Positions 1 to 64,000 of a DNA stretch of 64,000 nt are shown here, in pieces (within the stretch, counting starts at the first letter, position 1; each line of letters starts with the position of its first letter). Below the pieces are notes generated by a model that was not told where the DNA came from, did no database searches, and saw nothing but the letters and a program-made list of their open reading frames with translations. This stretch comes from Polytrichum commune (Eukaryota > Streptophyta > Polytrichopsida > Polytrichales > Polytrichaceae). The stretch covers positions 34,487,554 through 34,551,553 of the forward strand of contig OX485803.1 of the NCBI GenBank assembly GCA_950295325.1. The letters run 5' to 3'. The position numbers were made by a program, and so were the translations under genes.

Positions 1-304
1 TTAAATGTCAATTCGTCAAGCAAACAAAGACAAGAGCATAATAGCCTAGCCACAATCCAATGAGCAAAACTCAAGGAAGCCCATAAGCGCTTCATGAGCC
101 TTTAGATTGTAAAACCCTAGAAACCAAGTGCAAACCCCAACAAGAACAATCAAGGTAGTCATTGAGGACTATTATCATATGACAACAATGGATGAAAATG
201 TGAATTGGATGGAACTAGCACATCTATTGTCAATTTTTCTCTAAACCATGGGGCCCCCTTTTGTACATCTATCTTTACTTCAACATTCTTGATAGCCTTT
301 CTAA
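1..304. other. Unassigned AT-rich DNA
   Basis: No credible exon, RNA gene or repeat was found here. The sequence runs into the 221-bp tandem repeat that begins near position 305. Confidence 0.5.
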
Positions 305-975
305 ATGTACACACTAGGAAAAAAAGTATTACCTCTCCCTTATGTATATTATGTACGCTAATGCCTCAAAGAATACTCCTTCTTACACTCACGTTAGTTC
401 ATACCACATATGAAGAGTCCATTCCCCAGGGCCCATACACGTAACTCAATCCGAAGCTGCTAAAATCAAATGTTTAGTATCATGGATTCCTCTTAATGTT
501 CACTCTTGTATTGTCAAGTAGGTTGCTCTACACACTAGGATATAGTTTTACCTCTCCCTTATGTATACTACGTACGCTAATGCCTCAAATAATACTCCTT
601 CTTACACTCACCTTAGTTCATACCACATATGAAGAGTCCATCGCCCAAGGCCCATACATGTAACTCAATCCGAAGCTGCCCAAATCAAATATTTAGTATC
701 ATGGATTCCTCTTAATGTTCTCTCTTGTATTGTCAAGTAGGTTGCTCTACACACTTGGAAATAGCATTACCTCTCCCTTATGTATACTATGTACGTTAAT
801 GCCTCAAATAATACTCCTTACACTCACGTTAGTTCATACCACATATGAAGAGTCCATCGCCCAAGGCCCATACATGTAACTCAATCCAAAGCTGCCAAAA
901 TCAAATATTTAGTATCATGGATTCCTCGTAATGTTCTCTCTTGTATTGTCAAGTAGGTTGCTCCTCTTCATGAAT
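305..975. repeat. Tandem repeat, three ~221-bp units
   Basis: Three successive units begin near 309, 531 and 751 with ACACACTAGG or ACACACTTGG. Each contains ACCTCTCCCTTATGTATA, then CATACCACATATGAAGAGTCC, and ends near GTCAAGTAGGTTGCTC. The units differ by scattered substitutions and small indels, so the array is not freshly homogenised. No protein-coding pattern is seen in it. Confidence 0.85.
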
Positions 976-1063
976 TAACAAATTTTCAACCATTGAGAAG
1001 CTTTTGGAATGGTGCATTCTAATCAGCTATTCTAAAGGGGATTGTTGTGTCTGCATGTGGTAG

Positions 1064-1267
1064 TTGAGTGATGTTGACGAAGGGAAGAAGACGCTAGTGG
1101 ACTGGACCTACGAGGTCAACCCTGTGGCCACGCAAACGCACGAGCAACTCACGGAGTTCATGATCCAATTCTACACCGAGAATCTAAAACATCTTGAAAC
1201 AGCCGCACAGAAGGCTACCACTTGCACAGTTCCTATTGCTAACGACCCGCTTAAAAGCCACATGTGA
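1064..1267 (+). CDS. Possible orphan exon or gene fragment
   Basis: This 67-codon open stretch is richer in G and C than its surroundings and uses third-position C/G often, unlike the flanking AT-rich DNA. It encodes a charged segment (DEGKKTLVDWTYEVN near the start) and ends at a TGA at 1265-1267. There is no upstream ATG in frame; it opens just after a pyrimidine-rich, AG-ending stretch (TGTGGTAG) that could be a splice acceptor. I do not recognise the family. It may be the last exon of a decayed gene or a captured fragment. Confidence 0.25.
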   Translation: MSDVDEGKKTLVDWTYEVNPVATQTHEQLTEFMIQFYTENLKHLETAAQKATTCTVPIANDPLKSHM

Positions 1268-2492
1268 TCGATCATGGAGTATCTCTTTCCACATGAATAA
1301 ATAAGAATCTTTGGGAAGCGCGAAGTACTAAAGATTGCACCACTTCCAATGAGTTTGGTTATGCTTTTGAGATCTATTATGTCGCAGTAAACGTATTATA
1401 CATATGCTATAAAAACAATCAACACATCTAAATTATGGAAAATAAATTAAAATTTTGTCAAAAAAGGAAATGCCTATGCGGACAGAGTTGTCTACAATGC
1501 AAACTTTATATCAGTGGATTGAAGGATTAACTCAGGCATTTGCATCGAATGTTTTTATGCATGACATCCAAAACAAAAATATGGGTTGAATATTAAGGTT
1601 CATAAGTGGTTTTGCTTGATGGAGATCATGAGATATTGGGGTTCGATTACCTCACTAACACATACAATAGATGTGATTTGTATCTCGACCTTTACAATTG
1701 TTCTAATGATACCATTACCCAATAACTTTGGTGAGAGAGAGAGAGACCGACTTTTTAGAGTTGGCTTGAGTAAGGGGCGCTTCACGTCCTATGAAGAGAT
1801 AAGGTTGCACTTTCCAACTCAATCAGCTATGTTTCTTAAGGCCCAAACCGCACGGGAGGAACGGCAATGAGTTGGATGAATAGCATTGGTTCAAATGAGC
1901 AAGTGGTTGCCACATGAGAGGAAGTATGGGGAGTGGCAACAATGATTTTTTAGCTTCGGATTTAGCTTTGGATCTTGCTTCGGGATCTACTTGGCAATAA
2001 AGTAGAGTGACATGGCACAATAAATGTAGTTCGCAACTACCGGGCACTAGTGCCCAGAAGTCCACAATGTAAGAAGAAAAACGAGGAAAAAGAGACTTTT
2101 CTTGGGCAAGGTACCATGTTGGAGGAAGTTGTGAAACTTCCTCTGCCTCTCGTGTGGCAAGGGCCTTAGGAGGTCAAGTAATCACGAAATACCTTCATCA
2201 TTTGGGTTAGTACTTGTGTGCCATGGAGCCGTGTACAATGAGACCCAATGCAATGTGAGGGTTCCTAGAGAGTCAGGTGGCAAAGAATACTTGGCACAAT
2301 GAAATGTTGGCTGACCTATATCCTTGAAGTCCGGTTATGAGTAACTACCCAACATGCCACCAATGGTCCACTTCACACATGAATCTCACTACAGTAGTTG
2401 GCTTCTTCTAATATGAAATTTGGACAAACAAGAGCCCCACATTTCATGGAGTTCGCAAGGGGGGACGTTAAATACCCCCCCATGAACTTTTA
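1268..2492. other. Intergenic DNA, no gene recognised
   Basis: Mixed-composition sequence with a short GA run near 1735-1746. Short open frames on both strands around 1586-2065 overlap each other and lack coding features, so none is called. Confidence 0.5.
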
Positions 2493-2859
2493 GGGGCATG
2501 TCGGACCAAAAAAGCAGGTTGCCCGCCTCCCCACGCCGTTGATGTCATCAACGGACATGGATGTCACTGTTCCGTCCATCGCGAAAGATGCATAATACAG
2601 GCGGATGTCATTCACGTTCGCGTCATTCTGGACATGTACTTCGTCATGCCGCAATAATCGGATCTAAAACCCTTAGATCTAAGGGTTCAGATAATGGCGG
2701 CTAAGGTTGTGGCAGCCGTAAAGGCCAGTCGTTAGATGTAGGTATGACTTGATCTACGGCCAAGAAGACTTGGTGGTTAGAAAGGGTAGTCCCCCGAAGG
2801 GAGCGCGGGGGCTCATTCTCTCTCTATCTTATTCTAGTGGTTAGACTTCTTTCTCACAC

Positions 2860-3842
2860 ATTCTTTGTCGCGCACCTCTCCATGAGGAGTGCCCGAAACA
2901 CCATGGGCACAAGGGGGACCCCGGAGTGACACCCGGGACTTGTGGCGCCGTTGGTGAGAGGGCCCAAGTGATCCTAGTGTGGGTGAGGTCCCCGGGCGTT
3001 GGGAACGCCTCCCACCCACGGAGACTAGGATGCACAAGGGTAAGGCCATAAGCTATGCGTAGCTCATGGCGTGGTGATTCTAGAATGCTCAAGAACACCT
3101 TAATCGGAGGTGTGAGCTAGGAGTTATGGCCATTTGAGTGGGGCGCTGTCCCGGGACAGCGCCCTGGTACAGCAGTGCCGGGAGTGATTCCCGGGACTGC
3201 AAAGGTTCAAACAGGCATAACTTCCTCACCACTTGCCCGAATGGGGCAAGTGAGGAGTCCATCGGCATCTACGTGAAGCGTAGATGAAGATGGAGTGGTT
3301 GGTTGTTATGATCAGACATCATACAAGGAAGTTATGATGGTCTGAAGCTGTGGGGGCTTCTAGGCCCAGCGGCTAAGGGAAAATGTCCACTTGGCCCCAA
3401 CTCTTGGTAGAGAGACAAGAGGTTGGTTGACGGTGGGGTAGGGGCCCCGTGTAGAGTCCTAGAGGCTTATATGGGTGAGGTGGTGTGGCCTCACCCACCC
3501 GAGGCCGAACGGCACGGCCTCCATGGGCATTGGCCCATTGTGAGGCCATAGTTGCCTAGTATGGTTCGGGTTGTTGTAGTGTTGCTCCGGCAACGCGATG
3601 ATCAACATAGGATTGGACTTCCATGGATGGAAGTCCACATCCAAGAAATGAGTTACCGATTAAGGGGTGAGTCCCGAAAGCAAAGTAGGAGGGTTGGTTC
3701 CCTCCTATGAACTATAAGGTCCGGGGTAGGAGGAGCTAACCATTAGCATGGCGGAATGCGAATGGTTAGCGCTCGTAACCTTTGCTAGAATTGAAAATTG
3801 GCAAGATTGTCAAGGGGGGCTAGCAAGGGTTGCGACATTCTT
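2860..3842. repeat. Insert in left arm, partly homologous to inserts in the palindromic array
   Basis: This GC-richer segment interrupts the left arm of the large inverted-repeat element. The part at about 3165-3350 (CCGGGACTGC, then AAACAGGCATAACTTCCT, GGGGCAAGTGAGG, CCATCGGCATCTAC, GGTCTGAAGCTG) is clearly related to two segments at 51.77-51.96 and 52.25-52.45 kb. It is therefore a dispersed repeat present in at least three copies in this window. No coding function is visible. Confidence 0.7.
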
Positions 3843-4511
3843 GTGGTTAACATGACTCTTCTCTTTGCCCCCTCTTCATGTAGGTAGATGCAATTAGTTG
3901 TTGAAATATAAGAATAAGAATGAGGAACAAAGATATTTATGAGCCCTATGAATGTTTAATAACATGATTTTTGAACCCTATAAATGTTGAATAACGGGGT
4001 TTTTGACCTTATGAATGTTGAATGATAGGATTTTGAACCCTATTGAAGAGATATGTTATTATCTAGTTGCATTAGCTTTGATATCTTAGGTTATTGGATG
4101 TTACTTAATGGTTATTTAATCTTTCATTCCAAGAGTTCTTGCCTTAGTCTATACACTAGTTTATGTGTTAACCTTTACATTATTGTTAGATCAGTCTTCT
4201 GCAATAATCTTCTATCTTAGTCTCATGTATTACGTTCTGTATTGGAATCTACATTAGTCTTCTGCATCAATCTCCTATATTAAACTTTTATATTACGTTT
4301 TACATTAGTCCGCTGCATTAACCTTTTATCTTAGTTCCCTATAGTAGATTCTACATTACACCATGCATTCGTCTCATGCATTAACTTCTACATTATTCTC
4401 ATGCACTATGTTCGGTATTATTCCTCTGCATTAGGATTCATGTTGGGCTTACGCTACTTTTTTTCATTAGCCTTCTATATCAATATTATGAATTCGTTCT
4501 TTGTGTTCATG

Positions 4512-4735
4512 TGCTGCAGGTTATGCAATAATGTACTGCATGTTATGCAGTAACGTATTGCATGTTATGCAGTAACGTACTGCGTGTTATGCAGTAACGT
4601 ACTGCGTGTTATGCAGTAACGTACTGCGTGTTATGCAGTAACGTACTGCGTGTTATGCAGTAACGTACTGCGTGTTATGCACTAAGATATTGCATGTTAT
4701 ACAATAGTATCTTGCGTGTCATACAGTAGTGTTCG
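4512..4735. repeat. 22-bp minisatellite in the loop of the inverted-repeat element
   Basis: About ten units of roughly TGTTATGCAGTAACGTACTG plus CG. The five central units are identical and the outer ones are degenerate (ATGTACTGCA at the left, ATATTGCATG at the right). A homogeneous centre with decayed edges is the usual pattern of slippage or unequal exchange. Confidence 0.9.
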
Positions 4736-4999
4736 ACAATCCTCTATATTAGGCCCTACATTGGTCTCCTACACTATGGGAATTAGAAGATCATTGCTTG
4801 GAGGCACTAGAGTAGTACACCCATTCGGCTAATCTTGTGGATTGCTACTTACTTGGAGTAATAATTGTCATCACACTTGTCGAGCAAATAAGACGTACAA
4901 GCTTTTCATAGGAGCATGCCTCTTAAACCTCAAACTTTCGTGCCTGAAATATATATTAAAAATGAAGGCGAATTAAATTTTACAAGTATAATAACTCAA

Positions 5000-6560
5000 T
5001 ATGCACATATCAATCAATTTACATAGGAAATTTAAAGATATAAGTATACATATGAAAACACAAGACTGTGAATGACAAAAATACTCCAAGTCCATGTAGT
5101 ATAGCTTCTGTGATTCGAAGTTGTAGTTATGCTAATACTCAGTTATTCAAATATTCACAATATGATTTGTCAGGTATATCAATCAATTACTCATATAATA
5201 TATGTTATTTGTATTTGTCATTATGTGATAATCATAATATATTGTCATTAAGCTGGGGTGGCACTCAAAAGTTCAATTATTTGTAATTATGATGTCATTC
5301 ATGGTTGTGATGTCTTTCATGATGAGGATGTCATTCATAATTGTGAAGATATTAATCCCAGGTCCTCCGGGATTCACACTATGGTCATATGGTCATTAAA
5401 TCAGTTGGGCACTTTGTCATTGAGTCTTGTACTTTAGTTAATCACCTATGTAGCCATGTGGAATATGATGTTGTATTTAGATGCAAGGGAATGCTACATG
5501 GACTTCAATTAGGTATAGAATAAATCACAACAAGAAAACATTAATATGAAGAACATGAATAACAACGTGAATGATATAGTGTTCAAAATATATACAAGGT
5601 ATGTTAAAGGACTATAAGATTTAATATAGAACGTGGTACTAATCTGAATAAATAGGTGGATTCAATGTAGATATTTCATACAAGTTACAAAATAATAACA
5701 TACATATGGAAATGACATACATATGAAAACACAAGACTGTGAATGACAGAAATGTTTAAGTGTGGGTTTTTTTTAGGGAGAAGCATTTCCAAGAAGCCTT
5801 AATAACGCTTGAAAGAGTTGTCACCGCCTTTCTCTGGGAACGATGATACGGTGGGCATAGCATGCAATATTGCGACGCCGCGTGCAATGAGTTCTTTCTG
5901 CTTGCCTTTGATGTGGTTCAAATCAGCGAGCAAATAAAGATGAAATGACGAGTAAATTTTTGCATTCAAGCAAGACAATCCGAGACTTGTCCTCTGACCC
6001 AAAATTACATCGGTGTCTGTTATCCTGACAACCAAACAATGAATGGTTGGTCTGGACCACTGAATGACATAGATGGACATGTAATTCATTATAAATAACA
6101 CATGAACGTCATGTGCAAATAGTTGGATCAATGAATGGTAGTTCAAAAATGGTTCATGGGAAAGATGAGTGAAGTAAACATTAATCATGAAGGACTGAAG
6201 GTTTTGATAAATGGTATTGCAACATTAACCATAATGTGTGCACATCGTCCAACAAGAGTATGTGCGCATACCAAGAGGATCACAACACGGAACTACGGAG
6301 CCCTAAACACAAAAGTGACAAATGAGCACCTAGTGTAACCTAACTCTTAGATCTCAGATCCTAGATCCGATTATTGCGGCATGACGAAATACATATCATG
6401 AATGACGCGAACGTGAATGACATCCGTCTGTATTATGCGTTGTCGCGATGGACGGAACAATGATATCTAAAATTACATCGGTGTCTGCTATTTAGACAAT
6501 GAAATAGTGAATGGCTGGTCTGGAACACTAAATGACATAGATGGACATATAATTCATTAT
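5000..6560. repeat. Internal direct repeats of the loop region
   Basis: Two pairs of direct repeats are visible. CATATGAAAACACAAGACTG occurs near 5050 and again near 5725. A block of roughly 95 bp starting AAAATTACATCGGTGTCTG occurs near 6001 and again near 6471, both followed by AATGACATAGATGGACAT. They suggest repeated local duplication inside the element. Confidence 0.75.
5799..6188 (-). CDS. Possible captured exon of unknown origin
   Basis: An open minus-strand stretch lies inside the loop of the inverted-repeat element. Its C-terminal half, about residues 60-129, is protein-like (KGKQKELIARGVAILHAMP) and coded by DNA with more CpG than the flanks. The N-terminal half is low quality and overlaps one of the direct repeats. 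I do not recognise the family. It could be a host exon picked up by the element, or chance; there is no promoter or clear splice pair to support expression. Confidence 0.2.
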   Translation of the reverse strand: MINVYFTHLSHEPFLNYHSLIQLFAHDVHVLFIMNYMSIYVIQWSRPTIHCLVVRITDTDVILGQRTSLGLSCLNAKIYSSFHLYLLADLNHIKGKQKELIARGVAILHAMPTVSSFPEKGGDNSFKRY

Positions 6561-8409
6561 AAAGAGTATAGACTAAGACAAAAACTACTGGAATGAAATA
6601 TTAAATAACCATTAAGTAACATCCAATAACCTAAGATATCAAACCTAATGCAACTAAATAATAACACATCTCTTCAATAGAGTTCAAAACCCTATCATTC
6701 AACATTCATAAGATTCAAAAACCCCATTATTCAACATTTATAGGGTTCAAAAACCATGTTATTCAACATTCATAGGGCTCATAAACCTCTTTGTTCCTCA
6801 TTCTTATTCTTGTACTTCAACAACTAATTGCATCTACCTACATGGAGAGAGGGCAAATGGAAGAGTCGTGCTAATCACAAGAATGTGTGAGAGAGAAGTC
6901 TAGTTCTAACCACTAGAATAAGAGAGAGAGAGAGAGAGCTGGGCATTTCTTGGTAAGAGCTAAGCTTGTATTCAAGCATAGTCCTATTCAGAAAACATCC
7001 TCCATATGGAGGCCATTCCATTCATATACATATCTTTGTACTATTTAACAAAAACCCGGGTGGGTGGGTGGGATCCCTCCTCATATCAGTACAATACATG
7101 TCTTAGTAGGTCTACTATAAGGTGTAACCATGGTTTGACACCTTCTCTTGCATACAACTCATATTCAACTAACTCTATATACCTTGCATTTCTTTGAAGT
7201 TACTATGTATATACTATACAACTCCTTAGTCAAAAACTTGGAAGGACCATTGTCATCATGTGCACTTCAAAATATAACCCAATAATCAATATATGTGTAA
7301 GTATTCATCATCTCCATCAAGGAATACATACAATATATGAGCACTAAGTGTATGAATCCAAAAAGGTAAACAAACTCTAAGGATGTCGTTCAAAATTGTG
7401 AAGGGTCTGCCTCACCTGTGCCCATGCAACCAACCAACAAAAAATGAGGATTAGTCACGTACACGAGGTGAATAACAGCAGAACCCAATTGTTATCTATG
7501 TCACACAATCAAACAACGATACATCTATTGATTTTGCATTACCACATACTCCGTAAGAGAGTATTTTACCTGTTCCTTTGCCATTGAAGTTTCTTGTGGG
7601 GTCAGATTGAAGCACTTAGCCTAAATCACCCACTAGTTAACTTCCTCTACCCTAATCACAGAGTTTACCAAAGATAACCGTTTAGTGCGGTTCAACCTTT
7701 GAGTGAAAAGGAGCTTTCTCAAGTCCTTGCTCTTGATATATGATTAGGTTTACAATCTTGTCCGTAGATGCCATGAGTAGAATCTATGGTGGACAATAGT
7801 TAGGTAGAGTTCTTCTAACCCTAAGGTACTTATCCTTTAAAGATTAGATTTACAGATCTCAGTAATTTATGTTTGGCAAAGTAAAAACAAAGTATAGAGA
7901 GAGAGAGAGAGAGAGAGAGAACCCCCGCGCTCCTTTCGGGGGACTATTATTTCCAACCACCAAGTCTTCTTGGCTATAGATCAAGTCATACCTACATCTA
8001 ACGGCTGGCCTTTACGGCCGCCACAACCTTAGCCCCCATTATCTAAACCCCTATATCTAAGGGTCTTACATCCGATTATTGCGGCATGACGAATGACATC
8101 ACTTGAATGACATCCGCCTGTGTTATACGTCTTTCACGATGGACGGAACAGTAACATCCATGTCCGTTGATGACATAAACGGCGTGGGAAGGCTGGCAGC
8201 CTGTTTTTTTGGTCTGACATGCCCCCTATATATATACACCTAATTTATTACAATCCATGCCTAAGCACCGGGCTGTTAACTGATTAAATTCGGCCACATG
8301 TCAACCTAACACCCATGCACTTTTAAAATGAATGTGTTTTTCCATACACACATGCCAAGCATGGTCATGACCAAAGATGGATTGGTATATAAGTAGGTGG
8401 AAGCGTAGT

Positions 8410-8418
8410 ATCAATACC
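8410..8418. repeat. Target-site duplication, left copy (ATCAATACC)
   Basis: ATCAATACC directly abuts the left end of the foldback element and is repeated exactly at 9581-9589. Nine base pairs is the length typical of Mutator-like elements. Confidence 0.85.
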
Positions 8419-9580
8419 GGCAGACGATATGCTACCCCCTACGAGCTTTTCAGGGGGGAGAATATTCTATCAGGGGGCAGCCCCCGACATTTTCCTGCAC
8501 CCGCCCGAAAACTGCTGCCCGCCCGCCCGATTTCGAAAAAACTAGTGTACTTGCATTTTTGAAGGCTACTTGTCCACAAATCCCATATTGAGTGCACTTC
8601 ATTTTCAAGGTCTCAAATGCAATATATATGTTCACTTCCATTGAGTAAATAAGCAATTGACTAGATTTCATTTTCAAAGTGAAACCGTCAATAAAGCATG
8701 CAATTAACTTGGAAGTCAAAAATATTACAAAATCCTCATTACTGCTGAGGTTATAATTTTTGTCACTTACAATTGAAAGGGACTTTGTCATTCTAAATGA
8801 AACTAAAATTTATGGTTTATTTTTATATTTTTACATTTTTATAATATATTTAATACCTTCTACTATCACACAGTTTTCATATGCATTTAAATTAGTTAAG
8901 TAAGATTGAATGCAACTAAGTCTAATAATTTCTGATTAATCCTAATTATAGAAACACAGATGGACACTGTATAGGGTGTAGTACACGGCTTTGGACATCG
9001 AGGAACACATAAGCATTGTGAAGAACATGGATGTCATTCATTGTCCTTCATCGTTTCTCATGTGTCCTTCATCGTCGCGAATATGTTAGACTTAGTTGCA
9101 TTCAATCTTACTAACTAGTTTAAATGCATATGAAAACTGTGATAGTAGAAGGTATTAAATATATTATAAAAATATAAAAATAAACCATAAATTTTAGTTT
9201 CATTTTAGAATGACAAAGTCCCTTTCAATTGTAAGTGACAAAAATTATAACCTCAGCAGTAATGAGGATTTTGTAATATTTTTGACTTCCAAGTTAATTA
9301 CATGCTTTATTGACGGTTTCACTTTGAAAATGAAATCTAGTCAATTGCTTATTTACTCAATGGAAGTGAACATATATATTGCATTTGAGACCTTGAAAAT
9401 GAAGTGCACTCAATATGGGATTTGTGGACAAGTAGCCTTCAAAAATGCAAGTACACTAGTTTTTTCGAAATCGGGCGAGCGGGCAGCAGTTTTCGGGCGG
9501 GTGCAAGAAAAATGTCGGGGGCTGCCCCCTGACAGAATATTCCCCCCGAAAAGCTCGTAGGGGGTAGCATATCGTCTGCC
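8419..9580. mobile_element. Foldback Mutator-like MITE with ~500-bp inverted arms
   Basis: The left arm (8419 to about 8925, starting GGCAGACGATATGCTACC) and right arm (about 9086 to 9580, ending GGTAGCATATCGTCTGCC) are near-identical inverted copies. They are separated by a spacer of about 160 bp that contains CATTGTCCTTCATCG-type sequence. A perfect 9-bp duplication, ATCAATACC, flanks it. The high arm identity suggests recent insertion or arm conversion. The mirrored open frames in the two arms follow from the inverted structure and are not called as genes. Assignment to Mutator rests on duplication length and long inverted ends, as no transposase is present. Confidence 0.88.
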
Positions 9581-9589
9581 ATCAATACC
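9581..9589. repeat. Target-site duplication, right copy (ATCAATACC)
   Basis: Exact copy of 8410-8418, directly abutting the right end of the foldback element. Confidence 0.85.
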
Positions 9590-10323
9590 TGTATGATCAC
9601 TAAAGGAAGGGAAATCTTTCCAGATTAACCTCTTCCAATTTCTGCATCTCAACTCAAGTTTTGACAGTTGCAACGACAGTCGTCAAGATTCACAAGTGCT
9701 GACCGGAATCTGAATGATCCCATCCTCTGAATGATCCCACGCAATGACCGGACCTGCATGAGGAGTTGAATGCGTCCATTGTAGGGCCCATGTACCTTGG
9801 ATATGGCAGCCGCAAAACATCTAAACTCTTGTGTCCACCACCAGTGGGAAGAAGCGGAGCTCGAGTGCCTATTGCAGGGTCTGTGTCTACTGCGGTTATT
9901 GTAGGCTTTGGGAATAATAATAGTAATAACAATAAGGCGCCTCTAAAATAATGTGCAAAGTGCTGTACAGGCGGTGGTTGTGGTAGTGGTAGAGGGCTTC
10001 TAGAAAGATAGCCAGTCTGTCGCCTGCAATTTCCTGCACAACAACTTAAAAGCAGTGCATGCACATTCAATACATCCAGTGATTCCAGTCACGTGGCATG
10101 CAGGAGGAGAAACTGTTTTGGCTTGAGGGGAAACTTCACAAGGCTTCCCAATTCTGCTTATTTTTCAACTTAGAAGGGTGAAAGGAAGTAGCTTCAACTT
10201 AGAAGGGTAAAGTAAAGTAATGTAACTTGAGGGGAGTGCGTGTTAATAGAATATCATGTTTACTGCTGCTTCCCTTGAATGTCGGGTTCAGTTACGAAGG
10301 GAATGGAATCACTTGTCCATATA
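9590..10323. other. Intergenic DNA, no gene called
   Basis: Contains overlapping open frames on both strands near 9690-10070, with a short run of asparagine-type codons (AATAATAATAG). GCTTCAACTTAGAAGGGT-like sequence is duplicated near 10165-10210. Nothing is recognised. Confidence 0.4.
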
Positions 10324-11066
10324 CAGTCTACCCTGGTTAATACGACACTCCTTTATCGACACCCTCGATATTATGACACATTTTTGTGAGACCAAACTTT
10401 TCGGTTCCAAACTCCCTCTTTTTTTATACGACTACCACACTCGATAATGCGACATTTAGAATCTCCGTTTCGTCATATTAAAGAGGTAGTTCATGTTAAA
10501 ATTCCTTTCATCTATGTTATGTACATCTAAAATACTTGGCACCTTACTTATCATTGAGAACTTAGTGGTAATTAGGGTTATTAGTGTAGAATGGACATGG
10601 TTAGGGTTAGAGTGGCCTCATGCCTAGTATGTTGCCTTGTACATGGGTGATATAGTATCATCAGTATTTTGATGCTAAACACCATGCATCATCGTTGTCT
10701 AGTTTCTTATTAGGAAACTCTTTATGTTTTGGAGTTAATGAGATTATTAGTTTTCAAAAGTTAGTAGGGAATTTAGATAGGATCACAGTTGCTAATTTGG
10801 GTAGGCAACACTAGAGATCTTTGGACTCCTATTTCAAGAGTTCTTGAGAATATTTGCATTTGTTTGGAGTTATAAGTTATTATTTCATACCATCTATATT
10901 GCTTAAACTCGTTGCATGGATTTTTAAGCTCGTATTACTTATGTTTTCATATTCCCTCAATAATATGACAACTTTATGCCATTTGTCATATTAATGAGAA
11001 GGCAACACCTAGATAATATGACTTTTTTGTGTTTCCCAAACATGTCATACTAAAGAGGGAGAATGG
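10324..11066. mobile_element. Pogo-like (Tc1/mariner superfamily) non-autonomous element
   Basis: The left end CAGTCTACCCTGGTTAATAC resembles the CAG-starting ends of pogo/Tigger elements. The right end is its diverged inverse (GTCATACTAAAGAGGGAGAA, ending at 11066). A TA dinucleotide flanks both sides (10322-10323 and 11067-11068), as expected for the superfamily. Subterminal motifs of the type CATATTAAAGAGG and AATATGACA recur inside. No transposase frame remains. The ends have drifted, so the insertion is old. Confidence 0.6.
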
Positions 11067-12795
11067 TACAAGGTCACAAACTAAGGTAGATGAGGCTAAT
11101 TCGGTCAACTTCCTTAATTGGTCACCTAACTTTTGGCTCCTAATTGGCGGTACACTCGTTCTAATTTGGTGTGTAAATGATACATGATGATTTAGCCATC
11201 ACCTTGATGATATTTGCGTTAGTCACCTTCACAAAAATAAAACTACACCCACCATCCTCCATAATTAGGAGTGTTATTCACCAAGCTATGACATGTTTGA
11301 TTTTTGTGGGTGAGGTGGGCAAATTAGGAGGCGGCATGTGGTTGTGAGGTGCTGACCAACTTCTATTATGGGTATTCTATAACTAAAAGTCAATTTGGCA
11401 ACATTTTATCTTACCTGTGACCACTTTAGAGACATGACACAACCAATATTGGCATTAGACTTGGTTTTCATTGGCAACTGACCCATGTACAATTTGCTAA
11501 TGATGTTGACCACTTACACAACATTGAACGATAAAAGAGTCCCCCCCTTATAACACCAGATTGGGAAGCAAAGAATCTTTGATTCTAGAGCCTAGATCAA
11601 CACCTTCTTCGACTTGGATCTTGGTGATTTCAAATTCTTTGGTCCCAATGCACAATTGCTAACTTGCTCAAGCTTCTACTACTCGAATCCATTGGATGGA
11701 TGATTCCACAAAGCTGGAGGTGTCCACATTAGCCTCATCTACCTTACAAGGATTACGTGTTGATCCCACTAGCCACTTCCACTAGGCCAAAGCTAGACAC
11801 CCACCTCTTTGAGTTGGGCCCCTACTATTGCCCAAGGTGCATATAGTCAATTATACTATAGCATGTTATTTGGTTATCTTACATAATTTGACCTCGGAAT
11901 TAGCATTAGAGAACATGAATTAATTTAGTTAAACCTACTTGAGATGAATTATGGGGGCCATGTTTTTATTAGATCCTTTTTACCTCAATATCAATGGTGG
12001 GGCTCAACTCAAAGAGGTGGGTGTCTAGCCATGGCCACTCCCACTACAACCAAATTTTGCACCCATAACTTCACAAGAGGAAACCATTGACACTAAGGTA
12101 GAGAACCCCAAAATCGTTGAGGACATAATAGCAAGCTCCAAAGATTGACCTATAAGCGTCCACCTGGAAATGGGAGATGTGTGCACTACCAAACCGGAGC
12201 AATTAGATCATTTAGTCAATAGTGAACGGGAGTGAGTCTCAACGTAAATTTGCAAGCTCTCAATGTGGATCTTTGCTTCATAGTGAGGCCGAACAAGGAC
12301 AGCAAATCCCAGGCTTTGCAAGGCAACCATTTGTCTACACTACCTAATCCCAAACCTTTCAAGTGCATTCTTCGGCTGATTCTCTACAATTGGGGTGCAT
12401 GTCAAGTCGAGCATCCTCTTCGGAGGCTTGGACTTTGATTCCTCACAACATGTCGACACCCATTCCTCCTTTCCCAAGTGCAATTCCTCTTTTTTCAAAG
12501 TCAAGAGTTCAAGTAATAATACGTGGCCTCCCTTTCATGTTCTCACATACTTGCATTGCATTTCAATGTCATCACCTCCTCCCCCCTTTTTCTCCAACAT
12601 TGTGGTTGATCCAAGCTACCTTATTTGTGACGCAACATTGCAATTGAATGTCAATCTAATCAATTTGTTGCATTCAATTATAATCAATCTACCAATATGC
12701 GCACAACTACATGCTCTCAAGCTAGTCTGATTCAAGTTGTCGTCCCAAGGTCTTGGCCATGCATGCAATCGAGGTTGACCTAAGTCACATGGGTG
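11067..12795. other. Intergenic DNA with a short inverted repeat (11.76-12.05 kb)
   Basis: Mostly featureless. CTAGACACCCACCTCTTTGA near 11788 is mirrored by TCAAAGAGGTGGGTGTCTAG near 12010, giving arms of about 50-75 bp around a spacer of about 170 bp: a probable old MITE. Overlapping frames around 12232-12730 show no family resemblance and are left out. Confidence 0.5.
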
Positions 12796-13542
12796 ATGCC
12801 CCCAACTTACTACAACCAACCACCTCCCAGCGCTCATGATGTTTCTAAATTCGGTCCAGCACTGCTCCCTTTATTATGCAGCCCATCTGCATATTATACT
12901 CATGACAAACATGAACATGTGGTAAAAGAGGTTGCAAGCTCACAAAGGTGTATTATAAAGGGCAACATATTTTTTTGTCTTAATCGGCATTGGCCAATCC
13001 ATGCCCTAGTTATTGCTTTTGCAACAATGGAAAAAGGGGAGAAACTAATGACAACAAACAAAATCTTTGGAATATCCATCACCACGCAGAGATATATGCT
13101 AGTTTTTGGGTACAATCAAGCCAAGAATAGGACGAAGAAAGGTAATTTGATACCAGTGGAAGATGAAGAGCTAGCACAATGTGTATTGAAAACAGTGGGG
13201 ATTGGCCACTATCTCTTTTTCAATCAGATTCGCTTGAAGGTTGCCAAAATCATGCACGAGTTTGTGACACATTTCAAGCATGGGATCCCCAATCAAGGAT
13301 GGGTGAGGTGCTTCTCCGAAAGGCATCCTTGGGACCCTACGAGAACTCGTGGTTTATGTAAGGAGAATGCCATGAGTTTCTATGGAACCCTTGACATGGT
13401 GTGCTCATGCCATAGCTCCCCTCCCCCCCCCAAAAAAAAACAAAAAAAACAAAAAAAACAAAATCGGAATGCAGATGAGAGTGGGGCGCAAGCTGGAGAG
13501 GACGAAGAAGGAGGTGTTGTGATGGCAAGTACACACCACTAG
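12796..13542 (+). pseudogene. Pogo-like transposase fragment: psq-type plus CENP-B/Tc5-type helix-turn-helix
   Basis: The 248-codon frame opens at an ATG (12796), but the recognisable part is about residues 90-190. FGISITTQRYM matches the second half of a psq-type helix-turn-helix. It is followed by VEDEELAQCVLKT and, near the end, GWVRCFSERHP, the aromatic/FxxRHP signature of the Tc5/CENP-B DNA-binding domain. In intact pogo/Jerky-like proteins these two domains precede a DDE nuclease; here there is none, only a C-tract, an A-rich tract and a Lys/Gln-rich tail. The first ~80 residues look like read-in from flanking DNA. It is probably a truncated transposase, possibly a domesticated DNA-binding exon. 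A pogo-like MITE lies 1.7 kb upstream. Confidence 0.55.
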
Positions 13543-13989
13543 TTCAATGCGAGGGAGCACTGGAGTGTCTTGAGTTGTATCAATACCTCAGGGGAATCCA
13601 TCCACAATTTGTGTATATTCAAGAAGAAATAATGGGGAAGTGCAGGGTGGGGGCTTGCATGACGATGCAACCCAAGGTGCGGAGGACTACATACATGTTC
13701 AACAAAGTGGTTCTCCCATTTTGTAAAGTGCATAGAAGCCAGGGGCGGCAACTTGTGTCTTGAGAATTAACACCTTTTAATCCTTGACAGGTTTAACTTT
13801 CACGTCTCTCTTGAGGTTGTCATGCAAGCAAGAAAGTTGGGTTTGGACCTTCTTACCATGCCCTCTCATATTCGCCACGCGCTCTAGTCCTTTGGCATCT
13901 CTTGTTTCAAGAGTTTCGAGGGTGAGTTTCGGAGCTGCCGAGACATATGGAGCATTGCCAACAAGGGCAATGTTGTACGCAAAGAGGAT

Positions 13990-15450
13990 TTGGCTCATTA
14001 GGTGTCAATCTCTTTGCGAAGAGCATTGACACCAGTGACCGTTCTTGTCAGTCTCAAGAGCGCCAGCATTTGGCCTCTTGACACAACCAAAATGACAACA
14101 ATATAGCGTTGAGTGTTGGAGAGAGGCACCAACCGAAGTTCCGGGCATGACAACCACCCCCATAGGTTCAGGGGTGAAACTCTTGAGAAGCGCACAAACA
14201 TCTTGGATGTTGTTGATGACTGTTGAAGTGGACGGAGGTGAGGGCAGTGTACATGAAGTGTGATTCTGCCAAATGAGCTTGAGCAATGATGATGAGCACA
14301 TGCCTAGTACTCAATGTGAGGATACGAAAGTCATCCGTGACTCATTCGACGAGTCATGCATGACGTGATTTTGACCTTGCCTACACTATTGGAGTCCAAT
14401 TCCAAAAGGAGAAAATCAAGTGCCTTCATCTTTTCAACAGCTTTCTTGGTTTCGCAATCGCGAATGCGATGTCCACGCTCGTCGCAAAAGAGGCAAAAAT
14501 CGTCCTCGCTCGCTTTCTTGATCTTTTTGCCTTTGATCTGGTATCCGACTTTCTTTAGGGTAAGTACGCTCCTTCCCATGTTGGTGTTCGTACTTCTACT
14601 TGTTGGGTCGGAAGGTGGGTGCACATGCTCGGGTCATATTGATGTTCTTCATCTTCTTATTTTTATATCCTCTCTTCAGATACAAAACTTCACCCACCAG
14701 TTCATTTTCCTTGTCTAGCTTCACCTGCATTTCTTAATCCAGAAGTTTGATTCAAGCTTGTCAAATGACGGTAGTGAATCTTTACCAGTTTGTGTTAGAA
14801 CTTGTGAATTATTGGTAATCCTTGGGCAACGACTGGAGCACCATCAGCACGATGAGATCCTCTGGGTTCGAATCCACATTGTCTCTAGCTGATCGATGGT
14901 CTCTTTGACACCTTTCAGGAACGTTGCCATGCTCTCGTTGTCTTGCATCTTTGTGTGAACCAGCCTGCGTAGTAACATCTGTCTCTTGGATCCGGTACGA
15001 GGCGCGTACTTCTTCTAGAGGTGACTCCAGCATAAGAAAGGGTTTTGGAATCTCGAGAGTTGCCGAGTAGTGAGTCCCTCACTATATCGATGATTGCCTG
15101 CAAGGTTGTCGTCCTCCCTTCAACTCATCACCACTAATGAGCATCGATGATGTAGGAGGAGTCGTACTGTACACAAACAGTTTGTTTCTCACTAGGAGAT
15201 TGGACATTGTAAATGCCCAAACCTAGTAGTTTGAAGGACTCTCCAATCTGTTGCTCGCAGAAGTGGATATCTCTTTTGCCTTCTGTTGGACGACATTTCT
15301 GCTCAATGTCCTCCACGATCTCTCCGTCTCTATGATAGAGCCCGGTTGTCCCTTGTCTTGGGACATTGCAGATTATGCTTGCAAGTCTGCCCTTGAGATC
15401 CGCTACCCTCTCACAAACTCGTGTCTGTAACGATCGTAACACCACATACT
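13990..15450 (-). mobile_element. Ty1/copia-type LTR retrotransposon, gag remains (fossil)
   Basis: Read on the minus strand, the 5' part (15.0-14.8 kb) encodes a segment ending VLQSLPKDYQ, the conserved 'L-x-SLP-x-x-Y' signature of copia gag. Further on, near 14.52 kb, is a zinc knuckle CLFCDERGHRIRDC (C-x2-C-x4-H-x4-C). No complete pol, integrase or paired LTRs were recognised in the window. It is a broken, old partial copy with multiple breaks, kept here only as a fossil. Confidence 0.6.
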
Positions 15451-15699
15451 CATGTGTTCAAAGGTGAGCTTGGAAACCATCTTGGAATGACGTGAGTGTG
15501 TAATTAAGTGAATTCCAATGAACCTTGGCTCAAGTTATAGACAGTGAGGAGTGTGATCGAGGTGGCCCGATCCTCCTAGGTGAAGTTAAACTAAACCTAA
15601 TTGAGCTTTGTACAACCTATTGTAACTATAGGATGGAACAGGGTTACACCCATATTGAATTAAAAGGCCAACAAACATGTATTTTGATGAAACTGTGGT

Positions 15700-16105
15700 A
15701 TGTCAGTGTCCGGGGAGATTTTTGGGTAAAACCGGATCCTAGGGTTTCCAGATCCAACCGGTTACATGCTGACATCTTTTGGTTTTTCTTTCTTAAATTT
15801 GGGTATGTTTTACAAATTCCTTAAAAATGATTGGTGAGGTCTCGAACTTCAACAGGTTATTTCTCAAACTCGACCAGTTCATCTGTAACTAATTCTTAAA
15901 TTGGGGCATGTTTTATAAATTCCTTTAAAATGATTGGTGAGGTCTCGAACTTCAACATGTTATTTCTCAAACTCGATGAGTTCATCTGTAACTAATTCTT
16001 AAATTGGGGTATGTTTTATAAATTCCTTTAAAATGATCGGTGAGGTCTCGCACTTCAACATGTTATATCTCAAACTCGGCCAATTCATTTGTAACTAGTA
16101 GTCGG
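15700..16105 (+). repeat. Dispersed repeat with three ~103-bp tandem units
   Basis: It starts near CCAACCGGTTACATG and continues into three tandem units, each with AAATGATTGGTGAGGTCTCG, CACTTCAACATGTTAT-type sequence and TCATCTGTAACTA. Related single copies lie near 30.83-30.99, 32.56-32.74 (inverse) and 39.38-39.58 kb. The family is unknown and could be LTR-derived. Confidence 0.7.
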
Positions 16106-16122
16106 TTCTCCCCATTCATTAA

Positions 16123-16467
16123 GAGCCGGTTCACACTATGGCCAAACTTCGAGAGGAGAAGCGTTTGGACCAATGAAAATGCAGAAATGTCCTAAGTCCA
16201 TCCTCTCGGCCTTCACACTAGAGGCCGAAGTCCAAAGGACATCGCCTCCAAAAGAACCTAGGTGGCAACACTTTTAGGAAGTTATGGCGCCAAGAGTTCG
16301 GCCTCTTGAGCAAAGTTTGGGTCGAGCAAAATGCTCGACCCAAACTTCCATCGAGAGGCCGAACTTTTTTTTCATTAAAATATTCAAAATCTGATAGTGG
16401 ATTATTTGAATTTTTTTTTCAGCCCAAAGGCTTCTCCTCTCAACTTGGGCATAGTGTGAACCAGCCC
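16123..16467. mobile_element. PIF/Harbinger-type (Tourist-like) MITE
   Basis: The left end GAGCCGGTTCACACTATGGC is mirrored by a right end whose inverse reads GGGCTGGTTCACACTATGCC. A TAA trinucleotide flanks both sides (16120-16122 and 16468-16470), matching the 3-bp TWA target preference of PIF/Harbinger. The interior has a self-complementary pair (GCTCGACCCAAACTT against AAGTTTGGGTCGAGC). It has no coding capacity. Confidence 0.75.
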
Positions 16468-16615
16468 TAAGATATGTGCTTAGATCGTAATAAACATTCT
16501 AGGGTCAATTGCAAGTACAAGGGGGGGGGGGGCAAAGATGACTTACCATAACTTTTGCAACTCAACTCAAATCTTGGAACCTGTAGTAACAATTTACATC
16601 ATTCACGATTGCTAA

Positions 16616-17002
16616 GAGCATCCCCACTAGATCAGGTACACGCCAAATAGAGTATATAATATTTTATACCTTTGGGGAGCCCTCCATCTTGGGCGGGGGC
16701 AGCTCATCTTGAGTCAAAGCCCACCAAAGCCTAGGCATACCCCTGGTATAATTAGGAAGCAATCAATAAGACAACAACACCTATTATCTGAGTAGGATAT
16801 TAGAGTATCTGATATTAAAGTAATCTCTCGGCGGGCCGGAGGGCCGTTATATGAACCATTTATGGCGGGGGAAGGTCTTACTATACCCAAGCCAGTTCTA
16901 AATTATGGGGGACCGGACATTGGTGGGGCTCAATTTATGCCGGTACCACCACCTAAGAACCCGGGATGCCCCATTTTTGGCATTGGATGCACTGGGATGC
17001 TC
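16616..17002. mobile_element. MITE with GAGCATCCC ends and TAA target duplication
   Basis: The left end GAGCATCCCCACTAGATC and the right end, read in inverse as GAGCATCCCAGTGCATCC, form short inverted termini. TAA flanks both sides (16613-16615, 17003-17005). The ends differ from the GGGCTG family at 16.1 and 38.0 kb, so this is a separate family, Tourist-like by target size. Confidence 0.65.
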
Positions 17003-17699
17003 TAAGAGAATGAGTCAACTCACAGCTTGATCAGCAGTCAAATTTGTCTGTGAAGTTGGAAGTGTTGCCATAAGTCCAATTATCTTAGATAATTGGGCCT
17101 TTGCTTACAATCTTTTGCACTTCACAATAGACATTGGCCATACAAATAGCACATTAAGCAAGCATGATATGATGGGCGATTCTTCTTAAATACACAAGTG
17201 CCATACATTGCAATTTCTTTACCTTAACTCTTCTTATTCATAAATATGCACATTGATTAATCCACTAGAATAATTTGGTCATACCACCTTAAAATAGCCA
17301 ATGAAAGTTTCCGATCATGTTTGACTCAACTTCCTTTGAGAGTTTGATGCCTTCGTAAAAAATGATTGTTATGTAGACAAAATGTCCTTTTTTAATGAAA
17401 AGAAATCAACGGCCTTTTGAAAAGAAATAAAAAACCGACAGGATCTTGACCACTAGATTGGAGGGGTTCTTTTGGACAAGGAATAAAGTACAATACTCGG
17501 AACAAATGGTAGGTGTTTGGACTTTGAGCTTGGACTTTGGAGGCTTCACATTATAGTCGTCCAAGTCGAGAGGCCGTGGGAGTTCATGGCCAAAGGTTTG
17601 GACATTGGGCTTGGCCTTTCGAGGCTTCACAGCAGAGCCCAACATTTCCCTTCAAATTTGTACCCATACCCAAACCATGACCATCAGCAGCGACCTATG

Positions 17700-17830
17700 C
17701 CCACCCATGCCCACCCATAGCATGACATGTGTCCACTCATGCCCACCCATAGCATGAATGTGTCCACCCATGCCCACCCATAGCATGAATGTGTCCACCC
17801 ATGCCCACCCATGCTATTCAAATTGCGCCC
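17700..17830. repeat. ~30-bp minisatellite (CCCACCCATAGCATGAATG type)
   Basis: Three to four units combining CATGCCCACCCATAGCATG with AATGTGTCCACC. The CCCACCCATGC core is shared with the second minisatellite at 18.05-18.17 kb, which suggests both grew from one seed. Confidence 0.8.
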
Positions 17831-18044
17831 ATGTATTCAAAAATTGCACCCATATATTCAAAAATTGTGCCAATGTAGTCAACCTTGCCCAGTGGCTTTT
17901 GTATTTTGGAGCTTTCAACTTCACTACTTTGAGAAGAGAAAGTCATAAGGGGTTAGTAGAGTAATCCAACATGTAACACAGTCCGGTCCTCCACGCAACC
18001 GTCGAAAGCATTTGAATGAGAGCTCATTCAATATGCTTTGCTAT

Positions 18045-18190
18045 AGCCCATGCCCACCCATGAACAATAATATCGCACCCACGCCCACCCATGAAAAATA
18101 ATATCGCACCCACGCCCACCCATGCCCGCCCATGAACATAATATCGCACCCATGCCCACCCAAAACCCATGGGCATGGGCATGGGCACCC
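18045..18190. repeat. ~35-bp minisatellite (ATAATATCGCACCCA type)
   Basis: Three units with CCCACCCATGAA followed by ATAATATCGCACCCACG, ending in a short GGGCATGGGCATGGGCA run. Confidence 0.8.
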
Positions 18191-18330
18191 AATGTTGGGC
18201 TCTGCTTCACAGTATGCCTAGCTGAAGGTTCAAATTCCTATATTATATTAGCCCATTTTAGTGGACTCTCCACAAAGTTTGGCCATTCAATCTCATGGCC
18301 TCTCGACTTGTGAAGCGGCCATTAGAAGTT

Positions 18331-19647
18331 CACTGCTATTCACCTTCCTTAATTACAGCCACGTATCCTGGCAACATCACTTCGCGAAAGCTAATTTGAA
18401 ATACCTTTTCAAATTTAGCCGGCCCTTTTGCTCTCCTTTTTCATGGAAGCCAATGAAAATATCTAACATCTTTTTGTCCTAGTTTCCACCTAACCATAGT
18501 AACAGAATCCCTCCATACACACATGCCCAAAAGCCACCCCAAACTATATATATATATATATATGCATTTCAACCATGTTCTGGTTCCAAGTCAATTCCAA
18601 AAGGGGTCCAACGTGACCGAGTCAGACACTAATAACTTAATGCACCCAAATAGATCATTACATCATCCTGCAAAGTCAGACAAAAGCACCATCTTACATG
18701 GGGTGAACAAGTCCCCGTGCAGCTCCATAATTGTACAAAGATACACCTGTACGAAGGTAAACAGAGTACGTGCCCACGGAGTACTCGTGGGAGCATAAGT
18801 AAGGTTATGTGGACAAATCTAACAAGACAAATTTAATTCACAAATTATGAAAATTACACACAACGAGCAATGGCATCATCACATCTCTCTCCTGCTCTCT
18901 GCAGATTAGGTATGTCTACTTTTTTTCCATGCTTGGATGAGCACCAGCAGCAGCAGCAGCAGCAGCAACCCATACTCCTCCACCTTGGCCTTCGCCCCCT
19001 CTGCAGATTTTCGTACATTGGACATGGTAATACTACTGGCATCGTAATCATCACAACACGTAAAGGGCAGGAAAAGGTATACAACACCTTAAATCTCAAT
19101 TTACAATGACATCCGACTAAAGATACACATGAACTCCATCCATTCTTTCCTCCTTCCACCCACACTCAACCCCCACAAATTCGACTTCAACCCAGAGAAG
19201 TACAGACATTGTAGAGAGGACAACCAACACGCGTTGGAAATATTTTGTGCCCGCATTAAGACAGAGCATGCATTACCCTTCAGATACCGGTCATCTGAGG
19301 AGATAAAGCTGCACATGTCCAGTTTGTGATAGTGGGAGGGATGATGAACAGTGACACAAAAGAGAGTAGATGATGATGATGATGGTGATGGTGATGGTGA
19401 TGGTGTTAGGGAAGTGACTAGCAGGAGCCAATTAACCAGAGTGTCGCTGGCGCACGAAGATTGCTAATGTTTTTGATGGCAATCGAATATGACCCTGGCA
19501 ATCAGGCTGCTCCCAAGTTGCATTTTGCAGTGAAGTTGGAAGCCAGCCATAAAGTGGAACATATGACGACGCAGCAGCTTGTTAATGACAATGATGGCTG
19601 TGGAAATTGGGTGTTGAGAAAAAGCAATGGATCCCAAAGTTATGGTC
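18331..19647. other. Downstream flank and probable 3' region of the response-regulator gene
   Basis: Holds a TA microsatellite (18547-18563), a CAG/CTG run (about 18943-18967) and a GATGATGATGGTGATGG run (about 19370-19402). The sequence just below 19648 is likely 3' UTR of the minus-strand gene, but I could not place a convincing polyadenylation signal. No separate gene is seen. Confidence 0.45.
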
Positions 19648-22600
19648 TCAAGATGGGTATGTGGAGGAATGTGCTGGTAAGTGGTATTTTCCTTCACCTT
19701 GCTCCAGCGCCTCCAGTTGGCCCAAGAGGGACAAATCTGGGGTTGATGCCGAGAGGAACTCAGGGCCTCCCGGGAAATCGTTATAGCTACTGAAGCTCCC
19801 ATCTGAGACGCCACCATTACTTAGGCTGGTGCCCATCGAGAAGGGCAAAGAGGATGAGAAGTCCCCACTGCCAACTTTGTTGTGGTTATAACACTGTGCC
19901 GTTTCAATGTACCCCAATCCTCCAGCATTATTACCACCTAACTCCTCACCCATGCGTAAACTGCTCATTGACATGGCAGTCATCATGTTGCTGCCGGCAT
20001 TGTTGTTATGGTTGCCCAGCATGGGCTTCGTCTCATCTTGCCCTCCCAAGCTTTTGAAGAGCGAGAGATCCTCATTGTTTTTCAGCAACACGGCCAGATT
20101 GTTGGCAGCTCCTCTTTCCCCCCGCTGCCTGCCAGCATCATACTGTGCCTTCATTAGCCGGTCGAGCTCACTGGAATCCATTCTCTGTAACCCCAGGGAT
20201 ACCATCGGTGGAGTTCCTTGGGCTTGGGTTGTGGCAACGTGCAATGGATTTGCCAGCAGTCCCCCTTGACCGTTTCCAGCTTGCTGTTTTTGTTGCAAGC
20301 TTTGAAGCTGCACAAGGGTGTTCAGTGTTGTGGAATCAATCTGGCCACCACCTCCTCCCCCAAGACCTGTCAAGGGCATCGCAGGATTTGCCCGGAGGTT
20401 CACCCCTTTGTTGCTGGAGGACGCAGCTGGACGGCCACCTGGTTGAATCTGCATGATTCCTCCAAATTTCCCACCCTCTGATGCCTGAAATGAGGCAACA
20501 GGGTAAGGCTGCGGCGTAACCCCAATCAGACGCTTCAAGTAGAGCCGGTATTTCTGAAAGGGAAACATATCACATCCTTGATGAGATTCAAGATAACAAA
20601 TATGAAGCAACCTGAAGGCCTGAGTGAAGAATGCTGAGAAACTCACAACTCAAAACAGGACAGCATAGGACAGAGGAATACAAAAGGACATTGGGCAATG
20701 TCCCTTTTTTCACTCAGCAAGCATTCGTCTGGTCAACAGACAGCTATACTAAACATCCGATATAGTGTAGCCCATACCATTCATTATCAACCCACACCAT
20801 TTTCTTGCAATCGCTGGATGGTAACTAAAGAGTGTCATATGGCATTTGGTACTACATGACAAGTCATGAAGACGACTCCTATTAACATTAGACAGGGTAA
20901 GGCTGCCATGTAACTGCAATCAGACACTTCAAGTGGAGCTGGTGTTTCTGACAGGGAGCATATCAGCTGCTTGATCGGATTCAAGATAGCACACATGAAG
21001 CAACATGAAGGCCAGAGTGAAGAATGCTAAGAGACTGGACATTAGGCAACTCAAAACTCAAAACAGGAAAAGATTGGACAGAACAACACAGAAGGACATC
21101 AGGCAATGTTCCTTATTACACTCCTTGATCTGATCAACAGACAATTACACTAAAGAACTGATTTAGTGTGGCCCGCACTATTATCATCAACCCACACTAA
21201 TTGTCTTGCAGAACTGTGGTAACTAAAGGGGTGTTGTATGACACTTGGTGCTACATGACAAGTCGTGAAGACCACTCTCATTAACAAGACAAGACCAATT
21301 TTAATACCACACTAAATCAGATGTAGTATACTGATATTGGTGATAGTCATCTAACCCTTCCAGGGCAATAACTGTCTTCTGCCACTGAGTGGCTCTTAGA
21401 GTACATAGCTCGTCCAAAACCCATTTTCCTTATGAAGTGCAGAGCACTTTTTGAGAGAGATATGAGGACACAATTACATACTATTCTCGTTTTGATGATG
21501 CTAGTTCCTGTCAAAGCGTTTGTCTTTTTTTCAAATATCTATCTATAAATCTGCATACATTATGCATTTGTGACATCTACCCCTACAATTGCATTGAGCT
21601 ATTCGCAAGAACAGTCCAGAGGAAGGCAAGGGCATTGATATCAAGTAGCCTTTCATCAAATCAAGCTGATGTGAAAGCACGTGAAAGCATGGTCACAGCA
21701 AAGTGGAATCTGTGAAAGCATCACTGAGCACCCAAGGCCACAAGACTGACTCAAATCTAGACTAATAACACTTCTTCGAGTAACAAAGCTACAAGGTAGT
21801 CAGTGATGGCCTAAGATAAGTAACCAGTTTAGGGTTGAGTTGGTACAAACCTGTAGGTGGCTGGCCACATTTTCCCGCGTGAGACCTTGTACATTCATAA
21901 TGTCAAGTATCCTCCTTGGCACAGCCCCTACATACCAAAAAGCGATTCATAAGATTGCTGGTGTCGGCTATGTGATGCTACACATTCTAGTTTCACAATG
22001 CATGTTCCAACATTTCTTACTTAGACAGTCTTGGTTTATCAATTGGTTCTGAAGACAACTACACTTCTAACTTCTAAAATAGACAAATATGAGGATGGTA
22101 GCTCAAATGCTCTGATGAGACCACATGGTACAAAGGACAACCTTCTAAACAGACTCCAATTACACTACCATCCTCCGACCTAATGAATGACCTTGGATCA
22201 ATATGCTTTGTCTCAAAGATAAGAATGACTAAACAAGTCTTCGTCCACTGATAATGACTACCTTTCTCAGATAGACCCCTGGTTTCTAGTACCAAAAATA
22301 AGGAAAGTCTTCCATAATACCTTAGATTCCCCTCATTCTTCACCCTTCTGAGTTTAGGTTGATAAGTGATGGAATACAAGTGTTAAATTACTGACAAGTT
22401 CCCATGGTGCACACCCTGTTCCCTTCAATTTTTCTTGCCTGGCTAAAAAGAACCCTACTTAGCAGGGCCAGCCAAGTAAGAAAAAGGATGCTCTAGAGAG
22501 GAGGATTATTATAACTTACTGTCAACTCCAAGCTGATGCACAGCGTTAACAAATTGTTGGTGTAGCTCCACAGACCAGACAACCCGAGCTTTCTTCAGGT

Positions 22601-24610
22601 TATTCATATCCTCCACCACCTGATAGTCATCCTCCATCTTTTCCTTTCGTTTCCGGGACGACGTTTGTTCATATTCTGTTGGATCTGACTCGAGGGGTTT
22701 AGCAGATTCGTCCCACTCACCAGACAACTCTTCCTTGGGTGTGTCTCGAGGAGTCACCCGTTTACGAACCACATGTTGCCAAATGTTTCGAAGCTCCTCC
22801 AGGCGCACAGGCTTCAGGAGGTAGTCACAAGCACCGTGGGTGATTCCCTTCATCACCACATCAGTTTCTCCATCTCCAGACATCACTGAGACCAGCAAAA
22901 AATTAAGTGATTGATTAATTCAGGTTCCAAGAAGAGATTTACCTGGAACATAATAGAGTTATCTTTTGAATCAACAGGGACTTTGGTCAGGAGTTTGTTG
23001 TTTTTCATACAACATGTTCCATGTTTCGATAAGTTTTTAGTGCAAGCTTGGAGTTGGTGTGAGGGTGTGAATGAAGGACATTCTATATTGCTTCATTAAG
23101 GGCCAAACTCATTTTGGCATGCCAAGAGGTGCTAAAATGAGTTTGGCCCTCTATGAAGCAACATAGAATGTTTCTCGTTCAAACTCCCACACCAACTCCA
23201 AGCATGCAACGATGATATGGAAAGTGTTGTATGCAAAAACCAACTCCCGACCAAAAGTCCCATTGAATTAAAGGATAACCCTCATGATGCATCCAAGTAA
23301 TACCCACAAAGGGCCAAAGTCGCAAAGACCCTGATACCACGTAAAGTGCACAGTCACTACATCTGTTAGGTAAGTAATTTTGATGACGTCCAAACTAACC
23401 TACAAGTGATGCCATCATGCCATGAGAAACAATAAAAGTTGCAAACAGAATAACTAGTTGAATTCACTGAGCTGTCAATATAACCAGACTATGGAAATCT
23501 ATTTGGAACGACAACAACTTACTGATCACAGGAAGGTCTAACTCCAGCCCAATGGCTTCAAGTAATTTGAAGCCATCCATATCCGGCATATACACATCAC
23601 TAAGTACAAGATCAAAGTAGCTCCTGTTTTCTCGCAACATCGCCAGTGCCTTCGTGGCACTATTACATGTTGTCACTGCAAACAAGACCCAAGGATCACT
23701 AATCAGATGCGGCTTTAATGAAGCGAGAGTTATACTGAGCAGTATTTTCAATTATAAGATTTCCAACAGTTATCATGTCATGTCTTTATCAATAAAATGT
23801 TTTTTTCTCTCTGCAACTCACAAATTTGGAGGGTCGGCTTTCACATGGCTTGCTAGCTAAAACTGGCATTCTTAAAGTATAACAAACCCGGGTGATACAA
23901 TGTGTCAGATATCACAAACACAAACTTAAGCACCCTAACCTTGCAGACTTTGTATAACCACAACGTACTGGCACAAACTTACTCTTCCACTATCTTAGCC
24001 CAGACTTGTAAGCTTCATGTAGAGTTCAAGCAACCAGCCATTCACAGGCCCCATGTTTTGAACAGTAAATACAAAGTGCAACACCAAGCCATAAGTAGAC
24101 TATATACACAGATTTCTTCGATGAGACATTTGCTCTTGCTTAACTAGGGCATAGTTCAAGATACATAAGAAAGTAGATATAGATGACACCAAAGCCTCCA
24201 ACAAAATTTCCCCTGCCACAGGGGCAAGCACAAAAGGAGCTAGGCATTCTTCAGCTCCTGAATTACAGTAGGTGGTGGGATTCAATGTTCTTCCAAGACA
24301 CCCTTGATATGCAGCTTAATTCATTCTAGCTTGCGCTGAACGACCTTTGACAAAATCAATGTGTCGACAAAACACACATGGAGGTCCACATCCACCAGAA
24401 ATAAATTTGCAGAATGGGTTTGGAGGGCCGAAACACACCAGTGTATTTGCATTGAGCAAGCATGCGCTCGAGGATCATGAGACACAGGAGGTCATCATCC
24501 ACCACCAGGACCTTAAGGCCCGCAGGCGAAAAACCCTCGGGATGCGCCAACCTCTCCACCCTGTCCTCCATAGCCTCCACACCTACTTTCTGAGGCTTCA
24601 TCATGCCCAT
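19648..24610 (-). CDS. Type-B cytokinin response regulator (ARR1/2/10/12-like), 557 aa, five coding exons
   Basis: Nuclear transcription factor at the end of the cytokinin His-Asp phosphorelay. Exons (minus): 24439-24610, 23523-23675, 22520-22885, 21851-21927, 19648-20553; all introns GT-AG and all phases agree. The receiver domain is about residues 31-150: acidic cluster D38-D40, phospho-acceptor D84 in [10 protein letters not shown], conserved K133 in YLLKP. A basic linker (SRKRKEK) leads to a GARP/Myb-like DNA-binding domain, about residues 206-262, with [14 protein letters not shown]. The C-terminal ~290 residues are rich in Gly, Gln, Asn and Ser, as in type-B activation regions. The start is the first ATG of the frame (MGMMKPQ); a GTG just upstream is ignored. 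Length and order are normal for the family. Introns carry a hairpin MITE and a duplicated pseudo-exon. The subgroup is inferred only. Confidence 0.95.
20888..21130 (-). pseudogene. Duplicated start of response-regulator exon 5 inside intron 4
   Basis: The segment repeats, about 395 bp upstream in the transcript, the sequence around the exon-5 acceptor (20500-20715). The copy keeps an acceptor (TGCTCCCTGTCAG then AAACACC at 20947) in the same phase. It would encode [19 protein letters not shown], a decayed form of [19 protein letters not shown], then stops at TAA (20888-20890). It is met before the true acceptor during transcription, so use of it would give a protein with receiver and GARP domains but no activation region, or a decayed transcript. 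The flanking copied intron (CATGAAGCAACATGAAGGCC) shows the duplication included non-coding DNA. Confidence 0.8.
22970..23265. mobile_element. Hairpin MITE in response-regulator intron 2
   Basis: A near-complete inverted repeat: GGGACTTTGGTCAGGAGTT on the left is mirrored by AACTCCCGACCAAAAGTCCC on the right, and inner arms GGGCCAAACTCATTTT / AAAATGAGTTTGGCCC meet at a small loop near 23115. Flanks TTGAATCAA and TTGAATTAA may be a 9-bp target duplication with one change, which would suit a Mutator-type MITE. It lies fully between exons 2 and 3 and does not touch splice sites. Confidence 0.75.
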
Positions 24611-26624
24611 CACTTAGCCTACAAACCAGCTGCCTCTTCAGCTACTCCAATTTCTTTCGCACATCAAAAAACTGCAACTGTGACAACACACTCCCAAAAC
24701 AACCGCAATCTGTTGAGTCACCTCCAGTTGCTGCTCTTCTCATATACCTTCCTCAACCTAAGAATGCACGCAAGGACCTCTGCAACGGATGGCGCTCCTC
24801 AGAAAATGCAGGCATTTCTTTCTGTTACCTGTAGAAGTAGATAATCTATGACCAAACCCTTGCCGAAGTTCCTTGGATTGTAACAGAACTTCCAGGTACA
24901 CAGATCAGTAGCAGCCCCTCAGAATAATGCCAGGCTTGCACTAATAATGCGCGGTTAGTTGAGCATTATGCAGGAAATCCGAGTGAGAGTGAAGTTAGGG
25001 ATCAAGCCGGGACGTGACATCACATTTGCTGCAAGAAAGAGCTATGGCTTGTCAGAAGAAAAGATTAGGCGCTGTGTGCAGATTTCCTCCATAGCCACAC
25101 CAATTGGTTCTCCCGAAGTGAGCACTCTCACAGCACCCTTCATCCTGGTCCCTTGGTAGATAACTATGGGAGGGCTTAGTGGCCACTGAATCTCCAAATC
25201 TCTCAGAAACGGGACTCTCAGTGCCACTTTTCCCACCTGGGATGCTTAAAGAGCACTCACTAGACTCTCAAGTTTCTGACATGGTGGCCGCAGAAAGTGG
25301 TAGACAGCAACCAGAGAAACAGAGAGAAAGTGATTCCTCCGAATTAATTGATTCTGCTAAACCCCTTCAAATGGCCACGTCCAAGCTTTGCACAAGGGTT
25401 GATTCCTTGGCAGTGTTGGTAAGGTCACAGGGCCACAAAGATGGCCGGACAGGAGTAGTTGTGAGGGTAAGAATCTACTGACACGGAGAAAGAGAGAAAA
25501 GCTCGCTGAAGAAACAGATTCCGCTCAAAAGTGTAAAGGGAGAACAACAAGGTGACCCTTACCCTCACCACACGCACAAACCCACACAAAACTCAACCTT
25601 CAACCCCCAAAAACACAAAACGGAAACTCAACCCCGATAGGTAGACTTGGCTTAAAGGAGCCGCTGGGCCGCAAGCTCAGCAGAAAAGTTGGGGAGAGAG
25701 GGGGAGAAGTTAACCCCGTGGTGATGAGAATCAAACTTCGTCACATCCCCATCCCAAGAATGCACAGAAACCAAGACAGCCACAGCCCAAACGGAAACCA
25801 AAGCAGGCTAAGATAAATGGACAAACCCCGCAGTCAATCCCTTTCAACTAGACATGGCCACCGAGGAACTCCACACTAGTACTAACTCACAGATGGCGTT
25901 CTCAGAATGTGTAGTGTGAGTCTGCACCAAAGTCGGTCCCTGAAGAAACCGGTTCGGTTGCAAGGCAGATTCTCTTCCGAGGCTAACTTCACCCTCCTTC
26001 TGCTGCAACAACATCAACATGGACAACAAGGATGTGATGGTGGTTCCTGAAAGCAGGAGGAAAAGGGGGGAGACTAGGAGGCAGGGGGATGGAGTGGAGG
26101 AAGAAACTTGAGGAAAAGCTTGAAAAGGTAAGACCCCAACTTGAAAAACACATGAAGCACCACAGCAACAACAACGCATCAGTTTCACCTGCGACGGCAG
26201 GTGGTCATCTTATTCTTCCTATGACTCCATCATCTTTTGATCATCATCAGCTATCTCACTTGACTTCCTAAGTTCGCACTCGCTTCAACAAGCAGTCGGT
26301 TCATTATTTTGGTGCCTTTATTAGCAGCGCCCACTCGCAGCATCATCTGGGCCTGGAATCGACTGTTTTAGCAAACTGCAATGCGGCAGAGTAGTATTGT
26401 AGGATGAAACTAAACTAGGTGGGGAAAGTAAAGTTGAGGCCCGGAGGCCCAAAAAGCGAAAGGTGGACAAAACCACATGACATGATGAACTGAAAGCCAG
26501 CCACCAACAGTACCCCCTCCCGTTTTTACTCTCCCTCCTCATATTCCTCCCCATTTTCCAGCAGCATATTCTCCACCAGAATGGAAGTTATCTGACTGCT
26601 TCATCAGAAACTGGGATAACTGGG

Positions 26625-26657
<33 letters not shown>

Positions 26658-26740
26658 TTCTTCTTCTCATCCAAAAATGATCTCAGTTTTCAAGCAAACA
26701 ACTTATAACTTACTCATCATCACTCACTGGGAATGCGGCT
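24611..26740 (-). promoter_or_regulatory. Upstream leader/promoter region of the response regulator
   Basis: About 2.1 kb upstream of the ATG holds no other credible gene. It contains CA-rich leader-like sequence (25.5-25.65 kb), purine-rich stretches and a long ATC microsatellite (about 26626-26655). The long, stop-rich leader suggests a 5' UTR, perhaps with an intron; I cannot place the transcription start. Confidence 0.35.
26626..26662. repeat. ATC/TTC trinucleotide microsatellite
   Basis: About ten consecutive ATC units followed by a short TTC run. Confidence 0.9.
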
Positions 26741-29149
26741 GCAGCCAGGCCCAGGAAGGAGGACTCCCTCATCACTGCGTCAGCCAGTAGTCTAGGTGTG
26801 AAGAGTAAGTACTACAACAGTAATGTTGTTACTGTGGCCGCGAGAGCTGAGATCCGTGCCTATAAATGGCAAAAAGCTCCAGCCGAAATGGCAGAAGGAG
26901 CAGCTGGTGGTGAGGAACCCAAGAAAACTCCGCTGGATTTCTCCCACCACCACTCTGCCTCCTCTGTATCATCATCAATTTACATGCTAACCGATTCCAC
27001 AAAAGTGCTTTCTTTAGGTCTAGTGAATAGGGTCATTATGGTAGGTCTGTGGGTGTCATTTGGTCTCTTTCCATGTTCTCCAACTTCCACCGATTAGATT
27101 CACACAACAAAACGCATGTTGCATTGGCAAATCTATGATGAAACGTCTACAAAAAGCGGATTGAAAATTGGACCTCCCATGATTCAGTCATGATTATCGG
27201 AAGTGCATGTTTGTGGATTTCTTGATTGGATATGTAAGTCCTCCCAATGATGTTCATTGTTGAATGAAGAGTAGTTATCAATATTTATTTTTATTTTTTG
27301 GCACAAATTGAAAATTCAATTGCAGAAAGAACCTATAATACAACCAACCCAACTGAGACGTCGCAGCCCGAGTGGAAATCAAGAAGTAACTCTCAAATGA
27401 GGCCTATCCTTCCAAGTAACGACTAAGTTGCTCTAGGTCACAATAAGACCTTTGACCCCCCAAGTCAAATCGAATCTGTTAAGAATGTCATGGTATGCCA
27501 CATCTGGGGCTTTTTCCAAGTCCCTAAGCGTCCATTTCCATTCAATCCTCCCGTAATCATGCAAGGCATCCCGAATGACTTGACGTGTTTTCTCAATGGG
27601 CCATTGGAATTAATTAAAAATCAAATCATTCCGTTGCCGCCAGATGATCCACGAAAGATCGCTTCTTGAGAAGAACCAAATGCGATTGAATTGCTTAAGT
27701 GTTTTACACAAAGGTAGTTATCAATACTTAACAACGTAGGCCAGTCTCTTAAATGTGTGTCTTACCAAACCACATGCCAATCAAATATGAGGGTTTGACT
27801 AAGAAAACAAGCCACATAAAGTCCATCTACCTTAGTGTGACTATGCAACACTAAATTTTCAGACATTTCATGAGTACCCATAATGCTTACTTTTACTATG
27901 GTATTGGTTGTAATATCCAACCAATTTTACTAGATTAAAGTAAATTGGTGTATTATATAAGTAAAAGTACAATTCCACATGTCAAAAAGTGAAATTTCAC
28001 TTTATCTCAATAGCATGGAACCACAAGTCAACGCAATAGGTCATGCTATTCAAAAGGTCACACTGCATTTATGGTTTTTAGTGTCACACACACTATTGGC
28101 AAGTGTTCTGAACTAGATGCCTAGATTTTTCAAAGTGCCACATCCACTAATTATGAACATGATACTATTCATCAACATAGATAACTTTTTGAAGTGAACC
28201 AAATTTACATTGCGACATTTGGTGAGCACATTGGGATACTTGAGCCAATAGTTTTGCAATTGTATGCAAGGGGAAGATGCTATTGAGCATACTAGTGGCA
28301 AGTGTCATGTGTTATACATTTTAGTATGCAAGAGGAAGATATTATTGGGCATAGTAATGCCAAACGTCACTCGTGTACACCTTTACTCAAGCCATTGTGT
28401 AAAATAGGCATACACCTCGTAACATTAATGAACATATGCATGCCAGGACATTAGTAAGCGCACTTGAGCATCAAGTGTCACGAGGATATATTGATGATGA
28501 AGTTGTTGATCATTATTGTAACCCTCACATAACCCCTTGTGTAACATGGCATAAGCCTCGAAATGGGGTAAGTGACACTATTATGCACGTGACACTAAAT
28601 ATCACAAATGGTGTAATGACCCTACTTGGTTTATAAGTTTGAGTCGAGAAGAGAAGAAAATAATTAAATAAACAATGGAATTGTTTCATCAACTCACTAC
28701 TTTCATCAAAAGATGTGGACCACTTTGAGAGGGAATTGTCGCATATGAGCATATATCTCATCCATCCAACACAAAAACTCGACCCTTCCCCCCTATTACA
28801 AGATGTTATTAAATTGATTTTAGAGTTTGAGAAGCCAAAAGGCTTGTGGGACTAAAAGTACATCAAGATGGTGTCTAGCAAGCTACGATCCACATCGTAG
28901 ATTAGAAAGTCCTCGAAGCAAAGGTAATCTAATTTCTTCATGTGAGGTGAAAAGAGTTATACTCTTTAGGAAATCGGTCTACTTGAGAGCATCAAATGCA
29001 ATTCTTGGTGGTGTTGGGATGTCATGAGTTTCCCATTCAGACATAACCCATGATGCCTTTTACGTGGTTGTCATTTTGTGCCACGTGTTAATCCTTGTTC
29101 GGCTAGATGTCAAGCAAGTAACATTGCTCAACTGACCAACCAAGAGGGG
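26741..29149. other. Intergenic DNA, no gene recognised
   Basis: AT-rich after 27.1 kb. GCAAGGGGAAGATGCTATTG near 28267 and GCAAGAGGAAGATATTATTG near 28327 are a local duplication. A TATAAAT box near 26860 is followed by an ATG at 26889, but the frame after it resembles nothing. Confidence 0.45.
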
Positions 29150-30450
29150 GGTGAGTGGGCAAAGAATTGTTGAAAACCTATAGCTAGTTTGAGTGCATCT
29201 AATTCCATGGGAAAATCTCCAAATCCGTCCAAGAAAAGATGGTAAGTTGTCAAAGTACGCACTTAATGGTGAGACATCATATGTATCTTCACACCCTTCT
29301 CAAATACCTTCCAATGATGATTTTTCAAATCACCTCCCCAAATCTTTGCATCGTATCTGAAAGTTGGAAGCACCAAAACCTTCATAAAGAGGATTTGAGT
29401 TCCCAACATGTGCCTCCATCTATTGTTTATTTCCTTGAGGTGGCCTTCAAGGGTCTCATACTTGCGATTCATTACCTTTTACTTGATGGTTCAAAGTAAC
29501 CATATGAGTAGATATCAATACCAAGGTATCCCAAGATATCAATCCATGGGTTATCTCACTTTGGCCTTTGCATAGGCAAAGTGCTCCTTAGTTTAAATTC
29601 CTTTTGGTTTGGCCAAAGATCATGATCTAGCCCTAGATAAATCAATGTTGAGACTAGACAAAATGAAAATCTCGTGGAGCTTGTTGAGGGGTCTTTGTAA
29701 ACCTACTCCCAATTTGAAGAGCACAACAACACCGTCGGCACAACAAATAATGGAAAACATTGTGGTAAATAACCACAAAGAATCCCCATTAATCTTGTCC
29801 AAATATAACTCAAGTTTATCAATGTACATGTTGAATAGTGCGGGAGAAAGGGGACATCATTGTTTAACACCAATACCCATAGAGGGCTCCCTATTTCATC
29901 TTTGCATGTGTTGGAATGTAGTTTTTGTTCACGTGGGATACAAGTGGGTTGTGGCAAATGTTAGCACGACACTTGGCAAATTTTGAGGGGACAACTAATA
30001 AATTATGTCGGAATAGGGAGCCCTCTACGGTATCATACATGACTTCACCATGTGTGTGACCATTAGTTCATACCTTTGCACAAAATGTAGTATACATGGC
30101 TTTCACATCTTGTTGCAAATGAAGTGGTACACCTAAATATCAAAGGTACTCCCAAAGCTTGTGACATGGAACCGTGTCAATATGAGATCAACAAAACAAC
30201 AATAGAAGGCCTATGCTCACACGTATCCCTTAAAAAAACGCTCTTGGTCCTTCAAGGGTTAAAATGATCCCAGTTTATTGTGCATAAAATCATTGTACAA
30301 GGTGAAACAATTTTGGACCTAATCAACATCCACCGATGATTCCCCCACTCTTGTTAGTATTATTGTAACCAAAAAAAGGGGTTGCCATTAATATCTTCCG
30401 ATGCATGTAATGAAATGTTAATATTTACATCACTTGTTTAAGATATGCAA
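29150..30450 (-). mobile_element. LINE (non-LTR retrotransposon) reverse-transcriptase remnant
   Basis: Minus-strand translation, from high to low coordinate, shows a reverse-transcriptase series. CPLSPALFNMYIDKLELYL (about 29.84 kb) follows GVKQ. CADGVVVLF (about 29.73 kb) stands where YADD should be, then GLQRPLNKLHE and LNIDLSRARS. Last, VLPTFRYDAKIWGGDL with W and E residues (about 29.35 kb) matches the C-terminal part of plant LINE polyproteins. The frame is broken by stops and shifts, the catalytic YADD is changed to CADG, and the endonuclease is not recognisable, so it is an old dead copy. Confidence 0.7.
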
Positions 30451-31326
30451 GGCCATCCACCATTTCAAGCTTCAAAAGCAATGGCCCATCCGAGCGAGAT
30501 AACTCCATGAATCATCTCAACCGGCCTCAGCTACATTGAAATGTGCAATCAGGTTGCCCCACACTAATATATCAACATTCCACACTATTTTGGCCATTCA
30601 CATTCACAGTAGAGAACACATGAATTAATTTGTTAACATGGTTCGTAAATGGTCGATTGAACAAAGGCATAAGGATGTTGTCATATGGTGTTGACCAAAT
30701 ATAATTTACATGGATAAAAGAGACAACCTACTTGCACACATGAGTGTAGATTGCTCTGAGATGCTTACAAATAATCATCGTATACGAGCATACCTCTCAT
30801 CCATCCAACACATAAACTTCATCCCTTTTAGGTTTTTTGTTGATCGGCATGCAAGAAGATTTTCGGGTTTAATTAAATAAGAATTTAATAAAAATCCTCT
30901 AAGATGATCAGTAAGTTTCATGAAATCTTGAACTTCAACCGGTTCATCTATGATTAGCGGTCGACTCTCTACGCTTATTGTTGCCGATTCATCTCAAAAG
31001 ACCTCAAGTACACTAAGCAGGGGTCCTTGGGTCCGACACAACCCTAAACTATCGGCCAATAGTGGAGAGGTACCCATCTTCAAATGAAGTGGTTGGCAAT
31101 TCGATGCCCGCTACCTGACGGGAAAAAAAGCGAAAAAACTAGGTAGGTAGGTAGGAAGCCAAGAACCCACCCACCACAAGATAGGCAATAAACCCCACCC
31201 TACGCCAAGAGAGTTCTTGAACACGGTAGACCTAACAAGCTCAAACTCACTTCAAATTGCCCGGCATTGGTTACATATTTATGTACTTAGAGGTTTGTGA
31301 AGCTAATTCCGATATGAAACCGACCT

Positions 31327-31360
<34 letters not shown>

Positions 31361-31361
31361 G
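31327..31361. repeat. AAC trinucleotide microsatellite
   Basis: About eleven consecutive CAA/AAC units. Confidence 0.9.
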
Positions 31362-31750
31362 GGAGACTGTGGGCTGCATATATAGCACACTGTTTCGGGG
31401 CTTTGAAGTTGGATGAATGAGTGGAGGTACATGGTGATCGTGTGCCATCGTTAATTCCCTCTCTTTCTCTCTCTCTCTCTCTCTCTCTGTCTCCCCAACA
31501 GGCTAGTAGTAGCAGTAGCAATAGCACCAATCCACAGGAGGAGCTAAGCTACTGCTTTGGCTGCTTAACTTAGTGTAGGAGTGGGGCTCTGTTGGGCTCT
31601 GTTCTTATCTTGGATCATCAACTCCTTTTGTCTGTTCCTCAACTCGGGTAAGCAGGAGTAGGTAAGAAGTTACTGCCGCCCGACCCCCCAAAACCGTCAC
31701 TCAAACGGAACTCCACACCATTTAACCTAACTTCTCTCACCTTATCTTAG

Positions 31751-32045
31751 GGCCACTTTTGGCACCACCTGTTAGCATCTCCGGTTGTAACAGTGTGTGA
31801 AGCGTGGTGGGCCAACATTTGTTTCTCGACATAATGCCTACCAATTTCACGGTTACGACTGGACGGGAAGCTTGGTGTGATACTTGCATGAGGGGTTGAT
31901 CACCCGGCCACTTTTGGCATTGTCTGTTAGCATCTTCCGGTTGTAACAGTGTGAGAAGTGGTGGGCCAACGTCTATTTCTCAACATAGTCCCCAACAATT
32001 TCACGGCTACAATTGGACGGAAAGTCTGGTGTGATCAGGGCACGA
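31751..32045. repeat. Tandem duplication, two ~157-bp copies
   Basis: GGCCACTTTTGGCA starts both copies (31751 and 31908). Each continues with CTGTTAGCATCT, CCGGTTGTAACAGTGTG, GTGGTGGGCCAAC and CAATTTCACGG. The copies differ by about 15-20%, so the event is not recent. Confidence 0.85.
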
Positions 32046-33944
32046 GAGCCCGTGACCACTACACTTCAAGCAATCTCCTTGGTGGAGAAGGCAGAGCCAA
32101 TCCAAGTTTAAGCTTGAGGACCAACAGAGTATGTGGATGCACGATGGACGTGGAGTCTACGTGGATTCCTACATGGCATCGAATGCATCTTGTTTCGTGG
32201 CTACTTTGGACTATTTTCAAAGACGACCTCTTGGAGGTAGGTCTCGCACAAAACCGGGTGACCATGGCACTCTGAATGCTCGCAACCGTTGATTTATTTG
32301 ATTGTACCGTGTGTGAGGACTTGCGTGAATAGAAATTCATTGAAATAGCATTTGGTTGAGGGCCCGGTCATGCATGACTTCACACTACACTTGAGGGTAT
32401 GTGACCTCACCACATGGTTTTGGAGGTGTCTTGGGACGGCCTTTGGACACTTTCTTTTGGGCTCTCACAATTTCGTGGTCGTGGCTCTTGGCTCGTGTGT
32501 GAAGTGGCCCTTACTTGCCAATGAGTGGGGAGAATTGGCTTCTAGTTACATATGAACCGGTTGAGTTTGAAGAAATAACCGGTTGAAAATCACCGATCAT
32601 TCTAGAGGAATCTAAAGAATGTACCTCAAATCAATAAAGGAATACCGAAAGATCACAACGTGCCACCGGTTGGAATTGGAAACACTAAGACTTTGACTGA
32701 TTATGTCCAAGAATATCCCCGGACATTGTTACTTGCAACTTAGTCAAGTGCCAAGTAGTCTTGCAGAAAGCTCAAACTGAACCCCCTCCTCCTTTACACT
32801 AGAGCTTGAGGGCCCTTGACCTATGAATATGCAAATTATGTGACTGGTGGGGAAGTCGGAGATGGTTCAAGCTCACTTTCCACTAGAGTTTGATGGCATG
32901 AGAGACTTGAAAATAGATGAAAAATCCTACATGGAAAATAAATAAATAATATTTCTTGATTTATGGGATATTGCGCTAGGCACGTCCAAAAAAAGTGGGT
33001 CTAACACAAAACTAGGTGCCGTGATATTCAATTAAATTGCCATTGGCTCCTAAAATAATTATACTACCATGGTGGGGACCTGAACTCGAATATATATTGC
33101 GATCCCTCAACACGATCCATTTCCACTTCTACACTAAGGTTGAGGGCCCATCGATTGCAAATTTGGATATCTATTTCCCACGGTAACCTTTGGATGATGT
33201 TCATCCTCACGGCTATCGTTTTGTGTTCAAATCGGCCCTAAGTTAGCATCAACTGGAGCTGGTGTGGATGATGATTCCTGCCTTCCTTCCATCCATCCAT
33301 CCACCCATCCATCCATCTATTCACCCAATGCTTAACAAGTTGGCAGTAAGTACACCACCCTTACTGAAGGAGCTCACAAGCCACTGCAATACCATATCTT
33401 CTCTCTCTCTCTCTTTGTCTCTCTCCTTGTGAGCAAAAACTGGAAACCCACACGCACATCCACAAATTTTAATTAAGAAAAACAAAAGTGCAATGGAAAA
33501 AACACTAAAACCACACTGCACTACATTAAATATTGTTTTTGATGTCATATGAGATTTATATGTCACTATGCTAACCCTTTTTAATGACACTTCTTACGAA
33601 TAAATTTACAAATATTGTCACCTCGATTTACTTTCAATTCATCCACTTTTGGGTATACTATGCATCCTAACATTTATGTAATGAATGACTATCATGGATG
33701 ATTGAAATTTGGATGACAAATCACTTCTTAAGTGACAAGAACTACAATGTCGTAAATCCAAAATGTTTGATTCAATTTTACAAGGAATGGCAAATAAAGT
33801 TAGGTTTACATTTAGTGTTGGTGACATTACACATGCAATTTACAATAAGAATCGAGAAAGACAAAGATAATTGGTAACACTAAATACAATATTTAGTTTA
33901 GCACTCATACATCGGCCACATTGGGGGGCAACCAACCATGGCAG

Positions 33945-34015
33945 ATGGGACAAGGTCCCAAACTGCTTCGACAGGCTACCTACAAGGTAGTTTGGGACCT
34001 TGTCCCATCTACCTT
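33945..34015. repeat. Short perfect-stem hairpin
   Basis: AGATGGGACAAGGTCCCAAA is mirrored by TTTGGGACCTTGTCCCATCT across a loop of about 28 bp. It is probably the core of a small MITE; weaker outer complementarity extends about 25 bp further. No target duplication was identified. Confidence 0.7.
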
Positions 34016-37000
34016 GACTGGGCACTCCCAGCTGCATATATGCCCCAAACTGATCGGGCTAGCTAGGGGTGGTTTGACCCCCCCCCCCCATGTGGTTGGG
34101 GTATCAATGACCTTTGAAGGGAGTACTTACATTACCAAACTCAACCAGTGAAGGAGGGACAAACTATACTAAAAACATCGAAGAAACTAATAAAAAACTA
34201 AAGGTTTGTTTATGCTCACGTGAAACTAAACATGTTGCGCGTGTCATATTCAAAGGTCCCCCTGGTATAATGATAGGGTAAACTATGAACCTTATAGTAG
34301 GTGGATTTCTTTGTTATTAACATAAGAACCAATACTTAGCCAAACCATATTTGGTGATAGGTAGCCATGAGTTGCATGGCACATCAATTGTCAGGTTACC
34401 AGATGGAAAGTAAGAAGCCAAGAAGTGATTGAGAGCCATTTTCAAAGATATATATTTCAAAAGGAAAACCTTAAACTTTCATTCCAATTGTTTTCTTCAA
34501 CTTCAAACTAACAAAGTTCTACACCGTCTAGGGCAAACTAGTTGTCTATTATTGCCCTTAAGATATAGCCTTGAGGCAACTAGAGCCTTTATGTCTTTCT
34601 TTGTTGTAAGATTTTCTATTTGGGGAAGTCACAATGTCAATGACATGAATATGTTTTATTTTTTCCACAAAAATGTGAAACTTTTACATCTAGTCATTCA
34701 CATAAAATACCAAGGGATTTTGATTCATCTTGGAATTTATATTATTTCAAGTCTTCAAATATTTCTAAACTGATTTGATGGAGAATAAGGATATTGATCC
34801 TTATTCCGACCATATGGATGTGGTCTAAAATGAACTCTCTAAGACTTCCTCTTGTATGCCGACTTTGAATGAGATCTTAAATTTATGTTTTATAACACAT
34901 CTTTTGTTGAAGCTAAAACCCTTCATTTTTTTTAGGGGTTAAAGACACATGCATCGTGTGTGGTTTTTTTTCCATCTCCTACTCTTCACTTACAATAGTT
35001 AGTAACAAGGTAGAAGTCTCGAGTGCTCGATTTTGTCAACAACTTGGTTATGATATGTATTTCTTGCTTCAAATTAAATAGGCACATGTTTTCAAAAATG
35101 AATGTTGGTATTGTTATCCTAAGGAAGTTAAGGAGAAATTGGAGCATGTCAGTTGAGGGGGACAAATAACCAACACCCAACATTGTCCTCTTTGAGGATG
35201 GCCTATGTAACCAACTTAAATCTCATAGAAATCTTAACTTTCATTAATCATATCTAAATCAAGTGATGTTGGCATATCATAAATTGAATTGCATCAAAAG
35301 TTCCTCATGGAATTGGTTTACTTTCTAACATTTTCACGAAATTTGGTCAGCTTATTATGGAAATTTAGAGTGTTCAATATTTGCACTTCTATCTTGACAT
35401 GTGGGTGAATCTCATAGTTCAAATCCAAAGAAACTAGGAAACCATCTAGTCATATTGGCCAAGAGCATAATTATGGACCCAAGGAGTGTACAATGAAACG
35501 TGAGTCTAAACGAAGAGGAGAAAGAAGTGGCACTATGCGGCGCCAATTTCTTGACAGTCCCAAATATAAGGAATGCACCACTCGATACAATGAACCAAGT
35601 TTCAAATTTGGTACCTATCTTGAGATTTCAAGTAAGGTTCACGAAGGGGTGTTTTGTACCCCAATTTTGTCGGGTTGGATTATCCCATCCTTATGGTGGG
35701 TTTACACTAGGATCCAATACCAAATAAAGTCCAAAATCAAGTGATCTTGTTGACCGCTAGCAAAATTTTGGATCCAAAGATTTTTTTGGTAGGATCCAAT
35801 TGCAAAGTTAAAAAAAAAGCAAGGTGACAATGACAAGGCATAACTTTCCCGTCAAAGTTCAACAATCGTCATTTGAGATAATATACTCTTCCTAATTTGA
35901 GAAACTATCGTCCAAGCTTGGCTCCAACCTCAAGTCCAAAACCAAGATAGTGAACAATCTTACCTCTACAAAGCTTCTATCTGTATGGTTAGATCTACCA
36001 CAAGAAGTTTGAAATGGATATAATTATTTCTAGACAACTTTGCTTCGGCCCTAGGGATTAAGGGGAGTTTTGGGTCCTAAGATTCTTGGACATGTACCCT
36101 AATGTACACCCACCATTGAGTTAGAATTTCAATCATAATTTTCCAAGCTTTGTATTTTTTGAATCACAAAGGCTGATGCATGTAGACATGTTGATTTGCA
36201 TGTTGATTAGATATGACCATTTAAAATTCTTAGATTGGATTTATAGCATTACTAAGTAGATGGACCATAGTCTCTTTCCAAAGAAAGAGGCTAAAATTGA
36301 AAAGAGAAAAAAAAATCAAGAATCAAAACTTATAGTTTCTTGTTGAAAACTTCACGGTGACAATCTAAGTGCTTCCCATAGACAGTCCCCGAATTAAAAG
36401 AGAATTGTGCTCGTTAGATACATGGTCCTACGGAATGCAACCAAGGAGCCGAACATTGTCATGTTGAACAAATACGCAAGGTCATTTCACACACAAGACT
36501 GAAGACCCATTGCATTCTAAAATCTCTCACTGGTCGAAACGGCCGAGACCGTCCAAGCTCACTTCACATTAGAAAGGGAGAACTAAAAAGCCCGAAGAAG
36601 TTATCATGGACAAGACGTCTACGTAGAAACATGCACGATAGACTATGGGTAACGTTTCACGGTCTGTCAGAGTTTGCATCAGACCCACCTCCAAGAGGTA
36701 AAACAATTAACACAAACTCCGACTGACCATTGTCAATTAAACAATTGGTACGGCCTTTGAAGGAAAGTTGAGAACCCCCACAATGACATGGTCACCCCCC
36801 CCCCCCTTCCCCTTGGCTTATCATGTGTGTGTGTGAAGTGGCTCGATCGAGTCCTTGCCGTCCGAGGGGAAAAACTTTAACAAATGTTAAAGGTCGGAGG
36901 TGCCAGCGGGGTGACGTCCCGGGAATCCAAGAGCATCGGCCACGTGGCCGGTCGAAGAAACCTTTACTAACTTATCGGTATTGTACGTGCCGGCTCAAGG

Positions 37001-37069
37001 ACTTGAAATATCTTCAATAATGCACGAGCCAAGATGCCGGCTCCACCGGTGAAAAGGCCTTGGCATTGA
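34016..37069. other. Intergenic DNA, no gene recognised
   Basis: AT-rich with poly-C runs near 34078 and 36797. A GC-richer patch at 36.82-37.02 kb (CCAGCGGGGTGACGTCCCGGG) has a short open frame but no recognisable family. Confidence 0.45.
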
Positions 37070-37970
37070 GGGCCACTTTACACCTAGAGGCCGGGCCAAT
37101 TCGGTGTGGAAGAGGCTCAAAATCCTCACTTGTGAGTGGCCCAAAGGCTGAAATCGGCCCCAACCCCTGTACACCTTGAGGCCAGGCCAATTTGGTGGTG
37201 TGGATTTTTTAATCAAAAAATGCATGGTATGACACGGCCTGAGCTCGTTGAATCGGGTGCACCCAAAATGGAAGGCCAATTCTTGGTCTCGGGACCAATG
37301 TCAAATTTCAATAAATGAATTATTTAAAAAAACAAAATATGATTTTTTTTAGCGAACCATGTCCATTGGATTCAGTCGAAATATGAACGGCTCTATGCTA
37401 GATTTATTGAATCGGCCTAGCTTCTTGGCCCTAGGGCCTTTACACGTGGAAAATTTGGCCCCCGTTATAATCTCATTATGATTTGTAGTTGAGGCCGGTC
37501 CAATTCCCCTTGAGGCCGATTGCATGAAATTTCAGCCCTTTTTGGGTTGGAGGCCGGTCTCAACTACACATTATAATCAAATTATAATGGGGGTTGATTT
37601 TCTCATATGTAAAGGTCTTAGGGCCAAGAAGCTAAGTTGGTTCAATAAATCTAGCATAATCCAATGGATCTAGCATAGTCATTCATATTTCCACATAATC
37701 CAATGGATATGGTTCGTTGAAAAAATCATATTTTAATTGAATTTTCTTAATATACTAAAATATGACATTGGCCCCAAGGCCAAGATTTAGCCTTCCATTT
37801 TGGGAGCACCCAATTCAACGAGCTCGGGGCGTGTCAGACCATGCATTCCTTTATTACACAATTCACACCACCAAGTTGGGGCCGATTTCAACCTTTCGGC
37901 CAATCACAAGTGAGGATTTCAAGCCTCTTACACAATGAATTGGCCCCGCGCTCTAGGTGTTAAGTGGCCC
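37070..37970. mobile_element. Long foldback element (arms ~440 bp)
   Basis: The left end GGGCCACTTTACACCTAGAG and the right end, in inverse GGGCCACTTAACACCTAGAG, begin arms that match almost to the centre near 37.52 kb. Blocks include AATCCTCACTTGTGA, TGAAATCGGCCCCAAC and CCCAAAATGGAAGGC. The right flank is TAA (37971-37973), the left flank TGA (37067-37069), compatible with a worn 3-bp PIF/Harbinger duplication. There is almost no spacer and no coding capacity. Confidence 0.8.
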
Positions 37971-37973
37971 TAA

Positions 37974-38469
37974 GGGCTGCTTCACACTATGGCCGTCCAA
38001 GTCGAGAGGCTGTGGGATTGAATGGCCAAATATTGTTGAGAGTCCAAAGAAATGGGCTTAAAATAGCCTTAAAATATAGGAATTGGAGCCTTCAGTTAGA
38101 CATAGCGTGAAGCTTCCAAAGGCCAAGCCCAAAGTCCAAAGGAAGAAAGAGCATCCCACTTTATTCCATGCCCAAAACAACCCCTCCAATCTAACGGTTG
38201 GGATCTTGTCAGCTTTTGATTTTTTAATGAAAGAAAATCAACGGCCTCTCGACCATAGTTTGGGTTTTCCAGTCCTGTCCGATCCAAACTTCCTTCGAGA
38301 GTCTGTCGCCTTGGTGAAAAATATTACCATGTATGCATTTTGGAGAGCGACAACCTTTAGACTTTATCCTCTAGTGTGAAAGATTGAGAGGCTCAATTCT
38401 TGGTTTCTTGCAATTGGATTAGTGAAAATTGGCAACCTCTCGACCTTAAGCCATAGTGTGAAGCAGCCC
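37974..38469. mobile_element. PIF/Harbinger-type MITE (GGGCTGCTTCACAC ends)
   Basis: The left end GGGCTGCTTCACACTATGGC and the right end in inverse GGGCTGCTTCACACTATGGC are the same over the first 20 bases. TAA flanks both sides (37971-37973 and 38470-38472). Its left TAA is also the right flank of the foldback at 37070-37970. The same family is at 16123-16467 and, in remnant form, at 17.3-18.3 kb. Confidence 0.85.
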
Positions 38470-39084
38470 TAAGTAACTTAGGGCTAACTTTGATTACTAT
38501 ATTTCTTATTGTACATACACTTGGAATCACGACTTGCCAATAAAATAGGGTTTCAGGCAGCATGTGCTTGTACTTAATACATACTAAGATACAGCAGTGA
38601 ATGTACTATACTACTACCTTACAACTTCATTGCTAAAATCATCCACCTGACAAACTTGTTTTGAGCTTTCTTTTGACCGGTCTATTATTGGTATTTTCAA
38701 CTGTTCAGGGCATAAAGTCATACTATAAATAAGGACACGAAGGTAAAGCATTCTCAAAGATGTCATATAAAATGCCAACTCTAATGGTTCCAATAGTTCT
38801 CGAGAAAAGTAAAGTCGTGAGGCACCACCAAAGGATCATATCCATATGGTTAACTCCTAATTTCCCAAGTAACCCATTTTGGGTTGATGGATGACTTATG
38901 CCATGCATTAACCCCACTAATCTCATTCATCTGCAATCAAAGTAACTATAAACACTCGGGTAGGTCACTCTATTGTCATGTTCCTCTTTTATACAAGAAT
39001 AACACAATCATGAATTTTGAGACACTGATATTGAGAACTTTCAGACTTTGTACATGACAAAAACTTTCAAACCTTGTACATCCG
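38470..39084. other. Intergenic DNA with dispersed-repeat fragments
   Basis: AACTTCATTGCTAAAATCAT near 38627 recurs near 43600 at the left flank of the large element. CCAAAGGATCATATCCATATGG near 38826 has a relative near 62160. No gene is seen. A short AACTTTCA...TTGTACATG duplication lies at 39.03-39.08 kb. Confidence 0.45.
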
Positions 39085-40240
39085 CTAGCCCACGGACTTT
39101 TTGGGCTAGCGGCTAACCTAATAGCTAACAGTTATGGCTGAAAACGGTTCTCGGAAAAAATGGGCTAGCCCAGCTATGGCTAGATCGCGGCTTGAAAAAT
39201 TATGGGCTAGCCTAGCTATGGCTAGATCGAGGCCTCAAAAAATATGGGCTAGTCCAGCTAGTTATTAGCTAGCTAAAGATAAGTCATGTAACTCAATTGG
39301 CTCAAGCTAAGGCCCAACCATGTCATCCCTACCACTACCATAAAATTTTTAGGGTTGAGATCATCTGTCCATATCCAAGTACTTCCAAGTGCAACCGGTT
39401 ACATGTTTACATCTTTTGATACGTCTTTACTCAAAGTGGGCTACATTCTCTACATTCCTCTAAAAAGATGGGTCGTTCTCTTGAAGTCTTGAACAAAAAC
39501 TTCAACAAGTTCATTCTGAAACTCAACCAATTCATCTGCAACTAGTAGCCGGAACTCTGTAAGTAAGTAGCCATAACCTGGGAATTTGGTTAGTTGGTGG
39601 TGGAATGAACGATATAGAATGCCGTGTTTGGCGGAAGTAGTCGCCGCTTTACTAGCCTCCAAGCCCGGATCGGGTGGGCTAGAATGTGACTTTGGCAGTC
39701 TAAATGATATCATTACTCCAAAGAGATCATCGCTTGAGGGAGGATTTGCAGAGGCATCAATGATGTTGAAGTTGCACAAACATCTAATGCAATATGATCA
39801 TGAAAAATTGATCTTGTTGGATAATTCCGATTGGAAGAATCATATTCCCAAACGCCCTATTTTCGACGAGGAATTGCATATAGAGGATGATGACAATTTG
39901 TTGGTAGAGAATGATGAGCAACATGTTTTAGATATTGATGACGATGAGTGATTTTGACTGATATGAAATATAATTGTATTGATGAGACAATGTCTCCTTG
40001 AATTCATTATATGAGCTACATGAATTAATTTATTAGGTCAGCTAGTCCAGCTATATGACTAAAAATGGTACCCGAAAAAGATGGGCTAGCCAAGCTATGG
40101 CTAGATCAAGGCCTCCCAAAATATGGGCTAGCCTAGCTATGGCTAGATTGAGGCCTCAAAAAATATGGGCTAGCCTAGCTATGGCAAGATCGAGGCCTCA
40201 AAAATATGGGCTAGCCCAGCTAGCTAATGGGCTATAAAAG
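39085..40240. mobile_element. hAT remnant between ~200-bp direct repeats made of ~42-bp units
   Basis: Both flanks (39.09-39.29 and 40.04-40.24 kb) contain, in the same orientation, units reading GGGCTAGCCTAGCTATGGCT then AGATCGAGGCCTCAAAAAAT. Two to three units lie on the left, four on the right, preceded by a related A-rich lead-in. Between them lie a dispersed AACCGGTT repeat (39.38-39.58 kb) and a hAT transposase tail. The direct orientation is unusual for hAT ends, so the limits of the element are uncertain. Confidence 0.55.
39586..39951 (+). pseudogene. hAT transposase C-terminal dimerisation domain, truncated
   Basis: The frame has no ATG at its start; its recognisable part begins WWWNERYRMPCLAEVVAALL and continues DFGSLNDIITPKRSSL, then LKLHKHL. 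This matches the hAT C-terminal dimerisation region: W-W, P-x-LA, (F)S-x-x-x-x-I-x-x-x-R-x-x-L. The usual SAxSER stretch is degraded to GSGGLEC. An acidic tail (EDDDNLL, DIDDDE) ends at the stop at 39949-39951. The 5' side runs straight into an unrelated dispersed repeat, so the N-terminal BED finger and catalytic core are missing. Confidence 0.65.
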
Positions 40241-43200
40241 GTGTGAAAGCTTTACAACATGAACACAATATTGTGCTTGCTATGCGCTCAAACCACTTGA
40301 CCACAAGAGAGACCAAAAAGATGATCCTCTTTCCTCCCCTAAGCTCTTTTTTATACCCAAAGGTACTCCTAGTCTTATCCATCCACATTATCTAAGAAAT
40401 ACTTTGGAAGTCTCGTGTCTCACTAAATGTAGATTGTAGCTTCCTTATCTATATACATAGATCGCTTCACTGTACGGCCCTTTCTTACCATATGGCTCAA
40501 TTACAATCCTCTAGTTTGAATTGTCTGATTCCAACTTGATGCATTCATCTAAACTTTTAGTTGGAACTATCTAATTCCAACTTGATTTAATTCTTGAGAG
40601 TTGTCTAGCGCCAATAAATAACATCCATTTGCTAAGAGTTGTCCAACTCCAACGCAAAGATCTTCGATTAGGAGTTGTCTAACTCCCATGCACAATTCCT
40701 TCATGGCTTGTCTAGCCCTCGCACACCATTCTCTCTTGGATTGTGTGAATCCAAACATCATGTGCTCACATGCTAAGTACAAAAAAGTATGATTAGTCTT
40801 TCTTTCTTGAATAATCTAACAGTAAATCTTCTAATCTGGGTGTATCACATTTATGATATTTTGTGCACCACATGCGGCTGAGAGGTATTTGTGTGAGGGT
40901 ATTTACATCCAAGGCACAAATTAAAGACTCCCTATACTTAATTAATTATCTATAATTACCTATTCTAGTCCACCTTACCACTAGTTAAATTGCCAAGGTT
41001 ATTGCATTTTTTGATACTCTATATTCATTTTAACTTTCAAATGTCAATTCAAAACTCTAGGGAGCATTGCCAAAATGATGCAAAAATCGTGGCAAAAAAA
41101 GGCACGATGCATATGTATCATTGCAAGAGCACAACTTCATAGAGATTCAACATACAAGCGCAAGAACATGAAGCACATCATTCCAAGTTTATGACAAAAA
41201 TAGGTTATGGTTTACAAGTCTCAAGTATATTTCTTATTTGAATGATTTAAGAAATGCTTACAAGTCTCAAGTTCAACGAGTGATATATACAACAATCAAT
41301 GCATGGATTTGCAAGATGTCATGTGAAAGGATGAGGAAGGGGTTCATGGAAAATGCTTTGCGCTATACATTGTAATTATATTTTGCTTAAACACTTATAT
41401 TTGTGTTCACAAAGAATAATCATCATTTATGACCAATTATGCTTCAAATCCATGCAAGTGTATTACAAAATACTTGAATGACTTCCAAGATGGTGCTAGT
41501 TCAAATTTGTATTAAAGTTAAAGGTTCCAAAGATTCGCTTCGGCCTGCACATGGAGTATGCATAGACGATCCTTACAACAAATTTTCATATCTAAAAGGG
41601 TGTGATTTATACATGCCATTGCAATACCTGTGAAATGAAATATATCATACAAATGCAACACTTCATAAAGACATATAATTGCAACAACATGAAGCATGTG
41701 ATTCCAATAATATAACATGCATGAAAAATGCAGCGAGAAACATTAGGCAAACAATCTTGAAATTAAATACAAATATGCAGATTTAGGGCTCAACTTACAT
41801 TATCATCACGTGTCAAAAAAAAATGTTGGTTTTGCCATGTTTTACATTGTCTCTTGCAATCACATTGTGACATTTAATGTGGAAGATCTTCACTACTCCT
41901 AGACCATTCAAGTCACATAATTTAGCACTTGGTGTCTCCATGCGATGATCACTTCGAATCTATGTTCATCTTCTTTGCATATTCAAGGTATTATTCCCAC
42001 ACATCAATTGGAATAAGGTTTGAGTTCATATGGGTCCAATGAATCCGTAATTATTGTGAAATTTATAACCCTAGAGTTTTTGAGAGGCTCCACGAGTTGT
42101 TTTTTCATTGTCCTCCTCAATCACTAGAAACACCACTTGGACTAGATCATAAGCCCCTCGTGTGCATATCATTGTGAATAATCACCCCAACAAATCATAA
42201 ACCCCATATGGATTTGTTATAGATAGTCCCAACTTTTAAAGTGACTACCTCCAAGTCATAAACTTGTCTTACAATGCACACCTAAATTTATGTTCAAGCA
42301 AACCATCAACTACCATAAACCCTAAACGAGCTTTATGGAAGAGCTTCTCAAATCATCTCCCAAGATACACCAATCTCGGTAAAGTGGAAATGAAAGTCTA
42401 GGTATTGGCAAACAATTGAGCATGACGAGGAAGATGACCAATAATGAAGGTTGGAAATATTCATTTTTTAGTGGCATTTGATGTTGTTTTCATCCAGATT
42501 TTGTGAAGCATGTGTGCAAAACTATTCCTACTCAACATAAATCCAAAGGTCCTTATCTTGAAACCTTGCATTATTAAAATACTTGAATGGTCCACATTTA
42601 AAGTTTATATACCTACTTATAATAACATTATCTACTTTTAGTGGACCCTTAATTAAGTGAAAGTCTTCTATAAATTTTAAGTCAAAAGAGTTAAATTTTC
42701 CCTCTATTATGCCGCACGTTGTTTTTAAAATGCACCAAGTGGCCTACCCGGGTATAAACATCAAGCCAATATGGATATCTACCTACATACACATGAGCCC
42801 TACAATATGGAGATGATTAGAATTGGGAAAAAATGTCAAAGTTGGAATTGGTCATGGTTTAGTTGTGTTGAGAGCTCATATCAGGGGGTTGACTCCAATC
42901 AATGGTTGCCACTCCAATGCAAACTTTGCATACACACATATGATCTTTATTTTGATAAATGTGAAAGTTTTGATGTTTGTGTGAAAATGGCCTTTGTGTT
43001 CACATCAACTATTCAATTCATTATTTGAACACTTTCTAATTTTTAGGTAATTCTTTTCATACGTGGGTTAGAAATATGGGACATGCTACATACTCCAAAT
43101 GCAAGGTAGCTAGCCTATTGTTGTTTTGCACATTATGTCATGAGAATTTGTGGAGGTGCTCAATTATTGAGTTGTTCCAATTGATTGAATCACACAAGCA

Positions 43201-43735
43201 TTTTGTTCAGTTTCTAAGTGAATTTGATTGGTCGAGTATATATATATATATATAGTGACATTTTAGATTAGACACGGCATTTCTTGTACATCCATTCTTT
43301 CAATCATTATAATCTAATAACCCAAAGGGTTAATTATGCCCGTACTTTCCTTCAAAATAGCTAATCTCCCATGTTTCAAGATCCTACAAATAAATCCCAT
43401 TTTGATGTCAAAACTTGTCCATGAAAATTCCACGACCAAAATTGAGTGGAATGTACTAAAAACTAATTTTTCACATGCTTGGGAAGTCAAGGGCTAAAAA
43501 TAAAACATGTAGATTTGGTGTCACAATTGTTGGAAAAATGATTATTCATATTATGTTTGTATATTGAATATTACATACAAAAGTGATGTGCTACTTAAAA
43601 CTTCATTGCTAAAATCATCCATCTAACAAAAAAAATATCGATTTTTCTTTTGACTACTAACCAATATTGGAATTCCTAGTTACTCGTGGCTTAGAGCATG
43701 TTCACTAGCGGCACTAGAAGAAATCATGTCCATAG
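40241..43735. other. Intergenic AT-rich DNA, no gene recognised
   Basis: From 40.5 to 40.76 kb is a degenerate ~55-bp repeat built on AGTTGTCTAACTCCAA. A TA microsatellite lies at 43241-43256. The rest is AT-rich with many stops on all frames; the open frame at 42.77-43.03 kb resembles nothing. Sequence at 43.59-43.68 kb is a dispersed repeat also present at 38.63-38.70 kb. Confidence 0.45.
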
Positions 43736-43830
43736 CCACCACTTGCAACTGGCCAGGACGACACTTGTATGTGAGCGTAGAGCGGAGAGCGGAGATTTGG
43801 AGAGCGGAGAGCGTAGAGGAAATAAAAATA
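43736..43830 (+). repeat. Left terminal inverted repeat of the large element
   Basis: Contains tandem GAGCGTAGAGCGGAGAGCGG-type steps, with GAGAGCGGAGAGCGTAGAGG repeated just inside. A 20-base core TATGTGAGCGTAGAGCGGAG is exactly mirrored at the right end. Confidence 0.85.
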
Positions 43831-44223
43831 GTAAACTTGTTAGACTAAAATTAGGATATTCCAAAATAGCCAAGAATATACCAAGAATATTCCAGAATTT
43901 GACAATAATAGTAAAAAAATTGGACCTATTTCCGTGGGATGTATAGGTCATAAAATAAAATAAAAACCCTGAATTTGAAATGGTCTCATTAAGTTTGGAA
44001 ACCGTGAGGTGGTTGAATTATTAAAACCAATGATGACTACAAGAAAAATCAATGAAAATGGATTTTTTGAGATTGGTATAATTGAAGAATGAGTCAATCA
44101 ATATACAAAGGAATCAAAATAATAAACTTGCTTGGTTTTTATTCATCACTTTTCTCTTTGTCTTATATGTGAGTCTATTCTATAGCTTGGACTTTAGCAA
44201 TTATCGTTTGTGGCCGAATAGAT

Positions 44224-44230
44224 TATAAAT
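44224..44230 (+). promoter_or_regulatory. TATA box upstream of the 155-aa gene
   Basis: TATAAAT lies 42 bp before the ATG at 44272. That spacing allows a leader of only about 15 nt if used in the usual way. A second candidate, TGTATATACAG, is at about 44253. Confidence 0.35.
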
Positions 44231-44271
44231 TGGACTCATACCCAACATAATTGTATATACAGTTGCACACA

Positions 44272-44739
44272 ATGGGAGATGAGAGAGACATGTTTGCTGG
44301 ATTAGGATGGGAGAAGGAAATTAGAAGTCTAGGAGATCCTCATATTCCATTTAATCCATCGCCGGAATTTGAGTTTGCTGCTGGAAATCAAAGTAGTGAT
44401 GACTACGAGCTGACTCCATTTTCGCAGTCTACACAAGCATGGAGGTGGAAGGTGCAGGAGGAGCAAAAACAATATGAGAAAAAGGAAAAAAGGCAGGAAG
44501 ATGTGCCGGAGAAGGATGTTGATTTAGATGAAGACAAATCGAACGAAACGGAGGAGGAGGTGAAGGTGGAAGGGGAATCTTCGAAGTCTCTTTCATTTCG
44601 CGAACGGATGAGAGGAATGACGCCGCATCATCTTCCGCTGAAGGATCGAAAGAGATATAAGACAATTTCTTATATGGATTTGCTTCGACCGGGTCCACCT
44701 CCCTCGCAATCATCTAAGAAGTATGCAAAACGGAAATAG
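44272..44739 (+). CDS. Element-encoded 155-aa charged protein, function unknown
   Basis: A single-exon frame starts at ATG 44272 (MGDERDMFAGLGWEKE); an upstream in-frame TTG is not used as a start. The N-terminal third is mixed, with FNPSPEFEF and aromatic residues. Residues about 58-105 are a Lys/Glu-rich, probably helical or disordered segment (EEQKQYEKKEKRQED; NETEEEVKVEGESS). The C-terminal part has FRERMRGMTPHHLPLKDRKR, SYMDLLRPGPPP and a basic tail KKYAKRK that could be a nuclear signal. I recognise no family. It sits just inside the left end and runs tail-to-tail with the transposase, 160 bp apart. AATAAA at 44784 can serve as its poly(A) signal. Possible roles are a transposition helper or small DNA-binding partner (inference only). 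Confidence 0.6.
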   Translation: MGDERDMFAGLGWEKEIRSLGDPHIPFNPSPEFEFAAGNQSSDDYELTPFSQSTQAWRWKVQEEQKQYEKKEKRQEDVPEKDVDLDEDKSNETEEEVKVEGESSKSLSFRERMRGMTPHHLPLKDRKRYKTISYMDLLRPGPPPSQSSKKYAKRK

Positions 44740-44810
44740 AGTTGATAGACATAGGAAGCATTGTAATACAAAATTTTGAAGCAAATAAAAATAATCATTG
44801 AGATTATACC

Positions 44811-44816
44811 TTTATT
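44811..44816 (-). terminator. Poly(A) signal for the transposase gene
   Basis: TTTATT on the plus strand reads AATAAA on the minus strand, 85 bp past the transposase stop codon. The opposing 155-aa gene has its own AATAAA at 44784-44789, so the two transcripts probably overlap at their tails. Confidence 0.5.
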
Positions 44817-44900
44817 ATATCAATCAATTATTGCTTCACAAGAGGTCCAGAAATGGACACATATATCATAGCCCAAAGTACTGCTAGGCTGAGATAAATC

Positions 44901-47900
44901 CTAAGAAGTAGACTTTGTCAAAAGACCCCCTTCGAGGATGAGTTTGACTTCGTTGAAGCTAAATGTCGGGGCGTGAATGAACAAATTCACTTCCGCATCC
45001 AAATTAGAAACCTTGATGAAAATGTAATACAAATGCTTACAATTCAAATAAGAATTTCGTTTGCGGCTGAACTTGGAAATCATATCCAAGAAAAATGCGC
45101 AGTTGCACTCTGGAAGAGAACTGACTGTCACTTGGTAGATCGGTGGTTGGGGTTCTAATTTGGACTGCAGTGTGATAATGCAACCAAATCCCGGTTGAGG
45201 GATCATAGTTAACTTCATAACGGTACCATGCATAGCTTCAGCAGAGGCCACCATCTGCCTCTGCTTTGCCGAAGGTGCGCTACTGGATCGCCGAACAAGC
45301 TTGGACAATCTTGTCGGAGGGATCATGTCGGGGTTTTCTGGAACACGGATTCCAGACATATCCAGCGGGGGAGCAGAGTTGGTGAAGAGTTGAGTCGGTG
45401 TGATGCGCTCCTTTGGTGGGAGTTGAAAACCTGCGTTCTCAAGGGCGAAGATATCCGAGCGGGTGAGGTTGGTACCAATCTTCACGGGCCAGATTGGGGG
45501 AATAGGAGGCTTCTGGTCATGAGCAGAGAACGGCATGACCCATTTCCGACGAGGGCCCTTCACGCAACGCTCAATGTCGTCGGGGCAAAAGACAAAGTCC
45601 GTGCGCTTCATAGATTGGAGTTTGTAATGATGCCACATACCGGTGTAGGTCGGCGCAGGGACGCTCTTATTATTAGTGACGATTCTTGCGGTGCACTTCT
45701 TCTTCGTGCCCGCATGATTAGCCCAACAAGACTTCCCAGACGTATAGGGTATGCGGGCAATATGCCAAAGAGAGACATCTACTTTGGTTTCTTGCACGGC
45801 AGTGACACGCTGGAAACCAAGTCCTGCAGGTGAAGGCACTTGAACCTCTTGTACAGAGGGGGAAGACTCCTCAATGATAGTGGGTAGTGTTTCTGGTTGA
45901 GATCGAGTGACACGCTTACCGGGGGGAGGGCGAGAGAAGTTCACGGTATCGGGGCGGTGGGTCTCGCCATCATCACCAATTGGAGTGTCTGATCTTCGCT
46001 TCTGCGATCCAAACACCTCGGCGCCCTCAAGGTGTGGATCGCGAGTGCAAAATTCTTCCCCACCGGACATGTCAAGCAAGACCTTCTGCAACACTGTGGG
46101 GTCGCCAGTACGCTGAGCTCGACGTTGAGCACCCCTGAGCTTTAGTTCTTCTTTGCTTGGACCATCTCCGCCAATTCCACCTTTAAGGAACTGGTAGTAT
46201 GCAACAACTTGTAAGAAGGCGCGAATGTAGTCGTCAACCGTAGCCACGTATAGATCTCCACCCTTGTTGCCGGAGGCTTGAAGCCATTTGTTGTGGACGG
46301 ACTCCGCAAGATTGCACGACGGCATCTCGGCCAATTGGTCTTGGGTTAAAACCTTTTCCTGATTGGAGAAATCAAGTATTAATATAAATGTACAGAGAGA
46401 GGAAATCGAATCCAAGAAAAACCAATAATGAATTATGAAGGAGATGTACCAGTTCCATGAAACCACCCCATTGAAGGTAGCGGAAGTGCCAAAAAGCAAG
46501 CCAGAGCTGAAGATGCTTGAGACCGTCCTCACTTGTACAATTCGATGACGCCCACCAAGCCTTGATAGCTAGGTACCTAGTCTCAGCCTCTTCCATAGAT
46601 GACGCATTTCGATATTGAAGGCAAAGATGTCTATGTTGGTCTTGTAACTCATGCTTTATATACGATTTCGTATGTTTTTCGAGCGATTGTTTCCAATGGA
46701 AAAAACAAGTGCGCTCACGACCCTCCATTGGAACTTTGGGATCCCCCGAACCATATACAATGCGAACAGCGTTCCAATTGGCTTGGGCACTGTCCGCCAT
46801 GAAGCCTATAAAGTTTGGATGTGGGATACCGTGTCGGGCCATGACGTGGTTGAGGTTCTGCCAGAAGAGAACTTGGGCATCCTTATCCTCCGATTGGAAA
46901 TCACAACATGAAATGGTCATGACCCGTTGATAAGTCCCATCGTACACATGAGCGGCCATGGTGGTCCACCCTTTGACCCGCTTCACGTGATCGGACATCA
47001 TCCACGCGTTCTCCAGGTCCCCACCCGGTTGCATCCGACGAACCAAATCCACTCCACTTCCAGGACCAACCTCCGACATCTTGAAGACGAACACCTTGTC
47101 TGTATCGTCACCTTGTCCTGGGAATTGGTTCCGTTGGACGTAGGCCCAATTGCTAACGCCTCGGAGCTTTGCGATGCCATCCATAACACCAAACCTCCGC
47201 AAATATTTGAAAGAGGTAACCTTAGAGCGAAGGTTTGGGGAATTCAACTCTCTACAGCTCTCAAAAACAGGTTCAAGCTCTTTTAAAGAGAAGAGACGGT
47301 GTGTGTCATTATCGCCAGAAAGGAGAAACTCACCAACAATGTCCTTGCTAGCTTCAAGGACGATCTTGCTGTGGGTGGCTTGAGGCGTACGTTCAACGTG
47401 CTCCTCAAGAAGTGCATTGATACGCTTCCGACTGTCTCTGCAGTCTCCAACCTTCACTGGATGTTGATGAGAACCGAGATGAATGCAGGCTCTTTGGGAT
47501 GACTCCTTCCCATGGACGTAGAAGATTTTGGCCTCGCATAGTGCAATGCATTTGGGAGGCTCTTTACAGATCCTGCAGACAAGAGTAGATCCGGATGGCA
47601 CAATGCCAGAGAGACGGAAAGGATCTTTAGTGAAACCTTCAAATTCTGTGTCATTGACCTTAGAGGTACGATGGGCGCGTTGAAGGTAATCACAACTCGG
47701 GTTTTGGCATTGGAGATGGCCAACACAGGTAGAGGAACGAAATGCAAGGCCAACGTCGTTTGTAATGTTGGTGGTTTGAGTCTTAGTCCAAACATGGCCA
47801 TCATATTGCTTGTCCATGCCGTCCAACGACTTGGCCCTGGTTTGAGATGAAGAGACTTCTGCTGCAGGGAGGACAAATAACTGGGTGCCATCGAAACGAG

Positions 47901-48573
47901 GGGGAAGGTGATTAACTTCTTGGATTTTGATTTTATCGTAATCTATTTTCTTGAGGACGTTCTTACTACCGGGCATAGAGCCAAGACGACGAAGACATTG
48001 AACAATAGTTTGAGGAGGTTTAGACGTAGGGACCGAAGGAGTTGAAGGGACAGAGCTAGATGGAGAAGGCGTTATGTAGGATGCAAAGGGAAACAAATGA
48101 GGGGAATCATGGACAGCAACCTTATACACTGGTACATCTTCACTCGAAGAATCAGACAAGTCTATAACGTTGTCTACACCAGGCTCGGTCTTGACGCTTA
48201 TTACGGGGGGTGTGCTAAAGGCAACAGTGGATGATCGAAGAGGAGGAAGGATTTCTGTTGACACTTCCATCTGAGAATCTGGCCAGCCACAAACCCTATA
48301 CTTTCCCGCGCCAAGCTCCCACACTACATTGCCATTGTCAGTTATCTTGGAGGTCTCATGGAAGGTATGAACGAGCAATCCAGTATCAGGATGGTAGATC
48401 TCACGCTCTACCCATATTGTACTAGCTTTCAAAGAGAACCTAATGCTAAGATGAAGCTCCGAGACAACAACAATACCTTGTGCACCAATGGGGAATATAA
48501 TAGGGACCCCGATGCCATGTGAACGAAGTTCGGCCATCTCAGAGACGGGAGGAAGAATTGAGGTGGAAGCCAT
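44901..48573 (-). CDS. Mutator-like transposase with SWIM zinc finger, 1,193 aa, two exons
   Basis: Exons 46450-48573 and 44901-46358 join at a GT-AG intron in phase 0 (FMEL then EKVLTQD). ATG 48573 begins MASTSILPPVSEMAEL; the frame is open upstream, but this is the first ATG. Residues about 283-378 are a Cys/His cluster (CVGHLQCQNPSC; CRICKEPPKC; HLGSHQHP) in the place where Mutator proteins carry a WRKY/GCM1-type finger. The DDE-like core has D545 in YDGTYQRVM and D594 in GFMADSAQANWNAV, then C623/H626 in RTCFFHW; a third acidic residue is likely near 661-664 (EEAE). A SWIM finger C1126-x-C1128 ... C1148-x-H1150 closes the protein. V127-K-T-E130 fits a SUMO site and V136-IDLSDSSSED a SUMO-interaction motif. 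Residues 1-100 form an extra, possibly beta-rich domain. No internal stop is seen, so it may be active. Confidence 0.85.
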
Positions 48574-48892
48574 GAAGGCAGAGAAAGCAAACGTGAAGGA
48601 ACAAAGATGCAAAGATGCATAGAGAAGGAGAATGGTGATGACGATGAAGTTATAAACAAATACGCATGAATATCAGGAAGGAGACAAAACTGTCAGGCAT
48701 CCTAAAAAAAGATACCCCTAATTACAAAGATGGTTGTCAGATAGTAAAACGCGCCTCCCATCGGGAGGTATTGCAATTATATACTGAGAAGAATGCGATT
48801 GCTCACTTTCTTTCCAATGTGTGAGTTTGATGTGGTGAGGTTGTGGAAAGGAAATAGAGCGAATAGGTCTGAATTGCGGGAGGGTTGAACAC
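48574..48892. promoter_or_regulatory. Divergent promoter region
   Basis: This 319-bp gap separates the transposase ATG (minus) from the ATG of the basic-protein exons (plus). TATATA at 48778-48783 lies 110 bp before the plus-strand ATG. A weaker TTTATAAC on the minus strand lies near 48650. A small stem CCTCCC/GGGAGG is at 48754-48769. Sharing the region could co-express the two genes. Confidence 0.5.
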
Positions 48893-49841
48893 ATGAAGGA
48901 AATAGGCAATTCACAACCTCCGACAACGGAACCATCTAAGAAAAAGAAGAGGAGGCGATCGTCTACACATTACACTGATAAGAAGAGAAAGACAGTGAGG
49001 ACACAAAAGTCACAGGCAAGGAAAGCGCCAATTGAGGGCCGTGGGACGCCCGAGGATTTGAGCCAAAGCATAAAGGACCTGCGGAAACCTTCGTGGAGGT
49101 TAGACTGTGGGATTCGGCCTTTTCATTTATCACCGATTGTAGAAGAGGCGGACGGAAGTAAAGCGCAACCAATGGCAGAAGTGGAGGAGTTGGGAAACGA
49201 CAGCATCCAAGAGGACTCACGCGAAGAGACAAACTCTACAAGTGTCGTACGTATTCTTCGGGTTCTCCATATATTCAGTTGTTTGAGCACATAATGAAAA
49301 TGGTAGAACATATTCAACTGTGAAACAACTTTTCTTTTAGATATTATGGTTTGTCATCATTGTTATAAACATTGTTTTATCTTAAATATAGAAAGAGGGG
49401 GGGAGTGGAGATAGTGGAAATATCTATGAAGAAGACAACAAGGAGGTAGCACAACAAATTGAGAAGGCGTTAGAAGAGCGAGAACCGATGTCGGGACAAC
49501 CAACGATTCAAGCAAGAGAAAAAATGAAGGCGTCCAAGAGGAAAGCGGCAAAGGAAGATCTGAAATCAAATTTGTTGGGAGGCCGCGAAAGAGCTGAAGG
49601 AGGAGACCCATGCGCAGAAACCCTAAGTGTGGATGTTGTGACCCCTGCTTCAAGATTTCTGCGAAGCAAGGCGGGCGGAACACAACAAACATCAAGGCGA
49701 GGGCGTGGCCGCGGGAGAGGAATGGCGCAAGTAAACCTCGGAGATTCGAGAAGCACTCCAATATCGCCGACAGAGGACGGGACCTCGGAAGATAGTGGCG
49801 CCAATATAGGGGCTTCAGTGGAGGGCATACTCCAAATTCTG
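48893..49841 (+). CDS. Basic nuclear-type protein, two exons; possible N-terminus of the ParB-like gene
   Basis: Exons 48893-49246 and 49392-49841 join by GT-AG in phase 0, giving 268 residues before a further donor (CTG then GTAAGG at 49842). The N-terminus has a strong nuclear signal (SKKKKRRRSS; DKKRKTVRTQK). The middle is acidic and Ser/Thr-rich, followed by REKMKASKRKAAKED and an Arg/Gly patch (RRGRGRGRG), which suit nucleic-acid binding. The next consensus acceptor in the same phase is at 55188/55189, after the whole palindrome array; joining there would add these 268 residues to the ParB/methyltransferase-like protein, for about 1,383 aa. If not spliced, the frame stops at 49911-49913. 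Both readings are open. Confidence 0.55.
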
Positions 49842-51769
49842 GTAAGGTGTCGGGATCTCGGCCAAGCTATGTTCGCCAACGTTTTTGCTTTCTATCACCT
49901 TGATTTCTCATAGTATTTGGAATATCAGCTTGACTTGCTTTCGGCCTTGTCTTGATTTGGGTTTAGGAACATGTTAGGAAAGGTATGTTTGTGCTTGAAA
50001 AATCAAAAGGTTATGTGCACATCATGTTGCTCTCGGCCTTGTCTCGTTTTGTGTAGTGCACAAGAACGAGCTAGGGCAAGAGGCCTCGGATCCGAGGCCT
50101 CATATTTGTGTAAGTTTGAGTATGTGAGAGGTAGGGTTTTGAGGGAGGTGAGGTTCTTGATTTCTCAACCTAATAGAATGTCAACTTTCTTGCTTTCTTG
50201 ATTCCTTGCTCTCGGCCATTTCTTCTATTGTGTAGTGCATAAGTGGGAGCCATAGGAAGAGGCCTCGGATCCGAGGCCTCTTATTTGTGGGTAGGTTTGT
50301 GCTTGAAAAATCAAAATGTTATGTGCACATCAATTGCTCTCGCCCTTGTCTTGTTTTGTGTAGTGCATAAGAAGGAGCTAGGGGAAGAGGCCTCGGATCC
50401 GAGGCCTCTTATTTGTGTAAGTTTGAGTATGTGAGAGGTAGGGTTTTGAGAGAGGTGAGGTTCTTGATTTCTCAAACTAATGGAATGTCAACTTTCTTGC
50501 TTTCTTGATTCCTTGCTCTTGGCCATTTCTTCTATTGTGTAGTGCATAAGTGGGAGCCATAGGAAGAGGCCTCGGATCCGAGGCCTCTTATTTGTGGGTA
50601 GGTTTGTGCTTGAAAAATCAAAATGTTATGTGCACATCAATTGCTCTCGGCCTTGTCTTGTTTTGTGTAGTGCATAAGAAGGAGCTAGGGGAAGAGGCCT
50701 CGGATCCGAGGCCTCTTATTTGTGTAAGTTTGAGTATGTGAGAGGTAGGGTTTTGAGAGAGGTGAGGTTCTTGATTTCTCAAACTAATGGAATGTCAACT
50801 TTCTTGCTTTCTTGATTCCTTGCTCTCGGCCATTTCTTCTATTGTGTAGTGCATAAGTGGGAGCCATAGGAAGAGGCCTCGGATCCGAGGCCTCTTATTT
50901 GTGGGTAGGTTTGTGCTTGAAAAATCAAAATGTTTTGTCCACATCGATTGCTCTCGGCCTTGTCTCGTTTTGTGTAGTGCATAAGAAGGAGCTAGGGGAA
51001 GAGGCCTCGGATCCGAGGCCTCTCGGCCGAGGCCACTTGAGGTTTTTTGATTCAAAGTATAACTTGTATGAATGAGGCACTTTGCTTGTTTTTGAGGATG
51101 TAAACTAGTTTGTGAATGAGGCCTCGGATCCGAGGCCTCTTTTATGTGTTCCAAAACAAGTGTAGAGAAGAGGCACTTTGGTTGGTTTTGAGTATGTAAA
51201 CTAGTTTGTGAATGAGGCCTCGGATCCGAGGCCTCTTTTATGTGTTCCAAAACAAGTGTACGGAAGAGGCACTTTGGTTGGTTTTGAGTATGTAAACTAG
51301 TTTGTGTGTAAGGCCTCGGATCCGAGGCCTCTCGGCCGAGGCCACTTGAGGTTTTTTGATTCAAAGTATAACTTGTATGAATGAGGCACTTTGCTTGTTT
51401 TTGAGGATGTAAACTAGTTTGTGAATGAGGCCTCGGATCCGAGGCCTCTTTTATGTGTTCCAAAACATGTGTACGGATGAGGCACTTTGGTTTGTTTTGA
51501 GTATGTAAACTAGTTTGTGAATGAGGCCTCGGATCCGAGGCCTCTCTTATGTGTTCCAAAACAAGTGTACGGAAGAGGCACTTTGGTTGGTTTTGAGTAT
51601 GTAAACTAGTTTGTGTGTAAGGCCTCGGATCCGAGGCCTCTCGGCCGAGGCCACTTGAGGTTTTTTGATTCAACGTATAGCTTGTATGAATGAGGCACTT
51701 TGCTTGTTTTTGAGTATGTAAACTAGTTTGAAAATGAGGCCTCGGATCCGAGGCCTCCTTTTAGTGCCC

Positions 51770-51965
51770 TCGATCAGCAGTCCCCAGGGAGTGGCTCCCG
51801 GGACTCCGAATGTTCAAACAGGCATAACTTCCTTGATTTTTGCCCAAATGGGGCAAGTGAGGTGTCCATCGGCATCTACATTTCACGTAGATGACGATAG
51901 AGTGGTTGATTGTTAGATTCGGAGACCACACGTGGAAGATATGGAGGTCTGAAGCTGCCGGGGGG
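51770..51965 (+). repeat. Inserted dispersed-repeat fragment in the array, copy 1
   Basis: It begins CAGCAGTCCCCAGGGAGTGG, contains AAACAGGCATAACTTCCTTG, GGGGCAAGTGAGG and CCATCGGCATCTAC, and ends in a G run. It matches 3165-3350 of the window and copy 2 at 52252-52455. Confidence 0.8.
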
Positions 51966-52251
51966 GGGAAATGTGTTTTGTTAAGTGCATATGTAGAAGC
52001 TAGGAGAAGAGGCCTCGGATCCGAGGCCTCTTTTATGTGTTCCAAAACTAGTGTACGGATGAGGCACTATGGTTGGTTTGGAGTACGTAAATTACTTTGT
52101 GTGTGAGCCCTCGGATCCCAGGCCTCTCAGCCGAGGCCACTTGAGGTTTTTTGATTCAACGTATAGCTTGTATGAATGAGGCACTTTGCTTGTTTTTGAG
52201 TATGTACACTAGTTTGAAAATGAGGCCTCGGATCCGAGGCCTCCTTTTAGT

Positions 52252-52455
52252 GCCCTCGATCAGCAGTCCCCTGGGAGTGGCTCCCGGGACTGCGAATGTT
52301 TAAACAGGCATAACTTCCTTGATTTTTGCCCAAATGGGGCAAGTGAGGTGTCCATCGGCATCTACATTTCACGTAGATGACGATAGAGTGGTTGATTGTT
52401 AGATTTGGAGACCACACGTGGAAGATATGGAGGTCTGAAGCTGCGGGGGGGGGGG
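52252..52455 (+). repeat. Inserted dispersed-repeat fragment in the array, copy 2
   Basis: Almost identical to copy 1 and set about 487 bp downstream together with its flanking palindromes, so insertion came first and the array segment was duplicated afterwards. Confidence 0.8.
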
Positions 52456-53884
52456 AAATGTGTTTTGTTAAGTGCATAAGTAGGAGCTTTGGGAAGAGGC
52501 CTCGGATCCGAGGCCTCTTTTTTGTGTCAAGGTTTGTGCTTGAAAAATCAAAATGTTAGGTTCATTTTTGAATTCTCTCGGCCATTTTCTGTAGTATGTA
52601 TTTCATAAGGAGGGGCATTCGGAAGAGGCCTCGGATCCGAGGCCTCATTTTTGTGTCAAGGTATGTGCTTGAAAAATGAAAATCTTATGTTCATTTTTGA
52701 ATGCTCTTGGCCTTCTTGTTTTGGGTAGTGCATAAGTAGGTACTTTGTGAAGAGGCCTCGGATCCGAGGCCTCATTTTTGTGTCAAGGTATGTGCTTGAA
52801 AAATGAAAATCTTATGTTCATTTTTGAATGCTCTTGGCCTTCTTGTTTTGGGTAGTGCATAAGTAGGTACTTTGTGAAGAGGCCTCGGATCCGAGGCCTC
52901 ATTTTTGTGTCAAGGTATGTGCTTGAAAAATGAAAATCTCATGTTCATTTTTGAATGCTCTTGGCCTTCTTGTTTTGGGTAGTGAATAAGTATGTGTTTT
53001 GGGAAGAGGCCTCGGATCCGAGGCCTCATGTTTGAGTCAATTTTATTTAAGAAAAATCAAAATGTTATGTTCGTGTAAGATTACTCTCGGCCTTCTTGTT
53101 TTGGGTACTACATGAGTAGGAGGTTTGTGAAGAGGCCTCGGATCCGAGGCCTCTTGTTTGTGTAAGTTTGAGTATGTGAGAGGTAGGGTTTTGAGAGAGG
53201 TGAGGTTCTTGATTTCTCAAACTAATGGAATGTCAACTTTCTTGCTTTCTTGATTCCTTGCTATCGGCCATTTCTTCTATTGTGTAGTGCATAAGTGGGA
53301 GCCATAGGAAGAGGCCTCGGATCCGAGGCCTCTTATTTGTGGGTAGGTTTGTGCTTGAAAAATCAAAATGTTATGTGCACATCAATTGCTCTCGGCCTTG
53401 TCTTGTTTTGTGTAGTGCATAAGAAGCAGCTAGGGGAAGAGGCCTCGGATCCGAGGCCTCATATTTGTGTAAGTTTGAGTATGTGAGAGGTAGGGTTTTG
53501 AGAGAGGCGAGGTTCTTGATTTCTCAAACTAATGGAATGTCAACTTTCTTGCTTTCTTGATTCCTTGCTATCGGCCATTTCTTCTATTGTGTAGTGCATA
53601 AGTGGGAGCCATAGGAAGAGGCCTCGGATCCGAGGCCTCTTATTTGTGGGTAGGTTTGTGCTTGAAAAATCAAAATGTTATGTGCACATCAATTGCTCTC
53701 GGTCTTGTCTTGTTTTCTGTAGTGCATAAGAACCAGCTAGGGGAAGAGGCCTCGGATCCGAAGCCTCCTATTTGTGTAAGTTTGAGTATGTGAAAGGTAG
53801 GGTTTTGAGAGAGGTGAGGTTCTTGATTTCTCAAACTAATAGAATGTGAACTTTCCTGCTTTTTTGGTTCCTTGCTCTCTGCCT

Positions 53885-54345
53885 TGTGCCCCACGGGTGA
53901 ACACCCGTGGGCCATGTAACAGGTAACTTGGGTAGGATTTAGCATCATCACGGGGAGATGTCTCCATGTCAAATATTTTTAAAAATTATGATTTTTTTTC
54001 TCTATATTCATAACTATTGATTATATCTTTTGTATATTTTTTTGAAATTTTTTGTCATCTTCATTTTTTCTAGTAATTGTTTTAGTTGAATTCTGCGTCA
54101 TTCTAGGTAGAAATGGTATGTTTTCTAGAAAAATATGGTCATCAAATTTGGTCATGATATTTTACTCCGTAATAGATATCATGTATATCTACGTCCCAAA
54201 AAAACTTGAGAAAATTTTGACCCATTTTGGTGATGCAACTTGGCAATGGAGTGACCTCCCCTGGAACATCATCAAATGTGAACCTCACGGGTGAACACCC
54301 GTGAGCCATGTAACAAGTAAATTGGTTAGGTTTTAAAATCATCAA
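53885..54345. repeat. Insert in the array bounded by direct repeats with an 18-bp hairpin
   Basis: CACGGGTGAACACCCGTG near 53891 and 54287 starts two ~60-bp direct repeats that continue GCCATGTAACA, GTAA, TTGG and ATCATCA. Between them is AT-rich, palindrome-free DNA (about 335 bp). The 8-bp stem CACGGGTG/CACCCGTG with a 2-bp loop is distinct from the main palindrome. It could be a small insertion or a tandem duplication. Confidence 0.75.
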
Positions 54346-55191
54346 GGAGGGGCATTTGGAAGAGGCCTCGGATCCGAGGCCTCATTTTTGAGTCAGGTTG
54401 TGTGCTTGAAAAATGAAAATGTTAGGTTCATTTTTTAATTCTCTCGGCCATTTTCTGTAGTATGTATTTCATAAGGAGGGGCATTCGGAAGAGGCCTCGG
54501 ATCCGAGGCCTCATTTTTGTGTCAAGGTATGTGCTTGAAAAGTTAAAATGTTATGTTCATTTTTGAATGCGCTTGGCCCTCTTGTTTTGGGTAGTGCATA
54601 AGTAGGTACTTTGTGAAGAGGCCTCGGATCCGAGGCCTCATTTTTGTGTCAAGGTATGTGCTTGAAAAATGAAAATCTTATGTTCATTTTCGAATCCTTT
54701 CGGCCTTCTTGTTTTGGGAAGTGAATAAGTATGTGTTTTGGGAAGAGGCCTCGGATCCGAGGCCTCATGTTTGTGTCAATTTTATGCTAGAAAAATCAAA
54801 ATGTTATGTTCGTGTAAGATTGCTCTCGGCCTTCTTGTTTTGGGTACTACATGAGTAGGAGGTTTGTGAAGAGGCCTCGGATCCGAGGCCTCATTTTGGA
54901 GACAATGTATGTGCTTGAAAAGTCAAACTGCTATGTTCACATAAGATTTCTCTCGGCCTTTTTCTTTTGGGTAGTGCATAAGGAGGAGGTAGGAAAAGAG
55001 GCCTCGGATCCGAGGCCTCTCATTCGTAGGTAGGTTAGTGCTAGAGTTGAGCACTTGACTTAGCATTCGGCCATTTCCATTTGTAGTTTGCTCTCGGCCT
55101 TGTATTGTTTTTGTGAGGATTTGTTTCTTTATAGTTACGAAGTTATTGACTTTTCTTTGTGAAATTCTCATTTTCTCCATGTTCTTAGGAT

Positions 55192-58100
55192 ATGGACTCT
55201 TCACAGGTTGCGCAATCGCAACCCCAATCTGGAGAGGATGTTGTTCTTGCGGCCCCCGCGGTTGAAGTTGAAGCTGTGCAGGTTGAGAGTCTCAATTCGC
55301 AGGGCCCATTACAAGTAGAGGTGAGTTGGATAGTTGTTGAATAATTTGTTAAGCAAGTTTTTTGAGTTCTAGCTTTCTAAGCATGGTTTTATTGTTTGTG
55401 TTTTTGTTAGGCTCTCGCAATGAGCGAAGATGCCGTTCAAGCAGTTGCCGACACGGATCCCGTGGTGTGTGAGCTTGAGCTTCGGAAATCACAAAAGGAG
55501 GACTCCATTGGTGTTATCCAACGCCTTCGGATTAAGCCAACATGTAAGTCCCGCTTATCCATTCCTTTATGCCGCTTGAGAGCCCTCCCTCTCGTCCGTC
55601 CTATCAGTGAGGTTGAGGTGCAGCGCTTGGAATGTGAATTTGTAATGGGATACCGAGAGGGTGATCGGGTTCTTTACGTGTCTTCTTTCAACGACGTTCC
55701 CGTGGACCTCCCCATTCCCCCTGGCATTATGGCCTCTTGGAGCCCTCTCTGGCAAGAGGCCTCCGCAGAATTTGACGCCAAGCTCAAGGAGGATCCGGAT
55801 CTTGCACATTTCGCCGGGAAGATGTTCTTCGTCTGGGAAGGCAATCATCGTCTCACCGCTTGGTGGAGACACATCAATAACCACCACGCCGATGACAAGA
55901 GTTGGCATATCTTGGTGGATTGCATTGTTGTTGACCCTAGAAGATACACCGGTATATTCTTCAATGCCATGAGCGACATTAATTGGTAAGCTCATTCATT
56001 TTTTTCATTCATTTTTCATTTTTGTTTCAATTCTCTTCCATTCTTTTCAGCTCACGTTCCTCACATATTTTTTCTCAGGTCAACCGAGCATGATTATGTC
56101 AAGGCAAACATTCCGGCCAAGCTCCTTCGAATCCGCACTTTTGGGAGGTTAGAGTTGTCCACCTTCAAGGATCTTATATCACCATCTGACTACAAAGCAT
56201 GCGAGAAGATAAAGGAGAGTCGCCCAACTTGGTACACCTTGACCGCGGATGTGTTCGTTAAGTTTCTTTACAAGGTATGGTTTTATGCATTCAATCATTT
56301 AGAGCTTCCAACATAGATAATTTCCATACCGATTATATGAACTCACAAGGTCATTTCTTGCAGAGAGACATTTCGGCTCAAGCAGACCTTGCAGTGAGGC
56401 ATTACCGTGAGACCACACCCGTTGCGGAGAGGTCGGCCACTGAGATTTGGAATGTTATGACCAAGGCCCAGGAGAGGACAATCAAAAGTATTCGGGCCCG
56501 TTCTTTTGAGAAATACATATCCGTTGCACACCCTGACAATGGAGAGGATTTCTTTCATGAGGTACTCTTTTGAAGTCAAATCACTCTTGAACGCAATTCA
56601 TCCAAATCACTCTTCAACTCTATTACTCTTTTGAACTCAAATCATTTTTATTTTATGCACAGATTGACCGTCATTTTAATGAGTTCTCTTCGACGGACAT
56701 GACAATTGAAAAATTGCAAAAAATTGTCACATGCCCGGTCGAAGCTTCGTTCAAAGCTAAGTGGCTTCACTGGTGGAACGCCCCCCTTCGTGAAAGGTTA
56801 GATAACAAGTTCCCCGTCGACAAGCCTATGAGGGAGAGGGCTTTGGACGACTGGCTACACAAGGCGTCCTTCTGGGCTCAAATAAATCCATTCCTCGGCC
56901 TTCTTCATTTTCATTTTCCTCTATTCCATTTATCTCATATCCAATCATCTCCTTCTCTGCAGTTGGAGAAAGAAGTCGCGGTTGAAATTGAGACCTTAGA
57001 GGAGAGCCTCTCCGTCGACATTGATTGGGACGCATCAGAAACTATCTTGCGCCCTCGTGAGTACGTTGATCATTGGCGGATTGTCCTTTGGGACAAGGCC
57101 TTCAAGCCTTATCTCGGCGATAAGCCTGACATCGCATTTGCCAAAGGTGATAATCTCTTGGAGTTCGAGGAGGGGGCTCTCGCTATCAAGCGTGTAGCCT
57201 ATCGGTAATACATCTATCCTCTACTTTGCACCTCTCCTTAATGTCATTTCTTGCTCGTTTTGTTGGTTTTCTTACATTCTTGTTTTGTCATGTAGGTATA
57301 TCATGAGAAAATTGGTTGTGAAGAATGCATTGGCCTCATCTTCCTTGCCGGACTACCTCTCGGACTGGGTGAATATTTTTTCTAGCCTCTGCGTGTATAC
57401 GACCGCGCAAACAAACAAGTTTTCCGAATTGCACTTGCAGGGTGGTGGATGGTACTTGGATTGTGCTGCAGGATTTGTCCCCGGGGAAGAGAAGGCTTTG
57501 TTTGCTAGCCTTGTGGGTAGTGCTCTGGATAATAACATTGTTACCTTGGAGGACCCTGACATCGTTGAGCTTCCCCCTCCTCCTCCTAAGGCACCAAGGA
57601 GAAAGGGCAGAGCAAAGAAGACCGCCACTCAAGCATCTTCCCAAATTCTCACTCGGTCTGCTTCTAAGACCCCGGTTGAGCCACCCACCCTTCCACACAG
57701 TCCATCTATCGCTCCCTCCGTTGCTCCCTCTCTTGCCCCTTCTGTTACTCCATCCGCATTTCATCCCCAATCTCTTGCCACTCCATCTCATAGTGGCACT
57801 TCTCTCCTCTCTTTGCCTTGCAAGAGGAAGGCCGCTCTCTTGGATACCAGTGCCACCTCTTCGGATGCCACTAACACGCTTACCCTCATCGAAAATGTGG
57901 ACATGGTTCAACTAATGTTGGATTCCGAGGTTGCCGGAGGTCCCCTCCCCGCATATACCCGCATCCAAGAGTTCATTGCCAAGGTTTGTATACTTGCCTT
58001 CGTCAATTCTCAATTTTTTTTCCTTTGCTTTGTTTATTTCTTTCCTTCTTGTTTTCTCATGAAGTTTCAATTGCAGGTTGGGGCAGGTCGTTCCCGTGTG

Positions 58101-59392
58101 AACACCTCGACTACAGCTCACAAGGGCCTCGATTTGCTCTTCGCCGACATTCCCGAAAATTTGCCGGTGCCGAACATCTCCACCGATGTTCCTGCTTGGA
58201 ACAAGCTCCATGAATCATACTATGAGTGTCTTTTTGCATTTGCGAAATCTAACCTCTATGATCATGGTGTCCTTGTTCTTGCCCATTGTGCGAGTGCCAG
58301 TGTTTCTAGGAGTATTTTCGATTGGGCACACACTTATGACTTCTACGTCGCGGAAGATTGGTTTGGAATGAATGATTTAGACCTCCAATCTCCCGTTGTT
58401 CCCTCTGGAGTGGTAAGCAAGTCTCCCTCTCTTCCCCTTCCGTATTGCTTATCATTTCAATTTCAATTCAATTTCAATTCCATTTCATTTCAATTCAATT
58501 TCATTTTCATTGTTGCAGACTCGGAAGTTCAACATCAAAGTTCTTGTTCGTGTTAACTCCGTTCTTAGAGTGCGGGAGGAGGCCATACAAGAGTATGGTT
58601 ACAACCTCCAACGAGATGGATGGTTGAATACCTTCACCGATGAGAAGAGCCAGACGATGCGCAGTGATGGGGTACCTTGGCGAGGTGCCCGTGAGAAGCA
58701 TCCTGTTTTTTTTTCCATCCTTCTCGCTACTCTCACCGACAAGAATGATGTTATTATGGACTGGCAGTGTGGTGTAGGTACGCCTTCTTTTTCAACTTCA
58801 TCCTTACTTTGAATTTTCCATTATTTTTCCTTGACTAGTTTTCATACTAACATTTTACCTCTCTTTGCTTTAGGTGGTTCGATTACAGCATGTCGCTCCC
58901 TTGAGCGGCATATTGTGGCCCTTGAGAGTGACCCCGTCATTTTCAATTCACTCCTACTCCCCATGCGCGATCCCCAGCCTGCGCGTATATCTCGCTCAGT
59001 TGCCGCACCGTCTACATCTATCTTTGATCCTCCTCAAAAGATGACCAAGAGGGCATTCGGATTTCTTTGTGCGTAAGTTTGCTTTCTATATTTTGCCATG
59101 TTTGCTTTGATTTCAAATTCTCATTTTCTAGTGTCATCATGTTTCTAATCCTTTTGCTTGGGTGTTTAGAGAGCCAGCGGAGGTCGCAGTCATTCGTCGA
59201 GACATGTTTTCAAGTCCTCCGAAGCCGTTTGAGCTTCCCCCGTATGCTAGTGCAATGGCGGATTGTTTTGCGAAGGCGGAGTCCCCATCTCCTCCTCGCG
59301 TTCGTCATTTCTCGCGTGGAACACGAAATCTTTTCTTGTTAGAAGCAAATGAGGGTGAGGAGAGTGATAGGGAATGTTCTCCAAGCCCTTAG
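55192..59392 (+). CDS. ParB-like / beta-class DNA-methyltransferase-like fusion protein, ~1,114 aa, ten exons
   Basis: Exons: 55192-55320, 55411-55985, 56079-56274, 56364-56561, 56663-57204, 57296-57983, 58077-58412, 58519-58777, 58874-59072, 59170-59392. All nine introns are GT-AG, 89-106 bp, and the phases agree. Residues about 90-240 look ParB/sulfiredoxin-like: IPLCRLRALPL, then VWEGNHRLTAWW with the GNHR box at 187-190. The C-terminal third follows beta-class N4/N6 methyltransferase order: LDLLFADIPENLP (motif IV position, D800-I-P-E instead of DPPY/F), GVLVLAH, then EKHPVFFSILLATL and DVIMDWQCGVGGS (motif I, 969-977) followed by ERHIVALESDP. The altered IV and I motifs make catalysis doubtful. 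A Pro/Ser-rich linker (PPPPPKAPRRKGRAKK) lies in exon 6. A weak GC-AG intron may hide within exon 5 (56862-56961). The first ATG directly follows a splice acceptor, so the true N-terminus may lie upstream. Confidence 0.7.
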
Positions 59393-59447
59393 TTTATCAT
59401 TTTGGTTTTGGAGATTATAACTCCGTTTGTTGTTGTTATCCGGCTTT

Positions 59448-59453
59448 AATAAA
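59448..59453 (+). terminator. Poly(A) signal of the ParB/methyltransferase-like gene
   Basis: AATAAA lies 56 bp past the stop codon, in a T/G-rich 3' flank. Confidence 0.6.
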
Positions 59454-60335
59454 AGTTGTGTGTTGGTTTTATTTTTGATATCCGGCGCAAGTTTCATTCT
59501 TTCTTTCCATTATTTCATATTCATATGTCAACCCGCATTGCATTCTTTATTTTTTCTTCATCGTTCGGATCTCTTAACTTCTAGTCACAAAACAATCTAG
59601 CTCTCGGCTCTTAGTGTGAGATCTTAGTTATAGGGGGACCATACTTTCTATTAGTGTGGATGGTTTATTTTATGGTTGTGCACACTAATCACATTGGCCG
59701 TCTTCCAATCCCAATTGCTATATAGCAATTGGAAGTTTTGTTTGGCACGCGAACATAACCTCGTCAAACTTTTTAAATTGAAATTCATGTTGTTCTCAAA
59801 GAGCCGGCACGTCACCTCAAAAATTTCCAAGAGGATTCTAAGGTTGGACTTGGGGGATTTGTCTTTGAGGTCTTTGGCTAAGCTAAGGACTGAATTGGAA
59901 GGCTGTTATGGTGCGACGGAGTTTTATGGCATGTTCTTTGGATCATTTTACCCATATTGGACATGCCCGGCAGATAGGGTGTAGATGGCCCTAAACTAGA
60001 GTATATAGTTATTTTAACTAACTACCCATTTTTGTAAGTCTTGAGGTTGGCTACATTTTGTTGACCAATAAAATATTTTGTGTATGGTATTTTGATTTCA
60101 ATTTGGTGACGTCAGCCCTAATTTAATATGATACATTTGAAAACATATACTATAAGATGTTTGATAACAAATGCAATCTTCCACGCCTATAGGATCCGTT
60201 GGTTTCTCAAACAATTCTGGGTTATTATGTCCACGGGAATGGGGGTACCTTTCCAAATATAGAATTCAAACTATCTCTAATTCCACGGAAATAGGCACTG
60301 CTTCTCCTAAAATTACCCAACAAAATCTAAATTTT
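59454..60335. other. Right subterminal region of the large element
   Basis: No gene is recognised; a short open frame at 59676-59984 lacks family features. Towards the right end, TTCCACGGAAATAGG (about 60281) mirrors CCTATTTCCGTGG of the left end. Confidence 0.5.
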
Positions 60336-60411
60336 CCGCTCTCCAATCTCCGCTCTCCGCTCTACGCTCACATACTTGAGTTTCCCCAACTGGCCATTGC
60401 AACGTGGTGGG
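60336..60411 (-). repeat. Right terminal inverted repeat of the large element
   Basis: CTCCGCTCTACGCTCACATA and the outer GGCCATTGCAACGTGGTGG are the inverse of the left end. Confidence 0.85.
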
Positions 60412-63400
60412 CGCAATCACTACCCTATGCAACCAAAAGCAAAGGTTAGCCTCCATGGGATCCAAGCTAGCATAAATTTAATGTCAAATACCCTTTGTTG
60501 TGTCCGTGTGGGGCGGGAGGTGATGAAGAATGCCAAGGGGTACCATGGTCTGGAAGTGCCTGGTGCAAATTTATTGTGCCCGTGTATGTGGAAGTTGCCG
60601 CCATATAGAATAAGAACCAAAGTCCAATGTGGCGGTCTTTACCCGTCATGTGGCGGTGGGCAACATGACTACCATCATGGCCACACTTGATGTGTGATGG
60701 CAATATGTTTATAGTATCCTATTTTGGGTAATAAATCCATGCCCATCCATGGCATGGAGCTCAAGCTTATGGATCCACCCATTTGAAGCAATTGTGGCAA
60801 TGTCCACGTACTTGCTTCTGGTGGTTATTGGTGGATGCTCTCCAAGGTTGGCCACCATCCTCCTTCATTGCCTAAAGTCTATAGTGATGTGGTATGTGGA
60901 TGCCAAAATGTTTTCCCAATGCACTTGAAGCATATACAATGGTGTGGTGACCTAACCACATAGTGGGCGAGCCGCTATGTCTTGTAAGAATTAAGCTTTC
61001 ATATGTGTAGCTTTAGCCATTTCCAAATATGCTTGGGCTTAAGCCCATGTGGCGTGCTCACATGTCTTTCCATTGCCCAAATCCTCTTTTGCTTGCTTGA
61101 CATTGGGAGGTCTTTCGCTCCTACTACTTGAAATGGTTTGAGGGTTAGTGAGTGACATTCGCACTTCAATTGAACTCTCCCAAAGCTCACTCTCGCTTCC
61201 CAAATCACTTGTGGCACCTAGAGCATTGGCGAAGTGCTTTTTCTTGAAAGATTTGGGTGTCCTCACCTAATCATTTCAAAGCTCCACCCAATGTGGCACC
61301 TCCCTTAAAATTTGCCAACAATGCTCAAAAGCAAAATCATATTTTTTAGGATGTTTCAATTCATACAAAGCCAATGACTCACAGATGATGTCTTCTTTGG
61401 GGTGGCCACTCACATTTGAATCCTTCACATTTTGATAAATCCCATGAAATTATAAGACATCATGCTTAATGGTTTCCCATTTGGTCTCTAAACTTCTAGC
61501 CATCCTTGCCCCAATCAAATGAGGCTACCTCCGGTTCCAAATGACTTGAACCCTCACCCAACATGATTTTTTTTGTTGATTAGATGTAATCAGATCTTGG
61601 GAAATGAAAAAGTGAGATTTGCAGAGCTTGGCCTCTTTAGTAGCTACAAAGTCTTCCTTTTAACATCATGGTTGCATTGATGCATGTGGGCAATCTTAGT
61701 GACGTGGTAGCAACCACGTTGGGGTCACAAAAGCCACATAATGGCTTGAATTGGTGGCAAATGACAAGGGTGTGGTAGCTCACAAGTTGGGTGACTTAGG
61801 TGCTTAACAAATGTGGGGCAATTGTGGCTAAAGACATGTGTTGAAAGGTTGTGAGTCAGCGATTGACCACACATTGGGGAAAATTTTGATTGGATTGCGG
61901 AGAAAGGAGGTTTTGTTGGGAAGGGGGGGGGGGATGCCACATTTATCGAGGTTGAGGGCCTCGGGTGGAGAGTTGGAGGCCAACCTAAAACAATATAGTT
62001 GCAATGGGTGGCTTTTAACAACAACGGGTGAAGCTGCTCTTAGCCCCTTAAGGCGTACATGGTTAGGAAGGTAAAGCAATTTTGAAGATGCGTTTTTTAA
62101 ATAACACGTCTAAGGGTTTCAATGCTTCTCCAAACAAATGAAGTTGAGATGCACTATCAAAGGATTGCATCCATACGGTTAAAAAGAAAACATATAGTTG
62201 ATGTATTTTATTTATTTAGTGATGATTGTAGAAGTGAAATGGCTTAAAAATCCATTGTAACCATAAATCTCGTTGTCTCACATGATTGTTTAGAATAATT
62301 ATAGATTGGTCGAGAGTTGTAAGCATACTGTTAACTTAATGTGATCATATTGTCAAAGTGTCTCATGGGATGTAGCATTTCATGGGATATATAGAATATC
62401 CATGCATGCAATTTCATGTTTGAGGTTCTGGAGGTGATAAATGTTTTCAATTCCTATGGCTTGGGGGGGATGTGGTGTAAAAATATTTATTTCCATATGG
62501 TGTTGAAGTGGTTAACCAAAAAAAATATCTTTTAGGCCTTTTCGGTGCATGTATCAATGTTGGTATGGTAAATAGGTGATTGCATGTTATCATCAATTAA
62601 CATCACTAATGATTATGAAGTCCCTACCCATGGGTATCAAAATAATGGTACCAATCACATATTAATGTCTGGTGGGTATGTCAAGGTGAAAGAGTTTTAT
62701 GAATGGTCGTAGGATCAGCATGACCATCTTATGGATGGACAAAGGCCCTCCTATGGTTACTGCTAACTAGCCTCCTTTGGAGTCCAAGTTTTGAGGTATC
62801 CCTTTGTTGGCTTCACCAACTTGTTCCCAAAAAAAAAAAAACTTGAAAGAACCTTCATGTACCGAGTTGTTATTTGGATCAATATACCATTCTAAACCAA
62901 GATGTTATTATGACGATCTTACCTAAGCATGAACATAACATTACTCAACAAATGAGTTGTGTTCATTGGCCCGCAATAATTTCAAGAATAAAACCCTTGA
63001 ATGTCGGAACCCCAACGCTTTAAAATGTATATGAAGTCCTTGCAATTGAACATAGCTCATCAACTGAATAATGTTATGAAAATTTCTTACATGGTTAGGC
63101 AAACCCAAATAATGCAGAAAAAAATACCATTGAATACCCTTACCAAAATGGTATCAACAAAATAGAATCCTCTTTATAGATAAGCAAAGGATATTTTAAT
63201 GGAAAAAACAATACCAAATTATCACCAGTGACACGGACCTTATACCGACTAGTAGATTTATTTATTTATAATTGTATTTTTCCATGTGGTTTCCAATGAG
63301 TTGTTTAGCATAAGTGCGTAGGTGCATACGAAGGAACCAATGGCCCCCCAATCGTGTGACCCGTGAGAAGATGTTCCCGAGGATGAAAAAGTACGTGGAA

Positions 63401-64000
63401 AATGAGGTAAATAGTTTCATCCATCAATCATCCATCGATCACCCAGGGACTCGCTGCTAAGGAGTACAGTCACCCTCAATATCTGTTAACACGTTGGAGC
63501 AAGGAAACTCACAACACTTATGTGGTGTTAACACTTTACCACTTATCAAGGGTAGTATAGATCGGTTGTCACACTTACGTGAATAACATTTATGTGACTT
63601 GGGATTATCAACAATAACATTTGTATAAACACACGATGAAAACACACAAGATATGAATGTCATCATACATCCAAGCGTAATGAAAGAATGAATTTGTAAT
63701 AGTTTGATGAAATTGTTGTGCACGCTAAGATGTTGTTTCCTTCTGAAGTGTTTGAATGCTTTAAATGAGAGGTGTCACATTGGTAGGTCTTTGTCATGAA
63801 AACGGTTTCAAGACCACTCGTGCACTTTGACCATCCAAGACTCCTACTCTATCTCCCACCACCTCACCAATTTGCACATTGTCGACTTCTTCAATGCGTT
63901 CGTTATCAGCTACATCACCTCTTTCATCAAGCATACCTATAATTTCCTCGGTAGACACGTAGGGATTGCTTCGATCAAAGTCTAATTCATAATTGACGAA
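60412..64000. other. Intergenic DNA, no gene recognised
   Basis: Contains a small hairpin ACGTGGTAGCAACCACGT near 61699, a poly-G run near 61923, a poly-A run near 62827 and repeat fragments shared with 38.8 kb (near 62.16 kb). Open frames here are short and resemble nothing. Confidence 0.45.

What the first reader, a model, noticed from the sequence alone, without database searches (positions are those of the whole stretch)
43736..60411. A 16.7-kb plant DNA transposon carrying a ParB/methyltransferase-like gene and a palindrome array
Mirror-image ends with an exact 20-base core enclose an intact Mutator-like transposase and three further coding units, plus about 5 kb of palindromes. Typical Mutator-like elements of plants carry a transposase and at most one other gene or captured host fragments. 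A large element with a dedicated multi-domain DNA-modification-type protein and a matching array is, to my knowledge, not a described architecture. The left flank is a dispersed repeat also seen at 38.6 kb.
Basis: partly seen in the sequence, partly recalled or inferred. Interest (0 to 1): 0.92.

Follow-up and report, generated by a model that had tools for sequence, protein, structure and literature searches.

The report
Giant plant transposon with palindrome array
This is a recently active 16.6-kb jumping gene of a plant that carries, besides its transposase, a bacterial-type ParB/DNA-methyltransferase-like protein and a stretch packed with copies of one palindrome, which together look like a way for the element to recognise and protect its own DNA.

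Summary
A 16,631-bp element (43756-60386) lies between 10-bp target duplications, with 42-nt inverted ends (31 exact). The 407.8-Mb genome holds at least 40 left ends. Of ten further copies fetched, six showed the right end: four have perfect, different 10-bp duplications, one has 9 of 10, one none.
The transposase (1193 aa, DDE plus SWIM) folds closest to the ISCth4 transposase, as expected of a Mutator-like element. A second gene encodes a ParB/sulfiredoxin-fold domain and a beta-class methyltransferase-like domain. Its catalytic motif IV is DIPE, not DPPY, in all six genes read, down to 38% identity. The array holds 33 copies of a 22-bp palindrome (29 exact), probably inside a 5.3-kb intron; the genome has 1,903 exact copies. 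The palindrome persists where spacers differ by 45%, and in a diverged relative whose spacers match the main arrays no better than shuffled sequence.
Most likely the protein recognises the array and counters host silencing, as VANC does for Arabidopsis VANDAL elements; that step is inferred. ParB-methyltransferase proteins are already reported in algal transposons. The Mutator host, the matched array and the DIPE motif are the new parts.

The parts
43746..43755 (.). left target-site duplication CAACTGGCCA (10 bp)
   Evidence: exact copy at 60387-60396; the 9-mer AACTGGCCA occurs only at these two places
43756..60386 (.). the whole element, 16,631 bp
   Evidence: TIRs + TSD; the 39 other genomic left-end matches begin at query base 15-24, the element's first base being query base 21
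43756..43797 (+). left terminal inverted repeat, 42 nt (11 imperfect + 31 exact)
60345..60386 (-). right terminal inverted repeat
60387..60396 (.). right target-site duplication
44272..44739 (+). small ORF, 155 aa, charged, function unknown
   Evidence: ORF only; its C-terminal 26 residues, the part that falls in the fetched stretch, are 92% conserved in the diverged relative L031
46450..48573 (-). transposase exon 1 (N-terminal domain, Cys/His-rich region, RNase H-like core with D528 and D594)
44901..46358 (-). transposase exon 2 (proposed catalytic E727, SWIM zinc finger C1126/C1128...C1148/H1150)
   Evidence: 1193-aa frame open in the window and in 7 of 9 other copies that hold both exons
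48893..49246 (+). first exon of the proposed ParB/methyltransferase gene ('gene 3' part)
   Evidence: residues 1-63 at 79% in L031
49392..49841 (+). second exon; ends at a phase-0 donor CTG|GTAAGG
   Evidence: not found in L031
49842..55188 (+). proposed 5.35-kb phase-0 intron that holds the array
   Evidence: GT...TTAG; frame continues; the ATG at 55192 is TTC in the diverged relative, by eye
50080..55019 (.). array of 33 copies of the 22-bp palindrome GAGGCCTCGGATCCGAGGCCTC, mostly 96-179 bp apart
55189..55320 (+). exon 3 of the ParB/methyltransferase gene
55411..55985 (+). exon 4: ParB/sulfiredoxin-fold domain with the EGNHR motif
56079..56274 (+). exon 5
56364..56561 (+). exon 6
56663..56881 (+). 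exon 7
56882..56962 (+). 81-nt stretch with GT...AG intron ends in 7 of 7 other copies compared; this copy has AT in place of the GT donor and reads through in frame (27 aa)
56963..57204 (+). exon 8
57296..57983 (+). exon 9 (with a Pro/Ser-rich linker)
58077..58412 (+). exon 10: methyltransferase motif IV region, FADIPE in place of (D/N/S)PP(Y/F/W)
   Evidence: HMMER alignment with CcrM ADPPYNL; DIPE also in c2, c3, c9, L031, L032
58519..58777 (+). exon 11: start of the SAM-binding motif I region (MDWQCGV)
58874..59072 (+). exon 12: rest of the motif I region
59170..59392 (+). last exon

Best explanation
It is a multi-copy, recently amplified autonomous Mutator-like element. Its second gene encodes a protein with a ParB/sulfiredoxin-type domain and a beta-class methyltransferase-like domain whose catalytic motif is a conserved DIPE. 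I propose that this protein binds, probably as a dimer, the 22-bp palindromes clustered beside (probably in an intron of) its own gene, perhaps loading there and spreading like a ParB clamp, and so keeps the element's chromatin open or unmethylated (anti-silencing) or marks it as self. This is the role VANC plays for VANDAL elements. Shown here: the element, its past mobility (duplications, many near-identical copies), the domain folds by prediction, the array, and its constraint across copies and in a diverged relative. Inferred: that the protein binds the palindrome, and the anti-silencing outcome.
Against: No binding, expression or methylation data. Sequence E-values for both domains are weak (no Pfam gathering hit; the NCBIfam CcrM hit has 16.7 bits against a cut-off of 830). 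The link between protein and palindrome is by position and analogy only. In L031 the second 'gene 3' exon is not found and the array starts 27 bp after the last match to the first exon, so the intron layout is not shown there; 15 of its 18 sites carry the same change at base 4, so the outer symmetry is not essential. Codon comparisons rest on few changes: pN/pS 0.64 and 0.43 for the ParB gene (c3, c9; c2 has a gap and was not scored), 0 to 2.06 for the transposase in nine comparisons. In closely matched units the core changes only about half as fast as the flanks (29/2200 v 198/8000), and that choice of pairs favours flank changes. The window copy's ParB gene lacks one splice donor that 7 of 7 other copies have.
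Confidence: 0.6

Rival explanations
1. The protein is an active DNA methyltransferase that writes N6-methyladenine or N4-methylcytosine on the element, for example at the GATC in the centre of each palindrome, as a self-mark.
For: beta-class order (motif IV before motif I) and a motif I region resembling CcrM and DpnA; the palindrome is centred on GATC; binding and modifying their own transposon was proposed for algal ParB-methyltransferase proteins (PMC12477816 passage).
Against: The catalytic (D/N/S)PP(Y/F/W) motif (recalled) is DIPE in all four full-length genes read (window, c2, c3, c9), in L031 and in a 38%-identical relative in L032, so the change is a kept family trait and removes the aromatic residue that normally stacks on the flipped base (recalled).
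Confidence: 0.15
2. The palindromes are a cis element for something else: a transposase or host-factor binding array, an intronic enhancer, or RNA hairpins in the intron.
For: They lie in what is probably an intron; a 26-nt unit folds as an 11-bp stem with a GATC loop (z -4.6).
Against: In the window none of the four variant sites shows a compensating change (read by eye), so sequence and not just pairing is kept. The array is 5-6 kb from either end, where transposases would be expected to bind.
Confidence: 0.15
3. The array is a neutral satellite; the palindrome is kept alike by gene conversion or because repeat units break and expand at it.
For: The number of sites differs between copies: 28 to 55 in the eight copies, window included, whose array was read with both neighbouring gene parts, so the array expands and contracts.
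Against: Homogenisation should act on spacers too, but spacers differ by 45% while the core hardly does, and an unrelated spacer set in L031 carries the same core.
Confidence: 0.07
4. The inverted ends belong to small separate elements and the genes are a host locus.
For: None found.
Against: Five of seven delimited copies including the window's have perfect, different 10-bp duplications around the whole unit, a sixth 9 of 10, and aligned blocks of the ten copies are 93-99.8% identical to the window copy.
Confidence: 0.01

Closest known systems
Sola1-1_Ec32 of Ectocarpus (PMC12477816; passages read)
   Same: giant DNA transposon (21.5 kb) with an accessory protein of 1104 aa that has a ParB-like and an N4C/N6A methyltransferase domain, transcribed opposite to the transposase
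   Different: Sola superfamily, brown alga; no target array and no DIPE motif mentioned in the passages read. Here the transposase is Mutator-like, the host is a plant, and a palindrome array sits beside the ParB exons.
VANDAL21 / VANC of Arabidopsis (PMC5735166; passages read; PMC10398659; abstract read)
   Same: VANDAL is a group of Mutator-like elements (table in PMC6446971); its anti-silencing protein binds a short motif arranged in tandem in non-coding parts including introns; arrays vary in copy number
   Different: VANC has DUF1985 and DUF287 (legend), the 9-base motif YAGTATTAY is not a palindrome, and no ParB or methyltransferase domain was mentioned
Prokaryotic ParB-parS and ParB-methylase fusions (passages of PMC5512222)
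   Same: ParB/Srx domain; palindromic sites for ParB (recalled); a Bacillus cereus ParB-adenine methylase fusion is cited there as having nicking activity
   Different: here a eukaryotic, intron-rich gene inside a transposon, with motif IV altered
Giant EnSpm elements with accessory genes of red algae (cited in PMC12477816; the paper itself, Petroll et al. 2025, not held)
   Same: giant DNA transposons with accessory genes
   Different: other transposase superfamily; details not seen
Pack-MULEs (named in PMC12477816)
   Same: Mutator-like elements with extra genes
   Different: Pack-MULEs carry captured host fragments (recalled); this element carries a dedicated gene shared by its copies

Membership tests
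Mutator-like element (MULE) | target-site duplication of 8-11 bp (PMC6446971 passage) | tested here: met
   10 bp; perfect in 5 of 7 delimited copies including the window, 9/10 in one, absent in one
Mutator-like element (MULE) | terminal inverted repeats | tested here: met
   42 nt, 31 exact; short for plant MULEs but inside the range of the table in PMC6446971
Mutator-like element (MULE) | DDE transposase of the Mutator type, often with a SWIM or other zinc finger | tested here: met
Mutator-like element (MULE) | recognised by the Pfam models for Mutator/MULE transposases | tested here: not met
   no such model matched the window's protein up to E 10; Transposase_mut matched 1 of 38 aligned proteins, at E 0.18. 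A diverged lineage
ParB/sulfiredoxin superfamily | ParB/Srx fold | tested here: met
ParB/sulfiredoxin superfamily | conserved GxxR-like nucleotide-pocket motif (recalled) | tested here: met
   EGNHR in 55 of 60 aligned rows and in 87 of 120 listed relatives; of the other 33 at least some are fragments or changed
ParB partition protein | HTH domain binding palindromic parS, CTP switch, ParA partner | not testable with these tools
   binding and CTPase need experiments; a ParA-like gene was not searched for
beta-class N6A/N4C DNA methyltransferase | motif order IV ... I with SAM-binding motif | tested here: met
   HMMER pairs both stretches with CcrM in this order (the motif IV stretch alone scores 1.5 bits, so this rests mainly on motif I); NCBIfam CcrM E 0.0026, far below its cut-off
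beta-class N6A/N4C DNA methyltransferase | catalytic (D/N/S)PP(Y/F/W) | tested here: not met
   DIPE in window, c2, c3, c9, L031, L032
VANDAL | VANC-type gene with DUF1985 | tested here: not met
   no Pfam match up to E 1 for the ParB/methyltransferase protein of 1114 aa, and none up to E 10 for the gene-3 part
VANDAL | arrays of the accessory protein's target motif in non-coding parts of the element | tested here: inconclusive
   array present; binding not tested

The most novel reading that the evidence does not exclude
A eukaryotic transposon has taken over a bacterial ParB-parS-like principle. A ParB-type nucleotide switch fused to a methyltransferase-derived reader (DIPE, no longer a standard writer) loads at arrays of palindromic sites and spreads over the element to block host silencing, making it a self-recognition system with about 1,900 exact sites in a plant genome.
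Probability: 0.3. Interest if true: 0.92.

Novelty: new variant of a known kind. Interest (0 to 1): 0.76.

Why it matters
How transposons escape host silencing is known in molecular detail for very few cases. This element offers a possible second, independent design: prokaryote-type ParB and methyltransferase domains plus a simple 22-bp target present in dozens of copies per element and 1,903 exact copies in the genome. It makes a direct test possible (does the protein bind the palindrome, and does that change methylation of the copies?). If it works, it would give a ready sequence-addressed epigenome tool. It also extends ParB-methyltransferase transposon proteins to Mutator-like elements of a plant, and shows a conserved DIPE variant of the methyltransferase motif.

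Tried and rejected
Host-locus reading: rejected. ParB/methyltransferase protein of 1114 aa against 5.8 billion proteins: no hit, probably because of the length filter, as the source proteins are single exons; the ParB exon alone gave 223. Viral contigs: palindrome, transposase, ParB profile and transposase profile gave nothing. Prokaryote genomes: palindrome and ParB profile gave nothing. Rfam at gathering thresholds: nothing. Profile searches of the PDB: transposase profile 2 unrelated matches at E 0.17 and 0.86, ParB profile none. Empty site inside the window: joined flanks matched only themselves plus the 37-bp stretch, simple repeats and short chance matches. CpG depletion: observed/expected 0.64-0.81 in the four 4-kb bins between 44001 and 60000, v 0.36-0.60 in the other 12 bins; fits both recent arrival and escape from methylation, so not used as proof. 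Linkage in public contigs: one contig length (674,632 bp) recurs for a transposase hit and a ParB hit, suggestive only.

Copies: the ten fetched are the ten best-scoring other left ends, so they lean towards close relatives. Those that speak less well: c5 has no duplication (1 of 10). Four showed no right end in the 20 kb: c7 and c8 run past the fetched stretch (c8 after a long interruption, its array cut by the end of the stretch), while c1 and c10 lose similarity to the element after about 7 kb and 5.5 kb. c10 has no array; 11 of 19 palindromes in c1 carry changes; c9 has an early stop in the ParB gene; c4, c5 and c6 miss ParB-gene exons; c4 and c10 have early stops in the transposase and c7's is interrupted. 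Locus L032 has only two sites, in DNA 69-84% like the main array, so its distant methyltransferase relative need not belong to that array; no ParB-exon match was seen in its 10 kb. The first report of the L031 spacer test saw only the first 12 rows; it was repeated in full with a shuffled control. Not done for lack of answers: a genome-wide count of right ends, of ParB exons and of transposases.

Literature: searches, in an open-licence library only; I saw the listed titles and abstract starts. None of those listed was a ParB-methyltransferase transposon of a land plant. Petroll et al. 2025 is not held and Iyer et al. 2011 was seen only as a reference.
Full report
WHAT IS THERE. The inverted ends are real: 31 exact bases at 43767-43797 and 60345-60375. 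0 of 1,280 simulated sequences of the same length and nearest-neighbour composition had an inverted repeat of that length 5-30 kb apart; the longest was 21. Directly outside them lies the 10-bp direct repeat CAACTGGCCA; a 10-bp duplication puts both ends in the same register (11 nt + 31 exact). The element is therefore 43756-60386, 16,631 bp. The surroundings are plant DNA: a type-B response-regulator-like gene ([25 protein letters not shown]) lies at about 19.6-22.6 kb (family name recalled). The species is not known to me.

IT IS MOBILE AND MULTI-COPY. The genome search answered twice. A 101-bp probe over the left end (43736-43836) had 364 candidates, of which 40 were scored; all 40 matched, 39 of them elsewhere in the 407.8-Mb assembly. 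Those 39 begin at query base 15-24, the predicted first base of the element being query base 21. I fetched 20 kb for each of the ten best-scoring of the 39. The right end was present in 6 of the 10, giving lengths of 14,989-19,379 bp. The 10-bp duplication was perfect in four of these (all different), 9/10 in one and absent (1/10) in one; with the window, 5 of 7 are perfect. The aligned blocks printed are 93-99.8% identical to the window copy, so the family spread recently, at least for these best-scoring copies.

THE ARRAY. The window has 33 sites, 29 exact. Between the 33 units the 22-bp core differs at 1.4% of positions, the 20 bases on each side at 44.7%. Over the window and ten fetched copies, 340 sites far enough from the ends of the stretches carry 75 changes; they lie in 10 of the 11 (c10 has none). 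Among the 144 distinct units the core differs by 3.3%, the flanks by 45%. Site numbers per fetched copy were 19, 31, 50, 55, 32, 35, 46, 12, 28 and 0, the first, eighth and last being incomplete copies or stretches; the rest show that the array expands and contracts. The genome holds 1,903 exact copies and none of the reversed control. I also fetched three places picked from the palindrome list. One was a further member of the family (94-98% identical blocks). One, L031, was a diverged relative (ParB/methyltransferase 68-79%, transposase 88-94% identical). It has 18 sites in 127-128-bp units; 2 sites are exact, 15 have one mismatch and 1 has two. Its 17 spacers match the main-family copies no better than shuffled spacers do (best E 0.94 v 0.24). 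Its usual form is GAGCCC..., which leaves the inner 14-bp palindrome CCTCGGATCCGAGG intact in 17 of 18 sites. The third, L032, had two sites and a distant methyltransferase-like gene.

HOW IT MOST LIKELY WORKS. A sequence that stays put while everything around it changes, in an element that also carries a ParB-fold protein, is most simply that protein's binding site; ParB proteins bind palindromes as dimers (recalled). The best precedent for purpose is VANC: it binds a short motif that is tandemly arrayed in introns and other non-coding parts of VANDAL21 and causes loss of DNA methylation throughout the element (passages of PMC5735166; abstract of PMC10398659). Organisation here is the same in kind: Mutator-type transposase, accessory protein, variable array in non-coding DNA. 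I put the self-recognition/anti-silencing role at about 0.6 and an active methyl-writing role at 0.15, because the catalytic motif is altered in every gene read.

WHAT IS KNOWN. ParB + methyltransferase proteins in giant transposons are reported from Ectocarpus, with mention of green and red algae, and were suggested to bind and modify their own transposon (PMC12477816 passages). Among the papers listed by my searches of the open-licence library I saw none for land plants or Mutator-like elements; the library does not cover most subscription journals. Hence: new variant of a known kind, with the array and the DIPE motif as the new parts.

Noticed in passing
window 8419-9580: A 1.16-kb near-perfect inverted repeat (about 89% to its own reverse complement) flanked by the 9-bp direct repeat ATCAATACC: probably a foldback, Mutator-type non-autonomous element.
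   Followed up: partly
window 37069-37971: A second self-inverted repeat of about 0.9 kb (73%), without a clear target duplication.
   Followed up: partly
window 308-963: About three tandem copies of a 220-bp unit (93%).
   Followed up: no
window 19648-22592, minus strand: Exons of a type-B response-regulator-like (GARP/Myb) plant gene.
   Followed up: no
window 53885-54345: An AT-rich 0.5-kb piece inside the array, bounded by 65-bp repeats with the palindrome-like CACGGGTGAACACCCGTG; possibly a nested insertion or a second kind of unit.
   Followed up: no
window 56882-56962: This copy lacks the GT donor that 7 of 7 other copies have here, and also lacks the TAA that they carry in this stretch (in frame in c2, c3 and c9), so its frame stays open.
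   Followed up: partly
L032 6033-7071, minus strand: A distant methyltransferase-like gene (38% identical over the motif IV exon) with the same DIPE motif; no transposase match in the 10 kb fetched.
   Followed up: partly
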